DNA of 64,000 nucleotides from Lineus longissimus (taxonomy: Eukaryota; Nemertea; Pilidiophora; Heteronemertea; Lineidae). The stretch is from NCBI RefSeq assembly GCF_910592395.1, contig NC_088320.1:11096501-11160500 (forward strand), written 5' to 3'. Made by a program: the position numbers and the translations under genes. Positions 1 to 64,000 of the stretch are shown in pieces (the first letter of the stretch is position 1; every line of letters begins with the position of its first letter). A model generated the notes under the pieces. That model saw only the letters and a program-made list of their open reading frames with translations, made no database searches and was not told the DNA's origin.

Positions 1-1
1 A

Positions 2-1780
2 AACTATGAAAACTGCATTAAATTCAAGGGCGAGATCATTAAGCATTTAGAGGAGGGTCTTAGAAGTGGGGCTCTTGAATATGTTGGCAGAGTGGGGGAG
101 GTCAAGCCACCACATTTGGTTATGCCTCTCCTCATGATCGAGGGATCAAGGAAAAATCGTCTGTGCCATGATGAGCGCTTTCTAAATTTGTTCATGAAAC
201 ACATGCCATTCACCCTGGAGGGTCTGTCGCTTTTACCAACCTTGTTGGAGGAGGGCGATTACATGGCCTCCTCGGACGAGAAGTCTGCTTATCAGGGGGT
301 GCGTTTATCAGAGAACTCGAAGAAGTATTTTGGGGTCCAGTTTGGCGGTTTTTACTTCCAATACACGGTGTTACCATTCGGCTGGAGTATCAGCCCTTTC
401 GTGTACCAAACCGTAGGGATGCAGGTTACCACTTTGCTAAGAAGCAAGGGAATGATAACCACTCAGTATTTGGACGACCGGTTTCTAGGCCCTTTAGTGG
501 GGGTGGAGAGGCCAGCAGGGGTGAGCACGGGGTGGTCGATTTACTATAACGCTGTAGTCCTGTCGTGCCTGGGTTTTACAATAGAGTTTTTAAAGTCGGT
601 GTGGTTTCCAGTATTGAAGATGATACACTTGGGTTTGATCGTCCATTCGGACTTGAGGGTGTTTGAGATTCCGCAAGAAAAAAAGGACTCTTTCAGGGTG
701 TTGAGGGAATCTATTTTGGCAGACGACTTCGTCCATGTGAAGTCCCTTCAGAAGCTAATGGGCAAATGTAACTCGTTTTGTCTCTGCATCCCAGTAGCTA
801 GGTTGTACATTCGGCAAATGGCGAGAAGCGTCAGTTGGGCGGAAAAGCACGGAGGGGTAATCCAGTTGTCTGGGGGACTCCGAGAGGAGATCCTTTTCTG
901 GCGATTTCTAGACTCTCACGAGAGTTGGTCAAAATGGAGAGGGAATAGACACACAGACTTGACTCTAGCTACAGACGCTAGTGGTTTCGGTTGGGGGGCG
1001 CACATCTCGAACGTGTTGATAATTCGAGACCTTTGGGACAAGGGTGACACCAGGCCAATTCACCTCAAGGAAGCAGATGCTTTATGTAAGACCTTGCAGT
1101 CAATCCCGGACATGATCTCAGATAAGAGGCTTGACGTCCTTGTGGACAATCAGGCCTTGGTCAAGGTTTGGGAGAACCAGAGTGGAAAAGATCTAGCTCT
1201 GGTGAATATGCTTAAGGCTTTGGTAGTTTTCCTGTCCAACTTGAATTGTGACTTGAGGCTTCTGTACGTTCGATCTGCAGATAATCTAGCGGATGGGCCG
1301 TCACGTAAAATCTCAGAGGCCGATGCTAGACTGACCATGTCTTCTTGGGCAAAAGTAGAGGGTTGGTTTGGTCCTCACACCTTCGACCTAATGGCTTTAG
1401 ACTCAAACAGCATGAAAGGCCCAGATGGCCGGCGGTTACCACATTTCACTCCTTGGCCCCTCCCAGACTCTTCGGGAGTTAACATATTCTCTCAACAGTT
1501 GTCGAAGGAGCAGAACTATTATGTGTTCCCTCCTTTCAATATGGTCGGAGCGGTTATGTCTTTCGTACTTCATGACTGCCCAACCCCATTATCGGTTTCC
1601 ATGGTAATCCCCAAGCCGACCCCTATCCCGGCTTGGTGGCCTTTGCTTGTGCACAGGTCGGTACATTGCCACAAACTGGGCGAGCAGGGCAGACTGGGAA
1701 TTGTAGAATGTCCGTCTCCCTCCGGTTTCGGGGCGTCGGAACTCAAATGGGATTTGTGGGTGGCAAGGCTGGTGCTGTAA
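2..1780 (+). CDS. DIRS-like reverse transcriptase-RNase H, partial at 5' end
   Basis: The frame is open from base 2, so the start lies outside the window; the GTG at 92 is not a real start. The protein would copy element RNA into DNA. Visible RT signatures are a fingers region of the P-x-x-V-x-P-L type, the domain A aspartate in SSDEKSAY, the LPFGW block, and the catalytic YLDD near base 468. RNase H follows with ATDASGFGWGAH and a DNQALVKVW segment. The C-terminal FDLMALDSNS block recurs after RNase H in many animal DIRS-like proteins. No internal stop interrupts the 590 codons seen, so this part looks intact. It ends about 310 bases before the recombinase's first ATG. Confidence 0.85.
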   Translation, partial: NYENCIKFKGEIIKHLEEGLRSGALEYVGRVGEVKPPHLVMPLLMIEGSRKNRLCHDERFLNLFMKHMPFTLEGLSLLPTLLEEGDYMASSDEKSAYQGVRLSENSKKYFGVQFGGFYFQYTVLPFGWSISPFVYQTVGMQVTTLLRSKGMITTQYLDDRFLGPLVGVERPAGVSTGWSIYYNAVVLSCLGFTIEFLKSVWFPVLKMIHLGLIVHSDLRVFEIPQEKKDSFRVLRESILADDFVHVKSLQKLMGKCNSFCLCIPVARLYIRQMARSVSWAEKHGGVIQLSGGLREEILFWRFLDSHESWSKWRGNRHTDLTLATDASGFGWGAHISNVLIIRDLWDKGDTRPIHLKEADALCKTLQSIPDMISDKRLDVLVDNQALVKVWENQSGKDLALVNMLKALVVFLSNLNCDLRLLYVRSADNLADGPSRKISEADARLTMSSWAKVEGWFGPHTFDLMALDSNSMKGPDGRRLPHFTPWPLPDSSGVNIFSQQLSKEQNYYVFPPFNMVGAVMSFVLHDCPTPLSVSMVIPKPTPIPAWWPLLVHRSVHCHKLGEQGRLGIVECPSPSGFGASELKWDLWVARLVL

Positions 1781-2093
1781 GATTGCCTTATGTACAACCC
1801 GTTGGTTTTTTCAGAGGGACACAACGCCGTTCGGCCAGTTGCCTTTTTGGAGTTCAACGCATCCATGTAACGGTTGGACGGACCGCACCTGGGAATCCGA
1901 CGGGGTTGTCATTCAGTGGGCATGTGACTTTTAAACTAACAGTCATTCTAACTCATTGGTAGGCGATTTATTTGTTTACCGGGGAGTCAGCAGTTGTGAG
2001 ATCGTGTTTTTTGTTTTCACGACTACTCATTTGGTTTTTCAGAGAGACACAATACCTCTGGATTTATTCGGTCTTCGGACCAGGGTCGACGCT

Positions 2094-3176
2094 ATGATGT
2101 ATAACCATTCGTGCAAGGCATATGAGGCGGCCAAATCGAAATTGGGATACCAGTTGGAGAATTTTCTATTTGAAATGGGCAGCAGCATGATTTCGTGTTC
2201 GCCCTATGAAATATGCCTTTTTCTGGCGTGGTGTGACCAAAGCGGAAAAACTGCAGTGCATGTCCGGAGTTGTGCTCAAATTGGGGCAAGGAAACCGGTT
2301 TGCAATTGCCCGAAACGATTGGCGTTTGGTACGGTAAAGACGAAAGTAGCTCAGTTAAAGGTTTTGTTCGACAAGATTGGGCGTAGTGGGCAATGGGCGC
2401 GGGGCGAGGGTAATCCTGTCTGTTCGAGAGAGGTTGGTATTTATCGGGGGCAGGTGAGGGAGGAACAGAGCGTGGGTCATGTAGCACCAGTTCAGGCAGT
2501 GCCACTGTTCTTACCCAAGGTCAGATTGATTGCTCTTTACATTAACAGGAAGTTGGAGGAAGATCAGCAGAATTTAACTATGAAGTATATTTGGGCAAGA
2601 GACCAGGCTTGGTTAAAACTTATGGCCTTTGGAGGCGACCGAGCTCATGATGTAGGTTTGATGCTTTCTCAGGAGGTGAAGAGTTTGACGGATAACTCCG
2701 GTTTCGTTATTCGCCATACATGGGGGAAAAATCTCAGGGTGGATCGCCCTAATATTTTTACTATTTTGAGATGCCAAGATGAGATTATCTGCCCAGTGAA
2801 AGGCCTAGAAGATTACGTGAAAGTGGCAGGGTCTATGAGGGTCAGTTTGAAAGTAGGCTATTTCTTCAGGCCCACCTCCCATGGAAAGGTGGTGGACGCG
2901 CCTTTGAGCTATGACGCCATCTATGAAAGATTTGATTTCTATCTGACTTCGTTGGGTATTAAAGATGGGGAGACCCCCCATAGCCTGAGGAGTGGTTGTG
3001 CCATCGGTCTACAGGCAGCGGGGGTAGACAGGTTGGCCTCAATGCAACATGTCGGCTGGTCCACCGATGACTCAGCCACACATTACGCCAGGAGCTCTAG
3101 GGTCTGTCAGGCAAACATCATGCGGGGGGGTGGTAGCAGGCTCCTCAGCAGGGTACGACTCCGTCGACCATATTGA
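2094..3176 (+). CDS. DIRS-like tyrosine recombinase
   Basis: This is the integrase-equivalent of the element, expected to cut and join DNA through a tyrosine-DNA intermediate. The frame is open from 1956, but the first ATG is at 2094, giving about 360 residues. The catalytic set is visible in order: the first arginine in GGDRAHDVG, then HSLRSG (H-x-x-R), QHVGW (H/W position), and the nucleophile region HYARSS. The N-terminal CNCPKRLAFGTVKTKV block matches the conserved segment of invertebrate DIRS-like recombinases. The frame is intact. A pyrimidine-rich stretch ending in CAG near 2041 and a very similar one near 1812 could be splice acceptors, so the true N-terminus is uncertain. Confidence 0.82.
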   Translation: MMYNHSCKAYEAAKSKLGYQLENFLFEMGSSMISCSPYEICLFLAWCDQSGKTAVHVRSCAQIGARKPVCNCPKRLAFGTVKTKVAQLKVLFDKIGRSGQWARGEGNPVCSREVGIYRGQVREEQSVGHVAPVQAVPLFLPKVRLIALYINRKLEEDQQNLTMKYIWARDQAWLKLMAFGGDRAHDVGLMLSQEVKSLTDNSGFVIRHTWGKNLRVDRPNIFTILRCQDEIICPVKGLEDYVKVAGSMRVSLKVGYFFRPTSHGKVVDAPLSYDAIYERFDFYLTSLGIKDGETPHSLRSGCAIGLQAAGVDRLASMQHVGWSTDDSATHYARSSRVCQANIMRGGGSRLLSRVRLRRPY

Positions 3177-3227
3177 CCACACCTGCCTCAGTAAATCATT
3201 CGGCTGAGTTCTTTGTTGTACAAATGT

Positions 3228-3247
<20 letters not shown>
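3228..3247 (+). repeat. A20 homopolymer after the DIRS-like recombinase
   Basis: Twenty consecutive A residues followed by a purine-rich stretch. It may be a retained poly(A) of a processed transcript or a simple repeat. DIRS elements do not normally end in poly(A), so its relation to the element is unclear. Confidence 0.7.
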
Positions 3248-3258
<11 letters not shown>

Positions 3259-3531
3259 GAAGTAATTTGACCGGTTTGTCCCGAGGAAACTACCTCCCTG
3301 AATGAAAAGGTATAATTTGTACGGTAACGTCGAGACATAAATAGTTGGTCATTTCATGTATAAGAGCTGTTCAAAAGAAAGCTTGTAGTTGGTATTGCGT
3401 GTACTTGTATAATCATTGGCATGGGATACATGCCATTAATTTGATATTAAAAACGAAAGTGCATTCTACGTACATATCATCGTTTCAGAGTTATTTCTTT
3501 GAAATTAACATGATTGGAGTAATTCAGACTA

Positions 3532-3639
3532 CAGTGGAGCCTCGCTGTGACAGACACATGGGGGTCACTTTATTGGCAGGGTTTTTAGTCTGTCTCAGAC
3601 GGAGAGCGTCCTCGTGTCTGCCTCAGTGAGGTCCTACTG
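3532..3639. mobile_element. 108-bp MITE, pogo/Tc1-type ends, TA duplications
   Basis: Both ends are imperfect inverted copies of one another. The left reads CAGTGGAGCCTCGCTG; the reverse complement of the right reads CAGTAGGACCTCACTG. TA dinucleotides flank at 3530-3531 and 3640-3641. TA targets and CAGT-type ends fit non-autonomous Tc1/mariner-superfamily (pogo/Tigger-type) elements. No coding capacity. A related element lies at about 25806-25970. Confidence 0.75.
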
Positions 3640-3742
3640 TATCTGAAAAAAGACAGTTTTTGTTTTATCTATAAGTTTTGGGAGATTTGGAGAACATAAC
3701 TGATAGATAAAACAATGGATATCGCACATGGAGAGGATAGAC

Positions 3743-3816
3743 TGGAGGGTTTTCTTCCCCATATCTATCTCCGGCGCAGAACATCCTGTGACGACACTCC
3801 ACCCGGGATACTTAGT
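3743..3816. repeat. 74-bp direct repeat, copy 1 (LINE ORF1 3' end)
   Basis: Nearly identical to 4071-4144, with one mismatch seen near the left edge. The second copy encodes, on the minus strand, the last residues and stop of the LINE ORF1. This copy is therefore a displaced duplicate of an ORF1 terminus about 254 bp beyond it. Confidence 0.85.
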
Positions 3817-4070
3817 TATTCCGAGTGGTGTGACGTCACCAAGCGTGTTCGAAGCGAGACCAACTTATTCATATGTTCTTTGGAATCGGCCGGACTGCAG
3901 TACTGAGGTTGCCGCACTCGGCAAAGACTGGAAGGGTCTTTAGGAACGTATTTATACTAGTAGGACCCCCTACGATGATAAGGAAACGGGGCCACTCGGA
4001 CAGCTTTCGTCCCCTCCCACCCCTCCCCCGAAACTGTCGGTGGATGCCGTCCACGGGATCTTTCCTGTGC

Positions 4071-4144
4071 TGGAAGGTTTTCTTCCCCATATCTATCTCC
4101 GGCGCAGAACATCCTGTGACGACACTCCACCCGGGATACTTAGT
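4071..4144. repeat. 74-bp direct repeat, copy 2 (inside LINE ORF1 end)
   Basis: Pairs with 3743-3816. It contains the terminal codons and stop (4093-4095 on the minus strand) of the LINE ORF1. The 254 bp between the copies encode no RT, although LINE ORF2 would be expected here, so the junction looks like a rearrangement. Confidence 0.85.
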
Positions 4145-5574
4145 AGTTTCGGGTAGTCTGTTTTCCCGACAGTTATCCTAAATGAACAGTATGCTGAATC
4201 TTGGTGTGATAAACGTTTAACAGCACGCACATTTATGTCCTGTTCTTTGACATATTCCTCGAGATCAGACTCAACTGTGCCTTTTCTCAATCGGTACACA
4301 AACACATCCCTGGCAGGCTCCGGACCTGCTATAAGTTTATCACTGCACTTAGCTTTCCCAACGATTGCGCGACGCCTATTCATTTCACGTTTCTTTTCTC
4401 GCTGCACTTCATATCTGCCCTTTTCGAAGACATCACTGTCACCGTCAGAGCTCCTGTACTGATTTTCTGATTTACTGCATCCCCTAAGACGCAGCACATT
4501 TTTGTGAATAGGTGCGGATACGCCGCCGGACCGGGAGTCCTGCGATAGACCTTGATTGTCGTCTTTCCCACGGAAAGACTCGGACGGCAAGGTTGATGCG
4601 GCCTTGGCGTACGACCTTCCTACAGGCAGCTCTTTTGTCTCCATCCTCGTTCCGGACGGATACATGATGTGAGGCCAGCCACGACTGCCTCCCCGACGAC
4701 CACGGTGACCCCTGCTACCGATACTAGCTCGCGCATTAACCAATGACATACTGCACTGCGGTGGCATATAAGAACTGTATGCGCCATTTGCTTTGGGATT
4801 CTCAGTACACGTCTCCGTCTCGCTCGATTGTATTTCACTTTCGACACACACTGCCTCCCTATCGAAGTTTGCTTCCCGTTTCTGTTCTCTCGCTGTGATA
4901 TCAAAGATTTCAATAGAGTTTTTGGTAGCGACTTTCTGCACCTCCGCGAGCCTGCATTCTAGTTTCGACAGGCGATCAACTAATGAAATGTTATTTAGCT
5001 CTTCGGGATGAGCACGTGGAATCTTCCCAAGATCCTCTGCGTCAATCACAAACTTCGGCAACATATCTGCAGAATCTAGCTTTTTAATAGCCTGAATAAT
5101 GTCTACTGCGTTTGCTGCCTCCTCTGACCGATTTACAGAGGTCTTTCTCGTTTCTTTCTTACCCAATACACTGTTGTCACCTTTCTCCCATAACAGGTTT
5201 TTCGCACTAAGAATGTCATTCGGCGAGAAGAAACCAACCACAGCCTTTTTAATGGCATCAAATGGCCCCGAGTGGACACCATATACGATATATGCCAGAA
5301 CCGGGTCACATATGGTCACTGGAGTCTGACAATCCCCAGTATGACCGTCATCTTGTTTACTAGTATTCACATCTGTCACATCATCCTTCTCGCGCTCATC
5401 ATCAGCATCGCCCTCATTGCTGCCGTCACCAACCTTTGACATTTTGTGCTCGGGACTCACTTTCTTGCCATCTGGTGTCAACTTATTGAACGACCGCTTG
5501 TTGGTCGGCGTCCCAGACAACGACCAGACCGAATCGCAATCCTCTAAAGTCTTTTGAGTCGATGACGCAGCCAT
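4093..5574 (-). CDS. LINE ORF1-like protein, ORF2 missing
   Basis: A 493-residue uninterrupted frame from a genuine ATG. It resembles the ORF1 proteins of CR1/L2-type LINEs of marine invertebrates, thought to bind element RNA. Visible are an acidic, lysine-rich N-terminus, a conserved DPVLAYIVYGV segment, an IPRAHPEELNNISLVDRL block followed by a predicted coiled coil (LSKLECRLAEVQK), a basic Gly/Arg-rich patch (GSRGHRGRRGGSRG), and a C-terminal fold starting RDVFVYRLRKGTVESDL that fits the RRM/CTD-like end of these ORF1s. ORF2 should follow to the left but is absent, so this is an orphan. The assignment rests on remembered family resemblance. Confidence 0.65.
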   Translation of the reverse strand: MAASSTQKTLEDCDSVWSLSGTPTNKRSFNKLTPDGKKVSPEHKMSKVGDGSNEGDADDEREKDDVTDVNTSKQDDGHTGDCQTPVTICDPVLAYIVYGVHSGPFDAIKKAVVGFFSPNDILSAKNLLWEKGDNSVLGKKETRKTSVNRSEEAANAVDIIQAIKKLDSADMLPKFVIDAEDLGKIPRAHPEELNNISLVDRLSKLECRLAEVQKVATKNSIEIFDITAREQKREANFDREAVCVESEIQSSETETCTENPKANGAYSSYMPPQCSMSLVNARASIGSRGHRGRRGGSRGWPHIMYPSGTRMETKELPVGRSYAKAASTLPSESFRGKDDNQGLSQDSRSGGVSAPIHKNVLRLRGCSKSENQYRSSDGDSDVFEKGRYEVQREKKREMNRRRAIVGKAKCSDKLIAGPEPARDVFVYRLRKGTVESDLEEYVKEQDINVRAVKRLSHQDSAYCSFRITVGKTDYPKLLSIPGGVSSQDVLRRR

Positions 5575-6604
5575 GCGTGACGAATGAACACATATACAGA
5601 TTGTCCTTAAACGTATGTATGTTCATGTATGTGCACTGTAATGCACTATGGAATTTTTAGAACGACTTGGGACATTTACAGCTCCAAAAACTCACAATCC
5701 AGGAATGAAACCTGGCAAAAGTCTATCAGATATCAGTCAGTCTCACCTACACGCTTATATCAGTCCCTACGATCACGATAGGACTTCTTGATTACTGCGA
5801 TAAATTCCGATTTTGTCAGAGAACAAATCAAATACTACCGCCATTTGGCAGCCATCTTAATATAAGCACCAGCGGTAGCTTTCCCGTATCTCCGTTCTGA
5901 TTCAGAAAGCTTTTGTTTGGACAAGGGGGTAATGGGGAAAATCATGACAAAGGACGATTGTAGGCATGCTATCTTTAGCAGACAGTAGACAGGCTGTGTC
6001 GGCACAGATACCGACCTGATTTGCGCCGGTGGGAAAATCAACAAGGCAGGAACGGTGGGGAGAGGGACATTTAGAACTGAGTCACGTGAAATTATATTAG
6101 GTGCATCTGCTAGCTAGCTCCAGTCTTCAGACTTTAGTTTAAAAAGGATTAGGATAGAATAATTTTAGATTCCCTATGGAGCGCCTATTGTAGTGAAGTT
6201 ATCATTGTTTGCATACGGAATTTGTCAAAATACCGTGTTTTAAATGAAAGCATAACCGATACAGTGCGAAGGTTAGTCTAAGAATAGAGTTCAGACTTCT
6301 CGTCCGAATACTTTATAATGCCGATCTCTTGACGCTCTTCCTCGTGGGCACCCTAAGGTGTCTGCAGAGAATGGCTCCTTTTTGAATTGCGCACTGGGGG
6401 TACTGGTATATTCTGTAAATGATCCAAGTGCACGTCACGAACATTCGCGAGTGCTCGACTTCGCCTTACTCGGGAATGTATACTTGATCGTCAGCTTTAA
6501 AACATTGTTGTATGACAGTATGTTCTGTTGAAGGCTAGTGTTTTTCAGATGACCAAAGGTACTTGCATTCTTGTCACCAACCTGTAACAGTGTTATCACA
6601 AATA
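5575..6604. other. Non-coding; probable 5' leader of the minus-strand LINE, then unassigned
   Basis: No convincing gene. The few hundred bases right of ORF1 are where a LINE 5' UTR would lie on the minus strand. Short open frames here lack family features. The right edge meets the Gypsy target duplication at 6605. Confidence 0.4.
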
Positions 6605-6609
6605 GTAAT
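6605..6609 (+). repeat. Target-site duplication GTAAT, left
   Basis: GTAAT abuts the left LTR and is repeated exactly at 11559-11563. A 5-bp duplication is usual for Ty3/Gypsy integrases. Confidence 0.9.
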
Positions 6610-6772
6610 TGTAATATATTTGATATGAACGGTTTAAATGTCGCGCCCTTCTTACTTGTGTAGCGCGCATGCGTATTGATGTTTTATGTAAATAAACCAC
6701 GCTGTCGTATCTTATGAGCTAAACGATATCTTCACGTTCTTTCTTATCCGTAATACACTTCGAGATTTAACA
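6610..6772 (+). repeat. 5' LTR of the Gypsy element
   Basis: 163 bp, starting TGTAATATATT and ending GATTTAACA, so with canonical TG...CA ends. It contains AATAAA near 6690, a plausible polyadenylation signal. It differs from the 3' LTR only at about position 20 (C versus A). Confidence 0.93.
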
Positions 6773-6792
6773 GTGGCGACGAGTTTTGGCAG
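6773..6792 (+). promoter_or_regulatory. Probable primer-binding site
   Basis: GTGGCGACGAG directly follows the LTR end. A TGGCGA-type start fits pairing with the CCA-ended 3' terminus of a tRNA. I cannot say which tRNA. The leader from here to 7167 holds no gene. Confidence 0.55.
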
Positions 6793-7167
6793 AAATCGGA
6801 CCTCACGACGTGGTAGTATACAATCCGTAGCGTATTTTGGACAGCTCTACGGCCCGCAGTTAATTATTGAACTCTTGTAATCCTTGACTGATGATGGAAA
6901 CTTTGATGAATTCAATTCGAGTCGGCCCCAACATGGCGGCCCGCATGGTGTGAGGGAAGACCGCATGGTATGTGCGCTATTTTCGGACAGCCGGTTTGTG
7001 TGTCTCAACCTGTTCCCAGTGGATTTCAAGTTGGACTAGATCCTGCAACTGCGTTACGAATCAATCGGTTGCATGTTGAGCAACTTTTGAGTGAAAAGAA
7101 CAACGAAATAGAGACTTGAATTTCAACTGAATACATCTGTTCTTTGTGCGTCCGGTAATTCGGTAGT

Positions 7168-8949
7168 ATGGCGACTGCATACATTGGTGGCGTTGGTCAT
7201 TTTGACCACACAAAGGAGACTTTTAGCTCCTATACGGAGCGTTTGGACATGTTCTTTTTAGCAAACAACATTGTTGATGTGGTTGGTGCGGAACCAGCAG
7301 ATCTCCTCCGTCAAGCGGGGGTGGTGGCGAGAAAAAAAGCGATTTTCCTTCGCGAAATTGGGGCGGAGGTTTACACCGTCCTGGTAAATCTCACGTCCCC
7401 AGATAAGCCCAGGGACAAAACCTTGGATGAACTCTTCACAGTACTAAAGGCGCATTTCAATCCAGCCCCATTGGAAATTTCTGAAAGCTTTCACTTTGGC
7501 AAACGTGACCAAAGGTCGGGGGAGAATGTGAGCGATTACATTCTGGCCCTCAAGAAACTGACCTTGCATTGTAATTTTGAGAACTATCTGAACCGAGCAT
7601 TACGGGATAAGTTTGTTGGTGGCCTACTGGATTCGAAAATCCAAAATAAGCTGCTGAACATTGCTGACTTGACTTTCGAACATGCCTGCCGGATAGCGTC
7701 GGCAATGGAGATGGCCTCCAAGCAGGCCAAAGAAATGAGACCATCTGGAAATTCAAACGGAGTGGTTAACAAAGTAGGAGAGTCAGACTACTACAAGAAA
7801 CAGACACCATCAGGTGGTCGAAAAAACCGAGGTACTGTCTCATGTTATCGCTGTGGTGCCAATCACTTGGCTCCAAATTGTCCTCATAAGGACGTGGTTT
7901 GCAGAAAGTGTGAGAAAACGGGACACTCTGCAAATCGATGCAAATCTAACATGACTGCATCAGGAAAGCCAACCGGAGACAGCCGCCACAAATCCTACAA
8001 ATCAAAGAGTGGTGGTGTGAATCTAGTAGCGGAAACCGACGAGTTTGGAGCAGATGACGATGAACTTGGAATTTACAACGTGTACGCTGTGTCGTCTGAA
8101 AAGACTGGGTACTTTGTGACGCTAGACTGTAACAATACCCCTTGCGAGCTGCAAGTGGACACAGCAGCAGACTTTTCCATAATGTGCAAAACAGACTTCG
8201 ATACTAAGTTTGCCTGTACCCAACTAGAGAGGTCGAACATTCGTCTGAAAACATATACAGGTGACCACATCAAAGTATGTGGCACCTTTGATTGTAATGT
8301 ATTGTACAACAAGCAACAGGTCACCTTGCCGATGGTAGTTGTAGATCACGTAGATCGCCCCGCACTTCTGGGTCGAAACTGGTTGGCAAAGTTGAAACTT
8401 GACTGGGGTCAAATACTCAGTGTAAACACGGTTAAACGAACGGGGAATGCCAAGGCAAGGCTAGACCTTTTGCTTCGTAAACATAGTAGACTGTTTGAGG
8501 ACAGTTATGATGGTATGAAGGGTCATGAAGCTCACATTAGGGTAAAACCCGATGCTGCACCTGTCTTCCATAAGCCGCGAAACTGTCCATACGCCATTCG
8601 CGATAGGGTTGAGTTGGAGCTGGATAAACTGGAAAAAAATGGCGTAATGAAGAAGATCGATAGATCTGATTGGGCAAGCCCAATCGTTGTAGTCCCAAAA
8701 GCGGACGGGTCCGTCCGAATCTGTGGGGATTACAAGGTCAGTGTAAATGGCGCAGTGGAAGACGAGCAAACCACCCTTCCTACCACCCAAGATTTGTACC
8801 AACAGTTGTCAGGCTCAAAGGTATTTTCAAAGCTGGAACTTTCGCATGCTTATGCGCAGCTTAATGTTGACCAACAGAGTAGGAAATATCTTACCATAAA
8901 CACACACAAGGGTTTGTATGAATATCTGAAATTGCCATTATGGTATTAA
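7168..8949 (+). pseudogene. Gypsy gag-protease-RT (N-terminal part), frameshifted
   Basis: Starts at an ATG 396 bases after the LTR. Residues 1-190 are a gag-like capsid region. Two CCHC knuckles follow at about 226-238 and 245-258 (both C-x2-C-x4-H-x4-C), which bind RNA. The protease motif near 330 reads VDTAAD; retroelement aspartic proteases normally have DTG, so Gly is replaced by Ala. RT begins near 465, but the domain A acidic residue is Glu557 (KLELSH) where catalytic Asp is expected. The frame is lost at about 8940 just before the RT block usually read as LPFG, apparently through one extra base, and stops at 8947. Probably not functional alone. Confidence 0.88.
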
Positions 8950-9326
8950 GTCAGCTCCTAAGATTTTTCAGGCAAAGATGGACCAGATTCTACAGGGAAT
9001 ACCCAAAACTGTGTGTAAACAAGATGACATCTTGATGGGTGGCGATGATGACAATGAGAACCTGGATATCTTAGAACGGGTGTTAGACCGACTAAGTGAA
9101 AACAATGTTCATTTGAAATTACCCAAGTGTAAATTTCTTGAAACAAAAACTGTATATCTTGGTTTGGAATACAGTGGTGAGGGTCTCAGACCTGTAGAGT
9201 CATCGGTTGAAAGGCTCCTCTCCCTTAGAATGTTTCGCAGCTGAGGTCGTTTCTAGGTATGGTTCAATATTACCACCAGTTCTTACCTGATCTAGCCACA
9301 GTTTTGAGCCCGCTTCATGAACTATA
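8950..9326 (+). pseudogene. Gypsy RT palm and thumb, two frames
   Basis: Continues RT after the first frame break. The catalytic box reads CKQDDIL: both aspartates are kept, but Lys stands where Tyr (or another aromatic) is usual in Y-x-D-D. Homology runs to about 9235 in one frame (stop at 9242). The thumb segment (9245-9325, SQLRSFLGMVQYYHQ) is in another frame and ends at a TGA near 9328. The breaks look like single-base changes. Confidence 0.82.
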
Positions 9327-10727
9327 TTGAAGAAAGGAGTTCAGTGGCATTGGTCAGACAAGTGTCAGAAAGCATTTGACAAGTGCAAAAGCGCGTTGAC
9401 AAGCGACACATTGCTGGTGCATCATGATGCAAAGAAAAAGTTGCGATTGGCTTGCGATGCTTCGTCCTATGGTCTGGGAGCGGTGCTCTCTCACGAATTT
9501 GACAAGAAAACAGACAAGCCCATTGGATATGCATCCAGGACCATGAGTCCGAGCGAAAGAAATTATGCTCAAATTGAGCGAGAGGCTTTGTCCATAATCT
9601 TTGGTGTGAAGAAATTTCACAATTTTCTGTATGGAAGGAAATTCACTTTGATTACGGATCACAAGCCTCTCTTAGCAATTTTGGGGCCAAAGTCTGGTAT
9701 ACCCACCATAGCTGCAGCACGTATGCAGCGGTGGGCCTTGATTCTTTCCGCGTATGACTACGATATTGAATATCGTGACTCCGCATCACATGCCAATTGC
9801 GACGCACTGTCCAGATTACCCTGTCCTGAGTCAAGTGACGAGGGCATGGAGAGTAAACTGTTTGCTGTCAGTATGATGAACGACAATTTCCCAGTGTTGG
9901 CTGAGGAAATAGCGAGGGCAACAAAGGTACATCCAGTCCTAAGCAAGGTTCACCAGTTCGTTCTGGCAGGTTGGCCAGCAAAATGTAATGGCCTGTCCGA
10001 GGCATTTAAGCCTCATTTCAATCGACGAGACCAACTTTCGGTCGAGCAAGGTTGTGTCCTGTGGGGCACTAGGGTGATCATTCCTCCGAAATTTCGCGAG
10101 AAAATTCTTGAGGAACTGCACTGGGAACACCCAGGCATTTGTAGCATGAAGGCACTTGCCCGTAGTTTTGTTTGGTGGCCCAAGTTAGATGAGGAAGTTG
10201 AGGCAAAGGTCAAAGCCTGTTCTACTTGCCAAAAGGTCAGACAAACTCCAGCCAAAGTGCCCTTGCATCCCTGGATATGGTGTAGCCGGCCCTTCCAAAG
10301 GGTCCATATTGATTTTTGTGAAGACAAGAAACAATTTTTCCTGATTTTGGTAGACAGTCATTCAAAATGGGTTGATGTGAAGGCAATGAATGTCACTACC
10401 GCAGACAGAACGATAGACGAGCTAAGGCTCATTTTTGCAGAGCATGGTTTGCCTGAACAACTGGTATCCGATAATGGTCCTCAATTTACCTCCATAGAAT
10501 TTGCAACTTTCATGAAAAAGAACGGTATACGTCACACGCTTGTGGCACCATATCACCCTGCCTCCAATGGGGCGGCGGAAAGGGCGGTTAGGTTGGTAAA
10601 AGAGGCATTTACCAAGCAGGTAATCGACGGTAACAAAGGTTTAACCCTCAAGCACAGAATTGCCAATTTCTTGCTAAAGTACAGGACCACACCCCTAACA
10701 CCACTGGTGTCAGTCCTGCTGAGCTAA
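9327..10727 (+). pseudogene. Gypsy RNase H and integrase
   Basis: Longest pol fragment, 466 codons. RNase H has the DASSYGLGAVL start, YAQIEREALSI, TDHKPL and a C-terminal ANCDALSRLP. The integrase zinc finger is visible as HWEHPG...CSTCQ. The DDE core has Asp in VHIDFCED, Asp in VSDNGPQF and Glu in NGAAERAV, so the catalytic triad is kept. The integrase would insert element DNA with 5-bp staggering, matching the GTAAT duplication. Frame is lost near 10690, inside the conserved KYRTTP region, and the fragment stops at 10725. The listed start is only where the frame reopens; it is not an independent gene. Confidence 0.88.
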
Positions 10728-11289
10728 TGACAAAAAGGCAACTGCGAACCAGACTGACTCTGATCAAGCCCAATGCTGCCAGGATGGTTGAGAAAAGACA
10801 GGAAGCGCAGAAAGTGCAATTTGATCGGCACAGGAAACAAAATAGGGATTTTGAGGTTGGCGAGGTAGTGCGTGTGAAAAACACCAGGGCAACATCAAGG
10901 CTTGATAGATGGCTCCTTGGTTCAGTGGTTGAGGTCAAGGGACCTAGAAATTATGTTGATCATCAAGTAAGTTGGTTCATGCTGATCACATGATCACAGT
11001 GACCGATCAGGCCGCGGATCAGCAACAAACTGCTGATGAGTCCGCGGTACCAGATTTTCTAGATGACCCAATTCAGCTTGCACCAATTCCTGTAAGTGTT
11101 CATGTTGGGAACAACACAGTTCCTCCAGTCACGCCAGTGGGGCTGAGAGCTGATGTCACTTACACCCCTGTAAGACATGCTCAAGTATCTGCTGAAAAGT
11201 CCGCGCAGTTGCCTGCACCAAATAACCCTGGGCCTGAACTTAGAAGATCTACAAGGGACAGGAGACCAGTCCAGAAATTGAACCTGTAA
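10728..11289 (+). pseudogene. Gypsy pol C-terminus
   Basis: Continues the integrase tail (ELMTKRQLRTRL, VGEVVRVKN, GPRNYV) in one frame to about 10965. The rest, from VHADHMITV to the end RRSTRDRRPVQKLNL, is in another. The RRSTR-RRP-KLNL ending is typical of Gypsy pol proteins of this group. No chromodomain seen. Confidence 0.8.
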
Positions 11290-11381
11290 TGTTATGTCCT
11301 GTCACATAGCAATGATAACTAGGATAGGTTAGTTAGAATTTATTCTGTAGTTTATAAAATGCTCAGAGCATCCTTTTTCAT

Positions 11382-11395
11382 CAGGGGGAAAGCAG
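11382..11395 (+). promoter_or_regulatory. Polypurine tract before the 3' LTR
   Basis: AGGGGGAAAGCAG lies directly against the 3' LTR start, where second-strand DNA synthesis is primed. Confidence 0.75.
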
Positions 11396-11558
11396 TGTAA
11401 TATATTTGATATGAAAGGTTTAAATGTCGCGCCCTTCTTACTTGTGTAGCGCGCATGCGTATTGATGTTTTATGTAAATAAACCACGCTGTCGTATCTTA
11501 TGAGCTAAACGATATCTTCACGTTCTTTCTTATCCGTAATACACTTCGAGATTTAACA
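11396..11558 (+). repeat. 3' LTR of the Gypsy element
   Basis: 163 bp, identical to the 5' LTR except one substitution (A versus C at about position 20). Followed by GTAAT. Confidence 0.93.
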
Positions 11559-11563
11559 GTAAT
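11559..11563 (+). repeat. Target-site duplication GTAAT, right
   Basis: Exact copy of 6605-6609. Confidence 0.9.
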
Positions 11564-12156
11564 GTTACACAGCCCAAGGCACCCAGTATCACAGTTCACC
11601 GGCTTTATTTTACGACGTAAAGAGCACTTGGTTTATAGGTCTTCCCTAAGTTGCCAGAATGCTACACGCGGCAAGAAACGGAGCTACTAAACAGTACCGT
11701 ACCTCACAGAACGCATGATCAAAGCTTCAAATCTCTGTTGCATGAAGAAAACCTTATTTGCATTAAGATATCCAACGCCAAGACAAAATTAAATGGTCAA
11801 CATTTCTGCATGTGCGAGCATCAGAACTAGTTCAGCCTGTGGAGGTGATATTGTGCCGATATTTTACGGATTAAATCAACAACTCACGGGCGTTTTGTAA
11901 GGAATCATATACACATTGTGTCAACATTTTGGATACTTTATATTGTGTTCATATCGAGTATTACGTAAAGCAGAAAACAAACTGCGGAAAACCACTGTAC
12001 ATCACGTGGTGCGTTTCTGCCAATCAATTTCTTTGGCAAATACCAATCCGTCAGCATCATGTCGGCAATTTTCGTACAGCCAAGATGGCGTCCCGACCAT
12101 TTCAGAGCATTAAATAAATTAGGACACGCGAAGGTTGCCGAATATACTTTACTCAC
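11564..12156. other. Non-coding; intron or 3' part of the lectin-like gene
   Basis: No convincing exon found. If the lectin-like gene continues leftwards, its next exon must begin with one nucleotide completing a codon. I could not locate it here or left of the Gypsy element, which may itself lie in that intron. Confidence 0.4.
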
Positions 12157-12355
12157 CTCTGTTGGGATTGGGGAATGTTTTTGAAGAAATCAACCATATC
12201 CCGTGAGCTAACAGTCAGCATTGTGCCAGCGAGGTCTTTGCATTTCGTCTTGTAACTGGCAAAGGCAATCTTGTCGCTATCAGGCCCGATTTGGAAACAC
12301 CGCTGGGTACTGCCCGTGCTGAAGGTCTTTGTATTTGTTGGGCAGCTACCCCCTT
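12157..12355 (-). CDS. Lectin-like gene, exon 2 (start of C-type lectin-like domain)
   Basis: A 199-bp exon with an acceptor ending CGCAG just right of 12355 and a strong donor GTGAGT just left of 12157. It begins by completing a split codon left by exon 1 (phase 1) and ends in phase 2. The peptide opens with a paired-cysteine pattern (GGSCPTNTKTF, QRCFQIG, YKTKCKDLAGTMLTV, then DMVDFF). That spacing fits the first half of a long-form C-type lectin-like domain: CP, C-[FY], a C in the first helix, then the L-x-x-[IV] segment. The second half, with WIG and WND motifs, was not found. With exon 1 it gives a secreted protein. Confidence 0.6.
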
Positions 12356-12864
12356 CTGCGACTTAAGAGAACGATATCAACATGCATAAAAGGCAGAGAG
12401 AACTGTGGTGACAGCGAAGATAGAGATAATAGTGCGATTCATAAGATTATTACAACAGTAACTAAAGAGAGAGAGACGTACGAATAAGTAACGCCCACGC
12501 TTTAATCCCCTACTAGAACAATCACTGACCCACAAAATCCTCGAAGGGATTCATGAGAACTACATACATGTAGATGAATTGCCTACGAGAACGCCCGCAA
12601 AGGATTCCGCCGCTGTGTGGGCACGGAATGAGGAATATAATGAGTGATAATCTGACAGTTTACAAGGAATTAAGTTGTGTTGAGACACTGTTTATTTTTC
12701 TGTGTGGATCAGTGAAAGTGCAATAAATGTGTGTGGTGCGTTGTTCATCAAAACAAGGAAGGGCTACCACACAAATCTGATAAGAGTTGGACATGGAAAA
12801 GGAGATATTGCCATTTTGTGTTTTCAATAAAAATGTCATATACATGTTCTTAGGCTATACTGTT
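12356..12864. other. Non-coding; intron 1 of the lectin-like gene
   Basis: No exon or element recognised. It lies between exon 2 and the LINE insertion, on the sense strand opposite to the LINE. Confidence 0.45.
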
Positions 12865-14890
12865 AGTCAAAGCGTGCCCAAAAACATTCCAATCGCAGGT
12901 GTTGTTTCATAAGAGATCAAACAGGTGAAAGAGAAAGGCACTGTACTCCCTACTAGTATGGATAATGCGAGGGAATGGAAGCAACTTGTGAACTCTTTGC
13001 TGAGAAATTTAAACGGTTGTACAATTTTGTATCGTTTGATATAAATGAGATGAATGATGTGAAAAGAGACATCGATATGGGTATTACCGGGCATTGTACT
13101 GACAATGATTGCCAAAGTAATCATGTATTAAATGTGCAAGAGGTTGTAAAGGGAATACAGTGTCTGAAGCGGGGTAAGAAGGACAGTAATCTCAAAGTCA
13201 TGTCAGATCATTTTATAAATGGGGATCATTTATTACATGTTTACATTTCTTTCTTAGTTAACTCAATGATGAGCCACGGATACTGTCCAACGGGGTTTGT
13301 TCGATCTAGAGTTGTTCCCATTCCTAAAAACAACAAGAACTCGCCGAATGCGTCTGATAGTTATAGAGGGATCTCACTGAGTAGTGTTATGGGAAAAATA
13401 TTGGATATTATATTCCTAAAAAAGTATGAGAATGAGTTACGGACATCCGATGCCCAGTTCGGCTTCAAGTCTGGTCTGTCCACAGCGACGTGCAGTACGG
13501 CTATAAATGAAGTGATCAATTAATACAACAGTTGTAAAACTGCGGTTTATTGCGTAATGCTTGACGCAAGCAAAGCATTTGATTGTATTCATTTCGTCAA
13601 GTTATTTCGTGTCCTTCTTAGGAAAGGGCTGTGTCCATTAGCAGCTAGGCTCTTAGCCAATATTTATACCCAACAACGTGTACAGGTTCAGTGGGGGAAG
13701 AACATTTCTGGTGAGTTTACTCTTTCCAATGGCGTCAAGCAGGGCGGGGTGCTTTCTCCCATTCTTTTTGGAATTTATCTTGATGAGCTTATCAACAGTC
13801 TAAAACCTGACGGAATCGGCTGCCATGTTGGCAACATATTTTGTGGTGTATTTGCTTATGCCGATGATGTGATTCTGTTAGCACCATGGGTTAAAGAGGA
13901 TGCTAAATATAGCTCATAATTTTTCTATTGAATTCAGGTCTTATAACGCATCAAAGAGCAGATATCTAGTTTTCGGGTCAGATGACCCACCAGGAGAGAT
14001 TGTATTTGAGGGTCCAAGGGGTAAAATTTCTACTGAAGAAATTCATTTGGGCATTCTTATTGGCCATGATCTTCGTCGAAGAAGGGTTCATGGTTTAGTA
14101 AATGATCTTTACAAACGGACTAACATGTTAATTGCTCAGTTTAAGTTCGCCGACTTTGAAATAAGATATAGGTTGTTCAAAAGTTTTTGTATGTCTTTGT
14201 ACGGTTATCAGCTATTAGATCTCTCGAAGCCTTACATGCAAGAGTTATATATTGCGTGGCGCAAATGTATTCGTCAGGTTTTGTGTTTGTCTTATCGCAC
14301 TCATAACGATTCATTACCGGACATTATTAAAGACTGCAGTATTCAAACTCAGTTGGAGACGAGGTTAGTAAAATTCATCAATGGTTTGAGGAAGTCAGGA
14401 AATTCATTAGTGAAGGTTACTGTTGGGTTACTCTTTGCCGGGAGCACATCATCGGCAGGGAAAAGTATTACTGAGTTAGTACAAAGGTATAGCTGGAAGA
14501 GGGATGAACTACCAGGTGAATATGTCATGCTAAGGGAAATAAATCGGGGAGTTAGGGGATTTGAGCAAAATCTGGTTGCCACCCAAGTAAGGGAGTTGAT
14601 TGAAATGAGGGAGACAGGGGTTCAGATTTTGACAATAGAGGAGATTAACATATTGGTAACGTTTTTGTGTACCGGGTGATCTTAGAGTACCGGTTGATAT
14701 AACAGTACGGTATATGTTTAGTATGTTGGTGTTTACAGTCCGGGTTAACATTTATACTTTATATATACAAATTGTTGATGTATTTCTGCACTTGCACCCA
14801 ACTCTGTATTCTCTTTAGCACAATCATTTGTAATTGTATAAACTGTACGTTTCAATTTGAAAGTACGAATAAACATATATATATATATTT
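12865..14890 (+). mobile_element. 5'-truncated CR1/L2-type LINE inside a lectin-gene intron
   Basis: Carries the end of the pre-RT region, RT and the C-terminal domain of ORF2. The endonuclease and ORF1 are missing, typical of 5'-truncated LINE copies. The tail has AATAAA near 14867 followed by a short (AT)n run at about 14873-14890; CR1/L2-type elements often end in simple repeats. It is antisense to the host gene whose exons 2 and 1 flank it, as expected for intronic insertions that survive selection. Confidence 0.78.
12975..14679 (+). pseudogene. LINE ORF2 reverse transcriptase, stop and frameshifts
   Basis: Non-LTR RT that would prime on nicked target DNA. Blocks visible: VVPIPKNNK...SYRGISLSS (fingers), LDASKAFDCI (domain A aspartate), NGVKQGGVLSPILF, and YADDVILL (catalytic pair), all kept. 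An in-frame TAA at 13521-13523 splits the first part. The frame changes just after the YADD block, near 13900, and continues as MLNIAHNFSIEF to 14679. The C-terminal part (AWRKCIRQVL, YRTHNDSLPDI) fits the CR1/L2-like region after RT. A further shift near 12985 probably links to coding sequence upstream. Inactive copy. Confidence 0.8.
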
Positions 14891-15311
14891 AGCGTACGGG
14901 TTAAGCTGAACCTATACGCCGACCCATAACCGTCGCGTGCGACGCGCGATCAAACATTTGACGCCGATCTAAAGAACTAAGCTTGCGTTGGCGTCTGACA
15001 CCCAATCATAAGCATTGGATGCCGAAATCCATTCAATAATAGCACGAAAACTGCCGGGCCCAATCAATCAGAAAGCGCGAATTTTGGTATATTGTAGCGC
15101 GTTATGGCGCGTTCCCAAATGCGTCATATATATTCTATCTGATTTTTTGGCTCAGCAATTTGGCACACACCCAATTGCACACACCCAAGTGCGCACACCC
15201 TCGAAACGTGCTCCAAAATCTTCAAGGGCTCCCCTGTCAAAACAAAGCAAGGGATAAACAACCTCAGTTACAATGGCAACCCATAACATCAAGGACAAAA
15301 GGGTCACTTAC
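14891..15311. other. Non-coding; intron 1 of the lectin-like gene, exon-1-proximal part
   Basis: No coding pattern. The region contains several CpG-rich palindromic bits near 14935-14960. Confidence 0.4.
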
Positions 15312-15372
15312 CTAACAATGGGCAGACACTCCACGAAAACAGCAGCGCAGAAAGGATAAAGTCGGCTGCCAT
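15312..15372 (-). CDS. Lectin-like gene, exon 1 (signal peptide)
   Basis: ATG at 15372-15370 in a good context (GAAAATGG). It encodes MAADFILSALLFSWSVCPLL, a hydrophobic leader of signal-peptide type, and ends with one nucleotide of a split codon directly at a strong donor (GTAAGTGA). Exon 2 at 12355 supplies the two missing nucleotides, so the reading frame is consistent across about 3 kb of intron. This agreement, plus the cysteine pattern of exon 2, is the case for a real spliced secretory gene. The promoter would lie right of 15372; nothing there is diagnostic. Confidence 0.58.
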
Positions 15373-18300
15373 TTTCATTCCGGCGAATTTGAAACAAGGG
15401 GAAAAGTTCTCAAAGATATCCTTGTGACACAACTCGTTTGGTAGAAAACATAAACACGCATAAAATATGCTAATTTTCCTAATTAAATCCTTCTTGTATA
15501 TCTAGAACCGATTTTCTCTCTGCTTGTTATCCGATCGCCGTTCTACGCCCTATTTTCCACAGTGATTATATCCCTCCAATACTGGTATGATTAAGAGGGT
15601 CTCGTCTCTATTGTTTTGTAAAGATAAACCAATACCTAACATAGGGAGTATAATGTTCAACAAGAAAGCCGTCTGTGAATGGTTTGTTTGTCAGGTGACA
15701 TCCAAATTTTCACAGCAGCAAAAAATAAATAGCAAAAGTCCACGTAACAGCCTTTAGTAACGATACAGCAAGAGACAATGGACCAAGTCACCAACCGGCT
15801 GGTATTGTCTCAATGAAAATCAAAAACACTTGAGGTAACCTTTTTGGAACACGAACGTGTTGAAAGTCAATTTAACCTTTTATTAGCGAGTTTTCGTCCA
15901 CCGATATGCAATAATATGCATTAGTTTTGTCAATCACAGCCAAGAGTTGTATCATCGATTCGACTGAAAGGTTCTGAAATGTTCCCGTTTTCTGTTGACT
16001 GGTAAATTGGGACCGGGAAAAATGGCACGGAATTGAATTATCTACATTTTTTAAGCAACAGTTTTCAAACCAGTAATTCTGGTAATAGCGAGAACATGGT
16101 TCCTCAACACTAAAGCACACAAAAGAAATCACGTTTTCTTCCCGCTTTTTCTCGCGTTTATGACTCAACCTTATAAACTTTCACTTTCACTTACTAGTAT
16201 AAGAAATATTTGCGAGTCATCAAATTGTGATTTGATGCAAATTTTTAACTGCACCATGACGAAAATCCAGCGAAGGTAGTGGTAAGATTCTGGGTTAAGA
16301 TCTTACTTTTTTATTCACTTCCTTCAATATTCCTGTAACTTTCGTCTTAAAAAGATATCACAAGTTTTTCACAAAACTAGTAAATAGTTTATTAAACAGA
16401 ATTGTTGGGAAGTCCTCCGAAAAGGAATTTGGGTGATATATATTGTCATAAAAACCTTGATTTTCTTCAAGCAGTGTTGACTAAAGCATGAGTTTGACTC
16501 CGAACGCATCTAGGAATATCCCAGGGACCACGAAGGTTTAGACGGGCAGGAGAGGTATCAAATGTAGCTTTTAACCCAATGAACGCGTTGCTCCATGTGT
16601 CCCAAATGCTGCCTACTATCCATTTTGGTGTACGCATACTCATATATACATTTTATATGCATTTGACTTTGTACAAACTTCGTATTTCTGAATCGAACCA
16701 ACAGGATGAACGTATTGACTTTTAGAACCGGTGTAATGTTTTTGAGTGTTTCTGTTTTTGAGTGTTTCCCTTCATTGTTTGGGAACGCTCAAAAATAGAT
16801 TGACAAGTTTTTCTGTGTATCCCCCTATTGAAAAGTCGTGGTCTCTCTAGCTGCCTATTGTTTGGAAACACTGACACATGGGGAACAACCACAGATGTTA
16901 CACCGGCGCAGTATTATTGACTTCAATATTGCTAGGTGTCTTTTTGGGGCGTCCTCCGGAGACAAAAGAGAGGGTGGCATAATGGACTTCGCCATCGACC
17001 GTGACTGATGGAAAAAAAAGGAAGAGCCGTTTGTTGTGATGTTGACAGTCACTCACAAAATTGTATTTGATTTCGCCTCAAAGGGACAACTTGTTGGGCG
17101 TTTGATTTTGGACGCCAGGAGTAAAATACCCCTGCTTGTCCCCCCCCCCCCCCCCGTGCATCGCCGTGTGTAGTACCACACTATACAATACGTAAAACCA
17201 TAGAAATAATATGGATGGCATACAACATTCATCAAAGGAACAAGTTTTAGTAAGAATTGTAAGTTTTATCAAAAGTTTTCAAGTGCATGTACCATCGGGC
17301 ACGACGGAAGTAGATGCATGTGTGGTCATTCGTTATACCATTGGATTGGGACTTTAATTACTTCTCTGCGCCGGGGTCTTAATGTGTGCTCTCAGCTGCA
17401 TGATTTTGCCAACCAGGACTCCGATATGATCGCTCGAGCCGTCAGTATTTGCTATGTCTATTTGCATGCGCCTTACGATTTCCACACGTTGAATGCATAT
17501 TCCATTACTGGGGTTGCTGATGTGTCGAGTAGTCACAACACCTGATCAAAATTGGGCTTGGATGACATATTTCATGCGGCCTGATAACATGTTTTGAGGT
17601 GTGTACACTGGGGTGTGAGCCAATTCACTGAGCCCTGAAATAAGGTGGAACATTTCTGACGCGTTTGGGAACTATTAGCAGCTAAACACATCTGCCTAAA
17701 TTCTTAGACCGTTTTCATCAAGATAATTTATATTGTATGTATTTGTAACCCGATAAATCAATGTGTACCTCATGTGCAGAGTAAATATTTTTCATTGAAT
17801 TTCGGTCGTTCCATCATTGTTTTGCACCTCAGCTCACTTTGTGGCTGAATTAAAAAGGGCTTCATCATATGGCTTCCACTTTTGCCGAGAGAGCTGTGGG
17901 ATCAAAGGAAACTTGCCGTGACCTGACTCTTTATTTCAAAGACTCTGGTTCGACCAAGGAAGTTTTATGGAATTTCCTTGGTTTGACCTCGGCACACTTT
18001 CGTTACTCAATCGTAGATGACTACGTTACTGGCGAAGTACTCTGTATTGTCGACGAATTACTTAGCTAGCTTAATGTAGCGTTCATAAAAATGTTTAATA
18101 AATATATGTATCATTGTAATTAAAAAGTATGTTTATATATGGAAGTATTACATATAGTATCATGGTCTATGGAAGTATTAGTATTTTGAAATCGCTGCAC
18201 TACCAAGTCGCTCGGCATACAAAAAGCCCATGACACAAAACAGATTATAAAACATAACGCAATTTCATACCTCAAGTAAGATTCCGTGAATGTGATTGGC

Positions 18301-19075
18301 TGATCCACGTAACGTGACCGTGTGGTATTCGCAATGTTGCCCACTCCAGCCGGTCGACATTTTGCCATGTCTCCCGGCGTGACGACATTCGGCATGTTAC
18401 ACTCCGTGGCGGGAAATATTTATATAATATGCCAAGAGTGTGTCGTTTCTCGTGGCAAAATTGACAATCATACGATACTGCCAAATACACACTATTGTTG
18501 ATGGGGATCTCCTATTTGAAGCGTATCATGGTCAATAGACGACATATCAATAAAACTACGCCCGACTTGGTGGTCTGATATTTATCTCTGGCGTACAGTT
18601 TAGTTCTAGGTGATTATATAAAAGGTATTAGTGTTTGTCTGGTATTATTAACTTAGGTTCATCCTTTAATTTGCTAATGGACACTCAGCCACAACGCTGT
18701 TTGTGACAGATGATTTGACCGAATATCGCGCCAAACGAGATAAGGATCACGTAAATTATTGCATTTGATCGACTGTTTATCTGTTTTTATGTTGACACAA
18801 TAGAACAACACGATCATATGCAACATGTCACATTGTGTGTAAATCAACACACTTGGTCGTTTGCATTTAACTTGAAAACTGGAAATAATTCCGCTAGGGT
18901 GAATCAGTTGTCATAGACAAGCCATAGGTATTAAACGTGCAATTCGCCATGTTCAAAACCTAAAAAACTTTGACTAGCCGCTTTGGAAATCCGTATTTTA
19001 CGAAGGATTACTATAAACTGAGTGAGGCAACCATCACACTTTAACATCGTGATTTACGAGAATACAAGCAAGAGA
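15373..19075. other. Non-coding stretch between the lectin-like and TRP-like genes
   Basis: 3.7 kb without a supportable gene. It holds a C run at about 17141-17156, A/T-rich DNA and scattered short open frames. A 66-codon ATG frame at 17869-18069 contains an inverted repeat (ACCAAGGAA and TTCCTTGG) and shows no known family. The last few hundred bases are presumably the promoter and 5' UTR of the channel gene. Confidence 0.5.
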
Positions 19076-20866
19076 ATGATCGAATTCAAAATGGAAATCC
19101 AACGTTCATTTAATACCATTGCCACTGCATGGTCGGCACAGAATGAGAAAGTAGCCGAATGGCGCAAACGGCTTATGAGTGCGATCAAAGCTAGACATAC
19201 CGAAGATGTAACACTCCTTATTATAGACTACCCACCGGGCGAGCTGTGTGTTCTATTAAACCAGCCGCTTGCTAGGAAACAGACAGTACCAGTGACACGT
19301 TATAGTGGAAATGATCGAAGTTTTGGATCGCAATGTTACAGATTCTCCTTGCCGTTTATTTTAGCCGCACTCCAAGGTGATGAAGAGCTGATTCACCTTC
19401 TTCATGACAGAGGAGCCAATGAGATAGCTACTGACGTTGAAGGAGATAACGTGGTCCATGCTTTAATTTGGTCAGCAGCGGTGAATCCCAAAAAGGAGGA
19501 AAATCTCTGTAAAATGTATGATGTCATTCTGGCCATGACGCCAATCGATAAGAGAAAGACGCTTCTGTCGTTTGAAGATATCGACGGACTTCGACCACTG
19601 GAGTTGGCTGCAAGACTGGGAACGTTCAGTCTGTTCGGGAAAATCATTGAGACAGAAGGTGCCTATAAATTCATCATCGAAGAGTCTCCAATCGCAAGGC
19701 GTGTGTATTATGACCTGACGGAATATGAATGTTCAGGTTCGAATAATCGACGCAAGGTGACACCACTAATTTGTCTTCGCAGCATACTCTTCAGTGACCT
19801 TGAGAAGAAGGAGCTAAAAGATCTTGTGCAGACACCTGTGATGCAAAAATGGGTGGCATATAAGATGAAGGGAGTCCACAGGCATTTGATAGTGCCATTC
19901 GTGAACACCGTTCTCCTGATCATTGGTTTCACGGTAGCAAGTGACAAAGGTATCGGCGAGATGTGCAACTCCTATCCGAATGTTACATTTGTCGACGATT
20001 ATAACCGAAGACCTGCCAATGCAAGATGGTTATATTTCTACTCGGCCACGGGAGTCGATCTCCTTTACACAATCGGCATGGCTATCGCCTTGGCCAAGAA
20101 TCATTGGGAAGCCCATCGGTCACATCGCGCAGGCGTCAACCGGCGAAAGCGACCAGTGTTCTTGAACCATGGCAAACAAGTTATTAACAACGGGATCTGC
20201 TACGCGTTCCAAGCATTTAGGAACATATCCCTCTACGTTTATGTAATCGTTCCTCTTCTGGTTCCAACATGGAATCGGGGGTTACTTGGGGAAGCCCTAC
20301 TCTGGATGCGAATCACCTCCCACATATTCTACTGGTGGGATCTGCTGTTACATGTCCAGGTTTTCCCAGGCATGACAGACGTCGGGCACATCGTTGCAGG
20401 AGTATTCCGCTGCATTGGCATCTTCAGCGCATTTCTCTCCATCTTCTCACTGTTCTTCATATCGCTCTCGGAGGGTCTCCGCTCCGTTGCAAATTATTAC
20501 TGCCTTTCACAACTTGGCTACTCTACAGACAGCCTCTATTCCACATTCTTGATTATGCTAAACATGCTAAACCCGAAGGACGTGGTGCAAAGTTGTTCAA
20601 CTGTCCCAAGAATGCTGATATTTATGCATTTGTTTGTCGTGTCCTTTCTTGTGATTTTGCTGTTAAATTACCTCATCGCCCTGCTATCGGACACAGTCGG
20701 GAAAATAGAGAATCAAAAGGAGATCTTATCGGCAATTACCAAGATGCACGTTAGCATTGATTTCGTTGAGACACAAGCAACACTTTTGGGCTTTTTGCCG
20801 AATTTCAGGAAGAAAAAAATGGAAGGCTGTTTCACTATTGAATGTGAAGAGTATACTATAATATAA
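19076..20866 (+). CDS. TRP-like cation channel with ankyrin repeats, single exon
   Basis: 596 residues from the ATG at 19076; the frame is open from 19022 behind a TGA but has no earlier ATG (the next is at 19091). Ankyrin-like helices are visible near 90-115 (PFILAALQGDEELIHLLHDRGA) and 170-195 (GLRPLELAARLG). Six hydrophobic segments follow at about 270-290, 320-341, 378-397, 402-428, 436-465 and 512-540, with a pore-loop-like stretch near 482-505. The last helix ends LLLNYLIALLSDT, close to the N-x-L-I-A-L-[ML] signature of TRPV/TRPA-type channels. Together these indicate a plasma-membrane cation channel. Shorter than typical TRPV or TRPA1, with few ankyrin repeats and no recognisable selectivity-filter motif, so the subfamily is open. 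No frame damage; intronless. Confidence 0.78.
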   Translation: MIEFKMEIQRSFNTIATAWSAQNEKVAEWRKRLMSAIKARHTEDVTLLIIDYPPGELCVLLNQPLARKQTVPVTRYSGNDRSFGSQCYRFSLPFILAALQGDEELIHLLHDRGANEIATDVEGDNVVHALIWSAAVNPKKEENLCKMYDVILAMTPIDKRKTLLSFEDIDGLRPLELAARLGTFSLFGKIIETEGAYKFIIEESPIARRVYYDLTEYECSGSNNRRKVTPLICLRSILFSDLEKKELKDLVQTPVMQKWVAYKMKGVHRHLIVPFVNTVLLIIGFTVASDKGIGEMCNSYPNVTFVDDYNRRPANARWLYFYSATGVDLLYTIGMAIALAKNHWEAHRSHRAGVNRRKRPVFLNHGKQVINNGICYAFQAFRNISLYVYVIVPLLVPTWNRGLLGEALLWMRITSHIFYWWDLLLHVQVFPGMTDVGHIVAGVFRCIGIFSAFLSIFSLFFISLSEGLRSVANYYCLSQLGYSTDSLYSTFLIMLNMLNPKDVVQSCSTVPRMLIFMHLFVVSFLVILLLNYLIALLSDTVGKIENQKEILSAITKMHVSIDFVETQATLLGFLPNFRKKKMEGCFTIECEEYTII

Positions 20867-20883
20867 GTTTTTGAGACTTGGGG

Positions 20884-20889
20884 AATAAA
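20884..20889 (+). terminator. Polyadenylation signal AATAAA of the TRP-like gene
   Basis: AATAAA about 17 bases after the channel stop codon, the only close canonical signal. A very short 3' UTR is implied. Confidence 0.6.
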
Positions 20890-22592
20890 AATCTCCATTG
20901 GTAATCGAATTGTGTGGGGAAAGCATTGGCGTTGAGGGATGAGTTCAATACATTATTAGGCCTTTTTCGGAGATGATATTAAGACGATTTATACTTAGAA
21001 GGAAACTGGTGACTCCAGATGAAACATGCCGTCACAAACGTTTATTTGAAAATGACAAGGATACTGATTCAGGATACTTCAAGGATACTTTCAGTCACGC
21101 AATAAACCCAGCAGACATAGTTCAATCAACGCCATTTTATGCTGTTTTTCCATCTATTGTTTATGCCTTGTGTTCCTACGAGGGAGGATCAATACGCCTT
21201 GTCACGTTTTGCTGCTGAGGCAAAACCGGAAGTTGCATTATGCTGAACGTTTAGCAAATTGTTGATAAAACTCTTTTGCAGCTTTCAAAAGAACGTCGGG
21301 GTTTTGTCATTATTCGTTGACCCTTTGGGTGGCAATTGAACTATGACCAACAACATGTTGCGAATTTCTGTCAGCATTTGTTATATTCGACAATATACTC
21401 GTTATACAAATTTCCATAATTCTGTGTTAATTGATATCCCGGAGCACACTTCTTCTGAAAATTATAAACATATTGTAATATTCTAAAGTGGTTTGATTAT
21501 TGTTTAAACAAGGTTAAGCTGGTTTGGCAAGCCTCCCGTTTGTGGCCAAATACTTTTTAGCAGAAGTTCATCAAATATACCACTAGAATGAAAGAGAAGG
21601 GTTTAAATAGCCATTTTGTAAAACAACATTTAAGTTACAGGCGCATATCCGGGTACGTGGGGGGGGGGGGGGGGGGGGGCTCGGTGCAGATAATGTATCG
21701 ATAGGCAATTTAAAAAAAAACCTCAATTAAAATGGTTGATTATTTACTAGAGAATAACCAGCAGTTGTTAAAGAACAATTGATGACAACACAGTAGAAAA
21801 AAGTATGTCATTCGAATACAGTGTCATGTACGGCATCATTGCCAAGATCTTGGCATCTACAGTCTTGTCTGGCACGATCGATGCCATCAATTAGTAGGAT
21901 ATTCTGTACCTTTCCGGCCATTTCAGTTCGAAACAAAAAACATGGACCATCCCCTTTGCACCATTGTTGCATGAAGCGGTTGTTGTTGCGAAAAGTGGCT
22001 GACTCAGAAGTGTGACGTCATTTGCCGCCCTATAGGGAAGTGATTGAGTGGCCAGATCGCCCCATCTACAGTCTATGGTATTTTACCATCACCAGATTAA
22101 AAGAAAATTACATTGGGAAAGAGAAAACGGCGGAATGATCAGGTTTTTCAATTGTTCATTCCGAGTGAGGCCTTCGGATGTGACAATAATACGCAAACTC
22201 CATTGAGAACGATTAATTAGTAAACAATGGGATAACATCATAGGTTGCAGGACTGGCATTTATCAATACATGTTCATGCATGTGAAATTATGATGATGTT
22301 GCAAATTATTTGAACGTTTCAAGTCTCTTTCTGAATTACTTTACAATCGAAATGATTGTAGTTTTGGCGGGCAATCATCACTTCATACATCAAACATCGG
22401 TTTTGCACAAATATTCCGATCAGTTCTTGTAGTTCTCCACTCACCAAAGCTACAGCATCTAGTGAGAGACAAGCGGGAGGGGTTTACTGAAGGTGGCCTC
22501 TTGGTCCAACACGGGATGTTTTCAAGTTGTCATTGGTTCAATATGCGTGGGCAATTCTTATTAGTACCTTTCACACACTAAGGCACGAATGT
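20890..22592. other. Mostly non-coding; one possible exon
   Basis: Contains a G run of about 21 at 21659-21679. On the minus strand, 21990-21817 reads as a cysteine-containing frame (MQQWCKGDGPCFLF, RQDCRCQDLGND) that stops at TGA. It has the look of a secreted-protein 3' exon, but I see no family and no clear acceptor, so I do not call it a gene. Confidence 0.4.
21659..21679. repeat. G21 homopolymer
   Basis: About 21 consecutive G on the plus strand. Such tracts can form G-quadruplexes and are prone to length error in sequencing. Confidence 0.9.
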
Positions 22593-22710
22593 AGGTAAAA
22601 AAGGTACGGTAAAAAAGGTACCAGTTAAAAAGGTATCGGTAAAAAAGGTATCGGTAAAAAGGTATCGGCAAAAAAGGTACAGGTAAAAAGGTACTAGGTA
22701 AAAAAGGCAT
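22593..22710. repeat. Minisatellite, GGTAAAAAAGGTAYC-like unit, about 7 copies
   Basis: Degenerate tandem units of about 16-17 bp built from GGTAAAAAAGGTATC, with variation in A-run length and one or two bases. Ends abruptly about 150 bp before duplicated segment A. Confidence 0.85.
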
Positions 22711-23581
22711 AAGTATAGTGTCTTTATTGTCAATGCTATAAATTAGCGACGGGTTAGCAGTTTTGTCGGGGGTTACTTTCGTCGAGGCACCGGCACATAC
22801 GCCAGGCTGTTCCAACTTCCAACCCCCTCAGCAAATCGCGTCAAAATTGACTTGGTACACTATCATGGACCATCATAAACTCTATGATGGAAGATACGGG
22901 TAAACTTGGCCAATTTATTTTTATTTTCCATAAGTTTGAATAATGCCACTCTAACGTGTTTATGCTTTTGATACATCGTTTCTTGCCTATTTTGAGGGTC
23001 TCACTTTCAGTTAGCAAAATCGAGTGGGTATTATAGCAAAACCTTATATACAATCAGTAAGTAACCATTTTTCTGCAATTTATTATGAGAGATGAGAGTT
23101 AAGTCACCGAAATTCTACTAGAAATGGAAGATTTTCCTCCAAACCAAGCCAGTACATTGTATTCAACTCTTGTGTAGCAAGAAATGGGGATTCCCAAAAC
23201 ATCAGTGTGTCACTGGTAGGGATGAAACACCCTTCTCTGGGCCAATGGTCACGATCGTTTTCTTTTTTCACTGGTAGTGGAAACAACCTTCCGTGGGATC
23301 CTAGCCTCAATTGTCTTTCTCCCTGGTATGATAGTGGAAACAACCTCCCGTGGCCCTGGTGTCTTTTTCTCTACCAGTATTATAAGTGGTAGAACACTCG
23401 AAGTACAACGCGTAATATTCACAACACTTTGTCAAAATATGAAAAAAAAATAATTTTGAACCTAACTTACCACTCTGGAACGAATTCCGAGAGTTTGCCA
23501 TTGCTTATTCATCTTTTATGAAACTCTTTTGCTATAAATCTTCGCGACTAAAGGTATATGCTGGCCCCTATTCCCCCTTGG

Positions 23582-24636
23582 TCAGCTGACGAATTCACCA
23601 GCTTTGGTTGGAAGGATAGCATATGACGTGTCATGTTTGGCGGTGAAGGACATCAGCAACCTCATTTGGCCACTCCCGCTACTAATTAATTTTTTCTTAG
23701 TTTTAACGTGATCATTGTCTACGTGAACGATTTCGTACACACTTAGAAACTTTCCATGCAAATCCTGTCTTTTATCAAATATTTGGATGCTATTGTCAGC
23801 TTTAACTATAAGGTATTTGTTCCCAAATAGATAGGCTTCGTTATAGTTATACATGAGCCATAAGTCATTGAAGACCTCCATCTTTGTTTTGTCATCAATG
23901 AGAGTTTTGCATCGAATTGTAAAAGGTCTGAAGGTAAACGAATAAATACATTCTCTATCACACTGGATATTTTTGAGTTGAACACTCCTTTCGTACAACT
24001 CTGCCTTTTGACGCTGTCCTGCTGAACCCAAGTTCTTTACATGTTTAAGCTTGAAGAAAAGTCCACAGTCTTTTATCTTGAACCAGTGTAGAAATGACAG
24101 TGAGACAGCGATGGGTCCGTTCGTCTTGCTGTTGCCATATCTTCGTTTCGTCGCATAAGTTAGCTCTAAGAAAACATTTTCTCCGCATGTCGCCACTCTA
24201 AACCACCGAAAACGTTTACGCCCACTCACAAGACGCGTCTTAAATTCATTATAAGGGATTTTTAGTTTCCGTGTGTTATCTTTTAGGTCAAATATGGTGA
24301 TTTTGACAGTCGTCCGTTCCGACACAAACCAGTCAGCTTTTGTATTACTTGTTCCTACAAAACTATTCCCATACTCACCAGATATGAGGATTAGCTCTTT
24401 TACAGTGAAATGCCTAATCAGTATATAAGAAGACATTGTCTTGTTCAGGCGATAGACATACACATTTCGAGGCGTTGAGAAGATCATATCGACAGGAACG
24501 GCCATCGCGACTACCTGGAGTCCCTGGTGGTAATAAACTCTAGCACTATGCGTTGGAAACTCTCCTTTAATTGTGATATCTTGCTTCAAGTGATATAGAT
24601 GCTGAATCACAGAGAACAAAATCTTTAGTGAGAGCT
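23582..24636 (-). CDS. Uncharacterised protein, probable terminal exon (copy A)
   Basis: About 350 intact codons, no family recognised. The frame opens next to an acceptor-like TCGGTTGCAG, and the first codon of the open frame is TTG, so I read it as the last exon of a spliced gene rather than a complete ORF. The first in-frame ATG encodes MAVPVDMIF. Features: mixed hydrophobic/charged beta-strand-like segments such as NKYLIVKADNSIQIFD and YNEAYLFG, suggestive of, but not proof of, a propeller-like repeat fold; many lysines; no signal peptide or membrane helix in the part seen. The stop is TGA. Copy B is frameshifted and has lost this stop. Further left, MANSRNSFQSG followed by GTAAGT near 23469 could be a separate first exon and is present in both copies. 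Confidence 0.5.
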
Positions 24637-24929
24637 GCAACCGATATGTTTAGCCGAGTCGTTCGTTTGCTGCCCAAACATTATTTGCCTGCCGGTGCCA
24701 CTCGGATATTGACGCAAACCTCAATTTATCTTGGTATTGCCTCAACCATCAAAGACAGAGAAAAATCAGTGACCCATTGTTCGGAACAAACCCAACTCCC
24801 GAGCCATTGCTCGTTAAGATTCGGAAAATAAGTCATTGATTCTCCGGGGAAGTCAGCTTAGCATCACAAATTCTGAGAGAGCATCCTCGGTAGCCTATGT
24901 TTAAATGGTATTCTGTACGGTCTTCCGAA

Positions 24930-25260
24930 AGGTACTACCCCAGCGCATTCGAAATTGGGCTGCCAGGACAGTTTGCCGCCGGCGGAAATTTGAGCACATA
25001 AAACCTGTGCTGCTGCCGGTAAAATGCAGGATCTAACACAAGGCGTTTCTCTTGGCATACAAGATTTTAAACGGACCTCCACCAAAGTATTTCGATGGGA
25101 TACTTCGACCAGAGAACAATCCACAGCATACACGATCTTCAAACATTGTCCAACTTTCTGCTGCCGCGCAACGGTCTCCCCAACATGTGAAACTCTCTCC
25201 AAACAATTTCAGGACGACTTTGGTAGGGTAGCGGCTTTATCAGGTTTTGGAAAGGCGAAA
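24930..25260 (+). pseudogene. LINE ORF2 C-terminal remnant (copy A)
   Basis: Read across frames, the plus strand shows LPVKCRI, KAFLLAYK and LNGPPPKYFDGIL. This is the LHWLPV...YK-LNG-PYL pattern found after RT in CR1/L2/Rex-type LINEs. It lacks about 14-18 bp present in copy B just before the LPV block, so copy A is the more decayed. Confidence 0.65.
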
Positions 25261-25805
25261 AATAAATATTACTTTATTATTACTATCATCGAAGAAGGGC
25301 GAAATAGGGGAAAAGGGGGAGGAAAAATGATTTTATGACTTTCCTGAGTCATTTCAACTATGTCTAGATGTGTTTCGAGGCCACTAAAGCCAAGTTGCTC
25401 TTTCAAGTGCTTATCCATAAATAACCTATTTTCGGACAAGGTTGTCTCATCTTTTTATTTAAGAGGGTGATATATTCTGATGTTCGTATCTCAGCCGATC
25501 ATCAAGAGATCCCCATGTATCAGACATCATTTTAAAGAATAAGCCTGTACCAATAGCTCAATTTCAGGAGTTTCTCCCTACAGCCTCAATTTGGCAGAGT
25601 GTGTCACATATCTCAATATCATAGTGACACAGAGACAAAATAAGGACCTTCGATCCATCAATTTAACCATCACCCGCGTATGAGGCATAAATTTAGGCGG
25701 TAAGAACTGGTCTACTAAATGACTTTCAATTTAAAAAAAGGGTTGATTCTGGGTCCTCAATATCTGAATTTTTAATGGAAAAAATTTGGAGTGGTTCCAT
25801 CTAAA
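25261..25805. other. Non-coding part of copy A
   Basis: No gene; matches copy B at about 39076-39588 with scattered substitutions. Confidence 0.5.
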
Positions 25806-25970
25806 CTACATAATGACCCCCCTTAGCGGACACCTCTCTATTAAGGACACTAGTTTTGGTCCCAAAGTGGTTGTTTCCATTCAATTTAACCTCTATAATC
25901 AGGACACCTCTCTATTAAAGACAGCACTTGCCAGTCCCGAGGGTGTCCTTAATAGAGAGGTTCTACTGTA
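25806..25970. mobile_element. MITE present in copy A only, about 165 bp
   Basis: Absent from the matching position of copy B (after the shared ATCTAAACTAC), which gives the insertion edges. Internal inverted repeats are strong: ACCTCTCTATTAAGGACAC near the left and its complement near the right. The right end, reverse-complemented, starts CAGTAGAACCTC, the same end type as the MITE at 3532. A TAC-like duplication flanks it. Confidence 0.8.
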
Positions 25971-26949
25971 CTTCAATGTGTCAAAATTAGAATTCAGTGT
26001 AAGAGGTTGCCACATGCACTTAACTCATTTTTGACCAAATTTTCGCTTCGGCGACTCATGGTTCTCACCGCCTCAATTGCTGATGCTTTCGTGTTGTTCC
26101 TTAAGTAAAGTTCAATCGGGTTTGATCGACTTCCCAGGATTGTAGCTGACACGAAGTCGAGTTACAGTTTGTAACCGCCGCCGTATACGTACAGACGCAC
26201 ACAGCTACGACCAGCAACAGCACAATATGGCTTCGGATCTAGTAGACTGCAAGCCATACATGCCATAATCACATTGAAACCTTAGACAGAAGCTCAGTAC
26301 GAGTATTTGCTATGGAAATGTGCTAACTCTATGTGTTAGTGTTAAAGCAATGTCATGCAAGTTAATTCGGAGTGAACACTAGAATAAAAAAACTGTTAAT
26401 TTTGAATTAACCTTTGGTTGTCCCAGAACTTTGCAAAGTGATCTAATCTCATGGTTAACAGCGGGCTTATTCTTGTTAATAGTGTTAACCCAGAGTTTAC
26501 CGAAAGATTTAACGTGGTCATTGATAGGACACAAACTAACAGTTAATCTTTAACCTTTTTGCCCGGAGTAAGCGTTTGAATGTTGTCACGATTCGATGTT
26601 GCGCCCAGATTGACGCTGCGACCAGTGATGACACAACCGACGGGTTACTGCACTTCATGTTTGATATAGGAACGAAAATAGAATGAACAGGAAACATACT
26701 AAGTAACTGGTAGAAATTTAACAACTATGAACAAGTAAACACACCCAGCGGCAAGCATGCAATTAGCTTAACTAAATTACTAATTAATTAATTACCCGGA
26801 TGGAGCTCCATACACCACACAGTACTTTGACCCGCCCATACATTTACAATACCAGACGGTCATACCGGACAACACCCTGTCCTCCCACATGTAAATTACC
26901 ACTGTACACTTCCACAGGCCTATTACACAAAGATCTATACAAAGCTTGC
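25971..26949. other. Non-coding part of copy A
   Basis: Matches copy B at about 41140-42120. A stretch near 26395-26550 is unusually rich in GTTAA/TTAAC words (an inverted-repeat-like composition), with no coding sign. Confidence 0.5.
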
Positions 26950-27056
26950 TATCTACAACCAAACTAATACAAACTGGCTATCACACCAAACTAATACAAA
27001 CTGGCTTATCACACCAAACTAATACAAACTGGCTATCACACCAAACTAACTAAACA
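26950..27056. repeat. 27-bp tandem repeat, about 4 copies (copy A)
   Basis: ACCAAACTAATACAAACTGG units separated by CTATCAC or CTTATCAC. Copy B (about 42140-42210) has one unit fewer. Confidence 0.85.
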
Positions 27057-27245
27057 ACCCAACTGAATACGTGTAACTACTTTGAAACTGGTTTCACTGA
27101 ACCTAGCGATATCCACCAAGTGTACATTGTATATTAAAAAAAGGTTTGGCACACTTACCCCAAGCAAATTCACACCTCACTCCTTCTCCTCATTCACACC
27201 AGACAGGAAGTGCTCAGAAACCCACTGGGCAACTTCCTACAACAC

Positions 27246-27697
27246 ACCCATTCAAACCAAACATTAACCCCTTCACACCAACACTCATACTGACACACTG
27301 ACAACCATAGTTAGAAATGACGCGTTTTGTGACAAATGTTTAGAAGTAGAAAGTGCCCACCTTGAAAAGGTTTCCGGCCCTGTTGTATCCTGACGAATTG
27401 TGTAATATGTTATGGTGGCCTCAACCGTCAACAGCTGAGAGAATAAAGCGTATAATCAAATCATTATTCCCCGAACATTCTATCCAAGGACATTTCAACT
27501 TTCTACACCCTATTCAAACAAACGTATCCCACACAGCAACCAAATTATATGCACGGGTGAAGCCTAATTCTGTTAGAAGCTACACAGAGCAATGTTTTGA
27601 AGTCTCATTTAGCGAACTATGTTGTGAGTCAAAGCGCAGAACTAATGTAATTCCGAAAGTGGTGATTCTCTTGACCTGGGAAATATCTTTTTTTGGT
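27246..27697. other. Segment present in copy A, replaced by about 45 bp in copy B
   Basis: Flanks match copy B (GGGCAAC upstream, TTTCGTTTGATTTCTGCCGG downstream), but the 450 bp between do not. It contains an open frame at 27353-27718 of 121 codons with no known family. It could be an insertion into A or a deletion from B. No terminal repeats seen. Confidence 0.7.
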
Positions 27698-27983
27698 GTA
27701 CAAAACGATTTCGTTTGATTTCTGCCGGTGTGGTATACCACAAGCAAACCGCTCGACCCACAGCCTAAAGGTTTTCCAAGCCAATGACCACTACTCGGGT
27801 GTGGTCTGATATATATCTCTTGAAATTGATCCCGTGCGGTTTTGTGTATGAAACCTCCGAAAATCAGAAATCAAACCATGTAAACCATGATAACCGAGTG
27901 AGCCCATAAAAAATCATACAGATTCAAGACCAAATTTCCAGCTATTTTTAAAAAAGGACCGACTGAATCTGGATAGTGAGTTC

Positions 27984-28328
27984 TTGCCTGATACCGTAAT
28001 AAGATCCAGCCCCACCAATCATCAGTCTGGAAAGTGCAGATATATCTCTGGGCTACTACTCGAGAACCTCCTTGGACATGGAGGACCAGAAAAACAGAAT
28101 ACCTCTCGATCAATAATCTACCACGTATACCATTGGGAGAAACCAATGGTGTTTTACACTGTCACTTGGTTGCACAAAAAGCTACACGTACCTTCTTCTG
28201 GTATACCCGTGAACCCATTTGACGACACGCCACCACCCTCTCCATACACGTGGCCTTCTTTTCACTCAGATGACAGTGAAACCGTGCATCAACGTGTAGC
28301 GCGGCTACTGTTAAACAGTCCGGATTGA
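27984..28328 (+). CDS. Uncharacterised 114-codon ORF (copy A), doubtful
   Basis: Open in both copies from ATG to the same TGA, with four residue changes between them. All differences I can see change the amino acid, so conservation is explained by recent duplication, not selection. An overlapping minus-strand frame (28162-28461) is equally open, so coding strand is undecided. No domain. Confidence 0.2.
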   Translation: MPDTVIRSSPTNHQSGKCRYISGLLLENLLGHGGPEKQNTSRSIIYHVYHWEKPMVFYTVTWLHKKLHVPSSGIPVNPFDDTPPPSPYTWPSFHSDDSETVHQRVARLLLNSPD

Positions 28329-28998
28329 TACACAATAGAGCACACGCTAAAAGAGAAATAGCATCGTATGTGCCTCCATCTGGCTGGCCGATGCCGATGT
28401 TAAAGACAACTATAGTGAACTCTGCACTGTGTGCAAGCGCCGCCATGTCTACCAAAGCCACCGAACATTAAAAAACTCATAAATCCAGCGATCACCTAGG
28501 ACTGTATAAAGGTAACGCTGTTAAACGTCCTAATTGATCTGTTTGTCCGCAGCAAGATGTCTTAACATGCCGTATTCAATATTTTGCGACAACTGCGCTG
28601 ATGATTCAGGGTTATCTAAGGCACATCGGATCGGATCTTCGCAGTCCAGGTGTGATGAATCCCATGTTTTGTTTTATTTCTTCCCTATATTAATTGGCGA
28701 GTTTATTGTGAGTCAATTGAGCTATTTAATCTAAGATCAGAATCATGTAACCATAACCATGGTCATAATGTTATCCAAGATCATAGTGATGTAATATGGA
28801 ATCAGTTAGAATCAGGAATGAACATTCATGTAGGACTGGACAATAGTGCAGATCAATGACTTTACAATGACTTAACAATGACTTGACAATGGCGAGTGGT
28901 TGGGTGATCTATGGTTGTTGGTGTGTGCTTTTGGCGAGGACTCAGAAAGACTCCAAGGAAAGCAGTTGGTTATGCTTGCCTTGTGATTTGAATTGATT

Positions 28999-29690
28999 GG
29001 AGCTCCAGAATCCCTTTTCGGGGAAGCTGTTTATCGAATCCGGACTTTTCGGTTCGGGAATTATGATCGCCTGGCGTTGGTGCCGAATGTGTCGAATTGG
29101 AGCTCCAGAATCCCTTTTCGGGGAAGCTGTTTATCGAATCTGGACTTTTCGGTTCGGGAATTATGATCGCCTGGCGTTGGTGCCGAATGTGTCGAATTGG
29201 AGCTCCAGAATCCCTTTTCGGGGAAGCTGTTTATCGAATCTGGACTTTTCGGTTCGGGAATTATGATCGCCTGGCGTTGGTGCCGAATGTGTCGAATTGG
29301 AGCTCCAGAATCCCTTTTCGGGGAAGCTGTTTATCGAATCTGGACTTTTCAGTTCGGGAATTATGATCGCCTGGCGTTGGTGCCGAATGTGTCGAATTGG
29401 AGCTCCAGAATCCCTTTTCGGGGAAGCTGTTTATCGAATCTGGACTTTTCGGTTCGGGAATTATGATCGCCTGGCGTTGGTGCCGAATGTGTCGAATTGG
29501 AGCTCCAGAATCCCTTTTCGGGGAAGCTGTTTATCGAATCTGGACTTTTCGGTTCGGGAATTATGATCGTCTGGCGTTGGTGCCGAATGTGTCGAATTGG
29601 AGCTCCAGAATCCCTTTTCGGGGAAGCTGTTTATCGAATCCGGACTTTTCGGTTCGGGAATTATGATCGCCTGGCGTTGGTGCCGAATGG
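28999..29690. repeat. 100-bp minisatellite, seven units (copy A)
   Basis: Units begin GGAGCTCCAGAATCCC at 28999, 29099, 29199, 29299, 29399, 29499 and 29599 and are almost identical, with C/T or G/A differences at a few sites. A unit of 100 bp shifts frame by one base each time, which produces staggered 89-codon open frames that are artefacts. Copy B has five units. Confidence 0.97.
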
Positions 29691-30201
29691 AGTCTTCGCT
29701 GCAGCTGTGAAACGCACACATATACGTATTCGAATCGGAACGCCTAAATTCCGTATTCTTATTGGGAACGGATAGCCTAAGTCCGTATTCTCATAATTGC
29801 CTCTTAACCCTTTATACCTCTGTGTCGCCATATCTGGGCCCTTAAACGGAACTGGACATTTTCTCAGTTATACTTGGAATTCATCTTTGGAACTGGACCT
29901 TTTTCTCAGTTACCCTGTGAACTTTGCCCTTGTGAACTGAAGGGACTGAACTGAACATTGCTACACTTTGTACACGAACTCTCATGACTAATATTTATAT
30001 GCTTTATTTCAGCAGATGGCTATAAAAAATTTTTACATAATTTTCTCTTATAATAAACTCTTTGTTATTTTGATATAGGTGTTCAGCTGTTTTAACAGAG
30101 AGGTACCAGTGCCTTAAAAGCCGCTACGTCACACCAGGCTATTGTTCATATTATCAATATAGATTAATCTACACTGGATATTATATGTATGCACCACAAT
30201 C
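29691..30201. other. Non-coding, AT-rich, AATAAA-containing (copy A)
   Basis: Repeated phrases GGAACTGGACATTTTCTCAG and GGAACTGGACCTTTTTCTCAG occur near 29849 and 29889, and AATAAACTC near 30052. The composition is LTR-like, but no partner LTR or target duplication was found. Confidence 0.4.
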
Positions 30202-30456
30202 ATGGAGAGTCTGGCTGAAATTAAAAAAAGAGCGTTCCGCCTGACAAAAATATGTGTTAACTGTAACAAAACGATATCTCAAGTCATTTATCATCCTCAC
30301 ACATCAAACGAATTCAGTGATTTTGATATAATGGTACGTTTGACATCAGGACAGTTGTGTCTTACATTTCAAATGACAACTTCACAAAACTGCATCGAAT
30401 ATAGACATCAAGACCCCTACCTGGCTGACGGTGGTTGCAAAGCAGAAGCAGTGTAA
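30202..30456 (+). CDS. Small uncharacterised ORF, 84 codons (copy A), doubtful
   Basis: ATG-started frame with one residue change from copy B (Asn to Tyr). Contains a C-x2-C pair (KICVNCNK) but no full zinc motif. Could be an exon of the downstream spliced gene; no clear donor at its end. Evidence is only openness and conservation between young duplicates. Confidence 0.22.
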   Translation: MESLAEIKKRAFRLTKICVNCNKTISQVIYHPHTSNEFSDFDIMVRLTSGQLCLTFQMTTSQNCIEYRHQDPYLADGGCKAEAV

Positions 30457-32068
30457 GGTTAGTCACAAGAGGTACTAAGAGCTGGACAACATCATCCTGC
30501 AGGACCGTGCTGAAAGCAACTGACAAAGAAGCTCTCTTCGGAGAATTTGCTGGAATGATCAAGTTCCAAATGACAGAGCACACAGGACCTATCGCCAATA
30601 CTTCACCGTCATCGCTCGCTCACGGGGTAGAATGATAATGATGAGGAACCGACGATGATATTTACTTTTTTAGCTCTCACTCCCATGAAATACAGAATTG
30701 GTTTCGAACTGAAACAGTAGCACAATACAATCTAAGGAACAATAACAGTTGTCAAACGGCGTGATCCTGACCGTTATGGATAGCATGGGTAAGATCGATT
30801 CTTATGACTGATGATAGCTGCTGGCTTAATGATTTTATTTATTGTTCTCCGTTACAAAACCAAACCTTAAAGGAACTCTATAGGCAGTAGCTAGGTCGGC
30901 AAGATAAAATCACAAGAAATCGCCAATAGGAGTCTCTCACATCTCACAGTACGTCAAAACTATTCGTGCTTGTGGGAGGCATATATTTAGTGGTGAATCT
31001 AACATGACCCAGAGCCCTTACCTGCTTACCGTGTATATAGTCATCTGAAGAGAGTCAATTTGACCCGCCTGCTCCTGCCTATAGTCCCCCTTTAAGCAAA
31101 ACGTATATAAGTGACAACACAAACACATTAGATGAATAGTTCATCGTATGGTTGGTTTGAGACGAAAAAAACATGATATGTAATATTAAGTAAGTGTGCT
31201 GAGGGGGGCAAATTTGTTAGTTATCAACTAGTAGTATTAATACAGAGAACAGTATCCCAGTAAACTCGGAAAATTAGTTATGCCGAGAACGACAGAGGGT
31301 TCCAAAAATTTGAAAGGTGTCCAAAATATGTAATATGTCAGTGGTGGTGTTGGTGGAACCACTCTCCCTCGAGCCATTAAAGAGGTTGAATAGCGCCTCC
31401 AGAAGCAAGCAACAGCGCCACCCGTAGCAGAAATAAGAACTGTTTAGTGACGTCATGGTTTCCATATACGGCATCTCATTTGCATATTTTTACAACCTTA
31501 TTTACTACGAGTTATAAATATGCCAGTAGCACGTGGATCATGCCGGGCGGCGCTGTCAGGTGTTTCCACTATGGGTTACATAATCGGCTACAAAGAGGCC
31601 AGTGTTCTAGTAAATGAAGTTAGCAATGATAGCGAAAGAATGTTAGTGTATGTTACGCAGTCAATAGCGATAGTAGTGAGTTGGAGAGAGGAGAAAATGG
31701 AAAATGGAGAGAATTGCTAGCAGAAAGTCAAGTTTTGAATTACAGTAGTTAGTAACCATAAACTGATGATCCCACGCCATGCAAACATTTCAAATCATGC
31801 TAGGTGTTCAGTGGTAGGCCTCATTATCAAGGACAACAATCACAACCAATCAGAATAACAACTCGTTTAACACTCTTTGTAAAACATGGCAATGATAAGG
31901 CCATGATGATCTTTCTGTTACCACCACAGCCACGGTGACCGAAGGCCTGATCCAAGACTATCTATTGACTGAAGTCATTCTAAATACTAATTGACGGAAC
32001 ATGTGTACTGCATAGTCACTAGTGTTTTAAATATGATTCACCTTTCACCATGTACTTTCTCTTTCAAG
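30457..32068. other. Non-coding between small ORF and first recognised exon (copy A)
   Basis: No supportable exon. A 66-codon ATG frame at 31520-31720 is apparently identical in copy B but shows no domain. Confidence 0.4.
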
Positions 32069-32191
32069 GATAAAATAACATCGCTGCTGAATACGCACGG
32101 CTTAGATTCTACAGATCCGCACATTATCCAGGCGTGCTACAGTCACAAGAAACATAGGTTTACTCAGTACGGGAGTGACCTGAAGAGAAAG
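32069..32191 (+). CDS. Internal exon of an unrecognised spliced gene (copy A)
   Basis: 123 bp, 41 codons, phase 0 at both ends. Acceptor TTTCTCTTTCAAG ends at 32068 and a good donor GTAATT starts at 32192. The peptide (DKITSLLNTHGLDSTDPHII, then HKKHRFTQYGSDLKRK) is low in repeats, balanced in composition and protein-like. No family recognised. Its partner exon at 33037 has the compatible phase. One residue differs in copy B. Confidence 0.5.
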
Positions 32192-33036
32192 GTAATTCCT
32201 CTAATTTGTATGCATCTGACTGGGTTCATCCAGAATACAGTTACCTTGTCTTTCGGCCAAGCTATAGCAATCGAAATCAATAAACGAAATTCACACAGTA
32301 TGGAACATACACATGATTAACATTGAATGTTCACCCCGGGGTATTCACTAAACGATCTTAAGTTATTAATTAACGGCCCCAAAACTTATGAGAATCAATT
32401 ATTAGAGTCCCAGGGTAACTTACATATAGGTCGCTATTAGCCTATTAGCAGCAGTGTATTAAGTGCTTAAGTCGTTTGACCAGTCTTATGTAACCTGGTA
32501 CAATCACATGCACCTCAACATCAACATTTCCACTCAACTGACAATATACTGCTCATCGTGATTATGTTGAATAGGATTGTCTGATGAGTGCTATATGCGT
32601 TGTTGGGCTGGAGTTTTGATATTATTCACCCTGCTCATTAACATAAATCTAAACTTATCCGATATAAACATATCTGATCTAGATTGATCTGACCTGTTCT
32701 GCTTGATAGATTTACTGTAAGTGTATATTTCTATTCAACAGCTAAATGGAAACCCCAAGGGAGTACATCCCATGGCCATGCCGGTCGGTACATGATACAT
32801 GGTTCATCCAACAGTGTGATATGTGCTTGTCATGGACCTGCCATAGAGTTACGATATATGTTTCATTACATGTATTCAGTTAGCAGCAAACATGTATCTG
32901 CAGATTGCAAGTGCACCCCTCATGTACATGGAGATGGCCAAAATTAGACTATTCATCACTACTTTATTTTGACCAGACAAACAGCCATACCCTGTGATAT
33001 TGCATTCTTATTAATCGTTCGCCATTTGCATTGCAG
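32192..33036. other. Intron between the two recognised exons (copy A)
   Basis: 845 bp, starts GTAATT and ends TTTGCATTGCAG. Nothing else seen. Confidence 0.45.
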
Positions 33037-33192
33037 CGCTCATTTGCCTACAGCGTCAAGCTGTTCCGTCGAGATGAGGGCCCAGCAGAGCCAGAGGAGA
33101 AAGACTTTTGGCGTGGCTATACAAATTACAGGTGCCTAGCTGTGGATAGCCCCGACAGCTGGGCCAAGCTGTTGGAGATAGACGACAAGCGG
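33037..33192 (+). CDS. Next exon of the unrecognised spliced gene (copy A)
   Basis: Acceptor TTTGCATTGCAG ends at 33036. The frame continues in phase 0 for 52 codons (RSFAYSVKLFRRDEGPAEP, then DFWRGYTNYRCLAVDSPDSW) to a donor GTGGGT at 33193; an alternative GTAAAG donor starts at 33197. Acid/aromatic-rich, protein-like, no family recognised. Downstream exons are missing because homology ends 70 bp later in AT-rich repeat and piggyBac DNA. In copy B this exon has a stop and a destroyed donor. Confidence 0.5.
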
Positions 33193-33203
33193 GTGGGTAA
33201 AGC

Positions 33204-33540
33204 CATTGATTGTAACATGTAATTATGGGGGTTAATTGAACAGAAGGGATTAATTGTAAATAATTGTAAAGCGGGTGTGGAAGTCGTTGATTGTAACATG
33301 TTAATATGGGGGTTAATTGTATAGAAGGGATTAATTGTAAGTAATTGTGAAGTAAAATGATTGTAAATAAGGGGCAAATAAGATTTTAATTCAAATGTAA
33401 ATAAAGTGATTGTAATTAAAGGGGTAAATTTAATTGTAATTGTAATTAACGCGTGTAAATGAAATGATTGTAAATAATATGAAAACATTATTGTGAAGTA
33501 TGGTGTAAAGTGCACATTAAGTTTAATATAATAAATATGG
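33204..33540. repeat. Degenerate AT-rich tandem repeats
   Basis: Two similar units (ATTGATTGTAACATG...GGGGGTTAATTG) begin near 33207 and 33286. Further AATTGTAAATAA-like words run to about 33540. The segmental duplication breaks inside the first unit. Confidence 0.75.
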
Positions 33541-33599
33541 GTTAAAAAGATTTTATTTCTTGTTCTTTCTGTACAACTCTCACAGCTAATTCTAGCCCG

Positions 33600-36195
33600 T
33601 TAAGCGTGTAGTTTTTAAAACGTTAACTACCCCCTATTGTGTAATTAATTTGACAAAAAACGTCATTTTTGGACCTTTTTATTCCTGATTGGATAGCACT
33701 GTTGTTATTGCTCCTATACATGTTCTGTTGCATTTTGTATGTCAAATATATGTTCTTCCTTTGTTCTAAGTGTGAAATAATGAAATAAATAGTGACATTT
33801 ATTTTTATATATTGTATTTTGAGTCCCTTTTTACACATTTTTGACGAATTTTTGAAAATTTGATGAATTGTTGAAAACTATAATTCAATTTTACAATTTG
33901 TCTCCTTTTTGGGACAGAAGAGTGTACATACTACTTTCTTCTACATCTCTTTGTGCAATAAATTTTACTGGGGGGTGAGAGACATGATCCAGGGGGATGG
34001 GAGGAACTATATCAGTCCTGCACAACTCGGCACAACTTAGCGAGGTTAGGTAGATTTCAAAGCATGGAGTAATGCACAAAGCCTTGTCACACTTGTTACA
34101 CATGTAACGTGTGTCTCTCCTGGTGCCTTTTGATAAGCAGACATGACATTTCCTTTGAGGGTACTCCTCCTTGGGTGTTGGGGGGGTGCGGGTAAGGAAG
34201 TGACGCTCAGTGAGGCGCAACGGAGTGTCACTATGGGACGGACGCCCCGCCCTCTTCTCTCTCTGTTGTACCTTGTACTTCCCAACTAACCTATCCACCA
34301 GTGAAAGAATGAAGCTTAGTCTTGGACTGGTTCCTCCCATCTTCTTGAACAAGATATGGGCATTCAGTACAGCCATATCCAGGATATGACGGAACTGCTT
34401 GATATAATACTTTTTCAACCTTTTCCTGGAACTTGGGTAGGCAGAAAAGAAGGCGTCACTCAGGTCAACACCACCCATGGTATCATTGTAATCGCAGCAC
34501 ACTTGTGGTTTCATTACTGGTGGCTTATTTGGATCTGCTCTTGCTACTTGCCTGGTTCTGGCATCATGGATGGTGCTGAGCATGTGGACGTCCTTCTTAT
34601 CTCTCCACTTCAGAAGCATCAGCTTCTCACTATACGCAGCTTTGATCTCTCCCTTACGAAGTTTCTGCTTCAGAAAGTCTTTGGGTAGACCTTTGTGGTT
34701 AGGCCTGATGGTTCCAACAGCATCAGTGCTTCTTGCACAAAGTTCATCATAAAGACCAGGTGAGCTAAAAAAGTTGTCCATATTGATACAGTAACCTTTG
34801 TTGAAGAACTGCCGACCAAGTGTCAGGATTACTTTTGAACCCATTGGTAGGTCCTCATCAAGCCTTGGATCATACACCGTACCCTCCCCTATGTAAACAA
34901 AGAAGTCCAAGATGTAGGCTGAGCTGGACTTGCATATCTCGAACGACTTTATCCCAAAGCGTGCACGTTTGGAAGGGATGTACTGTTCCCACCCCAGTCT
35001 TCGCTTCCACAGCATAAGGGACTCGTCGATAGCTACGTCCCTCTCTGGCTGATAAACATCTGGGAATCTTCTCTTCATGTGCTGGAGTATTGGCCACAAT
35101 TTGTACAGCTTACGGGGAATTGTATCATCGTCTCCTGCTTTGGTGTTGTCTGCGAAATGCAAAAACTTGTTCAAGAGGACGAACCGGTCATAGTCCATTA
35201 CATCACGGAAGAAGGGTGTATCCAGGGAAGCCATCTTCGAAAAATACTGCTGATACTCAGCCCTTCTTCTTCTCCAGGGGGTTGTATACAAGCCTAAGTA
35301 AACCCTCATCTCATCACCAGTAGTATCTTCCCATTGTTAAGCCCGAGAGCGACGTTTCAGTCCAGGTCTCTTGTCATTCATGAACTGTTGGGCAAATAGA
35401 TTGGTCTGAGTTACGATCAGATCAATCAACTCATCATTGAAAAAGAGTTAAAAAAACTCCAGAGGATCCTCTGGGTCGTCAATGTTCACCTTCAAGCCAG
35501 GATTGCTAGTGAAAGGGAACCTGTCCCTTGCTTGCCCATGTGGACTCCAATCTCGATCTGGCACACGTGATCCTCTTGCACGTGGTCGACCACGTGGTCC
35601 TCTTGCACGAGCCACCACATGGCGGGGCGCGGGCCCATCTCCAGCAGCCCCATCATTATCACTACTACTGGCACTAAGATCACCAGGATCATCACCCTCA
35701 GGCTCAGATTGAGTGTCTAAGTCACTGGCGTTTATCAAATACGCCTCATTCCCGATCGTCAGTTTCATATTCCGAATCAACGTAAGACAACAAATCATCA
35801 TCCGACTCCAGAATACTGTTCAAAACCTCTTCTTCAGAGAGCTTGCGCTTGCTGGACGATGCCATTATTGTCCACGTGCGTAGTCAAACTCAAAGCTGAA
35901 CACGAAGTTACTCAGAACGAGATTTTGTTAGTCAGAACGAGGTTGTTTCGTCTTGCAAATGTTCAGGCAAAGATTTCCTCGACCACGTTTCCAAGACGTA
36001 ATATAACGTCCTACGCACTCAGGAGAGCCGTTATACACATGCTGCGATTGTGGGGGAATTCCCAAGGGATTCCCCCAAGTGACGAACTATGTTCTAAGAA
36101 TAGGTTGGAGAAAATACCTCCTAGGCGTTATATTACGCCCTACACACAGTGAGTGGCAGTTGTCCAGGACGTTATATAACGCCCTACGCACTTAA
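33600..36195 (-). mobile_element. piggyBac element with TTAA duplications, decayed
   Basis: TTAA at 33600-33603 and 36192-36195 flank about 2.6 kb that contains a minus-strand piggyBac transposase; TTAA targets are the family's hallmark. The ends inside TTAA are similar (GCGTGTAG on the left; GTGCGTAG on the complement of the right). The host sequence outside is itself palindromic (TCTAGCCCG-TTAA-CGGGCTAGA). Subterminal repeats of the form ACGTTATATAACGCCCTACG lie near 35997, 36123 and 36169. The transposase frame has breaks, so the copy is inactive. Confidence 0.88.
33891..35864 (-). pseudogene. piggyBac transposase (PGBD4-like), stop and frameshifts
   Basis: Cut-and-paste transposase. The N-terminus starts at the ATG near 35864 with MASSSKRKLSEEEVLNSIL, then changes frame near 35750 and again near 35448. 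An in-frame TAA at 35337-35339 separates it from the 472-codon main fragment (35309-33891). In that fragment the DDD residues are visible: Asp95 in DVAIDES, Asp178 in NMDNFFSS, and Asp282/Asp285 in MGGVDLSD. The C-terminus has a cysteine-rich zinc-binding end (CHVCLSKG, CNKCDKALC). Catalytic positions are intact, so damage is limited to the N-terminal third. Confidence 0.88.
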
Positions 36196-36659
36196 CGGGC
36201 TAGACTGATTAATCAAAATAAAATCAGTTGTAAAACGATGCCATTCACTAAGTATGTCTTAGGTGGTAATGAAATACACAGGACAAGGACAAAGTATACT
36301 TATAAGGGATGTTTAAGTGATCACATTTCATCCAATCAGGAGGGAGCAAAAAGTGATACACTCTGACACTAGTGGAACTATGATGGAACTCACAGCATAG
36401 AATCTACCACGGAAGTCCCATGAACGTTCCATCCATGGAAGCCCAATGAACGTTCCACCCATGGCCCATCAGTGGATAGCTGATGGGAGACCAGTAACTG
36501 TTGTTAAACGTTGTTTGCGATAATCATGAACTATCCATCCATGGGCTCCATGGATGGAACGTTCATGGGCCATCAGCTATCCATGATAGTTGACGGGGAT
36601 TAATCATGAACGTTCCGTCCATGGGCCATCCATGGATAGTTGGTAGAATCCGTTATAGA
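36196..36659. repeat. Palindrome-rich region with repeated ATGAACGTTCC motif
   Basis: ATGAACGTTCCATCCATGG-like words occur near 36420, 36447 and 36607, and in the opposite orientation near 36549 (CCATGGATGGAACGTTCAT). CCATGG, GGGCCATC and ATAGCTGATGG pieces form nested inverted repeats able to fold into hairpins. It ends where copy B starts, beside the palindrome ATAGAATCTATGATGGGCC. Confidence 0.75.
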
Positions 36660-37320
36660 ATCTATGATGGGCCATCATAGATTCTATGATGGAATATACG
36701 GGTAAACTTAGCCAATTTATTTTTATATTCCATAAGTTTGAATAATGCCACTCTAACGTGTTTATGCTTTTGATACATCGTTTCTTGCCTATTTTGAGGG
36801 TCTCACTTTTAGTTAGCAAAATCGAGTGGGTATTATAGCAAAACCTTATATACTATCAGTAAGCAACCATTTTTCTGCAATTTATTATGAGAGATGAGTG
36901 TTAAGCCACCGAAGTTCTACTAGAAATGGAAGATTTTCCTCCAAACAAAGCCAGTACATTGTATTCAACTCTTGTGTAGCAAGAAATGGGGATTCCCAAA
37001 ACACCAGAGTGTCACTGGTAGAGATGAAACACCCTTCCCTGGGCCAATGGTCACGATCGTTTTCTTTTTTCACTGGTAGTGGAAACAACCTTTCGTGGGA
37101 TCCTAGCCTCAATTGTCTTTCTCCCTGGTATGATAGTGGAAACAACCTCCAGTGGCCCTGGCGTCTTTTTCTCTACCAGTATTACAAGTTGTAGAACACT
37201 CGAAGTACAACGCGTAATATTCACAACACTTTGTCAAAATATGAAGAAAACAAATTTTTGAACCTAACTTACCACTCTGGAACGAATTCCGAGAGTTTTC
37301 CATTGCTTATTCACCTTTTA

Positions 37321-38416
37321 TTAAACTCTTTTGCTATAGATCTTCGCGACTAAAGGTATATGCTGGCCCCTATTCCCCCTTGGCCAGCTAACGAATTCAC
37401 CAGCTTTGGTTGGAAGGATAGCATATGACCTGTCATGTTTGGCGGTGAAGGACATCAGCCACCTCATTTGGCCACTCCCGCTACTAATTAATTTTTTCTT
37501 AGTTTTAACGTGATCATTGTCTACGTGAACGATTTCGTACACACTTTCCATGCAAATCCTGTCTTTTATCAAATAGTTCGATGCTATTGTCAGATTTAAC
37601 TATAAGGTATTTGTTTCCAAGTAGATAGGCTTCGTTATATTCATACATGAGCCATAAGTCATTGAAGACTTCCATCTTTGTTTTGTCATCAATGAGAGTT
37701 TTGCATCGGATTGTAAAAGGTCTGAAGGTAAACGAATAAATGCATTCTCTATCACACTGGATATTTTTGAGTTCAACACTCCTTTCGTACAACTCTGCCT
37801 TTCGAGGCTGTCCTGCTGAACCCAAGTTCTTTACATGTTTAAGCTTGAAGAAAAGTCCACAGTCTTGTATCTTGAACCAGTGTAGAAATGACAGTGACAC
37901 AGCGATGGGTCCGTTCGTCTTGCTGTTGCCATATGTTCGTTTCATCGCATAAGTTAGCTCTAAGAAAACATTTTCTCCGCATGTCGCCACTCTTAACCAC
38001 CGAAAACGTTTACGCCCACTCACAAGACGCGTCTTAAATTCATTATAAGGGATTTTTAGTTTCCGTATGTTACCTTCAAGTTCAAATATGGTGATTTTAA
38101 CAGTCCTCCGTTCCGACACAAGCCAGGTAACTCCTGTATTACTTATTCCTACAAAACTATTCCTATACTCACCACATATAAGGATTAGCTCTTTTACAGT
38201 GAAATGCCTAATCAGTATATAAGAAGACATTGTCTTGTTCAGGCGATAGACATACACATTTCGAGGCGTTGAGAAGATCATATCGACAGGAGCGGCCATC
38301 GCGACTACCTGGAGTCCCTGGTGGTAATAAACTCTAGCACTATGCGCTGGAAACTCTCCTTTAATTGTGATATCTTGCTTCAAGTGATATAGATGCTGAA
38401 TCACAGAGAACAACAT
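37321..38416 (-). pseudogene. Uncharacterised protein (copy B), frameshifted, stop lost
   Basis: Copy of 23582-24636. An 8-bp deletion near 37545, between short ACT repeats, throws the frame after DKRQDLHGK. The original TGA stop is TGG here, so the second fragment would run on to 37321. The rest is highly similar. Here the first in-frame codon of MLFSVIQHL is ATG. Copy A is the intact version. Confidence 0.7.
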
Positions 38417-38739
38417 CTTTAGTGAGAGCTGCAGCCGATATGTTTAGCCGAGTCGTTCGTTTGCTGCCCAAACATTATTTGCCGTCGGTGCCACTCGGAT
38501 ATTGACGCAAACCTCAATTTATCTTGGTATTGCCTCAACCATCAAAGACAGAGAAAAATCAGTGACCCAATGTTCGGAACAAACCCAACTCCCGAGCCAT
38601 TGCTCGTTAAGATTCGGAAAATCAGTCATTGATTCTTCGGGGGAGTCAGCTGAACAACACAAATTCTGAAAGAGCATCCTCGGTAGCCTTTGTTTAAATG
38701 GTATTCTGTACGGTCTTCCGAAAAGTACTATTTCACTTA

Positions 38740-39075
38740 ATAAGCGCATTCGAAATTGGGCTGCCAGGAGAGTTTGCCGCCGGCGGAAATTTGAGCACAT
38801 AAAACATGTGCTCAAAGAGTTACACCTGCTGCCGGTAAAATGCAGGATCTCACACAAGGCGTTTCTTTTGGCATACAAGGTTTTGAACGGACCTCCACCA
38901 AAGTATTTCGATGGGATACTATGACCAGAGAACAATCCACAGCACACACGATCTTCAAACATTGTCCAACTTTCTGCTGCCGCGCAACGGTCTCCCCAAC
39001 ATATGAAACTCTCTCCAAACAATTTCAGGACGACTTTGGTAGGGTACCGGCTTTATCAGGGTTTGGAAAGGCGAA
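38740..39075 (+). pseudogene. LINE ORF2 C-terminal remnant (copy B)
   Basis: Better kept than in A. One frame reads NWAARRVCRRRKFEH, then HVLKELHLLPVKCRI, KAFLLAYK and LNGPPPKYFDGIL before a stop. This fits the CR1/L2/Rex-type pattern after RT (kinase-like HI-VL-LHWLPV-RI). Confidence 0.7.
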
Positions 39076-39588
39076 AAATAAATATTACTTTATTATTACT
39101 ATCATCGAAGAAGGGAGAAATAGGGGAAAAGGGGGAGGAAAATGATTTTATGACTTTCCTGAGTCATTTCAACTATGTCTAGATGTGTTTCGAGGCCACT
39201 AAAGCCAAGTTGCTCTTTCAAGTGCTTATCCATAAATAACCTATTTTCGGACAAGGTTGTCTCATCTTTTTATTTAAGAGGGTGATATATTATGATGTTC
39301 GTATCTCAGCCCATCATCAAGAGATCCCCATGTATCAGACATCATTTTAAAGAATAAACCAGTACCAATAGCTCAATTTCAGGAATTTCTCCCTACAGCC
39401 TCAATTTGGCAGAGTGGGTCACATATCTCAATATCATAGTGACACAGAGACAAAATAAGGACCTTCTATCCGTTAATTTAACCATAACCCGCGTATGAGG
39501 CATACATTTAGGCGGTAAGAACTGGTCTACTAAATGACTTTCAATTTAAAAAAAGGCTTGGTTCTGGGTCCTCAATATCTGAATTGTT

Positions 39589-41114
39589 TGTAACGGGAAA
39601 GCCATTCTGAGCGGTCAAGGTGTCACTAGAGACAGGGACAAAAGCACAATCAGGAAGACATTTCTGAATTCCTCAGGCAGGGACTTTCAAAAGGGATCAG
39701 GGCCATGGAGAATCGGAGGATATGACTCAGGAAGATGAAGACTCTACTGTTCCACAAAGGACAGACACTTATATGTGATTATATATTTTAATGTCAACAC
39801 TTGACTTCAACTATTTACAACTATTTACAACTACACAATTACAGTGACACAACATGGAACTCTTTAAACACAGCAATCAGCTCTTGGTCTGATTAAAACA
39901 CTCCCAAAACAACTCAGCAGTCAGCTCTTGGTCTGATTAAAACACTCTCCAAACAATCTCATATTTACAGTAAATGGTTGATAGAAGGATATCGACTCAT
40001 GTTGATATCTTCGCCGTCTATAAGACGGACCATGAGTTCAATTAACTCGTCCAAAAACTCAACTAGATCTTCTAGTTCTATAAAAGTGCCAATGATGATG
40101 ATATCATCTGGATATATGTGCTCATTGTTTATCTCCCCAGAAATACCAATAGATTAGATAGGATTGCTCAAATATAACCCTCTGGGTTCAGGAGCTGACT
40201 CAAGTCAATTTGGAGTTGGTACACCAAAAAGATCAAAGCTACTGCCTTTGCTTTGCCTATAGATTAATCAAAGTACATTCATCCTCATGGATAACCAGTG
40301 CTGCTATTAGCAAGCTACACAATGCATAAACATGTGCGTGAGGAATCTGACAGAATGTAAGACAGTACTAACCTGACTTAAATGATAATTCTCAGTGTAC
40401 TAGTAAGAGTTCTACTAGGAGAACCGCTAGTTGGCTAATTGGGCCTGGTGTGCAGGCAATCTCATTGTTTTGGGGCTTACATGAGCTTTTATACCCCCCT
40501 ACGGGGTCCTCCCACGGGCTATCCCGTCCCCAGATAAATTACGATTCTTGAAAGATGCTCAATGTTTTGAAAGATGCACCAACTTTAGGCACAATTTGTA
40601 ACCACACTTCAAAATCCAGAGCTTTGAAATCGACATCCCCAGATGCTATAAACATAGTTTTACCACATGAAACATTTCAAAACACTTTTATGCTCAAAAT
40701 ATCCTGCTTTTGAACCACTTTAAAACTTACAACACGCGGAAAACAAGGGTCCAGCTTCCAAACAAATTGATGAGAATGACGTCATCAAACATGGCGGACA
40801 AGTTTACAAAAGTCCGAAATTGCACCCGTAAAAACACTTATTACAAATACACAGTTACTTATAAACTTACCAGGAAGCTCTAGATAAATTGGTCCTAAGG
40901 AGACAAAGGTCCCTCCAAAGTTTGATGATCTAACACCACACAGTTTTGTGTAAAATTGTCTTCAAACACGAAAATCTGCTCCGGTAAAAATCTTCTAGGT
41001 ACACATAAACTGCTCACCCGGAGAACGAGTACTGACGGCACAGCGGTTGTATGTACAATGCGGACTCAAACCGGTTCCAAGATGAACGAAGCAGCTAAAG
41101 GTTAATTTGTTACA
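39589..41114. mobile_element. 1526-bp insertion in copy B, LTR-like ends
   Basis: Edges are set by comparison with copy A (GAATT/TTTAATGG). The insert starts TGTAACGGG and ends TTGTTACA, i.e. TG...CA with a 6-bp TGTAAC/GTTACA inversion, as in many LTRs. It has no ORF above 60 codons. A direct repeat of TCAGCTCTTGGTCTGATTAA lies near 39880 and 39921. A solo LTR is the best reading; the target duplication is blurred by a T run. A large MITE is the alternative. Confidence 0.65.
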
Positions 41115-42723
41115 TTTTAATGGAAAAAAATTGGAGTGGTTCCATCTAAACTACCTCAATATGTCAAAATTAGAATTCAGCGTAAGAGGTTGCTACATGC
41201 ACTTAACTCACTTTTGACCAAATTTTCGATTCGGCGACTCATGGTTCTCACCGCCTCAATTGCTGATGCTTTCGTGTTGTTCCTAAAGTAAAGTTCAATC
41301 GGGGTTAATCGACTTCCCAGGATTGTAGCTGACACAAGGTCGAGTTACAGTTTGTAACCGCCGCCGTATACGTACAGACGCACACAGCCACGACGAGTAA
41401 CAGCACAATATGGCTTAGGATCTAATAGACTGCAAGCCATACATGCCATAATCACATTGAAACCTTAGACATTAGATATTACGAGTATTTGCTATGGAAA
41501 TGTGCTAACTCTATGTGTTAGTGTTAAAGCAATGTCATGCAAGTTAATTCGGAGTGAACACTAGAATAAAAAAACTGTTAATTTTGAATTAACCTTTGGT
41601 TGTCCCAGAACTTTGCAAAGTGATCTAATCTCATGGTTAACAGCGGGCTTATTCTTGTTAATAGTGTTAACCCAGAGTTTACCGAAAGATTTAACGTGGT
41701 CATTGATAGGACACAAACTAACAGTTAATCTTTAACCTTTTTGCCCGGAGAAAGCGTTTGAAAGTTGCAACAGATTCGATGTTGCGCCCAGATTGACGCT
41801 GCGACCAGTGATGACACAACCAACGGGTTTCTGCACTTCACGTTTAATATAGGAACTAAAATAGAATAAACAGGAAACATACTAAGTAACTGGTAGAAAT
41901 TTAACAACTATGAACAAGTAAACACACCCAGCGGCAAGCATGCAATTAGCTTAACTAAATTACTAATTAATTAATTACCCGGATGGAGCTCCATACACCA
42001 CACAGTACTTTGACCCGCCCATACATTTACAATACCAGACGGTCATACCGGACAACACCCTGTCCTCCCACATGTAAATTACCACTGTACACTTCCACAG
42101 GCCTATTACACAAAGATCTATACAAAGCTGGCTATCTACAACCAAACTAATACAAACTGGCTTATCACACCAAACTAATACAAACTGGCTAATCACACCA
42201 AACTAACTAAACAACCCAACTGAATACGTGTAACTACTTTGAAACTGGTTTCACTGAACCTAGCGATATCCACCAAGTGTACATTGTATATTACGAAAGG
42301 TTTGGCACACTTACCCTAAGCAAATTCACACCTCATTCCTTCTCCTCATTCACACCAGACAGGAAGTGTTCAGAAAGCCACTGGGCAACATCCTACAACA
42401 CAACCATGTAAATGTAATTCCACACTGATATAATTCGATTTCGTTTGATTTCGTTTGATTTCTGCCGGTGTGGTATACCACAAGCAAACCGCTCGACCCG
42501 CAGCCTAAAGGTTTTCCAAGCCAATGACCACTACTCGGGTGTGGTCTGATATATATCTCTTGAAATCAATCCCGTGCGGTTTTGTGTATGAAACCTCCGA
42601 AAATCAGAAATCAAACCATGTAAACCATGGTAACCGAGTGAGCCCATTAAAAATCATACAGATTCCAGACCAAATTTCCCGCTATTTTTAAAAAAGGACC
42701 GACTGAATCTGGATAGTGAGTTC

Positions 42724-43068
42724 TTGCCTGATGCCGTAATAAGATCCAGCCCCACCAATCATCAGTCTGGAAAGTGCAGATATATCTCTGGGCTACTACT
42801 CGAGAACCTCCTTGGACATGGAGGACCAGAAAAATGGAATACCTCTCGATCAATAATCTACCACGTATACCATTGGGAGAAACCAATGGTGTTTTACACT
42901 GTCACTTGGTTGCTCAAAAAGCTACACGAACCTTCTTCTGGTATACCCGTGAACCCATTTGACGACACGCCACCACCCTCTCCATACACGTGGCCTTCTT
43001 TTCACTCAGATGACAGTGAAACCGTGCATCAACGTGTAGCGCGGCTACTGTTAAACAGTCCGGATTGA
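42724..43068 (+). CDS. Uncharacterised 114-codon ORF (copy B), doubtful
   Basis: Counterpart of 27984-28328 with four amino-acid changes and no frame damage. No domain; weak evidence for coding. Confidence 0.2.
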   Translation: MPDAVIRSSPTNHQSGKCRYISGLLLENLLGHGGPEKWNTSRSIIYHVYHWEKPMVFYTVTWLLKKLHEPSSGIPVNPFDDTPPPSPYTWPSFHSDDSETVHQRVARLLLNSPD

Positions 43069-43699
43069 TACACAATAGAGCACACGCTAAAAGAGAAATA
43101 GCATCGTATGTGCCTCCATCTGGCTGGGCGATGCCGATGCCAGAGACAACTATAGTGAACTCTGCACTGTGTGCAAGCGCCGCCATGTCTACCAAAGCCA
43201 CCGAACATTAAAAAAACTAATAAATCCAGCGATCACCTAGCACTGTAAGGTAACGCTGTTAAACGTCATAATTGATCTGTTTGTCTGCAGCAAGATGTCT
43301 TAACATGCCATATTCAATATTTTGAGACCACTGCGCTGATGATTCAGGGTTATCTAAGGCACATCGGATCGGATCTTCGCAGTCCAGGTGTGATGAATCC
43401 CATTTATTGTGAGTCAATTGAGCAATTTAATCTAAGATCAGAATCATGTAACCATAACCATGGTCATAATGTTATCCAAGATCATAGTGATGTAATATGG
43501 AATCAGTTAGAATCAGGAATGAACATTCATGTAGGACTGGACAATAGTGCAGATCAATGACTTTACAATGACTTAACAATGACTTGACAATGGCGAGTGG
43601 TTGGGTGATCTATGGTTGTTGGTGTGTGCTTTTGGCGAGGACTCAGAAAGACTCCAAGGAAAGCAGTTGGTTATGCTTGCCTTGTGATTTGAATTGATT

Positions 43700-44190
43700 G
43701 GAGCTCCAGAATCCCTTTTCGGGGAAGCTGTTTATCGAATCCGGACTTTTCGGTTCGGGAATTATGATCGCCTGGCGTTGGTGCTGAATGTGTCGAATTG
43801 GAGCTCCAGAATCCCTTTTCGGGGAAGCTGTTTATCGAATCCGGACTTTTCGGTTCGGGAATTATGATCGCCTGGCGTTGGTGCCGAATGTGTCGAATTG
43901 GAGCTCCAGAATCCCTTTTCGGGGAAGCTGTTTATCGAATCTGGACTTTTCGGTTCGGGAATTATGATCGCCTGGCGTTGGTGCTGAATGTGTCGAATTG
44001 GAGCTCCAGAATCCCTTTTCGGGGAAGCTGTTTATCGAATCCGGACTTTTCGGTTCGGGAATTATGATCGCCTGGCGTTAGTGCCGAATGTGTCGAATTG
44101 GAGCTCCAGAATCCCTTTTCGGGGAAGCTGTTTATCGAATCCGGACTTTTCGGTTCGGGAATTATGATCGCCTGGCGTCGGTGCTGAATG
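43700..44190. repeat. 100-bp minisatellite, five units (copy B)
   Basis: Units start at 43700, 43800, 43900, 44000 and 44100, the same unit as at 28999. Two units fewer than copy A. Confidence 0.97.
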
Positions 44191-44716
44191 GAGTCTTCGC
44201 TGCAGCTGTGAAACGCACACATATACGTATTCGAATCGGAACGCCTAAATTCCGTATTCTTATTGGGAACGGATAGCCTAAGTCCGTATTCTCATAATTG
44301 CCTTTTAACCCTTTACACCTCTGTGTCGCCATATCTGGGCCCTTACTCGGAACTGGACATTTTCTCAGTTATACTTGGAATTCATCTTTGGAACTGGACC
44401 TTTTTCTCAGTTACCCTGTGAACATTGCCGTGTGAACTTTGCCCTTGTGAACTGAAGGGACTGAACTGAACATTGCTACACTTTGTACACGAACTCTCAT
44501 GACTAATATTTATATGCTTTATTTCAGCAGATGGCTATAAAAAATTTTTACATAATTTTCTCTTATAATAAACTCTTTGTTATTTTGATATAGGTGTTCA
44601 GCTGTTTTAACAGAGAGGTACCAGTGCCTTAAAAGCCGCTACGTCACACCAGGCTATTGTTCATATTATCAATATAGATTAATCTACACTGGATATTATA
44701 TGTATGCACCACAATC

Positions 44717-44971
44717 ATGGAGAGTCTGGCTGAAATTAAAAAAAGAGCGTTCCGCCTGACAAAAATATGTGTTTACTGTAACAAAACGATATCTCAAGTC
44801 ATTTATCATCCTCACACATCAAACGAATTCAGTGATTTTGATATAATGGTACGTTTGACATCAGGACAGTTGTGTCTTACATTTCAAATGACAACTTCAC
44901 AAAACTGCATCGAATATAGACATCAAGACCCCTACCTGGCTGACGGTGGTTGCAAAGCAGAAGCAGTGTAA
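44717..44971 (+). CDS. Small uncharacterised ORF, 84 codons (copy B), doubtful
   Basis: Counterpart of 30202-30456 with one amino-acid change. No domain. Confidence 0.2.
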   Translation: MESLAEIKKRAFRLTKICVYCNKTISQVIYHPHTSNEFSDFDIMVRLTSGQLCLTFQMTTSQNCIEYRHQDPYLADGGCKAEAV

Positions 44972-46574
44972 GGTTAGTCACAAGAGGTACTAAGAGCTGG
45001 ACAGCATCATCCTGCAGGACCGTGCTGAAAGCAACCGACAAAGAAGCTCTCTTCGGAGAATTTGCTGGAATGATCAAGTTCCAAGAGCACACAGGACCTA
45101 TCGCCAATACTTCACCGTCATCGCTCGCTCACGGGGTAGAATGATAATGATGAGGAACCGACGATATTTACTTTTTTAGCTCTCACTCTCATGAAATACA
45201 GAATTGGTTTCGAACTGAAACAGTAGCACAATACAATCTAAGGAACAATAACAGTTGTCAAACGGCGTGATCCTGACCGTTATGGATAGCATGGGTAAGA
45301 TCGATTCTTATGACTGATGATAGCTGCTGGCTTAATGATTTTATTTATTGTTCTCCGTTACAAAACCAAACCTTAAAGGAACTCTATAGGCAGTAGCTAG
45401 GTCGGCAAGATAAAATCACAAGAAATCGCCAATAGGAGTCTCTCACATCTCACAGTACGTCAAAACTATTCGTGCTTGTAGGAGGCATATATTTAGTGGT
45501 GAATCTAACATGACCCAGAGCCCTTACCTGCTTACCGTGTATATAGTCACCTGAAGAGAGTCAATTTGACCCGCCTGCTCCTGCCTATAGTCCCCCTTTA
45601 AGCAAAACGTATATAAGTGACAACACAAACACATTAGATGAATAGTTCATCGTATGGTTGGTTTGAGACGAAAAAAACATGATATGTAATATTAAGTAAG
45701 TGTGCTGAGGGGGGCAAATTTGTTAGTTATCAACTAGTAGTATTAATACAGAGAACAGTATCCCAGTTAACTCGGAAAATTAGTTATGCCGAGAACGACA
45801 GAGGGTCCCAAAAATTTGAAAGGTGTCCAAAATATGTAATATGTCAGTGGTGGTGTTGGTGGAACCACTCTCCCTCGAGCCATTAAAGAGGTTGAATAGC
45901 GCCTCCAGAAGCAAGCAACAGCGCCACCCGTAGCAGAAATAAGAACTGCTTAGTGACGTAATGGTTTCCATATACGGCATCTCATTTGCATATTTTTACA
46001 ACCTTATTTACTACGAGTTATAAATATGCCAGTAGCACGTGGATCATGCCGGGCGGCGCTGTCAGGTGTTTCCACTATGGGTTACATAATCGGCTACAAA
46101 GAGGCCAGTGTTCTAGTAAATGAAGTTAGCAATGATAGCGAAAGAATGTTAGTGTATGTTACGCAGTCAATAGCGATAGTAGTGAGTTGGAGAGAGGAGA
46201 AAATGGAAAATGGAGAGAATTGCTAGCAGAAAGTCAAGTTTTGAATTACAGTAGTTAGTAACCATAAACTGATGATCCCACGCCATGCAAACATTTCAAA
46301 TCATGCTAGGTGTTCAGTGGTAGGCCTCATAATCAAGGACAACAATCACAACCAATCAGAATAACAACTCGTTTAACCCTCTTTGTAAAACATGGCAATT
46401 ATAAGGCCATGATGATCTTTCTGTTACCACCACAGCCACGGTGACCGAAGGCCTGATCCAAGACTATCTATTGACTGAAGTCATTCTAAATACTAGTTGA
46501 CGGAACATGTGTACTGCATAGTCACTAGTGTTTTAAATATGATTCACCTTTCACCATGTCCTTTCTCTTTCAAG

Positions 46575-46697
46575 GATAAAATAACATCGCTGCTGAATAC
46601 GCACGGCTTAGATTCTACAGATCCGCACATTATCCAGGCGTGCTACATTCACAAGAAACATAGGTTTACTCAGTACGGGAGTGACCTGAAGAGAAAG
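46575..46697 (+). pseudogene. Exon of the unrecognised spliced gene (copy B)
   Basis: Same splice sites as 32069-32191; one Ser to Ile change. Intact by itself, but its partner exon is broken. Confidence 0.5.
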
Positions 46698-47538
46698 GTA
46701 ATTCCTCTAATTTGTATGCATCTGCCTGGGTTCATCCAGAATACAGTTACCTTGTCTTTCGGCCAAGCTATAGCAATCGAAATCAATAAACGAAATTCAC
46801 ACAGTATGGAACATACACATGATTAACATTGAGTGTTCACCCCGGGGTGTTCACTAAACGATCTTAAGTTATTAATTAACGGCCCCAAAACTTATGAGAA
46901 TCAATTATTAGAGTCCCAGGGTAACTTACATATAGGTCGCTATTAGCCTATTAGCAGAGGTGTATTAAGTGCTTAAGTCGCTTGACCAGTCTTATGTAAC
47001 CTGGTACAATCACATGCACCTCAACATCAACAGTTTCCACTCAACTGACAATATACTGCTCATCGTGATTATGTTGAATAGGATTGTCTGATGAGTGCTG
47101 TCTGCGTTGTTGGGCTGGAGTTTCGATATTATTCACCCTGCCCATTAACATAAATCTAAACTTATCCGATATAAACATATCTGATCTAGATTGATCTGTT
47201 CTGCTTGATATATTTACTGTAAGTGTATATTTCTATTCAACAGCTAAATGGAAAGCCCAAGGGAGTACATCCCATGGCCATGCCGGTCGGTACATGATAC
47301 ATGGTTCATCCAACAGTGTGATATGTGCTTGTCATGGACCTGCCATAGAGTTACGATATATGTTTCATTACATGTATTCAGTTAGCAGCAAACATGTATC
47401 TGCAGATTGCAAGTGCACCCCTCATGTACATGGAGATGGCCAAAATTAGACTATTCATCACTACTTTATTTTGACCAGACAAACAGCCATACCCTGTGAT
47501 ATTGCATTCTTATTAATCGCTCGCCATTTGCATTGCAG

Positions 47539-47694
47539 CGCTCATTTGCCTACAGCGTCAAGCTGTTCCGTCGAGATGAGGGCCCAGCAGAGCCAGAGGA
47601 GAAAGACTTTTGGCGTGGCTATACAAATTACAGGTGCCTAGCTGTGGGTAGCCCCGACAGCTGGGCCAAGCTGTAGGAGATAGACGATAAGCGG
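47539..47694 (+). pseudogene. Broken next exon of the unrecognised spliced gene (copy B)
   Basis: Acceptor kept at 47538. TAG at 47674-47676 replaces a leucine codon of copy A, and the donor GT is changed to AT at 47695-47696. An Asp to Gly change also lies inside. The copy cannot make the A-type product. Confidence 0.55.
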
Positions 47695-47765
47695 ATGGGG
47701 AAAGTCATTGATTGTAACATGTAATTATGGGGGTTAATTGAACAGAAGGGATTAATTGTAAATAT

Positions 47766-48192
47766 AGCGGGAGTTTTTGACGTGATAGGCATCGCCGCTC
47801 CAGTCATCTTGACTGCAAAGATCTGGTTACAAGAGTTGTGGAAGGAGAAATATCAATGGGATGAAGACCTCCCTGAGCCTGTAAAACAAAAATGGGCAAC
47901 GTGGTTTAAAGACTTGCAGAGGCTGAAAGCATACAAAATCGAACGATGCCTAACCCCACCCGAGTCTGAAGGTCAACCAATATTAGTCATCTTCGGTGAT
48001 GCGTCTGAAAACGGATTCGGCTGCGTCGCGTACGTAAGATGGAAAACTTCCGACAGCTATGAAACTCGGTTCGTGATGGCAAAATCTAGGGTCGCGCCGC
48101 TAAAACCGCTCACAATACCGCGATTAGAATTACAAGCAGCAGTCTTGGCCAGCCATTTGAAAGAAACCATTATTGCGGAAATGCGATTTTGA
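47766..48192 (+). pseudogene. BEL/Pao pol, post-RT and RNase H start
   Basis: Open from the junction with no true start. GVFDVIGIAAPVILTAKIWL matches the VYDPLG-LAPV-LKAK-LQ-LW block that follows RT in BEL/Pao pol. RNase H begins with FGDASENGFGCVAYVR, then IPRLELQAAVLA. Frame is lost near 48180 and continues in the next fragment. Confidence 0.85.
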
Positions 48193-49951
48193 TGTAGAAA
48201 ATACTGTTCTGTTTTCTGATTCTATGATAGTTTTAGCATGGATAAAGAGTGAAGCCAGAACCTTTAACACATTCGTATCCAACCGCATTGGCGAAATCCA
48301 GATGAAGACGGATGTGAAAGGTTGGCGGCACTGTCCTAGCGAACTGAACATTGCCGATGACGTCAGCAGAGGGTGCTCCGTGGAAAACTTGGCTGAATCT
48401 TGGAAGTACGGGCCACCTTTTTTGAAATTGCCCATAAGTGAGTGGCCTACCGTGGAAGACACAGACTGTCAGGATGAAAGTGAGTTAAAATCCGCTCGCA
48501 TGATCATGAATGTATCCGTAGCCGCGCCGATACTTGCAAACATGAATAAATTCTCATCTCAGTCACGCGCAATCAGAGTTACAGCGCACATAATGCAGTT
48601 CATACAAAACTTCTGCACAAAGTGGAAATTCAAATGTCAGCCGCGTTCAGGACCATTGTCAGTAGAAGAAGTTGAAAATGCGGAGAAAAAACTTCTCATT
48701 CATGCACAATCTTCGCTTCATCTGTTGCTTGGAAAACATGAGCTGGCCAGCCTTTCACCATTTGTGGACAGTGAAGGAATCATTAGGGTAGGCGGACGAG
48801 TAGGAAAGGCTATGGTTAGCTATGATACACAACATCCTGCTCTCTTGCCAAACAATCACTGGTATTCAAATCTCATTGTTCACAGGGCACATCAATATGG
48901 ACATTCTGGTGTAGCAGCGACTGCGGCGAAAGTAAGGAGAAAGTACTGGATTATTGGGGTGACTAGGCTGGCGAAGACGGTCAAGTATCGATGTGTCTTC
49001 TGTCGCAAGATGACAGCCGAGTCAGAAATGCAGATCATGGCAGAACTTCCAGTGGAGCGCTTACAGCCAATGACACCTCCATTCAAGAATACCGCATTGG
49101 ATCTCTTCGGCCCATTCAAGATTAGGATAACCAGAAACAAACATGACAAGGCATACGGAGTATTATTCACCTGTCTAAATGTGCGAGCAGTCTACTTGGA
49201 TATAACCGTTGACTACTCAACCATGGAGTTCCTTCAGGTCCTACGGCGCTTCTTCTCAATCCGAGGTACCCCTCAGACCATCCTCAGCGATCGTGGTCCC
49301 CAACTGGTAGGTTCCGCTCCACAAGTGAAAGAATGGTGCTGCGAGCGAGGGACAAGATGGCAGTTCCTGACCCCCACAGCTGCGCATCATAACGGGTGTG
49401 CCGAAGCTCTCGTCAAATCCTGTAAAACCGCGCTCAAACACGCAATTGGAGATCAGGTTTTGACAGCATTTGAGCTACAGACCGTACTATTTGAGGTAGC
49501 TAACCTTGTAAATGAACGACCAATCGGGCGTTGCTCAACGGATCCGGACGACGGTGCGTATATCTGCCCAAATGATACGTTATTAGGACGAGCCTCAGCC
49601 ACTGTACCCCAAGGGCCATTCCAGGAGACGAACAATCCAAGACATCGTGTTGAGTTTTGCCAACAGATAGTGAAGTCCTTCTGGAATCGTTGGTATAGAG
49701 ACGTCTTTCCGTCATTGATGCCTCGCAGAAAATGGCAAACTACAAGAAGGGACGTGTGTGAATGGGACTTCGTTCTCATCAAGGAAACAAATCCAATCCG
49801 CGGTACATGGAAAACCGGGCGCGTTGTGAAAGTTTATAAGGGATCGGATGGGCGCGTGCGAAACTTAACAGTAAAAACTGCGTCCAGTGTATATGACCGC
49901 CCAATCACGAAAATCGTGGTTTTGTATCCTGCAGAGGGTTGGGGGAGATGA
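48173..49951 (+). pseudogene. BEL/Pao RNase H end and integrase
   Basis: About 590 codons without a stop. RNase H continues with FSDSMIVLAWI and NIADDVSRG. The zinc finger region is HRAHQYGHSGVA...CVFC. The DDE integrase has Asp in ALDLFGPF, Asp in LSDRGPQLVGS and Glu in HHNGCAEALV. The tail (WNRWYRDVFPSLMPR, VLIKETNPIRGTWKTGRV) is the DUF5641-like end of BEL/Pao pol. All three acidic residues are kept. The part itself looks young; the loss is at the 5' side and at the one frame break. Confidence 0.87.
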
Positions 49952-49978
49952 ATAGATTATGTCATCGCCGGGGGAGAG

Positions 49979-50648
49979 TGTTTCGCTGTAAAAGTCGAAA
50001 CGGAAATGGACTATATTATTTAAACAGTATTTGAAAAGCCCGCGTTAAAAGTTAGGTCTTTAGGCGCGAATTACGCATTGGACAAAGGGTCGCGTGATCC
50101 GAGCGCATGACCTGTAATTTTGCACCGTCACGGGATTAGCCCATTCAAGAGACATTTTAACTTAAGGCGTAAAAGTGGACGGATCGCGAACAAGTCCGGG
50201 GCAAACATTTTATCTTATCAAAAAACAGGAAAAACAAACTATATGTGGATTCGTAAGTTTCAATTTTATCCTATTTAGACACTCATTAAATCACTTGTTA
50301 ATTGGTGTAGGTTTTCGGTGATACAGACATTTATTTCACTTATTAGGTTTCATGGCCAGGCTAGGTTGCCAAAATATAATGCTAGATAAGTTGGATTCAG
50401 TCAGTTATTTCTATCACCAGCGTCATGTAAATAGGCATTGAAACCAGGTGCGTCAAAATCATCAGGATTATACCTTTAGTTTTGTTCGTTAAAATTCTGT
50501 GATAATTTGCAATGTTTTATGTTTATGGAAATGGTTTATTCACTGGTTTTAAATGGCAATTTTTCTGTGTACTAAAATGTATAATTTATTCCAGGTTTCG
50601 AATAAAATCTTTATATCGAAGAACCACATATTCCTTCTCCGTCCTTCA
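49979..50648 (+). repeat. 3' LTR of the BEL/Pao element (approximate)
   Basis: Starts TGTTTCGCTG after the purine tract GGGGGAGAG. Contains AATAAAATC near 50601. The proposed end TCCTTCA at 50648 is set by the start of exon-like sequence of the SAM gene and is uncertain; no second LTR exists here to confirm it. Confidence 0.6.
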
Positions 50649-50679
50649 GTGTCCTGGCCGGACACGTCACCAAGTACCT
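50649..50679 (-). pseudogene. SAM-domain gene, exon 8 stub cut by the BEL LTR
   Basis: An acceptor TGTTTCTTGCAG lies just right of 50679, in phase with exon 7. Only about 31 bases follow before LTR sequence. The intron from exon 7 would be only 44 bp, so this call is weak; the rest of the gene is missing. Confidence 0.35.
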
Positions 50680-50723
50680 CTGCAAGAAACAACATGTCTC
50701 ATTAGACTCATAGTCATACATAC

Positions 50724-50917
50724 CATTCCTCTCTCCAAAAGCCTTGGAAATGATGCCAAAATATCCTTCGCTTTCAACTCTTTGTTCTCACAGATCTCAC
50801 GGTGACGATTTGTTGCGGTTTTAGCCATCAGGTCCGAAACTTTGGATGCCGGTTCAATGTTGTGTTTCAGCCATGCTGTCATTTCCTTATACTCTTTTTC
50901 GGGTAGAATCTGCCATT
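50724..50917 (-). CDS. SAM-domain gene, exon 7
   Basis: 194 bp. Acceptor CTTCATCAG, donor GTATGT; takes two bases to finish a codon from exon 6. Peptide EWQILPEKEYKEMTAWLKHN, then LMAKTATNRHREI and ILASFPRLLERGM. The W-x-x-L...WLKHN...T...R...IL-FPRL pattern is that of SAMD3-like proteins of fish, cnidarians and other animals. Confidence 0.72.
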
Positions 50918-51261
50918 CTGATGAAGATAAACAGAGACTTGAATAAAAAAACACAAATATAATTGTTTGAGAAAAATTTGTTCTGGTGTAGTGGCTAGCA
51001 GATATCACCCTGGATGAAACTATGGCCTAACTGCACTTTTACCAGCAATGTTAACCACTGATTGTGAGGCTCCTAATCACCCCATATTGACTTGATTAAA
51101 TCAGGACATGTATCCCTCATGTACACCTTAGGTACATGTAGATCTCAGTGACTAGCACCACCAACCGAACGAGGTGTGATGGTGATCTAAAACAACTTTT
51201 CTACATTAACCCACAAACACGTCTCAAATATCAAAGCCTTGGACAATATTATTGTGATTAC

Positions 51262-51421
51262 CTGCAACAGACAACACCTCTTCAGCAGGGACTGTTTCAG
51301 GTAATTGGACCCTTTTCTTAACCATCTTCAGTTTTGCCTCCTCTTTGTGAACATTGTATATACGGTCATTGATAAAGCCCTTTGCAGGTCGACCACCTCG
51401 AGCCCTTTGGTAAAATTCTTC
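51262..51421 (-). CDS. SAM-domain gene, exon 6
   Basis: 160 bp. Acceptor CATCTTTCAG, donor GTAATC; enters in phase 0, leaves in phase 1. Peptide EEFYQRARGGRPAKGFIND, then RIYNVHKEEAKLK, matching the G-x-x-x-R-(I/L)-x-N-x-R/H segment of the family. Confidence 0.72.
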
Positions 51422-51620
51422 CTGAAAGATGACGAAGAAAAAAAATGGCTTCATGCTGATGCTTCTGCGGACACATTTTTTCTCCTCCCCAGGCGCTCCT
51501 CGGCTGTGATATCAAGAACCGCTGGCGCTGCGAAGAAAACTAGCAAACTTAGTTTTACATAGAAACAATGACACCTTGTGATCAAGGAATTGTTTGGTTG
51601 TGCCTCTCCGTCATACTTAC

Positions 51621-51705
51621 AAAGCCCTGTCCCTTCGGATTCCTCAGACACGGTATGACTGTGATAATCACAATGGCAAGTTCCTCCGTGTCCTCTGTTT
51701 TGGGA
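51621..51705 (-). CDS. SAM-domain gene, exon 5
   Basis: 85 bp. Acceptor AATTTCCAG, donor GTAAGTATG; completes a TTT codon begun in exon 4. Peptide contains ITVIPCLRNPKGQGF, the FPCLRDPKG-GYE-like motif of the family. Confidence 0.75.
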
Positions 51706-51997
51706 CTGGAAATTAAGCACACGAATTTCACTCCTTACATGTAAATGCAATACACCAACACACTACTTATACTTATTAGTAAGGAGATGATTCACACTGA
51801 TACACTAAAAAATAAATGTAGTATCAAGGATGTATACATCCTTGGTAGTATGTTCTCTAAAATCACTTTAAGAACCCCCCCCCCCCCTAATATCAGTTTT
51901 CGAAATAACAAAGTTTCGAAATAACAAGTGCTGCGGCTGCTGGCCTAGCCAAATCAAGCAAACACATACACATACACATTTTTTGAAGGATACTTAC

Positions 51998-52146
51998 AAT
52001 TTTCCGCATTTTTCAAATAAAAAACCAGTTGCTATTTTCACAAGTCTTTTCCTCAACACTGTTGGGGCGAACCCAAGCTTCTGTACATCCGCTAACAAAG
52101 ATCTACCACCATTCTGGCTGCATAGGAAAGTCTTAAAATCATGAAA
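51998..52146 (-). CDS. SAM-domain gene, exon 4
   Basis: 149 bp. Acceptor TTTATTGCAG, donor GTAAGTATC; phase 0 in, phase 2 out. Peptide FHDFKTFLCSQNGGRSLL, then KLGFAPTVLRKRLVKIATGF, an L-x-x-x-x-R-x-x-L-V-x-I helix like the family's region before the FPCL motif. Confidence 0.7.
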
Positions 52147-52420
52147 CTGCAATAAAGATGGCAAAGCTCTTCTTAATTGAAAATATACATCTTATAATGA
52201 TGATGAAATTTGTCTGTAATAAATACATAAGTCATAGCAAAACTGACATAATTTGTTGATTGGACAGTTGGAAATGCTGACCTGTTCAATTTGTAATGTT
52301 ACCCATACGCAACTTCTCATGGCAAATTATGTGTATCAATTGAAGAATGAACCTTGAAGCAGTACATTGAATCATGGAGGTATTATACCTCCATGATTGA
52401 ATTGAAATAAAAATATTCAC

Positions 52421-52618
52421 CTTAGTTGATACTGGATGTGCACATATTTTACTGCCACTGGGAACTGAACTTGGTGAGAGATTTAAAAGCGTAGAATGCT
52501 GGACTGGACTACAATCTGATTCTGAATGAAAAGTTGAGCTAGATTCTATTGGGACGTGTATGTTATCATTTTCTGTGTCATCGCTGGTGCCAGTCATATC
52601 GGTTGGTGGAGATGCATC
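52421..52618 (-). CDS. SAM-domain gene, exon 3 (linker)
   Basis: 198 bp, phase 0 at both ends. Acceptor TTTATTTTCAG, donor GTGAAT. Encodes a Ser/Asp-rich disordered linker (DASPPTDMTGTSDDTEND), as lies between the SAM domain and the conserved C-terminal half in this family. Confidence 0.65.
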
Positions 52619-53004
52619 CTGAAAATAAATTTAAAGGTACAATAACATACAATAACTTCAGAAAACTTTGCATTTCACTTCAATACTTCACACCTTCAAT
52701 GTGATAAATTGTTCTTGTATTTTCGAATTTTTTTTCTCGCAAGTACACACTAATGACTAAAATCTCTGAACATACCAACTTATCTATGCCTCGGAACAAT
52801 GTAACGCAAACTGTCATGTTCATCAAACGACTTGATGAGGTGAAAGGGGTGATGGTCAAGCAATTCATTGACTGTGATGCACAGAAATTCGTCTCCTTCC
52901 CGAACAGCATAGGCATGATATCTGTCTTCAAACCACAGGGTTTCCCAGACTTGAATCAACAAATATACTAGAGTCTGGTCATCAATGAATACCTGCTCTA
53001 TTTT

Positions 53005-54933
53005 TCAATAGAGAGGATTTCCTGATTCCTTATCACAGTCCACAGAAACCATCTCGTTGGCTCTGTACTCTATGCCATGGTACCAAGCGAATTTAGCAGA
53101 AAAGACTTCAGAGTCAACAGGACAGCCAATTGCCTCTGCTATTAGACTGTGATGGGGCTCAAAGTGATCCAGGGGCTGGAGCAAACCCTTCCCACTTTCC
53201 AATGGCTTGAACTCGAAAAGCTCCTTCCTCATGAGGGCATCAGACAACGTCATCTGATGGCGTCTGGCCATGGTTTTACAAATATTTTTAAAGTTGCAGG
53301 TAACTTGGGCAACTTGCTTGAAGAATGCATGTTTTCCCTCAAATCGCATTGATGAAAAGTGTTTAAGAGGTCCAATGGCTCGGATTACTGCAGGGTAATG
53401 TAACATATGATGGTGCTTTGGAAGGAGGTGATTGTCTGGGAAGGTTGTGAAGAAATGGTCATGGTGTTCTTGAATTAGTCGCTGGAGGTAGTAGGTCTCT
53501 TCTTCACTCACTTTTGGGGCAAAGATGATGTCCATGCAGGAAAGCAGGAGACGTATGACTTGCAGGTGATCATTACATGTATCTTCAGGAACAAGGTCGC
53601 CAATGAGAATCAGGAGATGCCTGATTAGAAAATAGGCCTGCTCTGCTTTTTGACCAGTTGCAGAAGTTGAACGATTCAGGCTTTGCTCAGTTATCACAGA
53701 GGGTTTGTTTGACGACTCAGGAAATCCATAATCAAATGACACTATTCGGTCGTTGATCACATCGAGAGTGAGCACACCTTCAGTGATGATCGCCTTCAAG
53801 ACCAGTTTTACCTCTATTAGGCCAACCCCCTCAAGAATGTCATGCATAATGTCAAAGACATGGTTATCAGTGACATGATATCCTACTAAGTCATTCAGCG
53901 GACACATCCTCTTTACTCCGGTTCTACTAACATCATCAACGGCTATGTCTCTATCATATGTCTCAACTGTCCTAATCAGGGAGTCGTCTTCAGCAGTTGC
54001 AGTGTGAGCATCATCTCTCGGCATCGAACATCTGCGGCAAGGAAAGTTAGCTGTAAATCCCTCAGCAAAACCTAGCATGCCATGCAGCCCCAAGTTATCA
54101 CCTGTTGTCTGGCCTAAAACCACACGCACTTTTGTTCCATCATCACACAACAAACCCTCGGATTCTAGCACTTTCAGATCATCTACAATTGGATTCAATA
54201 TTGCATTAAAACCATAATGCTTTATGTCTTTTGAGAGGGCAACAGCAAGCAAGAACATATTCTTTAAACTGGACTGGTGTACTGAGTGAACATATTTCAG
54301 GGTGAAGTAGAACAAACCCAGTTTATGGGTGCCAGCTTTGGGAGAAAAAGGGTTTGTAGTTTCTAACTCATCAAAATACAGTAAAATATTTATGGTCTCA
54401 GGATCGCACAGGGCTGGGTTGGATTTGTAGTAACTGCCATCTTTAAAATCTTCAAGAATCCCAGGCGCATGTTCCCTGGTCTTGTACTGTGGGATAGCAT
54501 CCAGCAAATCAGCATCAAGGACTTCTAGCAACAGGTCTCCGATAGGCACATACTCAAATGTGTCACGCTTTTGGCGTTGGAGGACAACACCAGAATGAGG
54601 GTCTGGCTGGGGATTAAAGGCAACTCCAAGCGGAACAGAAACTGGAGGAATGAAAGTGCCGAGGTTTAAAAAATATTTGTTTTGAAGCCATCCAGTTTCT
54701 AAACCGGTAAAAGGTATCCGACTCTCTTCAAAATCATTCATTAGGTCTGCCAAATCATCATCATTCCTCATCCCATTCCCGAGGTCTTCCACTACCTTCT
54801 TCGTTTTCTCTTTCAATGCTTCAATAATTTCAGAAAACATTTCGGAAGTGCATTCAATGACAGTGTTCAAAGTAGAGAGAGGCAGGTTTGCCTTGGCCTT
54901 CAGTTTACTAATGAACGATGAAGCTATTGACAT
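53005..54933 (-). CDS. CACTA-like DDE transposase (ORF2), inside intron 2 of the SAM gene
   Basis: 642 residues from a true ATG, no internal stop. Family blocks: LLYFDELETTNPF near 184-196 with Asp188 as a candidate catalytic residue, TTGDNLGLHGMLGF near 277, a Cys pair NFPCRRC at 297-302, DIMHDILEG at 361-369, and MRFEGKHAFFK toward the C-terminus. The D-x-M-H motif is shared with TNP2/Plavaka-type CACTA transposases, and the whole layout with animal CACTA/EnSpm-like proteins. The exact superfamily rests on recollection. It lies between exons 2 and 3 of the SAM-domain gene on the same strand. Upstream C2H2 ORF overlaps it by 10 bp in another frame. The stop is about 390 bp before exon 3. Confidence 0.72.
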   Translation of the reverse strand: MSIASSFISKLKAKANLPLSTLNTVIECTSEMFSEIIEALKEKTKKVVEDLGNGMRNDDDLADLMNDFEESRIPFTGLETGWLQNKYFLNLGTFIPPVSVPLGVAFNPQPDPHSGVVLQRQKRDTFEYVPIGDLLLEVLDADLLDAIPQYKTREHAPGILEDFKDGSYYKSNPALCDPETINILLYFDELETTNPFSPKAGTHKLGLFYFTLKYVHSVHQSSLKNMFLLAVALSKDIKHYGFNAILNPIVDDLKVLESEGLLCDDGTKVRVVLGQTTGDNLGLHGMLGFAEGFTANFPCRRCSMPRDDAHTATAEDDSLIRTVETYDRDIAVDDVSRTGVKRMCPLNDLVGYHVTDNHVFDIMHDILEGVGLIEVKLVLKAIITEGVLTLDVINDRIVSFDYGFPESSNKPSVITEQSLNRSTSATGQKAEQAYFLIRHLLILIGDLVPEDTCNDHLQVIRLLLSCMDIIFAPKVSEEETYYLQRLIQEHHDHFFTTFPDNHLLPKHHHMLHYPAVIRAIGPLKHFSSMRFEGKHAFFKQVAQVTCNFKNICKTMARRHQMTLSDALMRKELFEFKPLESGKGLLQPLDHFEPHHSLIAEAIGCPVDSEVFSAKFAWYHGIEYRANEMVSVDCDKESGNPLY

Positions 54934-55349
54934 AACATCAAGCTCAGCATGACGACTTTGTCCTGAAAATCATTTACACCATCAATTTCAACATCATCTC
55001 CAGAATGCATCATGTCTTCATTTTCACTATTATAATCAAACACCTCTCCGGGCACATCATTTATAAATGTATCATTGTTGCTGTCTTGTTCAAGAACATG
55101 TTTCATCAAATGCCTTTTGTAAGGCCAAACAGACTGAAAGGTCCGTTGGCATCCATTCTGTGCACAAACAAAATAATTTCCAGCATAGGTTATTGCATGA
55201 ATGGTTCTCAAATGAAAGAACAAGGAGTGGAAGTCCCCTTTAATGTTTTTGGAACAAACAAAACACATGAACTGCCTGGACTGCTCAATTACTACTGAAT
55301 TATCCTTGACCTTTCCTTTAAACTCTTGCAGAATTAAGATGAATCTCAC
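54924..55349 (-). CDS. C2H2 zinc-finger ORF (ORF1) of the CACTA-like element
   Basis: Open for 141 codons. The first codon of the frame is GTG; the first ATG sits inside the first finger, so translation probably enters from upstream by splicing. Two C2H2-like modules are visible: CFVCSKN...HLRTIH and CAQNGCQRTFQSVWPYKRH. An acidic tail follows (NSENEDMMHSGDDVEIDG). In related animal proteins such fingers precede the DDE domain in one chain; here a frame change near 54945-54965 separates them, either a mutation or two ORFs joined by splicing. It begins 8 bp from the exon 2 edge, leaving no room for its own promoter or terminal repeat. Confidence 0.65.
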   Translation of the reverse strand: MRFILILQEFKGKVKDNSVVIEQSRQFMCFVCSKNIKGDFHSLFFHLRTIHAITYAGNYFVCAQNGCQRTFQSVWPYKRHLMKHVLEQDSNNDTFINDVPGEVFDYNSENEDMMHSGDDVEIDGVNDFQDKVVMLSLMLCQ

Positions 55350-55356
55350 ATCTTAC

Positions 55357-55481
55357 CGATACAGCATTCCTGTTCAATGACAGCTTCTGTTTGAATCGAA
55401 GTTGTGTTCCAATCCTTGGAATTAACTCCTTCAAAGTATCCTCGTCCAAGAGATGAAAACATTCCTCGTCAATGCCATGTT
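55357..55481 (-). CDS. SAM-domain gene, exon 2
   Basis: 125 bp. Acceptor TTTTTTTCCTTCAG, donor GTAAGATG. Completes a GAA codon from exon 1, then HGIDEECFHLLDEDTLKELI and PRIGTQLRFKQKL. This is the second half of a SAM domain: an L-L-x-x-D-L-x-E-L-I-P-x-x-G motif, then a basic final helix. SAM domains mediate self-association. Ends in phase 0, matching exon 3. Confidence 0.8.
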
Positions 55482-55739
55482 CTGAAGGAAAAAAAGGAGC
55501 AGAGAAGCTTTTACTGATTGTGTCTAGAAAAATATTTTATTATACATGTATATTACAAAAACACTGATACGCCTATGTAAAAACACCTTTCATTAGACTT
55601 AGCGTGACAGCTCATCTCGAAAATAGTCATCCAGCACCCATTATACCAACATGTGACCATATGGTGAAATCTTTATTTTTTGGATACTTTTTTAGGTCTA
55701 AATTTTTTTTCAAAACAATTAAAAAAAAGGAAGTGACTA

Positions 55740-56265
55740 TTTGGCAAGCCCGGCTTACCAAACAGCGCCTTTTTTCTGCCCTAGATGGAGAGCCGAACTC
55801 ATGCATATTCAACCATCCAGGAGCTCATTATCATTCGTGGCAACACGGTCAGCAACACTGGAGTTACAGTGAAACGCCTTTAGAAATGCACACTAATGCA
55901 TTTAACATGCTTATCAGTTAAATCACGTTTATGACTTTTTTTGTAAATCCATACAGTCATGTACATGTACATGCTTCTTCATGGATTATTGACCAAAACC
56001 CGAGTTTAGTAACAGAAATTGAATCGAGAGCGGGAAGTCGGCCATTGTTAAAATATGCGCATATAAATTCGAATATGACGTCACTGCTCTCTGATTGGTC
56101 AACATGTTGTAACCTCTCCGGCTCGCCAAACAGGGTAGTATTTTTGCCCTGTTTGGCAAGCCCGGCTTGCCGAACAGAGTTGATTTTTAGTGCTGTTTGG
56201 CAAGCGGCTCTCCAAGCAGGGCAAAAAAACATGCCTGTTCGGCGAGCCGCTTGCCAAATAGACCC
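55740..56265. repeat. Cluster of palindromes, GTTTGGCAAGCCCGGCTTGCC type
   Basis: Short perfect or near-perfect inverted repeats recur: TTTGGCAAGCCCGGCTTACC at 55740, GGCTCGCCAAACAGGG near 56120, GTTTGGCAAGCCCGGCTTGC at 56151, GTTTGGCAAGCGGC near 56195, and TTCGGCGAGCCGCTTGCC near 56238. They lie in intron 1 of the SAM gene. Confidence 0.8.
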
Positions 56266-56279
56266 GGCCTAAAAAAAAA

Positions 56280-58226
56280 ACCAATGGCTCTTTAGTACAT
56301 GTAGTACATGGATGCCTGCGGGTATAATTCATTACCATTCACTTACCTGCACATGTCTGGAGAATGGAAAAACACAATTTAAAAAAAAAGTCAATAGTGT
56401 GAGTTGTACACTCAATTCAAAGATAAAGTTGATTTTGGCAGGGCAGGGCAAGAAAATAGGACAATCACTCGAGTACAGTTACAGTAGCATTATTCATATG
56501 TCGTGAATGTAGGAAGGACAGGCAGCAACAAGTCAAAGGTTCACTGTGACACTGACAGTTCTACAGACTGTCATGACTGTTGCAGTCAAATCCCAATTTT
56601 ACACCACATTTTATTTTGATTGCAGAGCTAACAAAATTGGCCCTTTTAACATTTATCATTATTTCAAATCCAATTGTAAATCACTTATGGTCTGAGCGGC
56701 TTGAGAAATCTACTGGTACTGGTATTTAGATGCTCTAAAAAGTGAGCATATCTTCATTTCTAAAAGACAAGATTCTCTTTGTTTGAGTGCCTAAAGTACA
56801 AAAAAACGTTACCGGTATACATGCTTCAAGTTTCATAACTATTCAGCAAGTCAGCTGATTGTCATGCATGTAGTTACATTCAAATTCCTGTTGCCAGGCC
56901 TAAAAAAACAGGCCAAGGACCTTCTGTTCAGTGAACAATTACATTACCAGCCAAGCCTTTATCTACATGATTGACATCGAATCGAAATACATGAATACCA
57001 CCTCAGTCGTCATTAATAAAACATGAAATATTTATCTGCTTTCCTTGATAGTCAACATAAAGTCACTAGTTTTCTAGCAAGGTCACGAAATTAGTTGCCA
57101 CTGATGGTGCTGCAGACCAACTTCAACAAATCATACAACAAGACATGTATGACTGCAAAAATGACCTCTTTAGACTATAAAAAACATGCTGGAACATTTA
57201 CATTGCTGTCGAGCACAAACCCAATGAACGACAAGAGTTGGGTTTTATGCTTCGTACACGCAATGTACACATTTCTCATAGTGACCAGACACCGACAGCC
57301 ACATGTAGACCAAAGAGACATACTAGTATCATGTGTATGACAATCAATCACTGATCAGCAGAATGAGAATGATCAATCTCCAATGACAATGTCATTGATA
57401 TTGATAATCGAATACATGCAAATATACACGCATTCGTCGGATTCGAATGCGGTCATCCAGTTTCAACCAAGGAGTCAGTCAAAAAGGAAACTTTCTAGTG
57501 CTTCATAGCACCGTAGACTGAGTAATGTTCTTAATCCACTTTTATGCAGTAGAGATGTGGAAAAACAGCAGCAGTGACTTAGTCAGGAAGCAAAATCGGT
57601 TCACTCGTTGAGCCAGATGATGGCAGTCGCCATGATGGATCAACAAAATCAATAACGAACGATGCGCCACCTTTGTATAATTTTCAAGTAACATGGCGCG
57701 AATATTCAAAATAAGAAGATAAACTGGCATGCACGTGGACTAAATGTGCGCCTTCTACCCAGTCGTATGAAACACAGCTTCAGGCCTACGCTTTGATGCA
57801 ACATGTTTCGCAGTCATTCCATGCAAAAAAACCCCCAGCAACTAAGTTATCTTCCCCCCGAAAAAACGGACACAGATTATAGCTGCGTCTGCGGAAAAAC
57901 TGAGAGAAAGCGCAACTTCGAACAGAATTATAAACGTCGGCCTAGCCTATATTTCATGTATTTGAGGCCGAAAGTGATATAATTCAATAGCCTAATGCAT
58001 TGCGGACTAAAGATTTATATTAGTTTCACTCTAAGAATGTGCATAGGCCTACATATCTTGATGAGAAAAAAGTGTACGTGATTCGGACGGCCTGTGGCTG
58101 TGGCATGTGTGGTGCGCGGCGCGGACGGCGGGCGTTCAGAGTGCGCCTACCAGAAAACGGCCTAAAATAACATTTTAAACTACGAAACGTAAAAAAATGG
58201 TAATCTAGTGGTGCTATGTGACTTAC
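56280..58226. other. Intron 1 of the SAM-domain gene
   Basis: No gene seen. CpG content rises near 58080-58140 towards exon 1. A 10-bp stretch near 56349-56358 is bounded by acceptor-like and donor-like signals but would break the frame. Confidence 0.45.
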
Positions 58227-58293
58227 CGTTGAAGACTGATATTAATTCCTCCATACCCCACTCCTTCAGAATCACCTCGGTGAAGTTTTCCAT
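58227..58293 (-). CDS. SAM-domain gene, exon 1
   Basis: ATG at 58293-58291 followed by MENFTEVILKEWGMEELISV and a strong donor GTAAGTCA, phase 1. This is the first helix pair of a SAM domain (E-x-x-L-K-E-W-G-(M/L)-E-E-L) as at the very start of SAMD3-like proteins. Together the seven exons give about 330 residues with all six junction phases agreeing. Confidence 0.78.
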
Positions 58294-58582
58294 TTTGCCC
58301 GGAATCAAGCTTCTAATTGAAGCGAGGATAAAATGGCCGCTGATCACTTTAACGTCTGCCAAATTACGCGGTCCTGATTGGTGGACGGTTTTACTAATTA
58401 AATAGTTATTTCTAGATTGCGCACATCTGATTGGTAAGGCTTGTTAACTTATTATTTCAACTAACTTTATTTACTACTTTTCCCTCAGTACAACTAATTA
58501 ATAGTTATGTTCACTACTTAAATGGTTATTTTGGCTTTACTAATCAAATTAGTTAAAAATTTACCACTTAATTTTAAGAGTG
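58294..58582. promoter_or_regulatory. Presumed promoter region of the SAM-domain/transposase locus
   Basis: Directly upstream of exon 1 on the minus strand. No TATA box recognised. It may also hold the element's end, but no CACTA-type terminus could be identified. Confidence 0.3.
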
Positions 58583-58769
58583 AAACATGTACGGTCATTG
58601 CAGAAATCGGTCAAAATCACGAAAAAAATTAAGAAAAGAGCAGAATTGCGAATAAAATACCACGAAACACATACACAGAGGTTGACTCCACAGCTTTGAA
58701 AGGAAACTGACGGCCTACCGTCAACTAGACAGCGATGACATGGTACCCTACTAAACTTGTTAAAAATTT
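58583..58769. repeat. 185-bp dispersed repeat, copy 1
   Basis: Direct counterpart of 60793-60970. Shares CTAGACAGCGATGACATGGT, ACCACGAAACACAT and other blocks, with about one difference per ten bases by eye. Confidence 0.85.
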
Positions 58770-58785
58770 CAGGAGCAATGTTTCT

Positions 58786-58983
58786 TCAGAACTTTTGTGA
58801 GAAAACGTCGATGAAAATGAACGGTCTCGTCGAGCAGTATCTCATACACCATCCCGGAGAGTGCACTTTATGCTTGTAGGTCTTGTCGCACATCGCACAC
58901 TTGTAAAGGTTCTCACCAGTACTATCTTTGACGTGTCTTGTGCTGATTGAGCGTCCATTTCGTCGCACACCAGTGCTTCGCAC
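58786..58983 (-). pseudogene. C2H2 zinc-finger fragment
   Basis: Reads STGENLYKCAMCDKTYKHK, a linker plus the first half of a C2H2 finger, then a displaced HMRYC-like end (GWCMRYCSTRPF) that suggests small damage. No complete finger, no exon borders seen. It lies directly left-flanked by the 185-bp repeat. Confidence 0.4.
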
Positions 58984-60085
58984 CTTACGAGCTTATTACT
59001 GACGAACCGTTGCTCGGAGAACCACTTGTTTGTTGAAAGTAAAAAACAAAATTCTATCAGTCAAATTGTTGTTTGCTTATACCTTTTTGTTCTGTTTTAT
59101 ATGAACATTGATGATTATTGATAGAATGTTCATGGAGACGAGAAGAACTGGGATCACCATGCCGGTACCGTGTCATGCAACGTACTCTCTACTATACCAC
59201 AGTAGAGCATTTCACTGTTGTCGATATCGCATTAAACAGTGAACATTCTACTGTGTGTTTGCTTTTGCGCACATAATCTGCGCAACGAAGAATACCATTG
59301 AATATTATATAAATATTGCATGTCAAGTCATAGAATAGTCAAAATTATTTGTCAGGTCAAAAATTATTTCACGAGGCTTTAAACCAAACCTTGAAGAAAT
59401 CGGCCCAGCAGGTTTTGCACAGCGACCCAAACCACTGTCAAAGTGATTTTTAATCGGCGGATACGCAAATCATGTATGGAGCCAAGACGTGTATATTATG
59501 TACTGTAGACAGTGTGTGTTTACATTAGCAGACGATGTTTGTTTGAAGCGAGTCCAGGCCCAACTTGAATGCCTTGTACTTTCTGTTCGTGGATGTAACA
59601 GTCCCACCCAATGCAACCTACCTACTTTGTGGGTGTAATTCAAGACCCTGACAGTATCACTGTGCAACTTCCTGGCTTAAAACGCCGTAAATATGCTGTT
59701 TTTTATCGCCGATTTCGTCGAAACCTTAATGGCCGCCATTTGCAATATCGCGTCATCGATGACGTCAGCCGTGGAATAATGCCGTGGAAGAGTCAAAATT
59801 ATCGCATGGCACGTGGTCGTGAATGACGCGACGTGATTGGCTCACATACTAATGAGGTATGATAATATTGTTGAATGACCACGTGTTTTTAATTTGTGCT
59901 ATATATATAGTTTTTGACTGTAGCCGAATAGATGATAAATCAATAAATCAATTTGAATTTGAAATTTTGACTCTTTTATTTCATTTTAGCAGTGAGGATG
60001 GGCGGCTACAGGCGGTATCATTTCCAACAACATGTCACAATAAGAGACCTTTTTCCCCTATGTGCCAGGAGTATGAGGGGTTGAG
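58984..60085. other. Non-coding; includes a hairpin at 59198-59255
   Basis: No gene supported. A CRE-like TGACGTCA is present near 59759. A 21-bp imperfect stem (CACAGTAGAGCATTTCACTG and its complement) with a 15-base loop lies at 59198-59255. Confidence 0.5.
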
Positions 60086-60556
60086 GTGGTTAGGTCCTCT
60101 CATTCCCAGCTGCCAGTCACAGTCTGGTAAATGTTTGTCTCAAGTATGAATTTTGGCAATGATCATGGGTCGGGGTCCTATCATTCCCAGCCGTAAGTCA
60201 CAATCAGGTAACTTTTTGTCTCACATATAAAGTTTGGCAGTGATCAGGGGTCGGGGTCCTATCATTCCCAGCCACGAGTCACAATCTGGTAACTTTTTGT
60301 CTCACGTATGAAGTTTGGCAGTGATCATGGGTCGGGGTCCTATCATTCACAGCCACGAGTCACAATCTGGTAACTTTTTGTCTCACATATAAAGTTTGGC
60401 AGTGGTCATGGGTCGGGGTCCCATCATTCCAAGCCGTAAGTCACAATCAGGAATTTTTTTGTCTCACATATAAAGTTTGGCAGTGATCAGGGGTCGGGGT
60501 CCTATCATTCACAGCCACGAGTCACAATCTGGTAACTTTTTGTCTCACGTATGGGC
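60086..60556. repeat. 81-bp minisatellite, about six units
   Basis: GTCGGGGTCC recurs at about 60169, 60250, 60331, 60412 and 60493 with AGTCACAATC and CTTTTTGTCTCAC at fixed spacing. The first unit is degenerate. Confidence 0.9.
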
Positions 60557-60792
60557 CCACTCATTGTTAATTCAAGAAGCGGATAATAGACGGCGAAAGC
60601 ATCTGGCCAACTGTGAACTGTCTACTGTGTAAGTGAAAATGGAGACAGTGAAGAGTTCACTGTTTTGTGCGGAGCATGCTCTGTGTCATGGAAGGCAGCG
60701 GTATACGTCAGAAACTGAATTTCGACGTACAGGTTGCCTTTGTTAAACTGTACAAGGTGAAGTTAATGAACCACTCGAGGGTTCGCTAAATG

Positions 60793-60970
60793 TGTATGAG
60801 CATTGCAGATATCGGTCAAATAACGAAAAAAAATAAGAAAAGGGCAGAAATTCGAATGAAACACCACGAAACACATCCCCAGAGGTTGATTCCATATAGC
60901 TTTAGAGGGAACCTGACAGCCTACCGTTAACTAGACAGCGATGACATGGTACCCTACTAAACTATTTAAA
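60793..60970. repeat. 185-bp dispersed repeat, copy 2
   Basis: Counterpart of 58583-58769. Begins exactly where the coding trace of the exon remnant at 61019 stops, so it is either the shared 3' UTR of the family or an insertion. Confidence 0.85.
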
Positions 60971-61019
60971 AATTGTAATCAATTAGCCCTATAAACGACG
61001 AAAACCATCGCGTTATGAT
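60968..61019 (-). pseudogene. SAMD3-like family, last-exon remnant
   Basis: Acceptor ACTATCCTTCAG precedes. Reads IITRWFSSFIGLIDYNF then TAA. The pattern ITR-SSFI-LID-F resembles the C-terminal exon of this gene family (S-S-x-x-x-x-x-D-x-x-F-K-x-x-x-V-F). Cut short where the 185-bp repeat begins. Confidence 0.45.
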
Positions 61020-61111
61020 CTGAAGGATAGTATCTAGCAAAAGCCCAGGCCGCTACATCGCAAAAATGTATCCAAATCTTCCATATTTTACTATACTGAT
61101 GTTCAACTCAC

Positions 61112-61198
61112 GTCATCTGCTAGAGTGAATAAGCGGCTGTTCCTTGAACCGTCTGTCACAACAAAGGGCTGCGGCGACTCAACGAAGGCTTTTTTCCT
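61112..61198 (-). pseudogene. SAMD3-like family, penultimate-exon remnant
   Basis: About 29 codons in phase 0 with donor GTGAGTTG and an acceptor-like CAGTAG. Reads KKAFVESPQPFVVTDGSRNS, then RLFTLADD. QPF-V---G----LF-LAD is the block near the C-terminus of SAMD3-like proteins. It lies 5' of exon 1 of the locus at 58293 on the same strand, so it belongs to another family copy. Confidence 0.5.
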
Positions 61199-61201
61199 CT
61201 A

Positions 61202-62277
61202 CTGCGTTTTATTATGAAACCTAAAAAAGCATATACAAACATAAGTTAACGTAAACATATCACAAAATACGAACCAAAGGCAAAATACGAACTAAAACGA
61301 AAACTTACGGCTGTTCTTGCTCTGCTCTTGCATGTCCAATTACTATGCGGCCAAAAGACCAGGGTACAGCAGCGATGTATGTGAATGGTCAAGTTGTCCA
61401 TAGGCAACATGTCATGAGAAGTAACCTGGACAGTGTTGACAACAAGCATGAGCGGTATCAGCTCGGATGGAAGGGGGATGAGCACGGTGGAATGGGTGTG
61501 TTTATCGCATCCTGATTTATCTGACAAAAGTCCGACAAAGTCCGACTTTTCCCTAAGAGGTCGGATTTTTTAAAAACATGTGATATAAAGTGTGAAACAC
61601 ACACCCAGAGTGACCCAAAGTGTGAATACCAATTAGCTTGACCCTCTCTGAGAAAACCCGCCTAAAGTCGCCAGGACTTATTCTGAGTAATGCACTGAAA
61701 CAGCTGACCTGTTGAAAAAATGATAAAATTAGGCCACTTGTTTTTATAGTCCCAAGTGACAGATATTCATCTTAACTATCATGTACATCAACCATTTCAA
61801 TCAACAGAAATCCTTAATTGCTAGAAAAAGTAGATTTTATAAGGGTCATCTTTTCAAAAAAGGAGCAAAAAGGGCTTCAAAGGCCCCAAAAAGGTTGCCT
61901 CCCTGGTTTACTTTTACCTCGGCTGAACCCCACAGGTGTCATTCGGTTCGTGGACTACTTCTCTCTACCATACAAATGCATTGAATGTTATTGTATCACT
62001 ACACAACAGTGAGTAGGCTGAGTTTTGAAGAGGACTCCTCAGTATGCGACTTTAGGCTGGTGCAAATTTATCGACAAAATTCTCCGGACTGTGAACTATT
62101 CTCAACATATTGTCTTTTTTACCTGATATATGAACATCTAATGACAAGAAACTGATAGGTTTTAAGTGTGTTTATTGCCTCTACGAACTGTGATAAATGA
62201 AAAGTTTGGTGCAGTGTTTGTCTGTCCCATCACTGATTTTGAAATCCAACATGGCGGCCCCCAGCAAAGATGATTCC
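61202..62277. other. Non-coding; no gene supported
   Basis: An open minus-strand frame at 61246-61527 ends beside GTAAGTTT near 61310 and could hold a decayed exon of the same family copy, but it matches nothing I recognise. Confidence 0.35.
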
Positions 62278-63269
62278 GAGACAAGACCACTAATGAATAT
62301 TCATAGGTTGGAGGGTCGAGGCCTATCAATTAGACGAGTGCATGTTTTTTACTCTCAAGTACATATTTGGAGAGGTATTGAAAAAATATTTGCTGTGGCA
62401 AGTCTACAGATATAAAGAAATTATTTGATGAAAAAATTAATTTCGAATTTTGCTAATTGGGTAATAGGGGGCGTGTTTTGAGTTTTTTCTGCCAGTTGGC
62501 TGAAAACAGTGGAAATATCAAAGTCTGTCTAATTTGTCGATTATAAAAAAATTTCCGTGGTCAATCACCAATTTCCATCGCACCAGTTACTCGCAAGACT
62601 AACCCGTATATCATATCCGAATTTCAGTTTCACTACTTGACGCGTTTGTTGATGCGTCGCGGTCAAACATTGACAATTTAACTGCTAAAAGGCTTAAAAA
62701 ATCAATTGTGGTCTTGTCTCTATTTACACTACATTTTGGGTCAATATAGTGAAAAATTTGAATGTGCTCAAATCACTCTAATTCATTTAGAATATTGTAT
62801 TGCTGATGATTTAAGGTCAAAACAAGCTAAAATAATGAGAAAAAAACTTAATTTGACCCAAATAAGAGTCAACCTGACCCCGGTCTAAGTTCGGTTTCAT
62901 TTTTACAAGTCTTGTTGTGTTGCCATTCATTTTGTAATTTCTTTGAAACTACTTAGGCCTTGATCATGAAAGTTGTGCCCTAAGCAGCAAATATATTCCT
63001 AAATCACATCCTAAATTTTCAGCTCCATAGCTTGCTTATTCTGGCCAGGGCAGGTCTTTGAATTTGGTGCTGTTGGCTGCAAAATCATGACTTTTTGTCG
63101 ATTTTGTCCTCTTTCGTCGCTTTGGCACAGTTGTACCACTCTTTGAAATGTCTCTCATTTCTCCAAAAATGTCCAGATATGACTTTCCTTTGTTGGAGAG
63201 TTGTGGGATGTCATGTACATTAGTTTGAAAAAAATCTCAAAATGTTAACCCCTGAAATGTACCTTCATT
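62278..63269. repeat. 992-bp tandem unit, copy 1
   Basis: Starts GAGACAAGACCACTAATGAA. The whole sequence reappears from 63270 with no difference that I can see by eye. No ORF beyond 60 codons; contains AT-rich unique-looking DNA. Confidence 0.95.
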
Positions 63270-64000
63270 GAGACAAGACCACTAATGAATATTCATAGGT
63301 TGGAGGGTCGAGGCCTATCAATTAGACGAGTGCATGTTTTTTACTCTCAAGTACATATTTGGAGAGGTATTGAAAAAATATTTGCTGTGGCAAGTCTACA
63401 GATATAAAGAAATTATTTGATGAAAAAATTAATTTCGAATTTTGCTAATTGGGTAATAGGGGGCGTGTTTTGAGTTTTTTCTGCCAGTTGGCTGAAAACA
63501 GTGGAAATATCAAAGTCTGTCTAATTTGTCGATTATAAAAAAATTTCCGTGGTCAATCACCAATTTCCATCGCACCAGTTACTCGCAAGACTAACCCGTA
63601 TATCATATCCGAATTTCAGTTTCACTACTTGACGCGTTTGTTGATGCGTCGCGGTCAAACATTGACAATTTAACTGCTAAAAGGCTTAAAAAATCAATTG
63701 TGGTCTTGTCTCTATTTACACTACATTTTGGGTCAATATAGTGAAAAATTTGAATGTGCTCAAATCACTCTAATTCATTTAGAATATTGTATTGCTGATG
63801 ATTTAAGGTCAAAACAAGCTAAAATAATGAGAAAAAAACTTAATTTGACCCAAATAAGAGTCAACCTGACCCCGGTCTAAGTTCGGTTTCATTTTTACAA
63901 GTCTTGTTGTGTTGCCATTCATTTTGTAATTTCTTTGAAACTACTTAGGCCTTGATCATGAAAGTTGTGCCCTAAGCAGCAAATATATTCCTAAATCACA
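63270..64000. repeat. 992-bp tandem unit, copy 2 (partial, runs off window)
   Basis: 731 bases of the second unit, apparently identical to 62278-63008. Confidence 0.95.

Follow-up and report, generated by a model that had tools for sequence, protein, structure and literature searches.

In the maize En/Spm transposon, the large tnpD open reading frame (ORF) is nested in intron 1 of the accessory gene tnpA, which has 11 exons; the two proteins are both required, and TnpA recognises subterminal repeats (PMC2613891). Among animals, SmTRC1 of Schistosoma was reported in 2006 to show an En/Spm-like splicing pattern, in which spliced forms, including most ESTs, omit the transposase ORF and one clone carries the ORFs in tandem (PMC1636069). 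The DDE domain of CACTA/EnSpm transposases has C(2)C and H(3-4)H motifs between the second D and the E (PMC12730594).

Here we describe a locus of the ribbon worm Lineus longissimus (Nemertea) that we read, with a probability of about 0.85, as a decayed copy of an animal CACTA/EnSpm-type element, in which one pre-mRNA would give two products, a transposase and a TnpA-like SAM-domain helper. It shares with maize En/Spm CACT ends, a transposase ORF in a same-strand accessory intron and subterminal repeats, and also two products from one unit, which in Lineus are predicted isoforms (PMC2613891). It differs in that the nesting is in intron 2 of ten exons rather than intron 1 of the eleven tnpA exons, in the SAM domain of the accessory protein, and in the target duplication, a 2-bp TA seen once in Lineus against 3 bp in plants (PMC4158355, PMC2613891). 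With SmTRC1 it has in common that it is an animal CACTA-type element, with alternative splicing, predicted in the case of Lineus, and a 2-bp duplication, seen in Lineus at a single copy, whereas SmTRC1 starts with CCC and the excerpted report makes no mention of a SAM domain; the parts of SmTRC1 outside Transposase_21 were described there as not detectably conserved, whereas the Lineus partner is conserved and can be named (PMC1636069). The architecture is therefore of a known kind. RAG1 and Transib differ from the Lineus transposase, which has two N-terminal C2H2 fingers, a BAH-like C-terminus and a SAM-domain partner gene. Our literature searches did not find a SAM-domain partner in CACTA elements.

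Results

The window copy

The window is the whole stretch of 64,000 nucleotides analysed, C13:11096501-11160500 of the L. longissimus genome (391 Mb, 30 contigs). A sequence-only reading of it had proposed that seven phase-matched minus-strand exons encode a SAM-domain protein, with transposase ORFs inside intron 2 on the same strand, and both proposals were confirmed (Table 1). The seven exons join in phase with AG/GT borders and correspond to the NCBI gene LOC135498188, the spliced protein being identical over 326 aa, and the SAM-gene product has the SAM fold. It has a SAM domain in common with SAMD3-like proteins, the label given by the sequence-only reading, and may resemble them; none of 26 SAM-protein matches (8000 candidates scored) was named SAMD3. 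In intron 2, a C2H2 frame (55352-54924) and a DDE frame (54969-53005) are open and overlap on the strand of the SAM exons. Alignment with the sibling P0004 (836 aa, 99% identical) shows both to be parts of a single ORF, which a frameshift near 54969 and a stop at 53005 have interrupted. The insertion in intron 1 is absent from the copies that align there (cA, cB, cD and the segmental duplicate cE).

Table 1. Features of the element copy in the window (window coordinates).
Feature	Position	Strand	Remarks
CACTA-type element, window copy	50670..58582	-	5' end intact, 3' end cut off; homology with dispersed copies begins and stops here
5' terminal repeat CACTCTTAAAATTAAGT	58566..58582	-	17 bp perfect against cA 3' end; imperfect to ~47 bp, 58536-58582
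5' subterminal region, TAGTWA-type repeats	58294..58582	-	putative promoter and 5' UTR of SAM gene
SAM exon 1, begins with ATG	58227..58293	-	P0002
~543-bp insertion, intron 1	55728..56269	n/a	with inverted internal repeats
SAM exon 2, remainder of SAM domain	55357..55481	-	P0002
C2H2-DDE transposase, pseudogene	52783..55289	-	tblastn of P0004; span matches 836-aa ORF
SAM exon 3	52421..52618	-	P0002
SAM exon 4	51998..52146	-	P0002
SAM exon 5	51621..51705	-	P0002
SAM exon 6	51262..51421	-	P0002
SAM exon 7, last kept in window (exons 8-10 lost)	50724..50917	-	

The transposase

The transposase combines two C2H2 fingers, a RAG1-like DDE core and a BAH-like C-terminus. Residues D307, D398, C418/C421, H627/H631 and E651 are invariant in 52 sequences, the triad being assigned by motif, and the C(2)C and H(3-4)H motifs of CACTA/EnSpm enzymes are present in the relatives. 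The Pfam family Transposase_21 (Tnp2 domain) was detected in 7 of the 52 at E <=0.01 (best 2e-06) and is precomputed in P0010 and P0022; P0004 itself matched 0 Pfam families. The ORF is whole in two (cA and cB) of the seven copies compared, window included. In cA an ATG of its own lies 67 bp beyond exon 2, and in L027, L028 and L029 an ATG directly precedes the first finger. The close pair L028/L030 gave a transposase dN/dS of 0.41 (17 changes), and two comparisons of SAM exon 10 were saturated. In L028 (1-1170) and L030 (9314-9981), repeated fragments of exon 10 follow the SAM gene.

Element ends

A search of the 30 contigs gave 70 transposase matches. Flanks were compared for six near copies, cA-cF. 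Five of them are dispersed; the sixth, cE, belongs to a segmental duplication of the window region and has the same flanks as the window. The 5' end CACTCTTAAAATTAAG, at 58582, is common to the window, cA, cC and cD, each with a different flank; homology in cB stops 5 bp before this end and cF is broken earlier. The left limit of homology, 50670, is a cut in the window copy: cA, cB, cD and cF continue alike beyond it, and sibling copies run ~2.9 kb further at the 3' end, where cA, compared with cB and cF, shares the true terminus with both. Adjoining the cut, the right flank, ending in ...CA, belongs to a retroelement integrase ORF (48161-50669, plus strand; DUF5641, Integrase_H2C2, rve) that we take to be probably of BEL/Pao type.

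Copy cA (C4:6552071-6562293) spans 10,223 bp from CACTCTTAAAATTAAGT to an inverted copy of CACTCTTAAAATTAAGT, so that it has terminal inverted repeats of the 5'-CAC...GTG-3' form. The SAM gene lies wholly within this one pair of ends, which encloses all ten of its exons, with the transposase ORF in an intron of that accessory gene on the same strand. TA flanks cA on both sides and a 3-bp duplication does not fit there, as judged from this sole copy with both ends. The SAM gene of cA and cB has ten exons and an intact frame, 502 aa in cA (exon 3 corrected); exons 8-10 were located in cA by eye from frames and likeness to P0008. These three exons are absent from the window, where the 3' part of cA matches only the terminal repeat and a 52-bp stretch at the cut. 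Given the identity of 99.4% between cA and cB across 10.2 kb, their family has probably moved recently.

The subterminal regions are repetitive. TAGTWA, a motif chosen on cA itself, occurs there 20 times within the 640 terminal bp, whereas the 9323 interior bp contain it 11 times. At other 5' ends it was found six (L027) and seven (L028) times per 300 bp, the maxima in 300 Markov shuffles each being 5 and 4. CCAAT-like boxes were seen by eye in the 5' subterminal region of three families. The loci L027, L028, L030 and L031 also start with 5' CACTC, ~300 bp ahead of SAM exon 1.

Conservation in Lineus and other animals

We examined 15 transposase loci with flanks: 11 at >=53% identity (window, cA-cF, L027, L028, L030, L031) and four distant ones at 30-37%. 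The 11 represent three families plus duplicates and are not independent cases; eight further places of such identity lie outside the sample. Exon 2 was directly upstream of the transposase on the same strand in all 11, exon 1 upstream in 10 (cF lacks it), and in 10 the transposase was followed by one or more of the later SAM exons (cC has none). The order exon 1, exon 2, transposase, SAM 3' exons is thus kept in three diverged families, as the sequence-only reading had proposed to check. Among the distant loci, a small search gave weak SAM-tail matches downstream of the transposase in L029 (domain E 0.0004) and L032 (domain E 0.002), and L032 has CACTC 1.5 kb upstream of the transposase match with no recognisable SAM exon between. 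A weak match in L033 is on the wrong side of the transposase, and the flanks of L034 have none.

L029 (G000:C19:10860200-10870199; transposase identity 33%) carries a protein kinase ORF (PF00069, E 3.8e-15; minus strand, ~6550-5426) directly upstream of the transposase ATG, in the place of SAM exon 2 of other families. Farther upstream than the kinase ORF is a piece that weakly resembles SAM exon 1 (E 1.4).

The best 120 of 135 transposase relatives were screened for SAM-gene sequence, which was present in 10: the Lineus models P0003, P0008 and P0118, P0067 (Orchesella), P0084 and P0115 (Folsomia), P0074, P0058 (Apostichopus), P0060 (Merluccius) and P0033 (Diadema; weak, E 0.02). P0026 showed a weak match of 30 residues. 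SAM-gene sequence was not found in the other 109 of these 120, which is expected if most models consist of nothing but the transposase ORF, though it lends no support to linkage either. Linked transposase and SAM pieces thus occur in springtails, echinoderms and one fish, and relatives of the SAM protein in Lingula, Lytechinus, Holothuria and Apostichopus.

Gene models linking the two products

The transcript-level picture rests on predicted NCBI models, not reads. In LOC135489123, isoform X1 is a transposase (P0007, mapping to L027:5297-2748 at 100%) and isoform X3 a SAM-gene protein (P0123), which matches exon 2 (100%) and exon 7 (98.7%) of L027 on either side of the transposase. Models P0123 and P0125 begin with intron 1 codons instead of exon 1, and exon 3 (in P0123) or exons 3-7 are skipped; because they begin in intron 1, they give no sign that the exon 1 promoter is active. 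Other Lineus models join SAM exon 2 to the transposase (P0003), the transposase to SAM exons 4-6 (P0118) or 8-10 (P0008), or exon 2, a finger piece and exons 9-10 (P0140). The contiguous SAM exon 3-10 frame P0124 and the transposase P0006 each come from a contig of 5550 bases, presumably the same one, as a transcript keeping intron 2 would show. At the level of annotation, the transposase and the SAM protein appear to come from one gene.

Discussion

It is close to certain that the transposase nested in the SAM gene forms one CACTA-type element. The earlier proposal that this is a single element and not a later insertion, in an En/Spm-like layout within an animal, is supported by the shared ends outside the SAM gene, the content of cA, the three families and the NCBI gene with both products as predicted isoforms. 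Its suggestion to align copies for termini and target duplications succeeded for the ends, a putative TA duplication being seen at cA.

One pre-mRNA for both proteins is likely. Transcription would start from a promoter in the 5' subterminal region; splicing of exon 2 to exon 3 would give the SAM protein, and keeping intron 2, or splicing into it, would give a transposase mRNA whose 3' portion consists of the SAM exons. The enzyme would cut at the CACT ends. Our best guess, by analogy with TnpA, is that the SAM protein helps in transposition; it may assemble at the TAGTWA repeats of the subterminal regions, with copies linked to one another through the SAM domain.

Among other explanations, an improbable one is that a host SAM gene was captured as a passenger with no part in transposition. 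The role of the SAM protein is assigned by analogy, and in the window the SAM exons are open while the transposase is broken, so that copies persist without both intact. Yet across three Lineus families the SAM gene has been kept with low dN/dS and in a constant order, and gene models of other phyla link it to the transposase, which argues against a mere passenger. It is more doubtful still that the host has by now co-opted LOC135498188 from the transposon. The SAM frame has outlasted the transposase and the NCBI model adds a 19-aa last exon (42392-42336), but this exon falls within a repeat whose second copy is near 27236, and the window gene has lost exons 8-10 and with them the conserved C-terminal domain. 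If instead a separate transposon had jumped into a host SAM gene, at intron 2, and then lost its own ends, the transposase would sit wholly within one intron, as it does; but this can hardly be right given that the ends of cA enclose both SAM gene and transposase, that shared copy ends lie outside the SAM gene, whose exons travel with the transposase on several chromosomes, and that three diverged families have identical nesting.

The single-element reading with a SAM helper would give animal CACTA elements a named and conserved accessory protein; SmTRC1 is the one animal case that we found described. It makes testable whether enzyme and helper come from one pre-mRNA in an animal element, as in maize En/Spm, and whether unexplained animal SAM-domain genes are transposon parts, as some puzzling ones may be. 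An animal RAG1-fold transposase with a partner gene is also useful for understanding how RAG1 and RAG2 came together. ProtoRAG is an animal RAG1-fold enzyme with an element-encoded partner. More tentatively, and with the balance somewhat against it, the SAM protein could be a second subunit, conserved and essential, in a CACTA lineage that is widespread in animals and has a RAG1-like transposase. Many multi-copy animal SAM genes, SAMD3-like ones included, would then be such subunits or their tamed descendants; if so, this would be another such enzyme besides ProtoRAG.

Other repeats in the window

The window holds a duplicated block of ~10-11 kb (22860-33262 against 36662-47764, pieces 94-98% identical), the region of which occurs again near C13:11517445-11544300. 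A DDE_Tnp_1_7 ORF (33894-35336, minus strand; E 3.6e-72) encodes a transposase that we label PiggyBac-type. At 1935-3173 (plus strand), an ORF with an ALOG domain (E 3.4e-16) and a weak Phage_integrase match is, we assume, perhaps part of a DIRS-like element.
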